Program-made: the position numbers and the translations under genes
DNA from: Sipunculus nudus
Lineage: Eukaryota > Annelida > Sipuncula > Golfingiida > Sipunculidae
Direction: 5' to 3'
NCBI GenBank assembly: GCA_026874595.1
Contig: CM049322.1
Span: 54,825,886 to 54,889,885, forward strand
DNA length: 64,000 bases
Notes under the pieces: generated by a model
The model's database searches: none
Told to the model about the DNA's origin: nothing
The model's input: the letters and a program-made list of their open reading frames with translations, nothing else
Shown here: positions 1 through 64,000 of the stretch, piece after piece
How positions within the stretch are numbered: position 1 is the first letter of the stretch
Layout of the letters: each line of letters starts with the position of its first letter

Positions 1-3000
1 ATACATGCTAACTCATTCTATTTGTTATATAATGTAATATTACTTCTTCAGTGTATTCCTACTGTTTTACTAGTTATGATTGGTGATAGCTACATATTAA
101 TCGATACGCGTGTTTAACATAAAAAATTTAATAATGGTGATAATAAACAAGTTGGTCACTATTCGAACACTGCCGCATTAGGTAGACATGAATTAACAAC
201 AGTGAACTACAACACCAAGTAAACTTTGTTGCTTGATTTTCCCAAAGCAAACCACGTGAATGTTAAATATTGTGTAGTAATTTTATTCATAGAAAATAAA
301 TATATAATAGAAAATAATATATGGATAATGCCCAGTCTACACTCTGCAGACATGGTGTGGGGGCAGGTGGCGTGTACAACAAGGTTTAGAGTAGGAATAC
401 TCCCAAGTCATCATGGTACTAGTAGGATTACATATTGATGAATGTAGGCCTATATGAAGCGAGACAATTATGAGACTGTTGGCTCAAATTTCTTGTCATG
501 TTAGTAGAGTTTTCAATTCCAGTTCATACCTGTAGTTACCCCTTTCTCAAATCGTTTTCCGCTGTGTACAGTTTGGTTTTGGAAATATAAAGTTTATTGT
601 CTTTATATTTCTTCATTTTTTTAGAGAAACTGCTTCATTTGCAAGTATATCTGTAATCTGAACAACGGAATATGACCACAACTAATGAAACAAGTTTTAA
701 ACTCTTCACAACTTAAAGGACTGCACACAGTCTACAATCTATCTGCATCACAGGCTTCATTGACTGTCATATTATTCGCAAGATAGTGACATTTAATTTC
801 TACAAAAGGAAAGTTAGATGCTAGGAGTCGAGAGAATCTCCACAGTGAGGATGCAGGCTGGTCTCTCATTTAGCATTCCAATTGTCACAAACTTGAATAT
901 ACACCCCAGATTCAAGAGTTTAATAAAGAGAAAAGACTTGCAACAAACACATTAACTTATTCATAAGCAGCAATTGATACTCAGAGAAAAACAAGACTCA
1001 TAAATTTTATTCTCTGTTCATAAGTTTGTGTACACCAATACACATACATCAACATTTATATGACAGTGTATCTCTGATATTTACAAAATAATCTTATTAC
1101 ATATGTTTTGTCTTGAGAATCATTTAAATATTATTAGAAATTGGCACTTGTGTTTCAGATCTTCTGAGTGTATGTCACTTTAACCCTCTGTAAAATGCTT
1201 GGTACTGTTAAGAAACTGTTACAGGGGAGGCATTGTGCAGGTTTAGATTCCTACATCTTTCCATCTCTGGAAGATACATATTTGGTGTACAAGCAGATAT
1301 ATCAGTCTTATTACAATAAGTTAAAAGACTAACATCATACATGGACCATGTTTTTAATGATGGGGGGGGGGGATCCATAATTATACGTATTTATATTGAA
1401 CCTTTTAATTTTATTTTTAAACTTAAACTTAAAAGCCCTTGGTTTTTGTAAAGTATGTAGGTACATTTATATCCAAGCCTTGCAGTGCTATTTTAGGTGA
1501 CTCTTATATAACAGTCACATGGTAATTGATATGGTTACATCTGATTTTTACATAAGACATTTTCATCATAATAATGATAACATGGATTTCTGGTTATTAC
1601 CATACAGGTAATGAAAAGCAGGGAAAACGAAATGAGTATACACTGGCATCAACTTTGTCAACCTTGTTTCTGTGAGCCATTTTATTTTTTAACCTATCAC
1701 TTGGTATTCAAGCAATATATAAAGTAATTGTGTTCAGGCTGTGTGCACACGACATATAAAACATCTGATATGGCAATTAGAGGTTACGAGTCCAGTCACT
1801 TATAAGGAAATAAAATGTTAAACCAGTTTCTTTTATTCTCTATAATTTGGCCCGGTAATACATCAGGCTGATCAGCAGCAAGAGATGGGGATGCCATTTT
1901 AATATACAGTATATTTTTTTACAAACCTTATAAGTGTAAGAGTGGGGCGATAAGTTAAAGATAATTTATACTAACTCATAGTGGTGTCGATTTTGCAGAC
2001 CACTTGTTTTCTTTTCCTGGACTCTGTTGGTACGGCTACTACATTCAACAAAATCGTTTATCAGCACTGGTACATTCCACTTCTGGGGTGTGCTCGTGCT
2101 GATCAGCTCAGCAGGAATGTTAGTGAATTCCAGCCCCTGGGAGGATTTAATTAGGCCCATAGTATGGGAGCAGTTCCCATATGATTTGAAATTATACAAA
2201 TATTTATATTGAGAGAATAAGTATTTAATTCCTCAATATACAAACTCGACCCTTTTAATAATAATAGGACTATTATTGCTATTAGTGTTATTAATAATGT
2301 GTGACATAGTCATATTCAATAATATAACTTATACTATAGTTAAAATTCACGTCAGTAGCTACAGAGTAAAGAAAACAATCGTTTCTGCTGTGAATTAATA
2401 ATTATATGCCTAATTTATTTTATAATAAATTTTTAAGGCAAAAGCAGAACTATGAACCCCTTCCATTCTCATTTAACGGGCAATGTTTTGATTTTAGGCC
2501 GCGAGTCACATGGCATCTTTTTGTTTACAAATAACCGCGAGGTCTGTCATATTATTAAATAACGCTTCTGGTATAGGTTTCAGTATTACTCATCGTCATC
2601 ATCAACAAATGAATATAATATATGATATGCTTTGAAAGAAAATGTGAAGAATGTAAGTAAATCTTACCCTGTTTTATAGGTGATATGTGACTCAGTTATT
2701 ATGTCGTCCTTAGCTCGAACTAAAGATTCAGGCGTCCCAGGCTTCCGTTTAGAGCGCCATGCAGTGTAGCCACAAAGAATGAACTCCTCAATTGCTTTTT
2801 TTCAGTGACTGACGCATTGTGGAGTCCATAGATTGCACCTGCAGTTAACTGTGATTATAACACTCCATACACAACTGTGAGATTTAACATATATCCATTG
2901 ATTAATGTTCAGTACATCTATGTGTATTGCATATATGACCTCTAGAAAACATTACTGTTCTCTTCTGAGCACTATTTTGCACCAAGGAATTTAAAATATG

Positions 3001-4343
3001 AACATAATAGTACACAGGCTTAAAGCCTTATACAGGACTGCCACCAAGTGTAAGATTTCTCCGGGGCTGTTAATGCTTCAATTCTCTCTGGACAAATACT
3101 ATCAGTTGTTGATGTTATAGTTGCTTCATGCTTTCCAGAATGGTTATTTTTTATTACAGGCCTTTCGACATACCACATAATGTGAACATTGGTTTGCTAA
3201 AACCATTGGATATATTTTTATTTAATTTTCTTTCTAAGAGTAACAGATCGTATCGTGCTATAACCCCAGTTAGCCCCACAAACCTAAAACCTGTTGCGTC
3301 GCCGTCGACGGCTACATGCAGCGCTGGGCTGTCACATAGATGGCATCGCTCCCGATGTTTTCCTACATTTTGTTATCATGCGCATATCTCTAATTCTCCC
3401 TTTTAAATGTCTGTGACAAGATGAGTTGTCCCGCAAAACTAATATGATATGTTTTCAGGGATATGTATGTGCAAGCCAGTCGCTTGGTGCCGCCATGCCG
3501 TATCCTCGTGTATAAAGTACATGCGCCCCCTTAGACAAATGTGGGACTTAGCAACCGTCGTTAAGGGGGCGGGGCTTAAGGCCAGCCGTCGGAAAGGACA
3601 ATTCAGTAGTGATTACTGCACAAATAAAATCAAATGAATTTTTATGAATGATTATGAAATGTTAATTAAACGGATGTATCTCTCGGTACGATACTGTAGA
3701 CTTCTATTACAGAAGCATTTATGTGCATTTATCAATCGTAACGTAATTTTGCCGTTGGGCTCTGTTATAATTGAAAGTGATGTATTCCTGTGTCTGTTTA
3801 TTTATAGCCCCCCCCCCCCTATAATTTATAAATGGCCTAAGGTCAGTATTATTTTAATATATTTTATGGCAGATAGATCAGTGTATACTTGTACTCGGTA
3901 ACGTATACTTTAGCTCAGTTATAATAGCATTGGATTTGATGTATTTCTATGGATTTCATTATTATAAATAGACTGTCATTATTTCTGGCAGCGACCGGCG
4001 ATGCATGACGTTGAACAGCGGATGCCAGTATCCCGTATAGGCCTAAAAAAAGCTGTTTCTTTATTTCCCTTTATATGCTTGAACAATCGCCCATATGATT
4101 TTGTAACGGTCGTCTGATCGTCTATGATAATAAGGTTATTTAGCACTCTGTGTACATGTAACTTTTGTAATGGTAGATCACTGCAATATGTAGCATAGGT
4201 GGCTTAATGAAACAAGTGGGGTCTATACAGTATACAGTATACCTTGAATCAAAACCTTGGCTTTCATTGGCTGGGACAGAACTAGATACAGGGTGACATT
4301 GTCTAGGCTGCATGTACCTCAGTCATAAAACTTCAGTAATGAA
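1..4343. other. AT-rich stretch with no supported gene
   Basis: Short open frames here lack codon bias, recognisable domains or splice context. A poly-G run lies near 1362-1371 and poly-C near 3810-3819. A locally GC-richer patch at about 3480-3600 could be regulatory, but no gene is attached to it. A sequence near 2750-2815 shares short words (CATGCAGTG, CTCCTCAA, poly-T) with 15355-15415, suggesting an old shared repeat. Confidence 0.6.
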
Positions 4344-4866
4344 CTAGAATACGGGTAGTCGACAAGCGACTACGTGTATCCGCCAAAATCAGAGTAGGAC
4401 GGGTTAAGAGAGGCATGGATTGAGTGGCAAGGGGAAATAGAGTTACAGGTGTTACATATTAGAATGGCTGTCTGCCACGTAAACATGATCGTAGGTGGCG
4501 CCACCTGATATATGAACTAGAAACTATCCAAGATGTATACACATGCAAAATTTCAGGTTGAAAGGTCAACCACTGCAGAGATATGTGTGGTTTTATCCAA
4601 CAGCAGACAAACAGATGGACGCTGTGCAAAAATGGCTGCAAATGACGCCCCATTTTTTTGGTATGTTATAAAGCTATCCAAGGGCTACATTTGTGTACAA
4701 ACAATTTTCATGCAGAATTTCAGGTAATTTGGTCAAACCACTGCAGATATATGAGTGATTTTAACCCAAGGCAGACAAACAGATGTACGCTGTGCAAAAA
4801 TGGCTGCAGTTGGCGCCCCAATATTTGGGTATGTTCTAAAGCTATCCAAGGGCTACATTTGTGTGA
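4344..4866 (-). mobile_element. Helitron-like element fragment, 3' end at 4344
   Basis: On the minus strand the 3' end reads as a hairpin with arms GTAGTCG and CGACTAC (4355-4373), then CCGTATT, then CTAG, followed by host T. This is the classic Helitron 3' terminus (hairpin about 10 bases before CTRR, host T). Inside are at least two tandem units with GGCTACATTTGTGT and CTGCAGATAT words, shared with the larger copy at 52903-54330. The 5' end is unclear, so the element may be truncated. Confidence 0.65.
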
Positions 4867-5029
4867 TCAGTCTCCTATTGTTGATTTCCTTAAGCTGAAA
4901 GCATGATATATACATAAGCAGCTAGTTTGGTTATTTCACATATATTTTCTGATTTCATTATCTTTTTAAAATTATATTCTGTTGACTCTTGCATATCTAT
5001 TTCAAAATATTTTAACCGTTATTCCTCAT

Positions 5030-6150
5030 ATAAAGGGCATTCCAACAGGAAGTGACTCTCATCTTGTATAATGTTATAACCATACCTTATACAACATTTA
5101 CAGACTCTTTCTTCTCTATCCAAGCCATTCTGTCGTCCTGTTTCTATTTGTAACTTGTGATCTTAACATCTAAATTTACCTAATACGGTTATGTGGTATT
5201 TATTAGATACACAACTGATACATATTTCAACAGTAAACATGGATTTGAAAAGACCATAATACTGTAACTTATTACTTGACTTTACATCACTACTCCAGTT
5301 CTGTTTTGCCATATCTATCAATATTTCTTTAAAACAGCTTATAAGCCAGCTACAATCACCGACTTCTTGAGCCATCCATATAAAACCTAAACCAGTCTGA
5401 AAAAGTAAAGATTTCACTCCTGTTACCCATGTTGATTTACCATTTTCATCAAGTTTCCTTAATAAAATATATAAACGTCTTGGATAACTTGCCTCTTCCA
5501 TATGCAGCGACCTTAATCAGTATTCAATGCACTGAACTGAATATGTCACATAAAAAAGAAAACGTCCACAATCTCCTATGACAGCTGCATTTGGATTAGT
5601 ACTTCCAACATTAAATATATATTTGCAAAATTTATAATGAACTCTCTCTTTTATTTATAATTTACTGTGCCCACATAGCTCACTCCCATACATTAATATT
5701 GGTGCTACCATGCTATCAAATAGCTTTAAAACTTGCTTCACTGTTAAATTATTATGTTGATTAAAGTTCTTGAATACTTGCACTTCCATTGCTGCCTGTA
5801 GAGCTTGTTGTTGTTGTGTCCTATGCCATGACAGTTTAGAAGTAAAGGTAATGTCCAAAATATTTATTCTGAGAAACAAGATTTATTGGTTTACCTTTAA
5901 AATACCATTTTCCTGTTTTCTTAGTAATACATCCTCTCCTAAAAACCATAATTTTAGTTCTGTCTTAACTAATTTTCATACCATATCAGCAGCAAAATAT
6001 TTGTAACTGGTTAATCTGTTTTGGTAGTCTTCCTTCTGTAACTCCAAAATTAACAATGTCATATGCAAATAACAATGTCATAACATTAGGTAGAATGTGG
6101 TCAATGTATATTCCTTCTTGATTTGATATTGATAATATTTTAAAAAATTT
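5030..6150 (-). pseudogene. Non-LTR retrotransposon reverse transcriptase, decayed C-terminal part
   Basis: Minus-strand reading across several frames gives, in order: EGIYIDHILPNVMTLLFAYDIVNFG near 6045-6125 (its FAYD is a changed form of the FADD catalytic motif of reverse transcriptases), RTKIMVFRRG near 5930, ITFTSKLSWHRTQ and MVAPILMYGSELCG at 5655-5879, and a cysteine-rich ending RVCKCCIRYG and DESHFLLECPL near 5035-5125. This is the order seen in the C-terminal half of Jockey/CR1/RTE-type LINE polyproteins. Several frameshifts and stops and the loss of FADD show it is dead. No 5' portion or endonuclease was found. Confidence 0.8.
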
Positions 6151-6344
6151 TCAAATTCATAAATAAAAAAAATTATTATTCGTTTGCTTTTTCATGTTAG
6201 AATATAAGCATATTTATCGGGACGTGATCAGTGGCGAGACATTTTAACATAGTGCGCACACCAAATGATTCTTCCTGTACACGGACACATGAATCTCCTC
6301 CACGAGGACACATGTGGGTTCTGTTTATAATCACACATAGCCTG

Positions 6345-6350
<6 letters not shown>

Positions 6351-6392
<42 letters not shown>
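6351..6392. repeat. (TA)n microsatellite
   Basis: An uninterrupted TA run of about 42 bases. A second TA run lies at about 6704-6736. The whole 6150-6960 stretch is AT-rich and otherwise featureless. Confidence 0.95.
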
Positions 6393-6394
<2 letters not shown>

Positions 6395-6699
6395 CATAAA
6401 CCTAAGTGCCTGTCATATCAATTAACATATTTATATCATTATAAATATATTTGTCCAGATATTCACACACTTTTGAAAAATCAAAATAATTAAATATTCT
6501 TTGGTCTTCATAAGTGTTTCCTCTATTTTTTTCCAAATGCATCCAAAAATAATAAATTTGGTTTGTGTTTGCATGTATATGACCTACAAATAATTGTCCA
6601 TATGTCTTTAGGAAACAAAGCTGAAACATATCACATATAGTTTGAAGGATTTCTTACGTGTCAGAGATAGTATGGTGGCATTTATTATCTTATAGCGTA

Positions 6700-6741
<42 letters not shown>

Positions 6742-6902
6742 AATATATAATACATTAAACAATATAACATATACATATTACAATACCTTCCAGTAATATT
6801 GCAATTAAACAAAGAACACTTTCTTTATTATTTCATGGATAGTTTGGTGAATAGTTTCCATAATATTGCGTTGTATAGTTTCCCTTGTGTGTGTGCGTGT
6901 TT

Positions 6903-6906
<4 letters not shown>

Positions 6907-6943
<37 letters not shown>
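6907..6943. repeat. (GA)n microsatellite
   Basis: GA dinucleotide run, followed by further GAGA-rich sequence up to the MITE at 6984. The nearby 7200-7220 stretch is also GAGA-rich. Confidence 0.9.
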
Positions 6944-6947
<4 letters not shown>

Positions 6948-6983
6948 AATGCTTGCGTGACAGAGATAGGGAGAGAGAGTATG

Positions 6984-7192
6984 CAGAAGCGGATCCAAGG
7001 GGGGTGGGTCCAGGGGGTCCGGACACCCCGCCCCTTTTCACCAGAAACGTTTTTTTTAAAATTTAAACGCTTCAGGCAAAATTTTGCGGCCTGGACCCCC
7101 CCCTTTTCCAGACCTAAGGACCGTGTTTTAGTGTTTCATTAGTCCTCCTGGGTTGGACCCCCCCCCTTTTCCCTATCCTGCATCCGCCCCTG
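6984..7192. mobile_element. Short MITE with hAT-like ends
   Basis: Ends CAGAAGCGGATCCAAGG and, inverted, CAGGGGCGGATGCAGG, with GTATG directly repeated outside both ends (6979-6983 and 7193-7197). The 209-bp body has G/C homopolymer tracts and no coding capacity. CAGGGGCGGATC ends are typical of hAT-derived MITEs, although the direct repeat seen is 5 rather than 8 bp. A second copy in the opposite orientation starts at 56643. Confidence 0.7.
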
Positions 7193-7237
7193 GTATGTCC
7201 GATGTGTCAGAGACAGAGAGAATGTGTGTGTCTGGGT

Positions 7238-10200
7238 TAGCCCCCGGTGATACACTGGCATACAGAAGTGAGGGACACGCCAATATGATTTTTGTATTAC
7301 ACATGAAATAAGCTTTCTAATGATATATAACACTCCGCACTTTGTGTAAAATGGATCTCTACCCTGATGCTATTCTGAATTGACCTATTTGAATTAAATC
7401 AGACAATTTTCGTGAAATAACAATGATATAAACTATTTACTGCTCACTTTTATTTTTCTCATGTCTGCATGGAAAATTATTTTAATTGAATTTAAGGGAA
7501 GTTATGCAACTGAAAAAGGTACAACATATATTATGCGACAGGTTTAGATATGTCTTATGATTTCACAAGTATCTGAGTCTGATATCACATTATTGTCTCT
7601 GTGAGTATCAAGGAGGTAAACTAACTTTGGTTAGAGATTCTCTAAACTTGTCCAATGACAACCGTGTTTTTTCTTATCTTTTCCCAAGAAGAGCTCTCAA
7701 AGAAATTCCAAATGCATGAGCTGTTTTGTCTCTCCTCTTTTTATTCGGGAGGCTGACCTGAATACGGAATATTGGGTCAGTATGAGGAAGGGTGGTAGAT
7801 GATTCACGTGCAAACTGCATTTCAAGTTTCATCCTTCTCCCGGCATCCCTCCACAGCTCCCCCTTTTTCTTCTCATTCGGCTCCAAAGCAACTTCTTCTT
7901 CAGTGGCCAGAAGGAACTTATCAATATCCTCGGTACTTGTGAAAGGTCCACCAGAATACTTCAGCTTTTCAAGAATGTTCAACCGTTTCTCCTTCTTAGT
8001 GACTGCCACAGCCTGTTTCTCTGTAAGTTTAGCAGCAAACCTCTCTTTCATTTTCTTGCTCCATTTGAGCTTGATCTCTTGAATAGTAACGGCATGACTG
8101 TGAAAGTGTCGGAATGAATCATCTGAATTCTTCCTTAGCTTCCTGGTGGAATCCAAAATGATACTCCTGCTTACAGGATCCAACTGTCCTAGCTTCTTGG
8201 ATCTGTAGTCAAAGAGGCCACACAGCCTCTCCATTACAAGATTGTGGACTGGTGTGTCGTCTATATTTGAGGCTTGCTTTTCAACAGGGAACTGAGCTTC
8301 AAAACCAGAAAAACCGTAATCTCTCCTCTGACGGCCTAGTACTATTTGCAGTTCAGGCATGATAAAATTAGCCAGCTTTACACACTCATCCATGTGATGT
8401 GCTGCTATTTCTTCTATACAAGAAACAACTGTTGTAGTGTAGCTCCCTTTGACTGCCTTAAGCAGATCAAGAGTCACATCACTGAACCAAGCTGAATCAA
8501 GTTTGAAAAACCTACTTGTAACTGGATCTGACGTTCTGTTGTACATCCCATGATACAGGACCTTCAACCTGTAGTGAGTAGCTCCCTCTGCAATGGTATT
8601 AGCAAATAAAGGTTCCACAAGCTGGATACAAAATGCAGCGAAAACGGTGAATGCAATGTCTAGGTATTCAACTTTGAGGAAATCTCTGACTATACATGCT
8701 AGCCTATTAGTGATGCTTGGGTTTTTGTCCAGCCAAACATCTAAGTATTGCTTGATGTAAAGAATGACAGCACAGGCACGAGACAAGCATCCAAAGCGCT
8801 GATCCTTGTAAGCAAACAAGACTTGCTCAGCATTGTTTTGTTTTAAATGCACAACAATTGCATCATGATAGTTCCATTGTTTGTGCCGGAATTCTGCTGC
8901 CACGAGTCTTAATATAACATCTCATGCTTGTCCAGCTACCGAACCATGTTTGCTGTCAAAATCCAGATCAACCATAAAGTTGTTCATAATGGCCTCCACG
9001 GTCATATCTCTCTCCACTACTGCCAACCTTTTGTTCAGTGTAGAACTAAACCCAAGAGTTGTATGAGTTCCACAGAATAGCTGTCCTTTGGGGTTATCCA
9101 GGTCATACATCACAGCCAGATTTGATGCAAATCCTTTGTTATGCTCCACTGAATCTGTCATGTGTGTGTCAATCAATTGCTCATAGAGCTCAGCGGATGA
9201 CACTCCATCAACTACAGCCAAAATATCGAACATCAGTTTACACTGTTCAGCAATATCTTCCGTTGTCTCCCCACAAACAGGAAAAAGAGGGAGAGGAAAT
9301 GGAACATTCTGACCAATATGAATCCCTGCTCCACCAAACTGGCCAATTCCTTTCTTTGTTGTTGAATCTGTGGCATGGGTTATCATCCGACCTGCAGACT
9401 TTGCCTCACGCACCTCATTTAGCATACAGGCCATCCCCTTTGCTTCAATCTGACGCGCAGCTATTCTCAGATTTCTCTCATGGGGGAGTGTCTCCAAATC
9501 AAAACGATCTTCCTCCTCTTCCAGCATTTTCCACTTTCTTCCAAATAATTCAGCAACTCTGACTAAAGCTTTCATTGATTCTGTTGCAGACAGGCAAAAT
9601 CCTTCTAGATCAGCTAAGCATTCATAAATGTCTGCTCTAACAGTTCTTTCAGAAGTTCTGACATGACGCATTGAGGGAGGCAGAAAATCATCTGGATCTT
9701 CTAAGATCTCCTCAAATTTGCGTCGTTTTACTACATTATCTGGATCATCCTCAACTCGATACTCAGTATCCTCATCTTCGACCATCTTCACATCATTTTC
9801 GACTGACTCAGGAACTAATTCGAGAACATTGTCTGAATCAGCAAAGGAAAACTGTTTCTCTCTTTCAGTCTTCCATTTCTCTGCTCTGTTTTTCTCCATA
9901 ATCTTTCTTTCATTTGCTCCAGACCAGACAGGATCCACACCTGTGTCACATTCCATCCTTCTGTCTGTTCTCTGATCTTCTAGATAAACTTTTTCTTTTT
10001 CTGTCATTTTAACACCCCATTCTTTTTGACACACAACTATTCTTGCAGCATCCTCCGTAGAAACGTCATACAACTTGCCAGCTTTTCTGCAAACTGTACG
10101 TACTTGTCTACTTTTTTTCCAGAAGTTCTTCCTTGGCTTATTCTGTACTTTCTTTTCTGGAATGTACCCCAGTCTTTCTGTATTCGAAAGCGGATGCTGT

Positions 10201-11017
10201 TGATATGGATACAGTAAACTGTATCATGGACGTACTTGCTGTACACTATATCACTTACAATATTAACTGCATCACGGACAGGCATATTTCTTGCCTTGTC
10301 CTCCATGATACCTCTCAATACACCAATAACATCACTATAAAGTGGTAGTTTTGTCGGATTGCAGAACGTCTTGAGAGCAGGAAACACTACATCAGGTGGC
10401 TTTATCTCTGAACCCCGGGTGTTTTTTGCCATTTTTTCAAACTTTACTGCATGTGTTGAAGCAATATGTTCTTTCTATTTTGCTTTTCAGAGGAATACAC
10501 ACTCTATATAACACTTGTCTGATCAGAAGCACACAAAAAGCCACCCTAAACTGCACAAAATTCATAAACTCCCTCATTGCTTGTGTTTTTTTCTTCTTAG
10601 TTAAACATTTAAATCTAGCAGAACAGTTATCAGATAAATAACTAATAAATTAAGAAAGAGAATTTGATTACGTATGCCAGTTGTTACAATTTAGCAAGTA
10701 TATTCACTGTGCGAAATATTTCCCATGCAGAATTCTTAAAGGCTGTATCCTTTAGACCCTAGTCATTTGCATATTTCGAACCTTCACATTTCAGACCAAA
10801 CTACCGAAGCAATATTCAATGTTAGATCATAGGGAAAATAAACACACCATTAGTTCATAATCACGTTTTTGGCATAGAAACATCAAATTGGAATATGACC
10901 AGGGTAGAGATCTATTTTGCATTTACAATGCCTTGTCATATATGGTTGGAAAGGTAAGACTCGGCTGAATATGAAAATCATCTTGTCGATTTGATTTAGG
11001 AATATCACCGGAGGCTA
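7238..11017 (-). mobile_element. 3.78-kb DNA transposon with 7-bp TSD and broken transposase gene
   Basis: Flanked by TCTGGGT on both sides (7231-7237 and 11018-11024). The ends are inverted copies of TAGCCYCCGGTGATA. Diverged inverted repeats continue inward to about 7400 and 10870, with best blocks GATCTCTACCCTG, ATGATTTT and ATATATRAC at matching spacing (82 bp between shared blocks on each side). The interior carries one minus-strand coding region of about 920 residues, broken by one frameshift and one stop. The superfamily could not be assigned: a 7-bp duplication with ~170-bp TIRs fits several DDE groups. Confidence 0.75.
7674..10432 (-). pseudogene. Putative RNase H-fold transposase, broken by frameshift and stop
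   Basis: Three pieces in order on the minus strand: 10432-10037 (131 residues, starts MAKNTRGSEIKPPDVVF), 10073-8922 (383 residues) and 8903-7674 (about 409 residues). Piece 2 contains ITHATDSTTKKGIGQFGGAG (D at residue 236 of the piece), THMTDSVEHNKGF (D at 307) and LFCGTHTTLGF. Piece 3 has YLDIAFTVFAAFCIQLVEPLF, a candidate site for the third acidic residue, then a K/E-rich region with LKYSGGPFTSTEDIDKFL. D..D..C/H..E spacing suggests a DDE/RNase H-like transposase with an inserted domain, which is inference. Pieces 2 and 3 share a frame and are split by one TGA (8922-8924). Pieces 1 and 2 need a frame change near the A-run at about 10086. Similar uncharacterised proteins are, as far as I recall, widespread in invertebrate genomes, but I cannot name the family. 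Confidence 0.65.
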
Positions 11018-11027
11018 TCTGGGTGTG

Positions 11028-11030
<3 letters not shown>

Positions 11031-11074
<44 letters not shown>

Positions 11075-11086
11075 GGGGGGGGGTGT
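11031..11086. repeat. (GA)n microsatellite plus poly-G
   Basis: GA run of about 40 bases followed by a run of Gs. It lies immediately beyond the target duplication of the 3.78-kb transposon. The 11087-11456 stretch after it shows no gene. Confidence 0.9.
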
Positions 11087-11465
11087 CAGAGAGAGGAAGC
11101 TATGAATGACTGCATTCAACTGTTAGTTCAACTGAAAGTTTTCTGACAGACATATATAGACAGACAGAGAATATTACTTGCAAGTCTGAACCAACTCGTA
11201 AAAATACCCCAGATCCCAGCACAAGATGAGCAAGCACTGGAAGCTGGCATCATTGCATGTACAGATTTCTTGCTGTTCAGGTCCAGGCAGAAGTTCGCAA
11301 CATTAGACATTTAAAAATGTGATAAAGATCTGACATAAAGAAAGTATTAGAAATTAGACCAAATCAAGCTTGATTTATGTAATGTATTTTTCTTGTCAAC
11401 ACAAGCGACCATTGACTCATCATTCTCAGCTGGTGGATAGAATACTTCAATTGCTTATATATTTC

Positions 11466-13688
11466 GGGAGGGTATAATTCGCTGATCAGCGCGCTGATCA
11501 GCGGTCTGCAGTATAAAACACTGATTAGCGCGCTGATCAGCGACCTTTCAATTAAAGCATTAATTTCAGGCAAAATAGCACCCATCAAGCAACCTTCGGC
11601 TTTTGTGTGATCAAATATGATTAAAAGACACCTTTTTCTACCAGTATTACGTATTTCAAATATATATATATGTTTTTGTGTTAAATTTTTAAACATGAAA
11701 CGCAACCTACCTGCAAGTGACTATTTCACTGATCAGCACCGCTGATCAGCGACTATTCAATCCAAGCATTAATTATTAATATCAGACAAAATAGCCCCCA
11801 TATAGCAACCATCGACTATTATGTGAACAAATGTGATTTGAAGACACATGTTATATAAGTTTTACGTATTTACAAACATACAATACATTTTTTAACGTGT
11901 TACTTATTTTGCATGAAAGCTTTCTACCAACAAATATTTCTCTGATCAGCGAACCGCGCAAGGTGCTCATCGGCTATGATTTACGTATTTCTTGGTTATG
12001 ATCGATACCTGTCATCAGTGATTCTCTATAATGGTAACTTAGAGGGCTCTCAGTTGTTTTACTTATTTCCTGTGAACACCGAATGATTGCCAATACATAT
12101 CGTACCACATACAGTTTACAAATATCTGGTCCCCACCGACCACTCGGAGATATTTCCTGACAGTAGGAGCTAGTGTTGCAGTAATTTGTAAGTAGGTGTT
12201 ACCCGGCCAGATGATAGAAATACTGAGACGTATACTTTGTTTGAATGTATTCAAAAATTTGAATTTATTTACAATATCCTGCAAATATATTTCAGTGAAA
12301 TGCAACTTATGAATCCACAGCAAAATATTGTCGACTGTGTTTTTCTTTTGTTATCGCTAGTATTGTTGAGTATTGTTTTAATAAATTTGAAAGTAGGCAA
12401 CTGGTAAAACAACATGTATGTTGATCAGACAAAAATGAGAGGACATTTACTTAACTGTTTAGAAGAATGTATATTTAGTCCATTTCCTAAAAGAATCCGT
12501 AATAAGATTGACAATTAAATGAAAGGGTCTTTCTACGAAAAACATTTGCCATTTCAGCAGGTATATACAGCATCTGAAAAATAACATCTTAATATTTTTT
12601 ATAGAGTCTAACATGGCGATAAAAATGTAAACTATATAAAATATCTTTCAGCAGAACAGGTTGTTTAATGAAAAATTATAGTTTTGGCTAATTTAAAGCC
12701 CTAATTGTATTATCAATTTACCACCGTTACAGAGTTTAAGCAGTGTTTGAAATTTTTATTTATCAAAGATTAAGCTGGATATTTGCATGCCAATTTCACG
12801 GTCCCGCTTACTTGATTTAGAAAAAAAAATAAGAAAGGTTCACCTGTACGATCTATTTTATTATAAATATATATTTTAACCCTGTAAATTGCGTATTTTT
12901 AATTTTAATTTGTTCCGTTTATATCCTGAAACAAAATACAAATACAACCCATGCACAGAAAGTACAATGCAATGAATAGAGGGAAAATATAGCAATCTTT
13001 CTCGGTCAATAAAAATGTTGGCGATAAAAGCATTTTCTAATATGTTTCTAAGTCATTTTTTTCTTAAATTATGCCTATTTTCAATATATAACGGTGTTCA
13101 AGAAGAAGAACGGTGTTGAATTAAAAAATTAAATGTAATCATTAACAAAATTATAAATTAAATCATGCAGACTTCTTTTATAATAAATCATTGCCGATTA
13201 GCGCCTTTTCAGCGGCAGGCGATTGCGCCGTTTGCTGATAAGCGAAATAGCAGGTGATAGAAAGGTTCCATACATTATATGTAACACATTAAAAATGTAT
13301 TCGTATGTTTATAAATATTAAATACTTACAGAACATGTGTCTTTAAATCACACTTAATAACATAATAGTTGGAGGTTGTTATATTTGGGCTAATTTGCCT
13401 GCAAATAATGCTTGGATTGAAAGGTCGCCGATCAGCGCAGCTGATCAGCGAAAGTCACTGGCAGGTACATTTGTTGCGTTTCATGTAGAATAATAATTCA
13501 CACAATAAAAAAATATATCTAAAAATACGTTATGCTGATAGAAAAGTGTATTTAATCATAAAATAGTCGGAGGTTGCTATATGAGGGCTAATTTGCCTGA
13601 AATTAATGCTTTAAGTGAAAGGTCGCTGATCAGCGCGCTGATCAGCGTTTTATACTGCAGACCGCTGATCAGCGAATTATACCCTCCC
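11466..13688. mobile_element. 2.2-kb long-TIR element (Mutator-like/foldback), 9-bp TSD
   Basis: Begins GGGAGGGTATAATTCGCTGA and ends with the inverted copy; ATATATTTC is directly repeated outside both ends (11457-11465 and 13689-13697). Each arm runs about 500 bp and contains two tandem ~250-bp units rich in the perfect palindrome CGCTGATCAGCG, often as back-to-back copies. The centre (about 12000-13180) is AT-rich with no coding capacity. A 9-bp target duplication with long inverted repeats is typical of Mutator-like elements. With no transposase, this copy is non-autonomous. Confidence 0.8.
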
Positions 13689-13698
13689 ATATATTTCA

Positions 13699-14948
13699 GG
13701 GACTGCCTAAAACGCGTGCACGCCTACGTGCACGCCTACGTGCACTCAGTTTCGCCTGCCTTAGCAAGTGCCTAAATCGCGTGCGGCCGGATTTTGCGGA
13801 CAACAGCGTCTGACTAGAAAAACATTCTTGTGGGATGTGTTTTGATAATTTGTCTGATGGAACTTATTATTATTTATTATATATATATATGATTTATGTT
13901 TATATTATATTTTTATAATTTATGTGGGTATTAACATAAACAGTATTCATCATGAATATTTTTTTCACTGTTCATATGTGGGAAATTATAAAAGAATTAA
14001 CTATTATTATTCATTTGATTTAAATTATTATAAAAGACCAAATTTGATTATTAAATTCATATTGAGAATATAATTATCACTAATAATATTTCTTGGGTGT
14101 CTTTATTCTGAGGAAGTGAACTGAAGCCACATACTGGTTACAACAAAATTATTTACAACAAACACAACATATACAGAAATATGTGATACAATAAATATGT
14201 ACAGAATATCATTACTGTTATAACAGGCAAAAATAAACACAAAGTGGAATATATTATGAAAAACAAATTACTGAGACATATACCAGGTATACCAATCCAA
14301 CTAAAACACTAGCCATTCTAGAATAATTAATATGGCTTTAAAAATAAAAAATTGACCATGTAACAACAAGAACTTGAATGTGAAATATATATTCTTATTA
14401 CATTTTACCCTATTTACATATGTGACAAATTCACCATTTTCTACTAAGTTCTAGATATCCAAGATTACATGAAAAAAGAAACCATTTATCACAACTGCCA
14501 CATTGAACCATTTCAGATATACCGTCAGTTAGTTGTACCCAAATGGACACAATAACTAAAACTTTTTATAAGTGTAAGATCTAAGATCACTATCCCAGAT
14601 AAAGCTAATTTTATATATATTTTTTTACATTTTAATTAAGCAATATATTACAGTTCAGTTATTTTGCAGGTCACTTTAGCGATATGACTATTCCTTATAT
14701 TTTAAATACATACGGCAAAAATGAAATAATAATTAGATCCTTTGATGTTTTGATTGCCTGTGACTGGTTGAGTAAATCATATAGCTTCTGTATTACTATG
14801 GCTATTATTCCAGTGAATGTTTGGCAAAATTGGCATCCACATTTAACATTAAATGGCACCAAACTTCAAAATTTAGACAATTAAGAATTCATGTAAACTG
14901 GTACCTGTCCTATTGTACCGGTACATAACTGATGTAACTATTCCATTA

Positions 14949-15001
<53 letters not shown>

Positions 15002-15691
15002 TCCTGTCAAAATCGGTAGGCTATTATTAATAGATATATAAATTGGGCCATTGCTTTTAACTATAAACAGGCACTTTCAAAATGGTAATGTTTGTCTTTT
15101 AGTTTTTACATCTTTTATTCTACAAGTATTGAATGCATGACGTTGAAGTAGTAGAAAGCCATGGAACTTTGTAAGTAAGACACAAGGTGTCATAATAAAT
15201 TATTAATGGGGTAAATAATACGTAGCATGTTATTACAAAACGATATTTGCAACGCATATACTTACTGGATCATTGCCTCCAAGTATAGTCATTTTCAAAC
15301 ATAATTGTTACATATTTATCTTTCCGTCCGCCCTCTTTGCCATTCAATTAAAAAAATGGACTCCTCAACTGCTTTTTTCCCCCAAGTAAACCTGTTGAAC
15401 CATGCAGTGTTCGTCGCCGTTACTCCCCGCGTCGCGGCTATCCTTCATGCTTGTGACGTACGGCTGTAATTTTCATATTAAAAGTAAAAAAAATATTCAT
15501 GTTATTCCCCGCATAAATTATATAAAGTTCCCTCGGACAAATTAACAAAACACCCCCAAAAATAACTATTTTTCAGGCCAGACGTTGTTGTCCGCAAATC
15601 GGGCCGCACGCGGTTTAGGCACTTGCTAAAGCAGTCGAAACTGCGTGCACGTAGGCGTGCACGCAGACGTGCACGCGTTTTAGGCAGTCCC
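13699..15691. mobile_element. 2.0-kb long-TIR element, 9-bp TSD, ends 59 bp before the COG8 ATG
   Basis: Begins GGGACTGCCTAAAACGCGTG and ends with its inverted copy; TATATTTCA is repeated outside both ends (13690-13698 and 15692-15700). The inverted repeats extend about 120 bp, are CpG-rich (tandem CGTGCACG words) and match at most positions. The interior is AT-rich, with a (TA)n run at about 14952-14996 and no convincing coding region. By duplication size and GGG...CCC ends it is also best read as a non-autonomous Mutator-like element, related only distantly to its neighbour. Confidence 0.8.
14952..14996. repeat. (TA)n microsatellite
   Basis: TA dinucleotide run inside the 2.0-kb long-TIR element. 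Confidence 0.95.
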
Positions 15692-15700
15692 TATATTTCA

Positions 15701-15750
15701 CCGCTTTCTGTGATGAGGTGTGCAATTTTGCCGTTTTCGTTGGGCGAAAA
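15701..15750 (+). promoter_or_regulatory. Probable COG8 5' UTR / proximal upstream region
   Basis: Only 59 bases separate the transposon end at 15691 from the COG8 ATG. No TATA box is evident in them. An out-of-frame ATG at 15713 would open an upstream reading frame overlapping the COG8 start. Either transcription starts in this short piece or inside the transposon, or an unseen non-coding exon lies farther upstream. Confidence 0.35.
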
Positions 15751-15814
15751 ATGGCTACTCTTGACGTGGAGGATGAAAACATTTTGTCAACTATCTTTAA
15801 AGATGCATTTCCAG
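15751..15814 (+). CDS. COG8: COG8 exon 1 (start codon, residues 1-21)
   Basis: Begins [21 protein letters not shown] and ends in phase 1 at a GTAATG donor. The ATG at 15751 has A at -3 and G at +4, a good start context, and matches the position where vertebrate COG8 begins its conserved ED..L..F...FP segment. An out-of-frame ATG lies upstream at 15713. Intron 1 (15815-18678, 2.9 kb) holds a MITE at 16128-16544, a hairpin element at 17389-17533, a (TA)n tract and a degenerate HINE tail near 18367. Confidence 0.88.
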
Positions 15815-17868
15815 GTAATGTTTAGAATTAAACAAGATTACACTCTCCCGAGAATTAATAATTGTTGATACTTGGTTTTGACATTAATGTTCATCGTCGT
15901 CATGTCACCCTAGCTGAGGGCGGATGTAGACCTAGCAATGACACTGACAGCTAGACCTTGCTGCAGTCTTGCAGCGCTGACATATATAATATAGTAAACA
16001 ATTCATGCGCTGCAGCCTCTGACGGGGAGAGTCTATACTATCAAAGGCTGAACAGAACTGTACAACCCCTCAGACACGTATATGCCTTGTGAAGCGTGAG
16101 GACAACAAACAAACCCCACATAATATTATGCTGCGTTCGTTACCTCTGGAACAGATGGTACGTACGAGTTTCCCAGTGGGAAATCCCGTTCGACACGTGA
16201 TCCAAGTGGAACGTACAACTGGGAAACTGGGATTTGGCGGAGCAAGTCGATCTGTTCCACTTAGCGACCTTCACCTTTATTCACTGCTTTTCGAGATGTA
16301 GGGAGCAAATAAAGACACCAATAATGGCAATATTTGACTGGTTTACTTAAAAGTTTTAAATGACAAATAAAGTTGAACAAATGTAACATGAAACATATTT
16401 TATTAATCAGTTTCTTTTTGTTTACTATCACAATCTAGTCATCCGGTCAGTGGGTCTTTTGTTGGGTACCGAACGTTTGCAAGTTGTACGAACGAGCTGC
16501 CATCTGGTACATACCATCTGTACGAGCGGTAACGAACGCAGCATTATTGTTACATTAGTCCATACATGGACCTCTATGTCCTATGATACTTCTGCTGGAC
16601 GGACATTACGGTCCATTGGCCCTATGTAAATTCAATATAGACACTCCGCAATTTATTTGCAACGATAGGGTGAGGGCCCTCGGAGGAGATGACAGGTCTG
16701 ATCACTCGAAGAAACTGCATCAGGCTTATCAACACTATATTCACTAACCTTTTACATGTATGATTTTACATTCTAACTGACAAAAAAAGCCTTATTTTAC
16801 AGGTTCTACACTGGGTTGGCCAGTAAGTTGGCAGTGATGATGTAACAGTGCCGTTCACACAGCTAGCCTGAAACAATCAACAGCCAATCGCCTGGGGCTT
16901 AACCACAGGCTAAATGTACCAAAAGTGGGTACATCTTCGTCACCTGCATGCGCTCCTGTCTGCTAGATAAATGAAGGCAGGGACCTGTGGCTCTGTGTTT
17001 ACAACCAAGCCACAACTGGGTCTACCATGACAGCATGACAGTTGACATTCAGGCCTTCAAAAAGGCCGCCCTTATTGACACACATGCTAATTGGCATAGG
17101 GTTAACTGCACATCTGTCTAATCTGTCAGAGTCCTGCTAGATGGCAGGGTGTTCACCGTGTGTCACTGACACAGTGACACCCTGTCATTATACCCTATAT
17201 ACCATGTGTCAATAACTCAGGTTGTTCCACACGCGGCATATTTTCCTTTGTTCTAACTCTACGTTCAAATCTGCTTGCATCACAGGGTCATAAAAAATGA
17301 CCATGCAAGTGTAGTTGCATGGTGACTTTCCAAATATGGCAAAGAATTGGTGGGTAGCAAAAGGAGGCGGAGCATGTGAGACAAATCAGTTAAAGCCCAA
17401 TGAAATGTAAAGCAAGCCATGAGATTTGCTTGGCTCGTGTCAATCATGGCAGGCTTGCCTTAATGGCTCGCCTGCCGTGTGACACAAGCCTCGCAAACCT
17501 CACGGCTTGCTTTACATTTCATTGGGCTATAACCTATACTTGTTACACTAGCAGGTATTAAATACTGTGTATGAGAAGTGATTCTGATGGTTTTGTACTC
17601 AACAGGTATTATCATGCAATTTCTTTGAACTCTGACACTTGTGGCTAGTTGCAGGTTATGAATAAAGGCGGCAGTATATAGCAATTAAACCAGAAAAAAT
17701 GTTTATCACTTAAAAGTAAAGAGGGATTGGTACCTTTATCATCACCTATTTTTATTAGGCGGGGCACTACTAATTTGATTGATGTAAAATAACACCATGG
17801 ATGAAAATTATTTATCTCATTTCAAAATTATGATTTTATTCAACAATTAAAAAATAAAATATCATTTT

Positions 17869-17942
<74 letters not shown>

Positions 17943-20900
17943 CTGCTCGCCACCCTATATATATAGTTCTGCTCGCCGCCCTTCCTAGTTCCTATGACTT
18001 GGAGTGGGGGGGGGGGGGGGCGAGCAGGAAGAAGCCTCCTTTCTGTGAACCCCAGCTTGATATATATAGTTGAAGGCATGTGTAAATTTGCATAAAAATA
18101 CAGATAATAATCTCAAATTTCATGAACAATTTCTGTACTCGGAGGCCTCGGACTCGGCTGCAAAGTGACTCTGACTCAAAGAACATAGACTCGACACATT
18201 TAAACTTGAACTCAGACTCGAGTAGCCTAGACTCAGACAAGTTTGCACTTGGATTCAGATGGTCACTGAACCAATCATATCAACCAATCATGGCCTTTAT
18301 AATGTCTTCCTCTAAGACCTAACCTCCATTTGTTATTATTATACATTTTTACCTTTAAGGCCAACTTTGGCTGAGCACTGTGACCCATGGGCTCTTATTT
18401 TATTTAAAGAATGTATCCTTTCAAGGCTTTCATCAAACACTTAGACCCATTTCCATTTTTTTCCTTATTGAGTCATTTATTTAATGTTGATTTAGTTATA
18501 AATAAAAAGAGGAAATGATTAATTTATCATTTGTTGACTTAAATCAATAAAAGTTGATTTAAATAAAAAGAAAAGTAGAAAATCATATTTGAATTTTTTT
18601 TAACATTTATCCATTTATACAAGCTGTCTTTGCAATAAAATATGTCAGTCATCATATAGTTATGTATTTCTTGAACAGATAATTGGAGAGATAATCCAGA
18701 CTTTGCTCAGTACCTGGCTGACTTGAGCTCATATGGGATTGACAAACTAGGTAAGTGTTTGAGAAATAAGTTCTCAGAAAGGAACAAAATTAAAATTTAA
18801 CATATACACAAATAAACATATAGACTTAATTTACCCATCTACAGTGATGGGTCTTTGTCTGGGATCTATTGATGAAAAATTGCTGTGAGGACAAACATGC
18901 TATTTTGTCTTCTCTTGTTTTGCAGGAAAATATTATCCGCTAGGACCAATTGTTATATATTAATATCCAGTTGACTAATTTAAATGTTTTATTTTCTTGT
19001 CTTTAACAGAACATCTTATGTTCTCAAAACTATCATTATACTATTGTTTACAAAACAAAATGCAAGAGAATTTTTCTGTGTGTTTATGTGCATAATAAAT
19101 AATGTAAAAGTAATTTAAATAAATACTGAGTGAAAAATTATGTTAATGTTTCTAAATGGTATTCTGTTGTGTTTAATTTGAATTCAAACTTGCCAAATAC
19201 TTAATATTTAAAAAAAAATATAAGTGAATAAATACAGAAATGGTGAACAAACTCTGTTTTTTATGAGAACTGAGACATTCCAAACTCAATTAGATTTGTA
19301 TTTGCCATGCAAAGTTCTGTGTTATATTCCATGCGACATAAAATTTAGAAAAGTTCCTGAAGTGTTCTCCTTGTGATTACAGGAAGGGAACCTGACCGTC
19401 TGTCTGAGGAGAGGACTCAGATACTGGAGCAGACTCAAGACTTGGCGTTCCATAACTACAAGACATTCATCCAGACAGCCGAATGTTCAAAAGAGATCTT
19501 TGAGGATGTAAGTATTTATAAATTCAATGCAAGCATTCAGAGAAACTTCCCTCATAATTTTTTTAGTGAACCTGTGAGTGTAAGAGATGGTGTGGCATTG
19601 TCCATCTACCCTCATTAGTATGTTTACCCATACTATCTCAAAAATGGGTAGAGCTGGCATCACTAAAATTAATGCAAAATCAGTAAACTGTAAAAATTTG
19701 TGAGACTGGGCTAATTTTTTTTTTAGATATTTGAGTTGACTTAGATTTTACAAGAAAAAAAATTTTAAAAATCTTTTAAAATCTCCTCTGAAACTGTCTG
19801 ACCAAATTGTTCAATATTTCACTGAAGAAATCCTGTGCTTTTGGGCTGAGTTGCAGAAGTTGCACTTAGTCATTCGGCCAATTACAGTCTCAGAAACGGC
19901 AGGAGTTGGCATCACAAAATTTTATACAAATTTTGATCACAAGATTGATGATGAGTCACATTTGAAATTAAGGTGTTGGTGGCCTCACCTGCAATTACCT
20001 TTTTTGTCATCAGACATCAGTACATTAACCAATAATATCTCAGGAACAGCAGGAGCCAGGGTAATCAAATTGAAACAAAAATCAGTCAAATGTTGTGGGA
20101 ATTAGCTTTTAATTTTTAGCCAGTAATTTTTTATTTATTGCCAAACTGTCTGCATGCTGATGGCTGGAGTGTCCACTGTCCAGTCAAGGAGTGGGTATAG
20201 TTGCTGCTACTCGGCTAGCTACTTTGATTTCTCCACTCGGTCCCGGTGCTGGGTGTTCTGGAGCTAACCTTAGAAGGCCTCTTACAATTACACTTTGTCA
20301 CTTGGCTTTGTGTGGAATCTACAGATACTTACAGATACTTCACATGTTTCAAAGTATCACATGTGTAGATCATCAATGTTTTTATAATTTATGTACCAAA
20401 TATCAGTACTAATTCTCTTCAGATGTATTCTACATTTCAAAATTTTCTTTATCGCCATTACCTAGTCAAATTGTTTATTTTTATTTCCTGTGTGTGGTTG
20501 TTTGACTCTGCTGAAAGTTCCTCTCATCATCATGATGCATATTATAATTGTTATTGTTACTGTTATAATTGCTGTTATTGGTATTATTATTATATATCAT
20601 TATTTTATTATTATCATTATTATTGATCTACCTGCTTGGCTCATTATTTAATGGACCAATGATATTCTTCATGTATCTGATATACAGTTCCAGATCATTG
20701 AGAGCCATGTTGGGAACATGCTGGACAAGCTTCCTGTTCTTACAAAGGAGTGTGAGACTTTCCTGGAGCAGGCTCAGGAGATCAACCAGAGGTATGCATT
20801 ACAAATGGTGTCAGAAGTGGGATCAGGGGAGTTGGTGTTGTGATATATAACAGTTCACGCTGTATGTCCCCTGGGAAAAATTCCGACATTCTAGCGATAG

Positions 20901-23900
20901 AAAGTTCCTAGAGAAGGGGTGAATGTTACCATGTATACATGTAACCATGAATCTCCGTATGGGTGATTATAGGTTACCATAAACTCATTTGCATAAATTA
21001 CTTAATTTTGTACATAAATATATCTAGTATCATAGGCAAAACCAATGTGTCAGTCAGCTGAGCATCATGATCTAATGAGTCACTTGTTTTTAGCTCAGCT
21101 GACTGTAAGTCATCTGAGCTATAGTCGTGGTCCATTGTCCGTTGTCCGTCCGTCCATTTGTCCTTCCGTCCATAGATGTGGCAGGATTTGAAACTGTAAG
21201 ACCTAGGAATCCAAAATTGGGCATAATGTTCAATGTCCCAAAGATTTCCTAACAAGCTGAAAACTGGGTCTTTGCGACTTAGTTCCTTTGAAAAACCTCG
21301 ATTTTTTATTAAAAACCAAAAACCTATTTTCACACTTCAGGACCACTTAATATCAAAACCACTCATCTGTTTTTCCTCATATTTGCCTTATATATTCTGC
21401 AGTTAATACCATACCACAGGGAGCCTTTTTCTCTACCCCCCCCCCCCCCCCCCCATCCCATTCTGTTGACAGACCTGTACAATGAACTAGATGAATCTTA
21501 AAATTAACGTTTTTTTTTCAGCAACGAGCAGTTACAATGGAGACCCCTCCCAACCCACCCCTTCAATACACAGGACTAATAAACAAGATGAATCTTATAA
21601 TTTTAATGTTAAATAATTTTTTTTAATGAGACTTGGACAATTTTGATTCTTTTAAAGAAAAAAAATTCAGGAATTTAATCCTAATATTAAAATGTGATAA
21701 AATATTAGGATCAAATGTAAGTGCTAACTGACAAGATTTAAGAAGATATAAATACTTTGTAGCATTTCATTCATATCTCTTAAAGTTGGTGGGGCCTAGG
21801 TGTGAATAACATTATTAGTATCAAAATTAGGAATATTGGTCAAACTTTGTGGGATTAATTTTTATCTCATATGGCCATATATTTAACTTTTGAAAAGTTA
21901 ATTACCTTCACACATAATTTGTTTATGAAATGTTACTTTTTATAACACTTAACGTAGGCCAATTTGTTCCCTTTGTGCATCACTAAATGGTATAGCTCAT
22001 GTCCATTATTCTATAATTTACAGAGTTTCCTTTAAGCAGAGCCATTTTCTCAAAGCTTTTCTAATGATAATGTACATGAACAACCAAAAGAAATTAAAAT
22101 ATTTTGCAGTTACTAATATTTTCCAAAATTCAGCTGAGCGATGTGACCCATGGGTCCCTTTTTTTTTCTCTTAGCTGTAAAATATTATTTATAATGATTT
22201 CCTTACACTAGTGTACATATTGACTTTGACAGCCGGCGGATGAACAATTTGACCCTTCAGCGCCACACTCAGCTTCTAGAGATTCTGGAGATTCCACAAC
22301 TGATGGACACGTGTGTGAGGAATGGATACTACGAGGAAGCATTGGAGCTGGCTGCACATGTTAAACGCCTGGAGAAAAAGCATTCCACAATACCTGTGAT
22401 AATGGTGGGTGCTTTGACACTGTATTTTAGCAGTCAGAAATATGCTGTTCATCCCTGAATTTTTGTAAACCACTTTTAACAGGCTCCCATATATGTTCAT
22501 TTTCAGGCTTTGTGGGGAAAATGAGAAAGATTGTTTTTGGTTAGCAGGAGTTAAGCACTTCTGATGATCAGATCCAATCAGGTGGTATTGATGATGGTTA
22601 TAAAACACTGTGGTTGGCTTTCTTTGCGAGGGTTTTATATTTACAATGTTCATAAAAGAGAAATAACGCAAAAAATGAAACATTTGTGAATACTCCATCG
22701 TTGAAGACAAACAATAAAAGATTGGTTTTATAAATAATAACTGATCTTGTAGGTTACCGAGGATCTAAGATAGCTATCTATTATAAATAATCAGATCTTC
22801 AAGTTATGTGCAAACAGTGAATTCAACTCTTTCAGTATTAGCTTTGGTCTCCTTCCAAATTTTACAATTGATTGATAACAAATGGGATATAGTATGTGTT
22901 GATTATTGTATGGTGAGATTATGAAAACTGAACCCTTGCGATATATTGAAAAAAAACACATAAAAATGTGAAATGATAATCTCATGAAAATAAAACCACA
23001 GTGTCTGGATGAAGAATACTCCTGTATTATTACAAACCAAGACATTGTATTATTCTTAGTGCTGCGAATAATAATGCCTAAAATCCAGGCTTATATAGAA
23101 GATGTATTTTTTGTCATATTTTCACCTTCATCTGCATCCCTCATTGTCACCAGCAGGTCCTGAACCAATCCTTAAGGGGTCTATTCACATTTATGGTGAA
23201 TAAACTTGAAATATAGTGTTATTTCCTAAAAAATGATTTGTTATCTCCCAATATTTAGTTCTAAACTGGTTTACGTTAATTTTTTCCCCCAAGTGAAAAT
23301 AAGCTTGCGTTAGGCCAAATCAGTGGTGCAAAACAAACACAGCAGGCACAACATCTGCTGACTGAACTGCACAACTTCAGAATTTAAGATTTTTCAAGCT
23401 ACCAACAAGCGTTTCTTTTTTCATGTATTTTCTCCTTGTTTAAGAGGTTTGGACCTCTAGTCATGCAGTCCTGTTGTGGTAAATATACACACATGAACTG
23501 TATTTACTAACACTCAGAACAAAATAGAAAGCAGATGGATTAGAATCAGTAAGTCTGCCCTGTATAGTTTTGTTTTGAAATTTTTATCTTTTGGTAAAAT
23601 GAATTAAAATAATAAGATAATGAGTATATTGCATTTGTGTATCTCTGATAGAAACCTAGCTTTTATCCTGTTGTAGACCATCATCAGTGATGTATATTGT
23701 GTGTGACACCCAACTACAAATCAGTGTCTTGCATCATAACAGATTGTCTGTAATGTGATGGATTATATTTTGAAGAAAATTTTCTGAGTAAATATTCAAT
23801 ATTTTTCTATACTTCTGCAAAAATATATCATATTTGTTTGTTGAATATTGTCAATGATCTCAAAAGTTCATTTAATTTAAAGAACATTTTTAGTGACATC

Positions 23901-26900
23901 AGGAGACTTTCACACTTCAGAACATTGTCAATGACGTCACAAGATCATTTACTTTTCAGAACATTGTCAATGATGTCAAGAGCTCCATGCAGCTGATGTT
24001 AAATCAACTAGTGCAGCAGCTACGCTCAAACATTCAGCTCCCAGCATGCCTCAGGGTGATTGGCTATCTCCGTCGGATGGATGCCTTTTCAGAAGCAGAA
24101 CTTCGCATGAAATTCCTTCAGGTAAAAATGTAATTCTGTGCTCTCAGCCAATCAGGAAAAAGTGTGGGATTTTGAGAAAAGTTACCTCAAACTGAGGAAA
24201 GAGCAAGTTAAGCCAGAAATTCTTGTAATGCTGTTATAATGAAGGCTGCACTGTGTACTTGCAATTTTTAGAGGAAGGAATTTAACCATGCATAGTTTGA
24301 GAATTTACTCTCTTCTGAAAAAAAAATATATATGTTGCCTTAAATATATAATTTTGCAGTCTGTGTCATCTATAATTAATAACTGAGGTGCAAACTGGTA
24401 CAGATATTCTCTGTTTTATATTGAATCCTAATAAAACTACAGAGGTATGATTTTGCACTCTTAAATACAGACTTTACCAAATCTGCCTATAGGCCAGTAC
24501 TTGTGGCGGTTAATGTAAAAGTTAAAATGTGTATGGAAACCCAGTAAGTAAGCTGATATGCTAGTTACTTCAAGCAGCAATCAGGTCATCATGGCCAGAC
24601 AATCATATTCGTGCCCATATACATATCCGTATTCATATGCCCATAAATTCCTTTTTCAATAGTGGGTACATTATATTTAATTTGAATAGGAATTCCCATA
24701 TGAATATTCAAGTCAAACAGTTCTGTAACATAGCTAATTGCCATTTGATGAATTATAAAGTTTCCCTAAATAGCCAGCCAAGTACTCTATGAAAGTAACT
24801 CACATAATAATGTCACAGTCACAGAGTCAGTAAGCCCTTGCTGTTACAGGGGATATTCTTATAAGCCATATATAAACCAGTAAGCCATAAATTATATTGG
24901 TGTTACAGGCCAGAGATTCCTGGTTCCAGTCCATACTTGCTGGAATCCCGACTGATGATGGTAGGTGATATTTCATAAAACTAAATATACTTTTTTAACA
25001 CAGCTGACTTTCCAGTATTTACTCAGAACTTGTTCTCTTCTGTAGGCATTACAGCCTTAGTTATTAGCCTGTTAGGCCACACACAAAATATGGCAGGAGT
25101 GGGAAACTTTTTTTCTAATTATTTTTTAATCAGTTGAGACAACTTATTCATAATAGCTGTTTTGTGAATAAAATACAAAATTTGCTTCAATTCTTGAAAT
25201 TATGTCCAGTTTCCATACCTTTAAGTATTATTTTAAGGAATTCATGACATAAGACAAATTAAGACATGATCTTCATTTATAAAAAAAATATTTGTATTTT
25301 TAATTTTAATAAAAATATTTTAAAAATATACATGGGAGTGACAAATCCTTAGAACAATTTTTTTTATGTCCTTAACATGGATAACACACTTGAGGGTCTG
25401 CCCAAGAACAGTTACAAAGAATATTCAGTTACAATCTTATTTCCTGAATGGGAAAACACATACAAAATAAATATAGACTATACTTGGCACAGTACTTGTC
25501 AAATCAGAGGGCTTCTTATTTTATTTTTATCAATTACATTGCCCAAAATTAAGTATTAGCTGATTTTAACATAAAATTTAGTATACAGGCAAATATACTG
25601 TGTTCTTCCAATGAAAATCTATATTATATGATGTATATCTTGTAAAGTGTCAAAGTGAGACAATAATTAAGTTTTATCACATCTTTTTACATAGTCGTTT
25701 TCTGGCAAGAAATCAGTATTGAGATAATTGCCTATTAATACTGGACACATAAAAACATGATAACTGATAGGGCTTGATACTTCTTGGTATTTGGACTGTG
25801 CATGATGAGAACTTCTAACTTTTATTAGACACGTTCTCTCCAAGCAAGGCCCAGGTATTAATGTTTTCACTATGTAGGACAAATGTTGCTTTTCTTGTGC
25901 ATTTTGTATCAAAGTAATACCTACATAAAAAAACAGACTCCCTGTGGTATGCAAACTACATGTGAGCACCAGCCAGATATAAAGATAACACTGGGACTAT
26001 TAATTATCATTTTTTAAGACCATTTCATGAACATGCAGTCATGACTTGAAATTCCGACTCTTAACAATCCGAAATATTTCATTAAGTGTCAGGTTATCAA
26101 GTCATGACTGTATTTTAAAGGACAATTTTTTCAAAGACGACTGTGGTGGCCTTTTTTGTATGTGAGGGTTTTAAGTTCATGGTGTATGCAATATGGAAAT
26201 AACATGAAAATAAAACCTTTGGAAATAAAAGTTTCCCTATAGGAAGGCTAACCATGAATGGATATTATAGATTATCATAACAATAGATCTTATATATTAT
26301 CAGTAAGTCAGTAAATGGTGTCATACATGATACCAGATCATTCATATTAACTGCAAGTGATTGAAAAATAATGTTGAATAGCAATAAAATATAATCCCCA
26401 TTGATGTTTACTTGGTTCCAGTTGTTACAACTTTACTGACATTTAATTTATAATAATTAATTCACAGAATAATTGACATAACCTATGTAGGTTATTGTAT
26501 GGGGGGATGAAGAAAAGGGAACACTCTTGAAAAAAAGAATGACAATGTGATAATTGTGAATTGTTCAGCTTGCAAATATGATACCAATTTATTTCAGACT
26601 CTCCTGACTTAACTTTTTGTATTTTATCATTTGCAGCATACTACCATATCACCAAAGTGATCGAGGCCAGTCGAGTACATCTGTTTGATATTATAACCCA
26701 GTACAGAGCCATTTTCTCTGACGAGGACCCGCTACTCACAATCACCAAAGAAGATTCTCCAAATGAGAGTGCCTTGTTTCACAGCTGGGTGGTGCAGAAG
26801 GTGAAATCTTATCAAGTACTGTAATAACTTGTGTATAATGCAAAGTGATACGTTATCAAGTACTGTAATAACCTGTGTATAATGCTGGGATACCTTATCA

Positions 26901-29900
26901 AGTACTGTAATAACTTGTGTATAATACAAGGTGATACCTTTCAAGTACTGTTATAATTTGTGTATAATACAAGGTGATACAATATCAAGTACTGTAATAA
27001 CTTGTTCATAAAACAAGGTGATTCCTTATCAAGTGCTTTAATAACTTGTGTATAATACAAGGTAATACTAAACCATGAATGATTCTGATCAGCAGGAATT
27101 GATTTATGGAGAGTCATCAAAATGTAGCTGCAGTATGAGTTGGTGAGAATAAGACATCTTTAAGATTTTTAGCTCAGCTGACTATAAGTCATCTGAGCTA
27201 TAGTCATGGTCCATTGTCCGTTGTCCGTCCGTCTGTCTGTCTTGCCGTCCGTCCGTCTGTCTGTCCGTCTGGATGTCCGTCCGTAAGACTGGCACGTTTC
27301 GACACCGTTGGACCTACAAATCTGAAATTGGGCATACATTTAGATGTCCCTAGAATCTCCTACCATGCCGAAAATTGGGTCAATAGGACTTCGTTCCTTC
27401 GAGATATTAAGGAAAAACCTCAATTTTTTATTAGAAATCTATTTTCACACTTCAGGACTGCCTGATATTAAAACCACTCATCTGGTTTTCTTCATATTTA
27501 CCATAAATATTCCTCTATAAAGTTTCTATGTACATGCCAAATATCAAGTCAGTATTATATAATTTAAAAAAAATTATGGGCCCAAACATAATGGACTTTG
27601 TAAAAAAATCAGGAAGATATTTGGTCACTTAAGACCAAAAGTGTTAAAGGTAGGGACTTTTTTCCTGAAATACAACTTTAATTAATCAAAATTAAATTGT
27701 ATACCAAAAAATAGATCAAAATCTGGTAAATTTTTTAAATATTGGCAAAAATATAAAATTGATACCTTAAATTTTGCCCAACTTTGGCCACGGCACATTT
27801 TTTTCCTGTAAGTACTGTGGATTTAATTTTCACAGCATGTATACATAAGGATTTAATCTGTTAAAATCTGAAATTTGAAAATAAAAGCTGCAAAATTAGG
27901 CTAGTTATTGATTTTTTTTGGAGGCTCTTGTTGTATTCCCTTACATTGTCAAGCAGTCCACTTTGATGACTGTAGGTCATTCAGTGCACATCTCTATGCT
28001 CCTCAGGCTGTTGGCATAATTTTAGATGTCCCCAAAATCTCCTACCATACCAAAAATTTGGTCATTAGGACTTCGTTCCTTCGAGATATTAAGGAAAAAA
28101 ACTCCATTTTCCATAAAAAAAGCCATTGTTACACTTCAAGGCTGCCTAATATCAAAACCACTGATCTGTTTTTGATTGTATTTAGTATTCACTTTCTTTA
28201 ATACATTTTCTACGAACATACCAAAAGTTAGGTCAGCATTGGGTATTATTTTTGAAGTTATGGGGCAAAACATAATGCAATTTTTTAAAAAAATCAGGAA
28301 ATATATTTACTCACCTAACATGAGAATTGCTGAGCCTAGAGACTTTTTTTCAGGAATATAACTTTATTTAATCAAGATTCAAGTGTTTACCCAAAAATTA
28401 GATCTGAATTTTGCAAATTTTTCAAGTTATTAGCATAAATAAAAAATCAATACCTTAAATTTTTGTCCAACTTTGGCACTGTTGATTTAATTTTCACAGC
28501 ATATATACATAAGGATTTAATCTTTTAAAATCTGAAATTTCAAAGAAATTGATTGGAAAGAATAGCTTTTATTCATGTTTTCATACACCATGTCAAGTGT
28601 TGTTTACATCTAGCCCACCTAGTAGTACAGCCTTCACTTGCATTATGTAACCCACCCCAGGCAGCTTGCCTTGGGTCAGCTTGGCCACTACCAGCAGGCT
28701 TCCCCTCTGCCCTGCACCCCCCCCCCCCCCCCCAGCAGGTGCATAAACTAGATGAATGTTATTATTTTCTGTATTTGATTCATTCTTATTCTAGGCTATG
28801 CTACACTTTAGATTTTGTATTTTACCACCAGGTTTACAGTGATTAAAGTGTATATTTAATTGTGTCCACAAAGTGGTGTATTGCTATGAAAGTGTGGATG
28901 TTCATGAGATAAGTAATTCCTTACTTCAGAGGAGTAAAAACTTCACCAGGTGTGAAATTAAGTATTAATTCCAGTAATAAATTAAAACTGGGATAGTAAT
29001 TAGCACAATGATATTGTTTGTCCCTCATTCAACCAACAGTGTGTTTACTTTATTTGAAAAGATGTTTTATTTTATCAAATTTACTGAATCTTTTATTTTA
29101 TTTTGGTGAATAAAATTAAGCATGTACTGAAAACTCCAATGTGCAAAACTTTTAATAGTGATTCAAGGAATATTCTTGTAGATGCCATGTTGTGGCATTA
29201 TTTTCTTTTAAATTCAGTTTAAACATTTATGATTCAAAAATAATAAAATATATGTGTATGCATAATATGACCCAATATGAGCTACACTCTGGATATATGA
29301 TGATTGCAACTTTTTCAACAATTCTAATATTTTAACTTATAGTTTCAGTTTTTTACTCTGTATATATAATGATTGCAACTTTTGCAACAATTCTAATATT
29401 TTAACTTATATTTTCAGGTTTTTTTATTAAAAATTTATAAAACCTGTTAATAAAATAATGATTCAGATATAAACTTCTTAATGGAAAAAGTGGATATGCT
29501 TAAAAAAATAGGATTATATATAAACTTAAATGCATTATTCCCTTGAAAGTGAAATAAAGGTATTAGTCCATTCTGTCAACTTGCCTGTCCATCTGTAAAT
29601 TTTCATATGCATCATATGTATCTCAAAACTTTTACTATTTTCTTCATGACAGTCTTGTCAGAGTATAAATTGCAATCATATATTTAGAACTTTACTGTAA
29701 CCAAGTAGGAGGGCCCCTTTCCTCTTAGCTTTTCATATTCTTATATAAATGAAAAACATTACAATAGAATATTTCTACATCCACCTTCGTGCTGCCCTCA
29801 CTTTTCCCTTCTTCGAACCCCATCCCAAAGTCAGCCTCAGTAAGCAAGAACAAGATGAATCAGATATATTCATACTTAAATATTTTGTATAACTATTTGT

Positions 29901-32900
29901 CCATAGGTACCTATGTACATGCCAGAAATTATGTCAGTATTGTGTAATATGTATACATAGTGGGCATCACAATAATGTACCTTGTCAAGACTAAAGAGAT
30001 ATTGTGTCATACAGTCACAAATTCATGAATCACTTCATCAGCATAGTTAATCATAACATCATATCTGTCAAATTGAAAGCTTGCAGAATACCATACACTT
30101 TAGATCCTTCAACAAATAGCCTTATCATCATTCTACTACTGCTAATTACTGCTGTCATTGCATTCATATTTGCTCAAATATATCACAATTTTCAACCCCT
30201 CCTAAATAAATAAAAAATAAACCACTATATTTGACTCTATTAATCCATCAGTCAGGTAATTTCATTTATCATTTACTCACATATAACATTAAATTCCTTT
30301 ATAATAGCCCAACATGTCCATGATATTCATAAGCTTTATCGACTTGATATAGTATCACAGTGGAGAAACATTTATAGTCCAACCATTATCAGCTGAGCGC
30401 CGTGACCCATGGGTCCCTTGTTTTTTTTAGCTTTGCTGACTATAAGTCTTCTGAGCTATAGTCGTGGTCCATTGTCTGTCGTCCGTCCATCTGTCTGTCC
30501 GTCCGTCTGTCCGGATGTCCATCCGTAAGACTGGCACGTTTCAACACCATTGGACCTACGAATCTGAAATTCGGCATACAGTTAGATGTCCCCAAAATCT
30601 CCTACCATGCCGAAAATTGGGTCAATAGGACTCCGTTTCTTCGAGATATAAAGGAAAAACCTCAATTTTTTATTAGAAATCTATTTTTGCACTTCAGGAC
30701 TGCCTAATATCAAAACCACTCATCTGGTTTTCTTCATATTTACCATAAATATTACTCCATATAGTTCCTATTTACATGCCAGAAAGGCATAAGTCAGTAT
30801 TATTTAATTTAAAAAAGTTATGGGCCCAAACATAATGGACTTGGTAAAAAAAATTAGGAAAGATATTTTGTCATTTAAGACCAAAAGTGTTAAAGGTAGG
30901 GACTTATTTCAGTAATACAACTTTAATTAATCAAAATTTAATTGTATACCAAAAATTAGATCGAAATCTGTTCAATTTATTTATATATTGGCAAAAATAT
31001 AAAATTGGTACCTTAAATTTTGCCCAACTTTGGCCACGGCACGTTTTTTTCCTGTAAGTACTGTGGATTTAATTTTCAGAGCATGTACTCATAAGGATTT
31101 AATCTGTTAAAATCTGAAATTTGAAAATAAAAGCTGCAAAATAAGGCTAGTTATTGAATTTTTTTAGGCTCTTGTTGTATTCCCTTACATTGTCAAGCAG
31201 TCCACTGTGATGACTGTAGGTCATTCAGTGCACATTCCTACCCAGGCTGTTGGCATAATGTTAGATGTCCCCAAAATGTCCTACCATACCAAAAATTGGG
31301 TCATTAGGATTTCGTTCCTTCGAGATCTTAAGGAAACCTCCGTTTTCCATAAAAAAAAGCCATTGTTACACTTCAAGGCTGCCTAATATCAAAACCACTG
31401 ATCTGTTTTTGATCATATTTAGTATTCACATTCTTTCATACATTTTCTATGAACATACCAAAAATTAGGGTATTATTTTGAAGTTATGGGCCAAAATATA
31501 ATGCAATTTTTAGCTCAGCTGACTGTAAGTCATCTGAGCTATAGCGATCACTCTTTGTCCGTCGTCTGTCTGTCCGTCTGTCCGTCCGTCCGTCTGTCCG
31601 TCCGTCTGTCCGTTAACCTGGCACAAATCGTAACCGCTGGACCTAGAATCTTGTAACTTGACATTCTGAGAGGTCCATGAAAAATCTCCTTGGATACCAG
31701 AAATCAGGTCTCTGTTACCCATATCCTTTGAGCTGTGGGGCCCCAAAGTACCCCCCAGAATAGTAAAAAATTTCATACAAAATCTTCAATATCTCATTAA
31801 CTACATCACTGATGGTCATGATTTTTGCATACATGTTGATCATGAGATGTTCCATTAGTTCCTGCAGACTGGTGGCACCACCTGAATTTTTCGATTTTTT
31901 TTTAAATTTTTTCTTTATTTTTGAGACCTTTTAAAATGTGGACATCTGTTAACAGGGCACAAATTGTAAAGACTGGACCTAGAATCTTCATTCTTGACAT
32001 TCTGAGAGACCTATGAAAAGTCTCCATGGAAACCAGAAATAAGTTCTCTATTACCCATATCCTTCAAGCTATGGGGCCCCAAAGTACCCCCCAGAATAGT
32101 GAAAAATTTCATACAAAAACTTCAATATCTCATTAACTACATCACTGATGGTCATGATTTTTGGCATACATATCAATCATGAGATGTTTCATCAGTTTCT
32201 GCAGACTGGTGACGCAACCTATATTTTTCAATTTTTTACAAATTTTTTTCTCTATTTTTAAGACTTTTAAAAATGTGGACATCTGTTAACAGGGCACAAA
32301 TTGTTAAGACTGGACCTAGAAGCTTAATTCTTGATCTTCTGAGAGACCTATGAAAAGTCACCATGGAAACCAGAAATTAGGTCTCTGTTACCCATATCCT
32401 TTGAGCTATGAGGCCCCAAAGTACCCCCCAGAATAGTGAAAAATTTCATACAAAAACTTCAATATCTCATTAACTACATCAGTGATGGTCATGATTTTTG
32501 GCAAACATATTAATCATGAGATGTTTCATCAGTTTCTGCAGACTGGTGGCGCCATCTGTATTTTCTCTATTGTTTACGATTTTTTTCTCTATTTTTGACA
32601 CCTTAAAAGATGCAGTCATCTGTTAACAGGGCACAAATCATAACAACTGGACCTAGAGTCTTCTATCTTGACATGCGGGGAGGCCAATGAAAAGTCTCTG
32701 TGGAAACCTGAAATTAGGTCTCTGTTACCCATAACCTCTGAGCTATGGGGTTCTGAAGTACCCCCCTGAAAAATGAACATTTGATACAAAAACTGAAATA
32801 TCTGAACAACTAATGCATTGATTACCATGATTCTTTGCATGAATATTGATCATGGAGTGTTTCATCGGTTTCTGCAGACTGGTGGCGCCACCTGTATTTT

Positions 32901-35900
32901 TCGATTCTTTACAAATTTTTTTCACTATTTTTGAGACCTTTAAAGATATGAACATCTGTTAACAGGGCACAAATCATAACAACTGGACCTAGAATCTTCA
33001 TTCTAGAAACACTGGGAGACCCATGAAAAGTCTCCATGGAAACCTGAAATTAGGTCTCTGTTACCAATATCCTTCATGCTATAGGGCCCCAAAGTACCCC
33101 CCAGAATAGTCAAAAATTTCATACAAAGAGATCATGAGATGTTTCATCAGTTTCTGCAGACTGGTGGCTCCCTAGAAACCTGGAATTAGGTCTCTGTTAC
33201 CTATATTCTTCAAGCTATGGGGCTTGTTACAAATTTTTACATTTTTTTTTCTCTATTTTTAAGACCTTTAAGGATGAGGTTATGTGTCAACAGGGTACAA
33301 ATTGTAACAACTGGACCTAGAATCTTCATTTTTGTCATGCAAGGAGGCCCATGAAAAGTGTCTGTGGAAACCTGAAATTAGTTCTCTGTTTCCCATATCC
33401 TTCAAGCTATAGGACTCCGAAGTATCCCTGAGAATAATGGACAATTTGATACAAAAGCTGAAGTATCTGAACAACTAATGCAGAGGTCACCATGATTCTT
33501 TGCATGCATACTGATTATGGAGTGTTTCATCAGTTTCTTCAGACTGATGGTGCAACCTATATTTTATTAAATTTTTTCGAATTTTTTTCTCTATTTTTGA
33601 GACCTTTAAGGATGCTGTCATCTGTTAACGTGGCACAATTTGTAACAACTGGACCTAGAATCTTCATTCTTGTCATGCAAGGAGGCCCATGAAAGTGTCT
33701 GTGGAAATCTGAAATTAGGTCTCTGTTACCCATATCCTTCAAGCTATAGGACTCGGAAGTATCCCTCAGAATAATGGAAAATTTGATACAAAAACTAAAG
33801 TGTCTGAACAATTAATGCAGAAATCACTATGATTCTTTGCATGGATGTTGACCATTAAGTGTTTTTATTAGTTTCTGCAGACTGATGGAGCCACCTGTAT
33901 TTTTTTTACAGTTTACGCATTTTTTCCCATATTTTGAGATATATAAATACAGAAACAATCTTGGCTTATTCTTTTATCTGTTTGATGCTTCAGTTGAATG
34001 GGTATATACTTCAGATGATAAAATTTCCTTTTGCAAATTTCTTCCCAGTCAGCTGAGCGTCATGACCCATGGGTCACTTGTTAAAAAATCAGGAAATATA
34101 TTTACTCACCTAACATGAGAATTGCTGAACCTAGAGACTTTTTTTCAAGAATATAACTTTATTTAATCAAGATTCAATTGTTTACCCAAAATTAGATCTG
34201 AATTTTTCAAGTTATTAGCATAAATAAGGCCATCCTTAAAAAGTTCTGTGTTGGGGCTAACCCGGCCAGTCGTGATTTTTGGCTGTGGCTGGAATTTTTT
34301 TTTACATATCTGCAAATTAATATTTTTATATGATCTGCCGCAAGCACCTGGGCCCGTAAAAATCTGCCTTCATGTGCTAGAAAAATAGTCCTTCTATTAC
34401 ATTTTTAGATGCACTTAATTTCCATAATGAAAGGTATTACCCAACGTCGCCGATCGTTTAATTTGAGCCCTAACAATTAGTCAGGTTGTGCCTATATATA
34501 TACACGTGGAACGATCGCTACACTCATGCGCGAGAGTAGAAAAACTGCTGGGAAAAAGCCATCAAATTTCATTGTTCTGGCAAAACAGGCTGAAAAAAAA
34601 TATTGAGCAATTAGAAATGGTTCTTATTTGATTTCAAATAAAGCGGAAGCTTACCGCTGTCGCATTAACTGATTAAATGAAAGTTCTCTCGACATTCATA
34701 CTGTCAACTGACCAATGTTGGCATTTAAACCATGTGACACGTTGATTTGCATAAACACGTGCCTGACCCACGCAAACATTCTTGTGATTGTCACGCGTCA
34801 TAGCCAGAGAGCCAATAAGAGGTCCGTAGTAAAAGTTCACCCCATATGACTTCATTCATCACTATTTTGGCGGGAAAATGTTCACTGACATTGTGTCGCT
34901 TACGCTGGTTATAATTTTTCAGCAACACTCACGGTGGCACCGTGAGTAGGCCTATATCAAGCAAATGAAGCTGGCCTATTTAATGGAATCTGCAACTGAT
35001 GATGTGTAACGCATGATCTCCACAAATCAGATGTTTGGTATTACAAGAATTGCGTGATTTCGTCAGTTCTGTGGCAATCATGACAGGGTTTTGTGAGGTG
35101 TCTGACGCATCGTTTCTACAGGCCACAGCTGATTAGAACAGGCATAACATATAAGCGACTGTATTTTTTTTTTGGATGTGTTTCTTTTTAACTGCCTTTG
35201 TAAATTTATTTCATTTTATTAATAGCTTTTATAATAAACAGATATTTCCTGACCGTATGGCATTTCTTTTTTACACGTAGACGAGATAGAGATCAACATT
35301 GCTCGTTCAGTCATTAATTACAGAAAAATACTAGAATATCAGCAAAAGCTGACAAAAGCCCTCAGCCAAAAGAGCAGTATTTATGGGTGGTAACAGTAAC
35401 AAGTATTCATGTAATATTTGTTCTCACATGGATGTATATCTGTACATATGTCTTTTGTTCAAGTTGTGAATTGGAACTAGAGAGGTATGAACTTCGAAAG
35501 TCTGGCCCCAGTCTTTGTGAGTCATGCAGCACTTTCGAGATCATCAAGGCCAATGACCATTCAATATTCCAAATAAATCCATCCAGTGGTTCCTTAGAAA
35601 TAAGCTCCTAAGTTTTTTTCTATTATAAGCTCTGTGACCTTGGGTCATCCATCTTGGAACTTGACCGAGATTTTGTTGATATGTATCAGCACCAAAGAAA
35701 TGAAATTTCTGTGTTGAATACTTTTGGAGATATCCTCCTCACATGGTAAATGTTAACACACGCCGGTTATTTTCTATAATTCACTCTTAAACGTAGAGAA
35801 ATAAGTCAAGGTCACCCATCTTCGAACTTGACCAAGATTTTGTTTGTATATACATCAACACCGAAGAAATAAAATCCTAATCAGGGTACCGACATCCAAT

Positions 35901-38900
35901 ATATGGTTTCATCTTTCAAAAAGTACAGTTTTACATATATTTATATAAACATTTTATATATTCTACTACCTTATTAGGCACTGACTATTACTAAAGAGTT
36001 CATTCATTACCGTCCTTCTTAATTATACCTCTTCACTTGCAAAGGAAATCTCAAACTGCACTCATTCCTACAATTCTGGCACTCGCATACAACACAAAAT
36101 AAAATTGTCTGCAAATTCATGTGAGATCCAGAGCAAGGCTTACAGGCCTAATGCTAACCAGTGCAATGGGATATACATCAGTTATAATGCTTCCATGATA
36201 ACATGCTTGACCATTATTGGAAAAGTACTTGATAACTTTTCAAATATGTGAATGTTTGACATGTACATGTTCAAAGCATGTACTAAAACATTTTAAACCC
36301 AAGTACAGGATTTTAAGCCTGTAATAAAACACAAAATCTGTTCAGAGATACCTTGTTGTGCATGTTTCAATGGTATCAAGGCAAGGAATGAATGGAGTAC
36401 GGGTATGTTATTTGACATAAACCTCGCATATGCTAATATCCAGGGAAAAAGGTGTAGTAAACTCCAGATCCTCCTTTAAAAAAAATATTTTTTTCCTCCC
36501 TACCTGATGACTTTTTTGGACCAATGTTAGCCCCAACACAGAAATTTTTAAGGATGGCCTAAAAAATCAATACCTTAAATTTTGTCCAACTTTGGCAATG
36601 GCACATTTTTTCCCTGTAAGCACTGTTGATTTAATTTTCACAGCATATATACATAAGGATTTAATCTTTTAAAATCTGAAATTTCAAAGAAATTGATTGG
36701 AAAGAATAGCTTTTATTCACGTTTTCATACACCATGTCAAGTGTTGTTTACATCTAGCCCACCTAGTAGTACAGCCTTCACTTGCATTATGTAACCCACC
36801 CCAGGCAGCTTGCCTTGGCTCAGCTTGGCCACTACCAGCAGGCTTCCCCTCTGCCCTGTACTCCCTCCCCCCCCCCCCCCCCCCCCCCCCCCCGGATGGT
36901 GCATAAACTAGATGAATGTTATTATTTTCTGTATTTGATTCATTCTTATTCTAGGCTATGCTACATTTTAGATTTTGTATTGTACCGCCAGGTTTACAAT
37001 GATTAAAGTGTACATTTATTTGTGTCCACAAAGTGGTTTGTTGCTATGAAAGTGTGGATGTTCATCAGATAAGTAATTCCTTACTTCAGGAGAGTAAAAA
37101 CTTCACCAGGTGTGAAATTGACTATTAATTCCAGTAATAAATTTAAACTGGGATAGTAATTAGCACAATGATATTGTTTATCCCTCATTCAACCAACAGT
37201 GTGTTTACATTATTTGAAAAGATTTTTTATTTTATCAAATTTACTGAATCTTTTATTTTATTTTGGTGAATAAAATTAAGCATATACTGAAAACTCCAAT
37301 GTGCAAAACTTTTTAATAGTGATTCAAGGAATATTCTTGTAGATGCCATGCTGTGGCATTATTTTCTTTTAAATTCAGTTTAATCATTTATGATATAAAA
37401 ATAATAAAATATATGTGTATGCATAATATGACCCAATATGAGCTACACTCTGGATATATATTATGATTGCAACTTTTGCAACAATTCTAATATTTTAACT
37501 TATATTTTCAGTTTTTTTTTTATTAAAAATTTATAAAACCTGTAAATAAAAAAAATGATTCAGGTTATAATTTCTTAATGGAAAAAGTGGATATGCTAAA
37601 AAAATAGGCTTATATATAAACTTAAATGCATTATTCCCTTGAAAGTGAAATAAAGGTAATAGTCCATTCTGTCCACTTGCCTGTCCATCTGTAAATTTTC
37701 ATATGCATCACAGTATCTCAAAACTTTTACTGTTTTTCTTCATGACAGTCTTGTCAGAGTATTAGTTTGCAATCATATATTTAGATCTTTACTATAACCA
37801 AGTTGCAGGGCCCCTTTCCTCTTAGCTTTTCATATTCTTATATAAATGAAAAACACTACAATTGAATATTTCTACATCCACCTTCGTGCTGCCCTCACTT
37901 TTCCCTTTTCCGAACCCCATCCCAAAGTGAGCCTCAGTAAGCAAGAACAAGATGAATCAGATATATTCATACTTTAATATTTTGTATAACTATTCGTCCA
38001 TAGGTACCTATGTACATGCCAGAAATTATGTCAATATTGTGTAATATGTAGACATAGTGGGCATCACAATAATGTACCTTGTCAAGACTAAAGAGATATT
38101 GTGTCATACAGTCACAAATTCATAAATCACTTCATCAGCATAGTTAATCATAACATCATATCTGTCAAATTGAAAGCTTGCAGACTACTATACACTTTAG
38201 ATCCTTCAACAAATAGCCTTATCATCATTCTACTACTGCTTATTACTGCTGTCATTGCATTCATAGTTGCTCAAATATATCACAATTTTCAACCCCTCCT
38301 AAATTAATAAAAAATAAACCACTATATTTTACTGTATTAATCCATCAGTCAGGTAATTTCATTTATCATTTACTCACATATTACATTACATTCCTTTATA
38401 ATAGCCCAACATGTCCATGATATTCATAAGCTTTATTGACTCGATATAGTATCACAGTGGAGAAAATTTATAGTCCAATCACGATCAGCTGAGCGCCGTG
38501 TCCCATGGGTCCCTTGTTCTTAATTAGTCACTGCCTAATCAATAGAATACACCGTTATTCTGGTACATGTAATTCAGAGCTGAGTCACTGAGTTCTTACA
38601 CTGTCTATTTATAGGTCTCTGACTTTCTCCACATGTTGGAGACGGACCTCATCCGAGGCGTCGGTGGACGGATTGACTCTCTGCTGGGACAGTGCATGTA
38701 CTTTGGGTTGTCATTCAGCCGAGTCGGGGCTGACTTTCGAGGGCTCCTGGTTCCAATATTCCAAAAGGCTGCCAAGTCTGGATTCATGACGCTCATAACT
38801 GAAGCAAATGAGAAGTACGTATACGTTGAAAAAATCAGTATTTTTATGATATAAATTATACTTATTGTAAAGTGTGTTTATGTAAATATTTAATTATATA

Positions 38901-41900
38901 ATATCATAAAGATTAGGTGACCTTTGATTGAAGTTCAGGAGAGCTTATTCTATGTCTCCCTTAAGCATCCATAGACACCCCTGGTTAATTCTCTTTATTA
39001 AGTTCTAATGTCTGTATCCTTTAACCTATTTTATTCATTTTCATATTGGTATTCTAGGAATAATGCAAAAGACCCTTTATAATTTGAAATCTAAAGATCA
39101 AAGGTCAAGGTCTCAGGATACACTTGTCCTTGAAAGAGCCAGTATAAATTTTTTTTCACCCAAAGATAAAGTTTTTTAGTCAATTTAGGTATAGAAATGG
39201 TACTTTGTCCATCTTGCCATCAGGTCATCCATTAACATGGCCCAAATCATAAACACTGACCCTAGAAACTTGTGACTGAATATCCTGGTAGGGTCATAAA
39301 TAACCTCCTAGGAAACCTGAAATTTGGTCACTGCAACCTATATCCTCTGAGTAATGGGGCTCTTAAGTACCCCCCAGAATAATAATAAAAAAAAAATTGA
39401 TTCAAAACCTCAAGTATCTTGATAGTTATTTGATGGATTGCCCTTAATCTTGCACTGAATATTGGTAATTACAAGTCTTACAGTTCCGGAAAACTGGTGG
39501 GGCTACCTGTATATTTTCTAATTTTTTGTCCCCCACTTCCACGGAACGGGGGACATTGATTTGGGTTTGTGTGTCTGTCTGTCTAGCTGTCCCTCTGACT
39601 ATCTGTCCCTATGTCTGTCAATCCATCAGGTTTTTTAGCTCAGCTGACTTTCAGTCATGCTGGGCTATAGCGATGGGTCTTTGTCCGTCGTCCTTCCGTC
39701 TGTCCGGCCGGCCGGCCGTCCGGCCGTTCGCAGGGCACAAATCGTAACCGTAGGGGCTAGGGCCATGAACCCTATGCAGTCTTAGAGGTTATAAAAAGAT
39801 CTCCTTGCAAACCTGAAATTAGGTCACTGCAACCTTTATTCTCGAAGTTATGGGGTGTGTTTGCACCCCCCAGAAATAACTCTTTGAGACAAAATTTTAA
39901 TCCCAAACCTTCCATCTTTCACATACAGCTCACCTACCAACAGGGGAAGAACCATAATTTTTTTTAGGTCAAAAGGGCAAAGGTCAAGGTCACAGGAGCC
40001 TCTTCTTTGAAAAGCCTGTGGATGCATTTTAAGCCAACCCTTTCATCCCAATTCTTTGATTTTTCACATATAGCTCACCTACTAAGTTGGAGAAGAATCC
40101 TATAGATTTTGAGGTCACAAGGTCAAAGGTCAGGGTCACAGGATCCACTTCTTTGAAAAGGTTGTGGACACATTTCAAGCTAGACTTTTCATTCCAAACC
40201 TTCCAGCACTGATATCGCTTCTCTGCCAACAGGGGAATAGACCTGTTGATTTTGAGGTCAAAGGTCAAGTTCACAGCACCCACTTCTTGCGTGGAGTCAT
40301 TTTCAGGCAAACTTTTCAATCTGAACCGTCCATCTGTCATATATGGCTTACCTACCAATAAGGGAAGAAGCCTATTGATGTTGAGGTCAAAAAGTCAAAG
40401 GTCAAGGTCACAATATTTAATTGTTCTAAATGCTTGTGAGCATATTTCAAGTGTAACTGTTCAACCCAAACCTTCAGTCTTTCACATATGCCACATCTAT
40501 GCATCACTCCGTTTGACTCAAACTTCATATTTATGGGTCTTTTTGCTTGAATAAATAACTTATTGATTTTGGGGTCAGCTGGTCAGCAGGTTAAAGGTTG
40601 CAGGTCAAAGTTATTCACCCATTGGTTGCCAAGTAATTACACCAGATTTAAGTGGTTAGTAGTTACCCATCATTTAGAAAGAATCCAGATGATATATGGG
40701 CAAAAGGCCAAGGTCATAGGTCAGGGATTTTCACAATTACTTATTTTATAGACCATCTCTATTTTTCTTGTATATATAACCATCCCACTCCAGCTGGTAC
40801 ATCTCCCTGTGTGGCTGTAATTGTGAGTGACACTGGTGACATATGACTCCCTTTTGTATCAGCCTATTAAGTGATAAGGCTCAGTGATAAGTATCTCGTT
40901 ACTTCATAACAAAAACACTGTTGTCAGAATGCTTCAGCCAGGCATTAAGACTATGAGAGTATAGTATTAAGGTTTAGCTACTGATTTATAAGATGATGGG
41001 AACATTTTGCAGTTTATTTTATGGAATCCTAGCAATAAACTTAGTTTCCTAGATATCTGAATATTTTAATATATATCACCACATATAAAAGCAAGTGTTT
41101 GTTCTCATAATATGTGGATGTGTACCTTGATTTAGGATGGCTTTTTGTTTATTTCAAGACTCTTAGTCATGCTTTCTGCATTTCTTTTCTTTCAGGTTTG
41201 GCAGTTTACCTACCCTGCTGACCCCATTGAAAAGCAGAGTGATAATAAAAAATATTGGACTTACACTTTTTACAATTGCATATCTATAAATCTGATATGA
41301 GGGCCTGGACATGCCTTTTGAATTATTTTGGGCATTCATTACTGGATAATTTGCCCAAGTTTGGTCTCTTATTGGAGAATGTGGGATATCAAATGTCATA
41401 CTTGTCAAAAATCCATAATGTCTGCCAGTTAGCCACCTTAGAAATTCTTTCTTCAGTACAGTTTCAGTAATTTTTCTTTAATGTTTGGTCCGATTTAGAG
41501 AATGTTTGTTGTCTGATTTCAGACTTGTCAGAAGTCCAATATGGCCACCAGGCAACCATCTTTTAATTCCTTTTGATCATATTATCTCAAGAACAGTTAA
41601 AGTGAATGCAGTTGGTTGTATATTTATGTAATCTTGTAAAAGGATTGGGTCAAATATTTCTGAATAAATATTACCATCCTTTATAAAAGTGCAGTACAGT
41701 TGGCTTGTATTGAATAAAAATTCATACAGAAGCACCTGTTTCTCAATAATTCTTGCATGTATTTCCTTGATTTTTGCTATATATTTTGATCTTATATTTT
41801 CCCTTTGTTGTGTTCCTTTGAGACTGACAGGTTTCAAGCAAGCTGTTGGAATAGTTCCTGATAGCTTAACAATCATGCATTTTCCTCAGACCATCAATTC

Positions 41901-44900
41901 ACTGTGTTTTAACCAGACATAGGTGATATATATTTCTGTTGTCATAGAAAATTTTCAACAAATTGGCAAATTGGTTCTTCAAAATTTGACTGGAAGTTGT
42001 GAATCTCAGTACATGATGTCACAGGTCATGCTTGGCAGCTGAGCGTCATGACCCATGGGTCACTTTTCTTTCTGTGCAACAACTTTCCTAAATATTATCC
42101 AGTTACATTCAAATTTGGGTTGGTTAGTGATTGCTCTTATGCATACATTGGTTGGGGTTAGTTTTGGAGTGTCTGTCTGAAAATATATTATCACCAGCTC
42201 CAAAACGAACCAAAGCTTTCCTTTTCATTCCCAATTCTCAACAAAAATTATGACATGCAGACATGTTCAGGGCACAGTTAACACCAAAACACAGACAATA
42301 TGACAAGTGGAGACATCTTCAGGGGAAAATAAGAGGCGAAAGTGGAGGACATGAATTCCAAGAATTTGCTTGTTACCATTTTTTTCGAGACCATCAAGTG
42401 AAGAGCAGTATTGTCAGTGTTTCAGCTGTGGTTACATCCAGTGTCCTTAAACCCTGTTTGTTTATTGATTATAATTGGTTTCTTAAGTTCCTGAAGACTG
42501 GTGACACCACCTGTCTTTTGTCTATTTTTATGCCAAATTATATTGATACTTTCAGATTCACACACTGTGGTTTCATCTGTGTCTTGAAACCATTTGTGTT
42601 TATTGGGACTCTGCTTGAATAAGCAGGTGCCTTATATTCACCCTGTCCACCAGTCTGTTTGTCTTTCTGTATTTCCGTCAAATTTGTTTCCCTTATGTTA
42701 ACTCCAGTTTGGATAAACATATGGATTTCTAACTTGACTTGTAAATTGCCCACATCTAACGGAAAGTTGGCATAACTCTGTAAGAGTTTACCCTTTTGTA
42801 TTCATATTTCACACTTGTATTCTGGGTGGATTGGGAAGTGCCTCTTATGAATTTGGTCAAAGGTCATGGCCACTGGAGACACTTGTCTGTAAAGAAGTCA
42901 GTTTTTTGTATATGCCCTTTGCTCCATTTCTGGTGAAGATATTTCAGTGTAACATGTTGCAATGAACAATTATTAGAAATAACAGACACAGCAGTTATGA
43001 TATCTGATTCCTTTTCTAAACTTATAATTAGTGCTCAATTAGCAAAATTCATTAAGTTCCTCAGACAACTCAGGTTGAAGTTTTTGTTTAAGTTCACATA
43101 ACTCAGCAACTGTTTACCTTATTGTATTTATCATTCATATGGGTATTCTGTGTGTGATATTAAATGTTCCATATGATTTTACAGTTAAAAAGGTCACAAG
43201 AGACACTGTTCATGAAGAAGTCAGGTTAAAGTTTCTTATGTTGGCTCTTTGCTCCATTACTGGTGAAGATATTTCAATGAACATAAGCTCCAGACCTTTG
43301 GGTAAAGATAAATGTTGGACCATCCACACGGAAAAGTAAGAGCCCACTTTGGGTTATCCTACCATGTCCTGTTGGAACTTTTACTTGCCCTTGTCATCTG
43401 AGGTGATATTTTGTTTTGATTCTGTGTCTTTGAATTGTTTTTCTTGTTGTAGATTAGACACTGCGATGCAGTCCTTCACTTTATTAGGCACTCCAGTGGT
43501 GACACCTAGTGGTGCATACACGATGGCATCCCAGGTAAGTGTGTATATGAGTAACAAATAGGGGTGCAACGGTGCATCTAACAACTGATGCATTCCAACC
43601 CCACTATGTAATTGTACAAACTGAAAAACCAGGTAACCTGAGGTAGTTGTTAACATTCTGTGGTTGGCTTTATATTCCGGGGACTGAAATTTTGCAAATT
43701 CGGGATTTTGAACATTTCACAAGCTTTTGTTTTTTTCATGTTGTACAAGAATCTATAAAATCTAAGCAAGGCATTATTTGTATTTATTAAAAAAAAGAAA
43801 ATAAAGCCCATTATAACTCACTGTTACTCTCGTCATATTATGGCCTGTGTCAGAGTCCACATATTGCTGATGATTACTGCGTATTTTACAATACTAATGT
43901 GTTTCTGCAGATGTCATATTGTTCATTTAAATTGATGGAGTATCTTATTCAAGAGCTATTCATATTTGTGATTATTTTCCATTCACTAAAAGCGCTATTA
44001 AAACTTTCATGAACAAAAAAGGGCAACCATAGTATGTGTTCAAGTTGAAAGGATATTTGATGCAATAGGCCCTTTGCAAAACACTGGTTCAACTGACTTG
44101 CCAGATGTGCTTATTGCATGCATTTGGATTATTTTTGCAGGACTGCAGATATAATAAACACATGGACATGGACAAAATGAACAACCTGCATCTGGTGACA
44201 TTGGCATTCTCTGGCCTAATTTTATCAAAGATAAAAGAGATTATTTTTAGTTAATAGACAACAGATAACAAAAAAGACCCTGTGAAGAATACTTAGCATT
44301 GATTAACAGTATATAACTTTCTGCACTTCAGGGGGCGGGGCAACTACAGCCGCCAATCAGCCTGCTGGAGTTCCACCCATTGGCTGTTTACTGCAATGAT
44401 GTTTTGACAGCTTTCAATGAGCTCCGCCTGTGTGCCCCTGTGTCCCTTGCAAGTGATGTGGCCAGAATGCTTCAGGACTCCTTGAAACTTGCCACCAATG
44501 TTATCCTCGTGTACCACAGGTGGGTAGATATGTGAAGGATAAATCTAAAGCTCACAAAGAATGTTCTAGGTGAGATTACTGTAAAACCTGTGTTATGAGG
44601 CCACCAATGGGACTGGCCAAGAGGGGTCTTGTTTCACAGATGTTATTGTTAGACAGGTATCTTATAACAAATGTGAATGCTTAAAGTTCTCCCCAGGGTG
44701 GTCTTAATAGACAGGTGGTTCTATAAGACAGGTGGTCTCTCAGGCTGGTTCCACTGTACATATATATGCTTTCATAGTTATAGGTAGTTGGTACCAGATA
44801 TTTATATTTTTAACCTGGTTGTTGAGTGTTCTATTGTATTGGCTCAAGGGCAGCAAATCGGCCAGTGGGACGCACTGAAAACAAACAATACGACTGCCCA

Positions 44901-47900
44901 GAAGACCAGTATTCACCCAGCACTGGTTTACAATAATTTTATTAAAGGTTAACACATGTAATCAGCAGAATCAATGATGTACATTCACTATTTTCATGAA
45001 GTACTCCAGTGTAACACTTAACAAAGCACATGCACCAGTACATTTAAAATAATAAATAATATTTATACAGCACTGTTAAAACCTCTGATAGTCAGACTAG
45101 CAGCACTGAGGCATGCACACACTGAGAGAGGCCAGTTTCTTGAAGAATAAAGAAATACTAACTTCTGTACCTCTGACAAAATTCAGCAGGGTTATCAATT
45201 GTTCTGACAAGAATCAATTTAGAAGCTAAACTCAGTCTGTGTATACTGGTACTGCACTCCACAAGATTTAAAATTCTTGAATTCTTAAAGGAAAGCCATT
45301 GTGCACATTAAGTTCATGGCCTCATATGATTTGTATAATACAGGTCAAGACCTCATATGACCTGTATAATACAGGTCAAGACCTCATATGACCTGTATAA
45401 TAAAGGTCAAGACCTCATATGACCTGTATAATAAAGGTCAAGACCTCATGACCTGTATAATAAAGGTCATGTCCTCATATGACCTGTATAATAAAGGTCA
45501 TGTCCTCATGACCTGTAGGCATGTAATAAAGTTCATGACCTAACACACCTCCTACACCATGCCCTAATACATGACTTTGTATACCTGTAAAATAATGGTC
45601 ATGACCTCATATGACATGTATAAGAAAGGTCATGACCTCATATTACCTATGTTTTAATATTGGTCTAGATAGCATGAGATGTTAGATGTTCCATACAGTA
45701 TTACATTCAAGAGACATTATTGCTGATATCATTCTTTATGTAAACTTTCTGTGTAGACATCATAATAATTATTTGTAGAGAGTTTGGTCAGTCAATCAGA
45801 AAGAAAAACAATTTTACTTCTGGACCACCAGTAGCTATCAAACCGTTTGTCAGTCACCTATGTCATGCCCAGAAGGGCTTCATTAGTTAGGGATGGTTTG
45901 CTTTGTTAATGTGAATGCCATAATGAGGAGTGACATGGGTCATCTATTGACTCACAAATTAGGGATCAGTTCACACAGTTTAAAATACTTGGCTGATCTA
46001 GTGGCGTGCTTATGATCGCAATGACCAATGTGCTTTTCATGTTAGCTTTCTTGATAACTATCATTCACAGACTTGATCCAATCACATTGCTTATTAACTC
46101 TCAGTAATCAAAGTTTTTTTGATAAATTGAAGCTGGTATATAAGGGGCAAGATTGAGCATTGGGATAATTGTTAATGTCCATATTTCACTGGTTCCACCA
46201 GTAGGGTATGTCTTTATCCCCATTCATGTGTGTTTGTGTATGTGTGTTTGTTCACAACATAACTCACACAATCATGAACAGAATCTCCAGAAATGTTCTG
46301 AGTATTTTGGGAATGAGGCCATTATAAAGTTGAACAGATTTAGGTGTGGATCTGGCATATGATCCAGATTCAAGAAGGTCATCAGATATTCACAAATGTA
46401 CAGCCAGTTATACACAAAATGAACCTTGGAATATTCTTTCCAAATAAGTGAGTGCAAACACACCTTTAGGGGCATCCAAAAGTAGGGACCTCCCCCCCCC
46501 CCCCCCCCCCCCCGACATATTGGAGGCAAAGAATGCATGTTTCTATTTCTGAATTAAAAAACACTTTAAAAGCATTTAAAAGCAGGAAACAATGTCTGTG
46601 TGATTTATCACAGAAAGAACTCTTGGTGTAGGTTTTAATATGTATTTTGTTGCAGGGCTGAAGAAGCCACCTTCAATGATCAAGAAATAGAGAGATTTGG
46701 CCGACTTTGTGCTGTCTACTGCAACGACTTGGTCCCGTACCTGAACAAATGTATGCAAACAATGTTTCCACCACAGCTGCTCACCCAGGCCCTTGGAATT
46801 ACTCCAGCTGATTTACTAAGACTGGTAAGTGTGTCCAGACCACTCACCTAGGTTCTGGAATTATTCCAGTTGACTGACCTGGACTGATATATTGTGTAGA
46901 TTGCTGCCCTAGGCTCTGTGTGTCAGAGTTCATTAGCCTTTGGCAAGTGTCAGTATTCTTCTCTGTTCTACCATTTTGTTTCCATCTGTTAATCTTCTCA
47001 AAAGTTTATATTTTACAATAATTTTCTAGAAAGCTGTATATATTGGTGATGACCTAATATTGCAATAAATAATTTTAAAATAAATCTCCAGTTTGTTTCA
47101 CATCTTTTTTTATTCTTCCAATGCTCTGACCAATTAGGTGTCTCCCTGCATGGACCAAAAAATTGAACCCACACCCATCTCGCATCATGCACTGTTCACC
47201 CGCAGCCTGCCCCGCAGTTAAAGAAAAAACGCTTCAACCCTTTATTATCCAAAAGTATACAAATCAGCATTAGCTTTTTTTAAAGTACAAACATGGATTA
47301 GCCATACATGCCAATAAAATATATGAAACGTCTGATGATTTGAATGAAAATAAATTTTGATACATGTTTTAGCAATGATATAATCCATAATTCATAATTT
47401 TTTTAAAGTTATATTTGATTGTTTATATGATTTAATATGTACGTGACTATTTAACATACCCTAAACATGTTTTCAAACTTTAAAGGGGAAACAAACAGGC
47501 CTTTTGTTTCCATATGAATGCTTCTGCTTAAATTAAGAAAAATATGTGTACTCAAAACCCGCCCCATGCAGGACCCCACTCCCTGCATGGGTAGCCATCT
47601 TTGTTGTATCTGGTCATATATTTTAAGAGTGTTTACATGGCATCATCCAATCATCAGCTGTCAATTGAGGCTGTTTGTTATGTGACAATTCACTTTGACC
47701 ACCATAAGCGGGGCTGATATGTAATTGTAGACTGATTTCTCAAATTTAAAAATAATTTCTTTAATATTGTGCAAGGTTGATGTTTATTTTCTTTGTTGAA
47801 AATTAGGCCCATTCCTAGTCTACCTTATATTACCATTACTCCTTTGAAATGTTCTTAGCTCAAAACAGGTGGACAGGACGGGATGAAAAATAATATACCA

Positions 47901-49949
47901 ATTAAAATACCAGGTGTTACTCAGACTAAGGTTTAACTGTTTTGCTTGGAAAACATTTTTGTATGTAGACAGCATTATAAGTTAGTGATTAAAAATAAAA
48001 TATATGAGAATATTAATTCATATTTTGATCAGATATTCAATTTTTTTGGGACATGAAGAATAATGCACAATATATCACAAAAACTGTACCTGGATCCACC
48101 TCTAATTAACAAGGCATGTGTCTCTTATGAGTCTCCATACGTGGTTGGGTTTATGTGCATTCTTGTTGTGATTGTTATGATTTGTACACAAGGTGCTTTT
48201 GTCAAATTTCTCAAGCTATTATATATTACATATAGCAAATTACATCTTTCTCATATCCCTGTTTGGTGGGGAGTTTAGTCCCTTGGGCATATTCTGGTGA
48301 TGTATGGGTTTAGGAATAATACCAAGGCTATAATCTGTTGTTAAGAACTCCGGCATTTTGTCATTATTTCAACATTTTCTCATGAAAACTTGAGTATTAC
48401 TGAGGGCAAGTACCTGTGTCATTTGGCCTACTGCAGAAGTGAAAAATGAAACCCTTCTGAAACCCCAGTCAGTTCTAGTTTCTTGTAGTTGCCTGCCATT
48501 AATATTAAGAACCCTACGTAGGCTTATTATTGAATTGCTGATAATTCATGGCAGATTGTGATGTCATTGTATCCTCAGACAAAGTCGGAGGATACTGTGG
48601 TTTTATGTCTGTCCTGTTGCCGCAGATAAATTTTGTCTGCATGATAACGCAAAAAATTTATGATGGATCTTTACCAAACTTGACATTTTCATAGATATGG
48701 ATGAGGGGACAAACCCTATAATCTTAAATATCTAAAACAATATTGCATGAATTGATCCAAATGTCAAGGTGAATGAAGATCTTGGATGGCGTTGTCATGT
48801 TGGGGCCAGATCCTTTTAATACCCCCATCATTGCCACTTGATAGTACTCTTGAGTATTATAAGTCAAAAACTAACAGACTAATTTTTTCATATTATGCAT
48901 ATACATAGAAATGAGTTGATGATGGGAGTTGGGATGATTTATATTCAAATTTGGGTCATGACCTTTTATATAAGAGTGGCTTTGACATTTGATATTTCTA
49001 TATTGGTGAAAATCACACATAATCTTAAAATATCTCAATAAGTGATGCATGGGTTTGTCTCAAAATCAAACTCACTAAAAATATTGGATAGCCTAGTCTT
49101 CTGCAGAAGACAGGTGCTGCCACCTATTGTCCTTTTCATGTTTTCACCCCTTTGAATACCTCCATATCCCAATCATTACCACTTGACAGTACTGTGAGCA
49201 TTAGAAGTAAAAAACTAATGGACAAATTTATTTCATAATATGCATATACAAAGATATAGGTAATGGGATGATGCATATTTAAGTTCGGGTCATGACTTTT
49301 CCAGTGAGTGATGCCTTGACCATGAATATTCCCATATTTGGTGAAAAATATTGTGTCCCAAGTTGATAGGTCGAGGAAACCATGGTGGCTAGCCAAGTGT
49401 CAGTATATGCTTCTGAAGATGGGGGCCTATTCTTGAAAGGGGAGGGGGGGGGGGGGGGGGGTGGGGATTAATTGGCCTGGGATACTTGGCACCTACCAAG
49501 ATGTGTCTAGTTTATCATGCCTTTTTCAGTCATCAAGTCAGATACTTTTACTTTTCAATACATTCCAACAGGGTAACCTGGGCCGCCTTGACAGTCAACA
49601 GATTACTGGACCAATCAGCCATCTTGTACCAAAAGCACCAGAGCCAGAAGTACAGGAAGTGACATCAGAGGAGACTGCTGGTGAAACAGACCAATCCGAA
49701 AAGGTTTCACAAAAAGATGAAACTGGCGGCCAATCACAGGAGCCAACACAAAAAGAAGAAAAAAATAGCCAATCAGAACCAGAGTCTGCTACAAGTGATA
49801 ATGATAATAAGGCCACTCATGACATACACAAAACTTTAGATTTAGATAAAGGAACAAGTGATAATTCCACGGCTGAAACTGCAGCAGTGGATACAAGCAC
49901 AACATCAAAGACTAACACAGTACTTGCTGAGGAAGATAAAGTGGACTGA
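15751..49949 (+). CDS. COG8: Conserved oligomeric Golgi complex subunit 8, 13 exons, complete
   Basis: Codes for a 643-residue protein when 13 exons are joined: 15751-15814, 18679-18750, 19383-19507, 20688-20791, 22233-22404, 23960-24121, 24909-24960, 26637-26800, 38615-38814, 43453-43534, 44332-44519, 46656-46824, 49572-49949. COG8 is a subunit of the COG complex, which tethers recycling vesicles to Golgi cisternae and is needed for correct glycosylation; it acts peripherally on the cytosolic side of Golgi membranes. Recognition rests on nearly unbroken similarity to vertebrate COG8 (about 612 residues), including [15 protein letters not shown] (about 138-152), [19 protein letters not shown] (about 203-221), [20 protein letters not shown] (about 260-279) and [20 protein letters not shown] (about 328-347). 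The Dor1-family region covers roughly residues 20-370. No signal peptide or membrane segment is seen, as expected. Every junction keeps phase and has AG/GT boundaries. The extra length lies in the last exon, an acidic S/T/E/Q-rich tail. Exon joins are my reading by homology, not transcript data. Confidence 0.95.
16128..16544. mobile_element. 417-bp MITE in COG8 intron 1
   Basis: Starts ATGCTGCGTTCGTTACC and ends with the inverted copy. Similarity continues inward with ACAGATGGTA for about 42 bp. TATT is repeated at both flanks (16124-16127, 16545-16548). The inside holds further short palindromes such as TTTCCCAGTGGGAAA. No coding capacity. The superfamily is uncertain. Confidence 0.7.
17389..17533. 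mobile_element. 145-bp near-perfect hairpin (foldback MITE)
   Basis: The two halves are inverted copies of each other starting GTTAWAGCCCAATGAAATG, with the arms meeting near 17460. Stem mismatches are few. Such hairpin MITEs have almost no spacer. A TA or TTA target duplication cannot be told apart from the stem itself. A hairpin precursor RNA would also look like this, but nothing points to processing. Confidence 0.7.
17868..17960. repeat. (TA)n microsatellite with duplicated flank
   Basis: About 70 bases of TA, then TAGTTCTGCTCGCC directly repeated at about 17939 and 17965 around a shorter TA run. A poly-G run lies at 18006-18020. Confidence 0.9.
18367..18396 (+). repeat. Degenerate HINE 3' end
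   Basis: GGCTGAGCACTGTGACCCAT followed by GGGCTCTT resembles the shared 3' terminus (subterminal CAGCTGAGCG, 16-bp palindrome, CTTG) of the intronic elements. No matching 5' end was found nearby, so this is probably a solo relic. Confidence 0.45.
18679..18750 (+). CDS. COG8: COG8 exon 2 (residues 22-45)
   Basis: Acceptor TTGAACAG, donor GTAAGT. Encodes a D.W...[14 protein letters not shown] segment that matches the W-R..PD..RYL.ELS.SG...L stretch of vertebrate COG8. Phase 1 at both ends. Intron 2 (18751-19382) is AT-rich, and nothing was recognised in it. Confidence 0.9.
19383..19507 (+). CDS. COG8: COG8 exon 3 (residues 46-87)
   Basis: Acceptor GATTACAG, donor GTAAGT. Contains [19 protein letters not shown], the counterpart of the vertebrate QTRDLAF.NYRTFI.GAEC motif in the N-terminal helical region. 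Ends in phase 0. Intron 3 (19508-20687) carries degenerate Helitron/HINE-type repeat units (see 19620-20110). Confidence 0.93.
19620..20110 (+). repeat. Degenerate tandem repeat units in intron 3
   Basis: Three related starts, at about 19637, 19889 and 20038, share TCTCARAAA/GGAACNGCAGGAG and GGCATCAC.AAA words, and a GGTGGCCTCACCTGCAATTA word lies between. This matches the style of the Helitron-like arrays downstream of COG8 (CTCGG-AACC..., GGTGGCGCCACCTGCAACC). Ends are not defined. Confidence 0.5.
20688..20791 (+). CDS. COG8: COG8 exon 4 (residues 88-121)
   Basis: Acceptor ATATACAG, donor GTATGC, phase 0 in and phase 2 out. Encodes [16 protein letters not shown] and a predicted helical stretch. 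A second AG five bases downstream (TTCCAG) is out of frame. The upstream acceptor was chosen because it keeps phase and gives a gap-free match to the vertebrate protein. Intron 4 (20792-22232) holds one HINE copy (21091-22160) and the tail of another. Confidence 0.92.
21054..21086 (+). repeat. Solo HINE 3' end abutting the next element
   Basis: TCAGCTGAGCATCATGATCT through GTCACTTG aligns with the 3' terminus TCAGCTGAGCGTCATGACCC...GTCACTTG of other copies. It lies 4 bases upstream of the 5' end of the element at 21091. Confidence 0.6.
21091..22160 (+). mobile_element. HINE-like element, 1.1 kb, intron 4
   Basis: The 5' end is an imperfect hairpin, TAGCTCAGCTGACT-GTA-AGTCATCTGAGCTA, followed by a GTCCGTCCGTCC-rich stretch. 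The 3' end has CAGCTGAGCG (inverted copy of the 5' GCTCAGCTG), then a GTGACCCATGGGTCCC palindrome and a T tract. Subterminal inverted repeats, a tandem-repeat core and a terminal palindrome are the layout of Helentron-associated elements. Non-coding. Confidence 0.7.
21437..21454. repeat. Poly-C tract
   Basis: Run of about 18 Cs inside the intron 4 element. Similar homopolymers lie at 28718-28733, 36868-36893, 46491-46513, 55341-55353, 55518-55558 and 56811-56831, and a poly-G run is at 49443-49461. Their lengths may be unreliable in an assembly. Confidence 0.9.
22233..22404 (+). CDS. COG8: COG8 exon 5 (residues 122-179)
   Basis: Acceptor TTTGACAG, donor GTGGGT. The most conserved exon: [36 protein letters not shown], diagnostic for COG8. 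Phase 2 in, phase 0 out. Intron 5 (22405-23959) contains a short interspersed repeat fragment around 22560-22690 and a 39-bp tandem repeat that runs into exon 6. Confidence 0.97.
23843..23985 (+). repeat. 39-bp tandem repeat running into COG8 exon 6
   Basis: Units start at 23843, 23882, 23920 and 23959 with consensus GAACATTGTCAATGATGTCA and a T/C-rich second half ending in CAG. Spacings are 39, 38 and 39 bp. The last unit supplies the real acceptor and the first codons of exon 6. The third unit carries an equally good acceptor (CACACTTCAG) in frame. Confidence 0.85.
23960..24121 (+). CDS. COG8: COG8 exon 6 (residues 180-233)
   Basis: Exactly 54 codons, phase 0 at both ends. Acceptor ACTTTTCAG, donor GTAAAA. 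Encodes [20 protein letters not shown] then [20 protein letters not shown], nearly identical to vertebrate COG8. Its first 26 or so bases, acceptor included, are duplicated 39 bp upstream (see findings). Intron 6 (24122-24908) is unremarkable AT-rich sequence. Confidence 0.96.
24909..24960 (+). CDS. COG8: COG8 exon 7 (residues 234-250)
   Basis: A 52-base exon with acceptor TGTTACAG and donor GTAGGT, phase 0 in and phase 1 out. Encodes [17 protein letters not shown], matching the vertebrate ARDAWL.SIL..IP.DD segment. Intron 7 (24961-26636) is AT-rich. The sequence at 26140-26225 resembles the repeat fragment near 22600, and nothing else was recognised. Confidence 0.93.
26637..26800 (+). CDS. 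COG8: COG8 exon 8 (residues 251-305)
   Basis: Acceptor ATTTGCAG, donor GTGAAA, phase 1 in and phase 0 out. Encodes [20 protein letters not shown] then [12 protein letters not shown] and [13 protein letters not shown], close to identical to vertebrate COG8. A 44-bp minisatellite starts about 10 bp after the donor. Intron 8 (26801-38614, 11.8 kb) is mostly nested mobile elements. Confidence 0.96.
26806..27068 (+). repeat. 44-bp minisatellite just after exon 8
   Basis: Six units of about 42-45 bp built on TTATCAAGTACTGTAATAAC and TTGTGTATAATACAAGGTGA, starting at about 26811, 26855, 26897, 26940, 26985 and 27030. The array starts within 10 bp of the exon 8 donor. Confidence 0.9.
27170..30420 (+). 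mobile_element. HINE-like element copy B, 3.25 kb, intron 8
   Basis: The 5' hairpin TAGCTCAGCTGACTATAAGT...CTGAGCTA is followed by GTCCGTCCGTCTGTC repeats. The 3' end is CAGCTGAGCGCCGTGACCCA then TGGGTCCCTTG. It serves as the uninterrupted reference for copy C (30428-38516), being near-identical along its whole length. Short open frames inside occur in both copies and have no recognisable product. It contains a poly-C tract at 28718-28733. Confidence 0.75.
31511..34080 (+). mobile_element. HINE-like element D nested in copy C
   Basis: 5' TAGCTCAGCTGACTGTAAGT hairpin and GTCC repeats; 3' end CAGCTGAGCGTCATGACCCA with the perfect palindrome GTGACCCATGGGTCAC (one base changed here) and CACTTG. 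The empty site in copy B (28276-28290, six Ts then As) shows insertion between Ts in TTTT|TT without clear duplication, as expected for Helentron-type rolling-circle insertion. The core is a 337-bp tandem array. Confidence 0.75.
31612..33950 (+). repeat. Seven tandem 337-bp satellite units inside element D
   Basis: GTTAAC-type unit starts lie at 31612, 31948, 32285, 32622, 32958, 33286 and 33624, giving periods 336, 337, 337, 336, 328 and 338. Each unit carries GGCACAAATCGTAACAACTG, GACCTAGAATCTTC, GGTCTCTGTTACCCATATCC, CCCCAAAGTACCCCCCAGAA and CAGACTGGTGGCGCCACCTG. The sixth unit is shorter and the units diverge toward the 3' end. Related single units occur at 39215-39500 and in the element at 39636. 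Confidence 0.9.
34228..36550. mobile_element. 2.3-kb Harbinger-like element nested in copy C
   Basis: Terminal inverted repeats of about 34 bp start GGCCATCCTTAAAAA and continue TTCTGTGTTGGGGCTAAC with one mismatch. TAA is duplicated at both ends (34225-34227 and 36551-36553), and copy B has the single-TAA empty site at about 28437-28445. A 3-bp TAA duplication and GG-rich ends are typical of PIF/Harbinger. No transposase is present, so it is non-autonomous. Inside, a ~190-bp direct repeat (TTGGAACTTGACCGAGATTT at about 35654 and its variant near 35832) is visible. Confidence 0.8.
38615..38814 (+). CDS. COG8: COG8 exon 9 (residues 306-371)
   Basis: Acceptor TTTATAG, donor GTACGT, phase 0 in and phase 2 out. 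Encodes [20 protein letters not shown] and [20 protein letters not shown], a hallmark of COG8. Intron 9 (38815-43452, 4.6 kb) holds a HINE copy at 39636-42065 nested in another hairpin-start element. Confidence 0.96.
39215..39500 (+). repeat. Single diverged 337-bp-type satellite unit
   Basis: CATTAACATGGCCCAAATCA, CCTGAAATTTGGTCACTGCA and AAGTACCCCCCAGAATAATA match the element D unit in order. No flanking hairpin is attached, so this is probably a decayed HINE remnant in intron 9. Confidence 0.6.
39528..39633 (+). mobile_element. 5' part of another hairpin-start element (family J)
   Basis: Starts with a perfect hairpin GTCCCCC (39528-39534) / GGGGGAC (39548-39554), then GTCTGTCTGTCTAGCTGTCC repeats. 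It is cut at 39635 by the HINE at 39636-42065 and appears to continue at about 42066 with TGTGCAACAACTTTCC and two ~305-bp units (about 42775 and 43080, sharing CTTTGCTCCATTWCTGGTGA). The join is inferred. Confidence 0.5.
39636..42065 (+). mobile_element. HINE-like element F, 2.4 kb, intron 9
   Basis: 5' TAGCTCAGCTGACTTTCAGT, GTCCGTCGTCC and a GGCCGGCCGGCC-rich stretch; 3' CAGCTGAGCGTCATGACCCA then TGGGTCACTT. The core includes one D-type unit and then about four tandem ~140-bp units (39895-40480) with TTTCACATATAGCTCACCTA and AAAGGTCAAGGTCACAGGA words. Non-coding. It splits element J. Confidence 0.7.
42066..43300 (+). repeat. Probable remainder of element J in intron 9
   Basis: Contains two diverged direct units about 305 bp apart (TAACTCTGTAAGAGTTTACC near 42773 and TAACTCAGCAACTGTTTACC near 43100; GGTGAAGATATTTCARTG near 42935 and 43265). 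Such unit-based cores are usual in the hairpin-start elements. No 3' terminus was recognised before exon 10. Confidence 0.45.
43453..43534 (+). CDS. COG8: COG8 exon 10 (residues 372-399)
   Basis: Acceptor TTGTTGTAG, donor GTAAGT, phase 2 in and phase 0 out. Encodes [20 protein letters not shown], corresponding to the weakly conserved stretch after the conserved core. Lower similarity makes this exon less certain than its neighbours, but phase and splice sites fit both sides. Intron 10 (43535-44331) has no recognised feature except a short repeat near 43650. Confidence 0.8.
44332..44519 (+). CDS. COG8: COG8 exon 11 (residues 400-461)
   Basis: Acceptor TGCACTTCAG, donor GTGGGT, phase 0 in and phase 2 out. 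Contains [20 protein letters not shown] and [15 protein letters not shown], matching the vertebrate LLDFPPLA...N..L.AFNDLRLC.PV.LA.DV region. Intron 11 (44520-46655) holds a 31-bp palindromic minisatellite at 45320-45655 and a poly-C tract near 46491. Confidence 0.95.
45320..45655. repeat. 31-bp palindromic minisatellite in intron 11
   Basis: About ten copies of a unit containing CCTCATATGACCTGTATAAT then ACAGGTCAAGA. Spacing is 31 bp in the clean part (45320, 45351, 45382), and shortened or changed units follow. Each unit holds the inverted repeat TGACCTGTAT-n-ATACAGGTCA, so single strands could form repeated hairpins. Confidence 0.9.
46656..46824 (+). CDS. COG8: COG8 exon 12 (residues 462-518)
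   Basis: Acceptor TTGTTGCAG, donor GTAAGT, phase 2 in and phase 0 out. Encodes RAEEATF and [19 protein letters not shown] followed by [13 protein letters not shown], similar to the vertebrate HRAEEAAF..., F...F..DLVPYLNRCL..LFPP..I.Q.LGI stretch. Intron 12 (46825-49571) contains a hairpin-start repeat element from 48569. Confidence 0.95.
48569..49400 (+). mobile_element. Hairpin-start repeat element in intron 12
   Basis: Opens with a perfect 8-bp stem GTATCCTC (48569-48576) / GAGGATAC (48588-48595), then ATGTCTGTCCTGTTGCCGC. Two ~336-bp direct units follow (TTGCCACTTGATAGTACTCT near 48831; TTACCACTTGACAGTACTGT near 49177, both followed by ATATGCATATAC). The layout matches the HINE group but the sequence is a different family. 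The 3' end is not defined, and a poly-G run follows at 49443. Confidence 0.5.
49572..49949 (+). CDS. COG8: COG8 exon 13 (residues 519-643, stop TGA)
   Basis: Acceptor TTCCAACAG. Begins [20 protein letters not shown], matching vertebrate GNLG.VN...I..PL. The remaining ~100 residues are rich in E, S, T, Q and D with no recognisable domain, so they are probably disordered. Vertebrate COG8 also ends in a low-complexity tail, but of different sequence. The stop is TGA at 49947-49949. Confidence 0.93.
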   Translation, partial: GNLGRLDSQQITGPISHLVPKAPEPEVQEVTSEETAGETDQSEKVSQKDETGGQSQEPTQKEEKNSQSEPESATSDNDNKATHDIHKTLDLDKGTSDNSTAETAAVDTSTTSKTNTVLAEEDKVD

Positions 49950-50167
49950 ATTAAAACAATCTGATACAGTTGTATGTAGGTCATAACAGAAGCATTGGTG
50001 AAATTCAGTAATTTATATCAGCCTCACTCAAAATGCAAAACTGGTTATGGTTTTCTGTAAACTTCACTCAATTATATTAATGCCAAAATTGGACGCCATT
50101 TCACAGGACACTCCCCGAACTAAATATATCAATATACATTGTGGTAATGGTACACAAGATGAACTTA

Positions 50168-50173
50168 ATTAAA
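50168..50173 (+). promoter_or_regulatory. Candidate poly(A) signal of COG8 (ATTAAA)
   Basis: ATTAAA, the commonest variant poly(A) hexamer, lies 219 bases after the stop codon and is followed by a T/G-rich stretch. Sequence between stop and signal (49950-50167) is AT-rich and shows no coding potential, as expected for a 3' UTR. No transcript end can be proven from sequence. Confidence 0.45.
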
Positions 50174-50378
50174 GATTGTTCATGTCATTCAAACAGTGCT
50201 TTTTTATATTGAAGTAGAATTGTAATTACTATGTATTTGAAGATGTACCTCCTAATGTAAGACAATCATCTTGATCCACGTCTTTATCAAATTGGCCACT
50301 AAAATGTAGCGTGACTGCGCTGGTCTTCTTGCCCCTCCCTTCCACAAAGTTTTAAGGAAATCTGCTCAGTATTTAATT

Positions 50379-51420
50379 TTAGCTCATCAGACTTCCAATC
50401 ATGCTGCGCCATAGTGGTGGTCATTGTATCCCCCAAAATGTTTTCAGCCGGACGTTGCTGCTGCTTTATGGGTCTCCGGAGAATTCCTTTATAACCACTG
50501 GATGGAATTTTTTATGAAATGCAGAATCATGATTTGGTCACATGAGAACTGCTACACTCTCATTTTGGGTTGACTGCTGACCTTTGCTCTCTTTAGAGCG
50601 TCCATCTGTGCGTCTATCTTCACACATAAACAATAATATCTTGTGACTCGTTTGACTAATTGGGCTGAAAATTTGCATGAGCGTAGGGCTTGGATAGCCT
50701 TATATCATGGTGGTGTTATCTACAACCGTATTTGGCACATCTGTTCGACTGCTGGCATTAGGATAAATCACTCATATCTTGGCGGTGCCTGCACATATCC
50801 ACCAAAAATATTGCATGTGTATATTTCTTTGATAAATTTCTCTTATATTTACAGGTTGCGTCTACTACATTCACATTTATGCTGCAGACATCCATGCTTA
50901 TATCTCAAATTTTACATATCGGCCTGAAATTGTGCATGTGTATAGATCTTAATTGGCTTTTGTCACAGACAAAACTGGCGGTGCCACCTGCAACCATTTT
51001 TTTACAGCGTCCATCTGTTCATCTGCCATGGGTTAAAATCATTCTGATCTCGGCATTGGTTTGACTTTTCCGCCTTGAAATATTGCAAGTTTATACACCT
51101 TGGAAAGATTTCTCGTTTATATCACAGGCAGTCCCACCTACAATCACATTTGCGTTCCAAACTTCCATGATAATATCTCAGGACTGGTTAATTCGAAGTA
51201 TAAGCCTGAAGTTTTGCACGTGTACAGATTTTACATAGCTTTTTATCATATACAAACCTGGTGGCGCCACCTGCAATTATGTTTTGCTTTGGGACCATCT
51301 GTTTGTCTATCTAAGGTAAAAATCAGGAATATCTCTTCGTCGTTTAACTAATCCACCTGACATTTTGCTTGTACACATCTTGGATATATTTAAAATGAAA
51401 TAAAATGACCCACATAATCC
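50379..51420 (+). repeat. Degenerate HINE/Helitron-type repeat region after COG8
   Basis: A changed 5' end (TTTTAGCTCATCAGACTTCC...CATAGTGGTGG) leads into several 150-200-bp units with GGTGGCGCCACCTGCAATTA, CTGCAGACATCCATGCTTAT and TTTGCATGTGTATAGATCTT words, as in the array at 52903-54330. No coding capacity. Confidence 0.55.
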
Positions 51421-52902
51421 TCCCCTCCGATGTTACAGCCAGGTAAAAGAGGCACTATGTCTGTACCCATAACATTATTCAACGCTGATATCCACGTGTA
51501 ATCCGTTCAATTCGATCTAAATTTACATGAAATTATGTGTTACGAGTATCAGTTTCATTATCATGTGCTAATCAAACCTTATCTGTTTGATATAATTACA
51601 GTGGTTTCAAGGTATATATGTTCTTCTATGAAATGTTGCTACTTGCTCTAAGATTATTATGGAACTTTGCGTGAGGGGTTGATTAAAATAGTATATGATC
51701 ATGGACTATATATTGTCTATGAGTATGACGTTCTATGTGGAATACATAAAGTAAAACATAAATATTAAAATCTTTCACAAGAATCTTGGTAGTTTATTTT
51801 TATCATTTGAGATTGAATGTGTAGTAGATCTGTCAATGTTTACGCATTTATCTTTGTATAACCGTACTCGAGCGCACAAACGCACACGTCTATTAAAAAT
51901 AATATTATCTGTGTTTAGATAAAGCCTCAAATAAATAAACACTTGCTCTGTTGATAGACAGTACTGAGCCTATGCGTCCAGGGTAAATCTGAAAAAGAAC
52001 CCAAGTAAAACAGCAGAAGCTTGGCATATGATTGACGTGACCACGAGAATAGGCCCCATTCTGTTTAGGTTAATTATTTTTATATTAAACCAGGGAACAC
52101 TTTTGAAGAGTCCTTTGAAGGGACTGCCCGCAAGTGGCCGTATAGGCCTATAGGAGGTAACTAATTGTTCGAATACTTCTATATACACACAAGTTGTATA
52201 TGTTGTGCGTTTTTAATCGATATTTATAATTTTGGTAAGTCTGGTGGTTTTGAATTCTTTTTCTGTAGAATTAAATGAATATTAATATCAATGAAGTTAC
52301 CAATCAGTTGCTTTTGATTAAGGACTCAGAAGCTGCCAGGTTAATTTTTGATCCCAAAATAAGGCCTAACTATCATTGAATATTCAAACATGTATTCAAG
52401 GAGACGAACATATTTTTTCACAGTGACAAAAGTTAAGACACTCCACTCCTGAGAGCAAATTGACACGAAGTCATTAACCCGGCACGGCAGTGACTGTCAC
52501 CTTTACAGAAACGGCCGATTGTTGGGTTGATGAGCAGCATTAGCAGTAGTGTAAAAAAAATAGGACAGACGTGTTGAAATTTAGTTCGGGCAGCCATGTA
52601 ATGAAAGAACAGACAGCAGCTACAACAGCAAGCAAGAGGTCATTTTAAAAAACATACTCAGCCGCAATCATTATCAAGAAAAAGCCTGTTTATTCATGGA
52701 GCCGTAATTGTTGAATCCAAATGAACAAGCAAGCATTAGGGGCCTGTACATTAAACAGAGTTTGGTGTGTTCGATAGAGTTTGTATACACCGTTATATAT
52801 TGTCACCGTGTTCCAGGAATTAATGTTCGGTTTGATGTTTATGAATAAATAGAAATATCAGGAGAAAAGTTTTCTTCTATTTTCTCAATTAGTTTATTTG
52901 TA
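51421..52902. other. Intergenic stretch, nothing recognised
   Basis: AT-rich sequence without a supported gene, splice pattern or repeat structure that could be defined by eye. Confidence 0.5.
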
Positions 52903-54330
52903 TCCACCAAAACGAAGTTTTGCGCATACTATGTTTTTGACCGGGTTCGCCGCCCGCCGCCGCCGTCCCCGCGTTCGTTTCCGAAGAACTCCTCCGAGAC
53001 TACTGGACGAATTTTTCCGAAACTTACACCAATTATCAGGTCACATGTGAACCAATTTGCGTTGACCTCTAAACTTTCCTCGCTGCCCAGAGTCCATTTG
53101 TGCGTCTGTTTCCATGCATAAACCCACATATCTCGGGAACCGTTTGACCGATCAGGAAAAAAAATTGTACAAATGTAGCCCTTGGATAGCTTTATAACAT
53201 ACACAAACAATGGTGGTGCCACCTGCAACCATGATTGCACAGTGTCCATATGTTCATCTGCCTTGCGTTAAAATCACTCATATTTCTGCAGTGGTTTAAC
53301 TAATTCACCTGAAATTTGGCATGCGTATACATCCTGGATAGCTTTCTTGATTTTATTACAGATGGCGCCGCCTACATTCACGTTCACGCTGCAGACATCT
53401 AAGCTCATATCTCGGGAACCATCTGACCGATTAGGCCAAAATTTGGCATGTGTATAGATCTCAAATAGCTCTTTATCATACGCAAAACTGGTGGCGCGAC
53501 CTGCAACCATTTTTGCACAGCGTCCGTCTGGTAGTCTACCATAGGAAAATATCACTCATATCTCGGCAGTGGTTTGACATATCTGCCTAAAATTTTGCAG
53601 TTTTATACATCCTGGACAGCTTTCCTGATTTTATGACAGGTGGCACCACCTACATTCTTGTTAACGCTGCAGACATCCAAGCTCAAAACTCAGGAACCGT
53701 TTGACCGATTGGGCCAAAATTTTGCATTTGTATAGATCTCACATAGCTCTTTTTCATACACATAACTGGGGAGGCCACCTGCAACCATTTTTTGCACAAC
53801 GTCCGTCTGTTTGTCTGCCTCTGTAGTGGTTTGACATAACTGCCTAAAATTTTGCAGGTTTATACATCCTGGACAGCTTTCCTGACTTTTATGACAGGTG
53901 GCGCCAACTACATTGTAGTTTACGCTGCAGACATCCATATCTTGGGAACCGTTTGACCGATTGGGCCAAATTTTTGCATGTGTATAGATCTTATATAGCT
54001 CGTGATCATACACAATACTGAAGGGGCCACCTGTTACCATTTTTGCACAGCGTCTGTCTGTTTGTCTGCTGTGGGCTAAAATCACTCGTATCTCTGTAGT
54101 GGTTTGTCATTTCTGCCTAAACTTTTGCATATGTATACAACTTTGACAGCTTTCTGGATTTGTGGTAGGTGGCGCAACCTACATACACATTTCAGCTACA
54201 GACATCCATGTTAATATGCAACTTACCTCACTCTATTTTCCCCATGCCACTCAATCCATGCCTCAGTTCACCCGTTCCACTCTGATTTTGGTGGATACAA
54301 GTAGTCTCTTGTCGACTACCCGTATTCTAG
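52903..54330 (+). mobile_element. Helitron-like element, 1.4 kb, with tandem core
   Basis: Starts A|TCCACCAAAACGAAGTTTTG and ends with hairpin GTAGTC...GACTAC (54301-54319), CCGTATT and CTAG followed by host T. A subterminal inverted repeat links the two ends: GTATCCACCAAAA at the 5' end and TTTTGGTGGATAC at 54287-54299. The core holds about five diverged ~220-bp units (GACCGATTGGGCCAAAATTT, TGGTGGCGCCACCTGCAACC, ACGCTGCAGACATCCAAGCT). No Rep/helicase gene, so non-autonomous. Confidence 0.75.
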
Positions 54331-55796
54331 TTTTTTTTTTTAACTGGTTGCACTGTTTGTTAAAAAAAAAATATGCACAATGTTTCATGGAATTTGCTAA
54401 GGGTAAGATTTACACTTAATTGAAAAGTCATTAAAGTTTAGAGGAAATCTTGATTACCATGATGTATAGTTTTCGATATAGTTTTCAAAAAACATTTTAC
54501 ATTTGGGAGCTAAGACTTTTTTTTATCCCGGAAGAACTTGGCATACAGAAGCAGGTGTAGCGTATGAGAGAATTAAGAAGCACAGTTTGGTTTCATCTAT
54601 GATCGTACTTGGTTTTTCACGGATATATTCTGTAGTTATGTCTGCTACTGTTGTGAATGGTGTAAAGCCTGTTCTAAGAGGGGTGTGCGTGTGTGTGTGT
54701 TTGTGTGTGTTGGGGGGGGGGGGTGGAATTTCTTTAATTTTCCATGAATCCAGAGATATTTTCGATGGGGCTATCGCAGCGCCATCTGACGGCAGCATCG
54801 TTTGTTAATCTGAATAAAGGCTTGAGGCCCTACAGTCCTGTGTTACGACCTCTATGTGCCATGGTTAATTTTCACTTATTTTGTTGTTTTTTTTTCGTCT
54901 GATATCTTTATATTTTCTGAGACTCGTATTCTCAGACATTAAAATGTATACTGTTCTTAAAGCATCAACAAACACAAATTCTCTTAATATGTATGAGGTA
55001 GGTTTGAAATAAACTTTACCTTGTCTGTTTCTTATTAATTTACAACTTATCTCTAGGCTTATGATTCCTATGGACTGTGCAACAAAATGTTAACAAGTCA
55101 CGGCAGTGTTGTAGTACTTCCTATTAAATGTCAAATATTTTAACCGATCTTCGTTCTATTAAGGCCTATCCCCCTGTCGTTCACTGGATGAAAATAAACT
55201 TGTTTGCAAGTGCAAAATAATGAACTGGTAGGACAAACCAACATTATTTTCTAGCGGGTAAGGAAAAATCTCTTTGCAATCACGCAGGCTCACTCGGTCT
55301 TAATCCAGAGAATTGGTTTGATTAAAAGTGGAAACATTGCCCCCCCCCCCCCCGTTAAGCTATAACATCTCTCATTTTATCTCTTTCTTTCCCAGTTAGA
55401 TTTGTAATGAACTTTTTTTTATCAGCAATTAAAGTTATTCACAGTTTATTACTTTCTAATAAATGAGGGGCTATACTTAGGGAGTATTACACTTAGCGAG
55501 GCTATAAGACCAAGGAACCCCCCCCCCCCCCCCCGCAGAGGACACCCCCCCCCCCCCCAAAAAAAAAAGCTCATTCGCCTACCCCATAAATTTTGACTAC
55601 GGTATGCAAGACATTTAAGAGACGGTAGTTGAGGAACAGTATATCATTATTCTTTGTGAAAGGTGCCTCAAAATATCCGCTTTCTTCGAAGATTTCATGA
55701 AAAGGGACACCCACATACCTTCCTCCGCATTCCTGGAATTAACTTGACCAGCAACAAAACAAAAAAAATTATCTTTTTCATAATAGGTAAAATAAA

Positions 55797-55798
<2 letters not shown>
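54331..55798. other. Intergenic stretch with homopolymer tracts
   Basis: Contains a TG-rich run with poly-G at about 54680-54723 and poly-C runs at 55341-55353, 55518-55535 and 55546-55558. No gene is supported. Confidence 0.6.
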
Positions 55799-55827
<29 letters not shown>

Positions 55828-55984
55828 GTATTGTTCGCATAAGATGAATTCAATACATCGTGGTGATAGTGCTCTACCATATGGGAGCGTTCATAAATTG
55901 ATTAATGAGTTTGTACCTGAAGAGTGAGCCGGCTTGACTGCAGCTCTTACGATAAAGATCTGATGAAGTCAAACTAACCGTTCA

Positions 55985-56031
<47 letters not shown>
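55799..56031. repeat. Two (TA)n microsatellites
   Basis: TA runs at about 55799-55822 and 55988-56031, separated by unique sequence. Confidence 0.9.
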
Positions 56032-56035
<4 letters not shown>

Positions 56036-56433
56036 CTTAATACAAAGCATCAACTGCTCACCCAGTGTAAGCGCCACACCCCTCCCCCCTCCCCCGTTCT
56101 CAATTTTCTGGATCCGCCGATGGAAAAAGCCAGTTGCATTTCTTCTCCATATCTGTTCACCTGCTTGTCCCATACTTAGCTATTAAAACTCACTGGTGAC
56201 TCATTTTAGGACAAGTTTCTTTTCCTTCATGCGCTATACGTTAATTATCAGCAAAATTCATGTAATAAATTTAAAATAATGCTCCAACCAGGGCCCCTTT
56301 TGCTTCAGCCGATGACAAAATGGATTGCGTGTCAAACCTTTACTTGGATAAGCTAAAACGTTACAGATCGAGGCCGCTAAAATCCCTCTAATCCTTTATA
56401 TCTTAACGAAAGAATCCAAAATCTCCGAAAGGT

Positions 56434-58195
56434 AATGGGATACGGGAAGTCGACAAGCGACTCTATTTCCGCTAAATCACAGAGGCATAGATAAATTGTG
56501 GCATCGAATCTCTCCTAACGTGACAGTTTCCAACTTTACGGTATCAAATATGCCCAAGTTTACCAAAATCTAAAAGAATGGACGAAACTTAAGCTTAATG
56601 TAGGTGTCACCACCAGTCATGTGTACAAGATAAAACTATCCACAGGGGCGGATCCAAGATTTAGGAAAAGGAGGGGTGCAACTTACGAGGACTAGTGACA
56701 ATGCTGAGAATAAGTATCTAGGTCCGGAAAGGGAGGGGGGGTCCAAGCTATAAAAAATTGGGCTGAAACCGTTTAAAAAAGGTTGCGGAGGCTGAGCAAG
56801 GGATCCGGACCCCCCCCCCCCCCCCCCCCCCGTTCTTCTTCTGATCCTATAACTGAGGACATGCACAGTTTAATGCCGATGCGTGAAAAGACTTTTACGA
56901 ATATGTGGTTTTAGGTGGCGTCACCTGTCTTCTCTTCAAGAAATACACCCAAGAATGAAAGACATGCAACATTTCAGGCTGTTACAATCAACGAAAGCCT
57001 GAGATATGTGTGGTTTTTACCAAAACATACCGATAGACGCCAGATGATATTAATTGTAGGTTGATCTTATATACAAGATATAACATTCCAAGATCTATGG
57101 ACATGCATTTTCAGATGGATAACTCAACCACTCAAGGGCATCAATGTATTATACGCAAACGGAATGGTAGGTGGGGCTACCTGTCTGGCCTACGATAGAG
57201 CTATCAAAGATTGATAAACGTTAAATATTTCAGGCTGATACATCCATGTAATCCTGAGACGTGCAGTTGTCACCACAAACAGAGCTATGGATGGACGCCA
57301 CGTAAAACCGATTGTAGATGGCACCACCAGATCTTTGTTTAACAAGAAGGAGATATCCATCTATTCACATGCAACATTTCAGGTCGATACAGCAAACCGC
57401 CCCTGAGAAAAGAGCATCAGTGTATTTTCGAAAACGGAAAGGAAGGGTTTCTTCTGGGTCATAATTTGACAACGGATGTAAGAGTCCATTTGAGCATGAA
57501 CTTTCCAATTTCCTGTTGATAAATTAAAAAATGCAAATGCTTTCATTAGAATAATTCTATTAGAATGAATTTATATGAGGCTGTACACAAAATTGAAAAT
57601 AGAAGTTAAACAGTTCAACAATTTTACAACGGAGGAGGTCAGTTTGACTGCGGAGACCAGCCGGTTAAAAAGAAACCATAGATGGTAGGTGGCTACACCT
57701 GACTGGTCTACGAGAAAACTATCCAAGATGGACGGACATGCCAAATTTCCATCCCTAAGATATGAATGGACATGCACAGCCGCTACAAAAATACGACTAC
57801 AGGTGGTGCCAACGGAATTGAGTACGAAATGGAAGGCATCCAAGATCTATTAACATGCACAATTTCAGCCCAAATACAGTAAAGTACTCCAGGGATATGA
57901 CTTTTATCACTAGGACGGACATAAGGTAAAGGCACGGATGACGCCACGCAAAAACGAATGTAGATGGTGCAACCGGTCTAGAGTATGAGAAGGATATATC
58001 CAAGATCTACAGACATGCACCGTTTCAGCCGAATAACTTGAACCACTCCTGAGATATGGTTCGAGTTCACATGTGACCAAAAAACTATGCCGAGTTTCTG
58101 ATAGCTTGGTCAGAAGGTCTCAGAGTTCGACGTAGAAAAAGCCAGCGTCAGCGGAACCGTGTGGAAACATCTATTCGCAAAACTCTTAGGCTCCA
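56434..58195 (-). mobile_element. Helitron-like element, older copy, reverse orientation
   Basis: On the minus strand the 3' part reads GTCGCTTGTCGACTTCCCGT (56443-56462), a mutated version of the hairpin and CCGTATT end. The 5' part near 58195 has AGTTTTGCGAATAGATGTTT and GGTTCCGCTGACGC, matching the 5' start of the copy at 52903. Between are diverged tandem units with AAGATCTATGGACATGCA and GGTGGCGCCAC-type words. A MITE is nested at 56643. Ends are approximate. Confidence 0.6.
56643..56831. mobile_element. Second copy of the hAT-like MITE, reverse orientation
   Basis: CAGGGGCGGATCCAAGATTT start. The body aligns in reverse orientation with the MITE at 6984-7192 (GGACTAGTGAC, TAGGTCCGGAAAGGGAGG, GTCCAAGC, CCGTTTAAAAAA, GGATCCGGACCCCC in order). 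The far end is lost in a poly-C run, so only one terminus is intact. Confidence 0.65.
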
Positions 58196-58740
58196 TTAGC
58201 AGCGGCTACGCTTCCCTCAACTAATCGCTATACTAACCGCTGCATTAAATCGCGGTTGCTGGTCAGGTTTGGCCGCTAGGCGGTGCTGCCTCTGCGGAAT
58301 TCCCCTTGCGTTATATTTAACAAAACACAAAAGAATGTTCTTCAAGGTACCGGTCACTTTACACTGTTGTGGTAAGCGCTTGGTAACACAGACTTTTTTC
58401 CACCCCTATTGGAATACACACGATGCAACCGCTGCTTTCAATACAGTCTTTATACTGATATGCCTGAGGTCAGTTATCCCCAACTGCCGTTTCCTGTATT
58501 ACGTGCCGCACGAGCTTGCCTCGCATAGCTATGTTTGTTTGCACGCGCACTAAACCAATCATATTTCATCTACCAGTTCTGCAGATTTTTTTTAAACGTA
58601 GAGCCAATCAGATTTTACTTTATCCAGCGCAAACTGACTGGGTGTTGCCAAACCTTAAAAATCCTGCTATTTCTCAAAGCGTGTGAGTGTAAGGTCACTG
58701 GGCCGGGAGGACACGCGCTGTGTTTAGAGCGTAAAAACTC
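58196..58740. other. GC-richer stretch, no supported gene
   Basis: Locally more CpG and two GCCAATCA/CCAATCA words (about 58552 and 58603), which could mark a promoter. No downstream exon is recognisable, so this stays a remark. Confidence 0.3.
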
Positions 58741-61245
58741 TATATTGGCGGATACAAGTATATTAGGATCAGAATTAAAAAAAGTCAAATCTTTGCCAAA
58801 ATTTACATAAAAATCATACAGGAAGGAAATAGTGTGAAGTTTAAGCATGTCACTTGTAATTAGAACTATCATTGTGAGATATAGTTCTTTTTCCTAAGGG
58901 AGCGCGAACTGTGTTTACAATTATATTAATTGATAAGATCATTATATTTATTGTACATGGTTATCCTAGTGAAGAGACCCAAGGGAAATTAACACAGAAA
59001 ATCAAATGAACTCTCTTAATAACTAGTACGGTATTTCAAATCACCATCCTATATCAACAGTTGAAATCCAGTCGGGTCATGCTACCCTTTCTTTTTAACG
59101 TCAATACAAATCTTTCAACAAATATTCCTTTATCAGTCATCAATTTCATCAGGTGTCGCTTTGCCGGTGAATAGACTTAAGACTTTTCTCTAACTTAGTC
59201 CCCCTCCCCCGCGGTTTCCTGGAGTCAACATTAAATTACGCCCTTAGGATAAGCTTTACTTGAGTTTAGTTAATTTTATTTTATTAATCAAACATTAAGA
59301 TGTCAAATCTGGCTGCAATATATGAAAACATAATTTCCACACGTTAACAATATTTTTAATTATATTTAAATTGACTCGTGCAATTCACGAAAAAGATTAC
59401 TCAGTATATATAGACTTGCGGTATGAAAAAAAAAATAACATTATTTATGAATTTCAGAGACATATATGATAATTTAAAGTAAATAAAAAATATACAAAAA
59501 TCCATAATCGTTAAACCGAAAACCATTTCAGTACACACTGCGTTACGGCACGCGCTCCTGTTATCGCCAGAGAAGTTCATCAATGGAATATTGTCAAAAT
59601 CTGATAAACAATAATGAGTGTCCGGCCCTCCCAGAGTCTCTCTACATATTACAGAATAATAAAATTTGCTCTTGCTATTTGCAATTCAACATTTCGTGGC
59701 ACATTTAAGTTACACCTCTGGGCTTATTCTGACTATTTGGCATGGCATGTTGAAAATAAAATTTAGGAAAAAGTCAGTGAAAGGCTGTGGCGTTATTTTC
59801 CGTACTTTCCACCATGTGTTGACTAATTCCCGACGGATCCAATTGTTCCAAAACATTCTCATTTCTCTTTTTATTTAATTACAGAATAGCCTGTTTTTAT
59901 GTCATTATATTTCTCCCAGTGAGAAATTTTAATGTCTTCACTTTACTAGAATTGGAAATTATTGATCTATTCCGTCCTTACTTGCATGCCTATACAGAAT
60001 TCATGTGCAACGGTACAACGCAAAAACCGTAACTAATACTTATTTACATGGTAGATGTATATTACATGCCAATGACCAATCAAGTTTAGGACATATCTAT
60101 TCCTTTGTCTGTCACTTTTACCTAATTATACATTATATTAATTAATAAATATATTTGGATATATGCTTCTTATGTTATTCAAATTATATTCAATAGTGAG
60201 ACTGGCTTTGAGACAAAACGCTTACAAAATCATTGCGGGGGTTTTAAATACAGAGTTAAGATTACTTAAAAACGGTCATAGAACAAAAACATAACAATGC
60301 TTTCAACTCACCGAAAATGTGTAACTGTGGCCTCAGCTGTGACGAAATAAAAGTCTTTTAGCCATTTTAAAATTTTTTTTTTAATCACAAGATCGCATTG
60401 AAATGGGCATTGGATAATTAATTTCCACAATTATTAAGTCTCTTGAAGTTTACAAAAAAAATCAGCTTTCTACCCTTTGTCTGGCTTCAGCAACCAGAAG
60501 CAGCCAGAGAGACGGGTAAATTTGACTCATGCCAGATATCATGTACACAAAAAAGACAGTTTAAAATAATAAATGTAATTTCCATTAAGGCATGTATTAT
60601 TTATAGCTGAATAAATTTATCATACCGTTTACGTTTGTTTATATGTGTTTGGTGTGTTAAATATCAATATTTGTCGGCATTTATGCTATTATAATGATAA
60701 TGACGTAATAAAAACCCCTTATCAATCTTGAAAATAGTTTTATTTTCTAAAAATAAAATCCTAACAGAATAAGAATATATTCCTGTCAGCTAGAAATAAC
60801 AGTAAATGTAAGTTGCCTCTCATTTTATTATTTTGCATGAATTAGAATTGTTATCTTTAAATCATACTTGGGGGGATTTTCATACAGCCGACCCGAGCAA
60901 GCAGCTCTAAAACCCGTTTTTATGGGAATCATGTCTATTGCCTTATGGACAATTGTAGTAAAATTGAAAAGTTCTTCCAATTTGATTCCATTTATCGAAT
61001 CCGCTACTGATAAAAGTCACTTTCCATGCTATAGTCGAGGGTGGACACATTTTCCCCCTCTGGACACGTTCGTGATATTCATTAAAATACATTTGGTGAA
61101 AATGTTCGAGAGCTTATGAAAATGTTGACCAGCTGTGGTGGTTTGTTAAACCAACTGTACATCAGTCACAAATATTAGATATACGGAACCTGTTACAACA
61201 ATCTGGCTAAATTATCTCACTACATCAATTCACCAAATGTGTTAG
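58741..61245 (+). repeat. Old direct duplication, copy 1
   Basis: Blocks in the same order recur at 62395-64000: GATCAGAATTAAAAAAAGTC / GATCAAAATAAAGAAAGTAA; GAAGAGACCCAAGGGAAATT / GAAGAGACCCATGGGAAATT; TTTGAGACAAAACGCTTA / TTTGGGACAAAACATTAA; TTGTCTGGCTTCAGCAAC / TTGTCTGGCTTTGACAGC; TTCGTGATATTCATTAAAAT / TTCGTGATATTCATAAAAAT. Copy 1 is longer, with extra sequence between blocks. No coding region, domain or TIR was found in it. Confidence 0.7.
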
Positions 61246-62029
61246 CTTTACCGGATAATTGTTCTCATCAAATAGTGTTTGTTCTGAGACATAAAAGGGT
61301 ATTTTATCAAAAGAAAACACAATATACATGTAAAAAGGTCCCTTTTTTGCAAGAGAAGCAGTAAAAGTAATGACTGCCCGGCCGCTTATTTTCACTTCTA
61401 AGACTGGCATGACCATGCAATGTAGTACACATGCCTGCTGGAATTATATTTCCGTTTATTAATTAACTGCTACGGCCTCTTTTAAAACACAGTACCAGTT
61501 CCTAGGATTCTTGTAAAACATAGAAATGACCCCCTTGATACACTTGGCATCATTCCTTACACGTGCACATCCAAGGCATGGCCACAGAGAAGTTCCGTGA
61601 ATAAGGTAAAGTCATAGACAGAAGAAACAGGGAAAAGACAAGATCATATGAATGTTTCTTTCTCTGGCTCTGGAATAGTCAACTTAGAAACTTGGAACAA
61701 ACCCCAACAGATTTGTTTATGACTGAGATGAAAATAAGATCCAGTGCCTGGTAAGCAAACTAAATGAGGGTAAAACTGAGATGCAGCCGTTGTTCAGTGT
61801 GTCTGACATGGACGAATTAGCAATAATACATCGGGAAGACAGCAACATAATTGAATATGAATAATCTTTGCAAATTGAACAGAAAAGTTTAACTTTACTT
61901 AATATTGTTAATTAAACGATGTTTAAACAGGTGATATAGCAGTTCACTGTATTGAGAGCGTCTGGTAGTGGAACAAACAAATGTAATCATGGGGTTTAAT
62001 TCAATGATTTAGATTTGAATGAAGCCGCC
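61246..62029. other. Spacer between duplication copies
   Basis: AT-rich sequence with no gene or defined repeat recognised. Confidence 0.5.
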
Positions 62030-62345
62030 ACAGGATTACGACAACAGAGGGCGCAACTGGTCACGAGATCGAGATGCCGTTATCCAAGATCTATGGACAT
62101 GCACAATTTCAGCCTCATTCCTTGAAGCACATCTGACATACGCCTTTAATCATCAAGACGCACATATGGCAAATGCCTGGATGGACGCAAAGCAAACACG
62201 AATGTAGATGGTGCAACCTATCTTGATTACGAGATGGAGATATCGAAGATCGATGGACATGCATCGTTTCAGCCAAATACCTCTAGCCACCCATGGTGTA
62301 TGGCACGAGATCAAAAGTGTCCAAATAATTATGCCGAGTTTTAGA
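62030..62345 (-). repeat. Helitron-like fragment, reverse orientation
   Basis: CCAAGATCTATGGACATGCA, CACAATTTCAGCC and ATGTAGATGGTGCAACC words match the array at 56434-58195, including the following stretch (ATTATGCCGAGTTTTAGAAAG / ACTATGCCGAGTTTCTGATAG). It precedes duplication copy 2 just as the larger array precedes copy 1, so it is probably part of the same duplication. Confidence 0.6.
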
Positions 62346-62394
62346 AAGATCACTCCGATGAGTTTTTCATAGACGTACGGGATTCGGCGGAATT

Positions 62395-64000
62395 CCCGAT
62401 ATAGGATCAAAATAAAGAAAGTAAAATGTTTGCAAAAATCTATATGAAAATTTGACAAAAAGGAGAATTTCGACAAAACCACATACACTAAAGCAGCGTA
62501 TGTTCACCCGAAGCCTCCTCTCTTGCTAATCATCAGATAACTGTTGACCCTATCTTCTACCCTAAAATAATATATGGATGTTTAGGTGAAATCAGACAAC
62601 AAATGAAATAAGTGAAAACGTGAAGTGTAATCATGTCAGGTGTAATTATACCTATCGTTGTGAGATGTAGATTATTTTCCCAAAGTAGCGTGAACTGTGT
62701 TAACAATTGTCTTATTGATAAGATTAAATAATATTAACTGTACACTGATTATCCAAATGAAGAGACCCATGGGAAATTACCACAACTGAATCCCATGATC
62801 TTTCTTTATAACTTCAATAACGGTATTCTAACTAATCATTCTCTCCAAGCAGGTAAAATCTAGTTTGGTCATGCATCCTTTTCATGTCAATGTTAATAAT
62901 CATCATATATTTCTTTATCAGTCATTAGGTGTACTTTCTGTACCTTTTACGTAATTAAACATTATATTTATTAACAGCTATATTTTGGTGTAGGTTTCTA
63001 ATATTTTTTTAAATTATATTCGGTAGTGAGTTACAGGCTTTGGGACAAAACATTAAAAATTTCGAGAGTTTTAATGCGTAACTAATAAATGTGAAACTGA
63101 GGCCTCCGCTATGAAAAATAACAAAACTTTAAGTCATTTATAAAAAGCAAAATCAATTACGAGATCGCATTTAGAGGGGTTTTGGATAATTAAATATCAC
63201 AAAAGTAAGCCTATTGAAGTTTACATATTACTTAGCTTTCTATCTTTGTCTGGCTTTGACAGCCTAAAGCAGCTATCTCGCAATGTCCCGCATTTCATGT
63301 TCATAAAATATTGCTCTGAAATAATAAATGTAATTTTTATTTAGTCAATGCACAAGACTGCATGTTTTATTTATAGTTGGTGGTAAATGTATAAGTGAAG
63401 TTGATTCATCGCACAGTTTGTATTTAAGTTGTATGGTCTGTTGAATATTAATAATCAATAGTATTGATGCTTTTATCATAAGACGTAAGGAAAACCCCTT
63501 ACCAATCTGGAAAATCTTTTTGTTTTCTAAAAATAATATCCTAACACGGCTTAAATAAATTTCTTGTAGTTTAACATTATGGTAAATGTAATATGCCTCT
63601 CATTCTATTTTTTGGCTTGAATTAAATTTTAAAAGTATACTTGGGTCGATTTCCATGTTGCCCGACCCGCCAGTCGGTCCCAAACCGATTTTATGGTAAT
63701 CATGCACATGGCCCTTTGGAGGATGGGCTTAAAATTGAAAATTTTATCACAGTTAAATTCCTTTTATCAAACCGTCTTTTGATAACAGCCCCTTTTGCCC
63801 CGTTAAAATCCAAGGCGGACAGTTTTTCCCGTTCGTGATATTCATAAAAATAAATTAGGAGAAGATGTTCCTGAGCTTGCAAATGTTGACAAGCTGGTTG
63901 GTTTGTTAACCGATCTTACCAAAAACCAGGTGGGAAATGTTTCAAAGATCTCCCTTGTCTATAAAGCTTAATTATCTCACCACATCAAATCAACAAACTT
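62395..64000 (+). repeat. Old direct duplication, copy 2 (runs off the window)
   Basis: Counterpart of 58741-61245, about 60-75% similar by eye in matched blocks and shorter through lost segments. The last matched block, near 63970 (AATTATCTCACCACATCAAA versus AATTATCTCACTACATCAAT at about 61212), shows the match continues to the window edge. Short open frames here are not conserved between copies. Confidence 0.7.

Follow-up and report, generated by a model that had tools for sequence, protein, structure and literature searches.

The window, i.e. the whole stretch of 64,000 nucleotides of Sipunculus nudus DNA that was analysed, contains a transposon with terminal inverted repeats (TIRs) at positions 7231–11024. 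It is bounded on both sides by the target-site duplication (TSD) TCTGGGT, which is exact over 7 bp and cannot be extended, since the two copies are preceded by different bases (G and A) and also followed by different ones (T and G). The element displays the ends TAGCCYCCGGTGATA, and 14 of 15 positions match between the two TIRs. A pair of diverged inverted arms is located further inside and gives a local alignment score of 42, the maximum in 1000 first-order resampled pairs being 34. A complete element with exact duplications and long, diverged TIRs, as described in the initial annotation, is thus borne out. A search for subterminal repeats in the element showed no 8-mer that is more frequent than chance. 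The coordinates of all features are shown in Table 1.

Table 1. Features of the transposon in the window and of related two-ended insertions (positions are those of the window unless a locus is named).
Feature	Positions	Strand	Remarks
Left target-site duplication TCTGGGT	7231..7237	.	direct repeat
Left terminal inverted repeat TAGCCCCCGGTGATA	7238..7252	+	
Left inner inverted arm, diverged	7278..7383	+	local alignment; contains GATCTCTACCCTG at 7354-7366
C-terminal transposase piece	7674..8921	-	same frame as middle piece; R476F477, proposed E665, GGPFTS
GGPFTS block	7952-7935	-	
Proposed E665 codon	8231-8229	-	
Conserved R476F477 codons	8798-8793	-	
Middle transposase piece	8922..10223	-	ends at in-frame TGA, 8924-8922; proposed D286, D357, C384, H387
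Proposed H387 codon	9065-9063	-	
Proposed C384 codon	9074-9072	-	
Proposed D357 codon	9155-9153	-	
Proposed D286 codon	9368-9366	-	
N-terminal transposase piece	10037..10474	-	ATG at 10432; no domain match, no CxxC
Right inner inverted arm, diverged	10883..10988	-	local alignment; contains GATCTCTACCCTG at 10900-10912
Right terminal inverted repeat TAGCCTCCGGTGATA	11003..11017	-	read on the minus strand
Right target-site duplication TCTGGGT	11018..11024	.	direct repeat
L034 two-ended insertion	1920-7869		TSD GTTTAGG, exact 7 bp
L035 two-ended insertion	1818-7655		duplication 4/7, not exact; right end altered
L037 two-ended insertion	1864-6767		TSD GTCATAG, exact 7 bp
L038 two-ended insertion	3423-7822		TSD GTTTTAG, exact 7 bp
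L042 two-ended insertion	194-6897		taken as one element; duplication 5/7, not exact

The window was also subjected to a seeded scan for inverted 15-mer pairs with at least 14/15 matches, all four bases present and a separation of 0.5–6 kb. This yielded 290 near-perfect pairs, and exact 7-bp flanking repeats are found with three of them: the element at 7231–11024 and two elements next to it, which in fact have 9-bp duplications.

The first of these neighbours (positions 11466–13688) displays the ends GGGAGGGTATAATT, inverted arms of 126 nt with 89% identity and the exact 9-bp duplication ATATATTTC (11457–11465 and 13689–13697); by its 9-bp duplication it is presumably MULE-like. The second (13699–15691) has the ends GGGACTGCCTAAAA and the exact duplication TATATTTCA (13690–13698 and 15692–15700), and sits at the edge of the right duplication of the first. 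Several repeats are present elsewhere in the window. A tandem array of a 337-bp unit with ~6.5 copies is found at 31612–33939 and has partial relatives close to 39.2 and 39.8 kb; an array of a 278-bp unit is located at 53186–54184, with an inverted relative of 168-bp unit at 4542–4864. At 29670–29969 and 37767–38066, 8.1 kb apart, a sequence of 300 bp or more is present in two direct copies with 96% identity.

The transposon carries a single gene on the minus strand, which extends from an ATG at 10432 to position 7674 (~920 codons). It is interrupted twice, by a TGA and by a change of frame, so the window copy is a broken one. The three gene pieces have lengths of 145, 433 and 415 codons, and the last two are in one frame with the TGA between them. 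The longest stop-free run, 433 codons, compares with 221 or fewer in 400 order-2 resamples. One large minus-strand protein of about 920 residues had been annotated, and it is found here in this broken form; all four of the protein motifs quoted at that time are present in the translation.

Relatives of the element were sought in the genome assembly (1.43 Gb, 153 contigs). The DNA search gave at least 45 matches, and the element is full length only in the window, among the 40 of 75 candidates that were scored. A search at the protein level returned 20 matches, distributed over nine places, which are the window and eight further places that code for relatives. When the L038 protein was used as the query, two more fragments were found, one on C1 (71.3 Mb) and one on C6 (25.2 Mb). 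The protein pieces of L037–L043 show 28%–34% identity to the window protein over 312–700 residues.

Twenty genomic stretches were analysed. Both ends were located in six insertions: the window copy, L034, L035, L037, L038 and L042. The remaining examined relatives display one recognisable end or none. The six insertions include four with an exact 7-bp TSD, on four contigs, and the four duplications all differ (TCTGGGT, GTTTAGG, GTCATAG and GTTTTAG). TIRs enclosed by a TSD of fixed length are therefore found at several sites, the mark of a cut-and-paste-type TIR transposon. L037 and L038 have the ends TARGGGTKGGTGTTA, although their proteins show just ~31% identity to that of the window. The end pattern common to the copies is TAGNNNNNGGTGWTA with small departures, e.g. 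TAA at one end of L037 and CAGTG at one end of L034. The expectation that other copies would have the same ends and TSD length holds for the four insertions with exact duplications, whose ends are close to this pattern, but the duplications of L035 and L042 are inexact.

The first end scan covered seven relatives and allowed duplications of 6–9 bp; it also gave other pairs, and among the matches listed many of these are within AT repeats. In L037 and L038 the end pattern decided which pair was picked, the L038 pair being the second by 20-base match. With a strict 7-bp requirement, the scan gave a single element in either locus, and 100 resamples per locus gave none. The end pattern and the 7-bp stagger are common to distant relatives in the same genome; this goes beyond one isolated, unusual insertion. 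For annotators, the end pattern together with the TSD length can serve to find more copies, also those that, like L034, have a foreign interior.

The L034 insertion is 5.95 kb long and has the family ends and the exact 7-bp duplication around a foreign interior. The ends are those of the window subfamily and the protein matches are only short and N-terminal; its interior therefore differs. L034 may represent a non-autonomous carrier, or else a nested insertion. In addition, ~75 bp of the right end of the element is repeated across the genome with ~80% identity. In the eight right-end repeats that were examined (L045–L052), homology runs on beyond the element end, so they are apparently not a MITE but an old element fragment carried within another repeat.

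Searches of Pfam, NCBIfam, PHROGs and PDB with the element protein found no credible match, in agreement with the earlier remark that its motifs could not be placed in a named superfamily. In Pfam the whole protein gave no match and the middle piece matched only DUF5063 (E-value = 0.09). Of six family members scanned against Pfam, single members gave stray matches (best E-value = 0.0051, in one of the six, a viral nucleocapsid model), and these are read as chance. NCBIfam gave one match with an E-value of 0.13 and PHROGs none; in PDB the best E-values were 0.07 (sequence search) and 1.5 (profile search). As a positive control, the Pfam library recognises Hermes (hAT; 4e-25) and the P transposase DmTNP, and it also recognises the P and hAT elements of this genome. 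Scans of viral contigs and of prokaryote genomes found no relatives, four viral loci matching over 12–14 residues only, and tblastn searches of phages with the middle piece and of plasmids with the C-terminal piece found none.

Repbase or Dfam may already list the family, by a name outside Pfam, and a chance somewhat short of even is given to this. It would then be an ordinary family. Uncharacterised invertebrate proteins presumably have a similar C-terminal GG-x-F/W motif, which favours a catalogued family. On the other side, a search of the open-licence literature by peptide and 7-bp TSD gave no description of the end pattern in the titles and abstract starts of the matches listed; this weighs little, as Repbase was outside its scope.

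The conservation of single residues was counted over the seven distant rows L037–L043 wherever a position is covered, in an alignment anchored on the window protein. D286, R476, F477, N661 and E665 are each kept in all six distant copies covering the position. D352 is kept in 7/7 and D357 in 4/7, and C384 and H387 each in 5/6. L033, a closer, badly decayed copy, has lost D286, D357 and H387 and has kept C384 and E665. A second alignment of six members, made with MAFFT, shows the C-terminal GGPFTS block to stand out as conserved, with C484 as the single invariant cysteine.

The putative triad is read as D286, D357 and E665 because their order and spacing are akin to those of Hermes, DmTNP and Kat1. 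In the window protein D286 and D357 are 71 residues apart, CxxH follows D357 by 27 and E665 by 308. The respective values are 68, 17 and 324 in Hermes, and 73, 36 (DxxH) and 228 in DmTNP (PMC8230255). For Kat1 they are 67, 25 and 518 according to PMC4763223, where the second Asp is D377 or D328 depending on the passage. The proposed residues D286, C384xxH387 and E665 are ordered as in C/DxxH transposases. D352 could be the true second Asp instead of D357, and fits the conservation better. Among the acidic positions covered by at least five distant rows 13 of 90 are invariant, so that D286 and E665 are not singled out; nor are the counts independent, given the small number of distant copies, most of which are decayed and which are related to one another.

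The reading preferred here, with a probability of roughly three in four, is that the element is a decayed member of a low-copy family of cut-and-paste DNA transposons with a 7-bp stagger, whose RNase H-like DDE transposase belongs to the C/DxxH group and has an insertion of ~278 residues between CxxH and the last acidic residue. The single gene would encode this enzyme, which would bind the TAGNNNNNGGTGWTA-type ends and the inner arms, excise the element and join it to the target with a 7-bp stagger; repair would then convert the stagger to a 7-bp duplication. We infer DDE catalysis, and likewise the probable fold, the candidate catalytic residues, the binding of the ends, and cut-and-paste rather than copy-out movement. 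The enzyme most likely works like a C/DxxH DDE transposase. The element most likely represents a DDE cut-and-paste lineage beyond the current domain models (hAT, P and others in Pfam), and no named superfamily is given to it.

A strong match to Dada, P or hAT had been named as an argument against an undescribed family; in the libraries covered no credible match of this kind was found, and the links to hAT and P did not survive the controls. Two rival explanations, a divergent hAT element and a divergent P element, are compatible with the preferred reading and with each other, as they concern the branch only. A 7-bp TSD alone is no mark of novelty, as it is in print for hAT7, Kyakuja, Dada (6–7 bp) and Galileo.

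The hAT explanation assumes a divergent element that lacks a BED finger, has an ER motif at the C-terminus as in hAT and carries an all-alpha insertion; it is considered rather unlikely. The element resembles hAT elements such as Hermes in having TIRs, one gene, CxxH (not DxxH) after the second Asp and a long insertion before the last Glu (spacing 308, compared with 324 in Hermes and 518 in Kat1). The basic residues R674, K676 and K677 after E665 are also placed roughly as in Hermes and Kat1. The ends begin with TAG, which we take to be compatible with the hAT end pattern. The TSD of hAT elements is 8 bp, and 5–7 bp in sublineages, compared with 7 bp in the window element. A hAT with a 7-bp TSD does exist, i.e. 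hAT7 of rust fungi (PMC12730594).

In contrast, no match to the dimerisation domain (PF05699), the Hermes DNA-binding domain or BED is found in the window pieces or in the six aligned members, and, among the 150 of 667 candidates scored, none of the hAT matches listed for this genome coincides with the element. There is no W two residues past the first Asp. The element has RF and not RW, and this motif is located farther downstream, 120 residues after the second Asp, whereas W319 of Hermes follows by 71. Sequence comparison with Hermes is not significant: the local score is equalled by 187 (BLOSUM45) and 37 (BLOSUM62) of 300 shuffles, and a hAT link by local alignment was rejected on these counts. 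The hhalign score to Hermes is 17.6, compared with a maximum of 24.4 in 60 shuffles.

A divergent element of the P superfamily is a less probable explanation still, and is considered improbable. Galileo, a P relative, is reported to make 7-bp duplications (PMC4168063 and PMC2775673), and the P superfamily is in the C/DxxH group. ExxxG starts from the last acidic residue in both proteins (E665/G669 and E531/G535 of DmTNP), and L038 by eye shows FD where DmTNP has F443 D444. The local score to DmTNP is equalled by just 2 (BLOSUM45) and 5 (BLOSUM62) of 300 shuffles. The hhalign score of 34.9 is above all of 500 shuffles (top 32.7). However, the BLOSUM45 alignment leaves the catalytic residues unpaired, and HMMER places DmTNP beneath 6 of 300 shuffles. 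A profile of the insertion domain, made from the P elements of this genome (six rows, some of them short), gave 17.8, and 5 of 150 column shuffles scored higher. The P link was rejected, despite the good hhalign and pairwise scores, on the HMMER ranking and on this profile, whose score is no better than those of column shuffles.

The domain content also differs from that of P elements. The element protein shows no match to the TNP-like RNase H, GTP-binding insertion or THAP domains, for which the DmTNP control was positive, and the 16 TNP-like_GBD matches of the genome all lie outside the element. It has CxxH and not DxxH, and its insertion is ~278 residues long, compared with ~190 in P.

Dada, Kolobok, Kyakuja and MULE are excluded, as far as tested, on target, zinc fingers, TSD or ends. 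MULE/MuDR elements usually have a TSD of 9 bp, and were rejected on the 7-bp TSD of the element. Kolobok has a TTAA TSD of 4 bp and KolobokP a variable one of 3–5 bp (PMC9587614); with a TSD of 7 bp and no TTAA in the element, Kolobok was rejected. Kyakuja (KDZ) is similar to the element in its 7-bp TSD, but the families described in PMC12730594 have CA..TG ends and are without TIRs, and Kyakuja was rejected on the TAG..CTA ends and TIRs of the element.

Dada targets small RNA genes (PMC3706591). At the window insertion site, the one site covered, no small RNA gene is found (no tRNA and no Rfam match at gathering score in the window, and no tRNA in the joined flanks), and Dada was rejected by target. 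The N-terminal CCCC and C-terminal CCHC zinc fingers of Dada were not found, and CxxC is absent from the two window translations in which it was looked for. Dada is similar to the element in its TSD of 6–7 bp and its place in the C/DxxH group (same source). Its spacing from the second Asp to the Glu is 176, whereas that of the element is 308, and the same source describes introns in all Dada elements except those of Perkinsus, whereas the window gene needs none.
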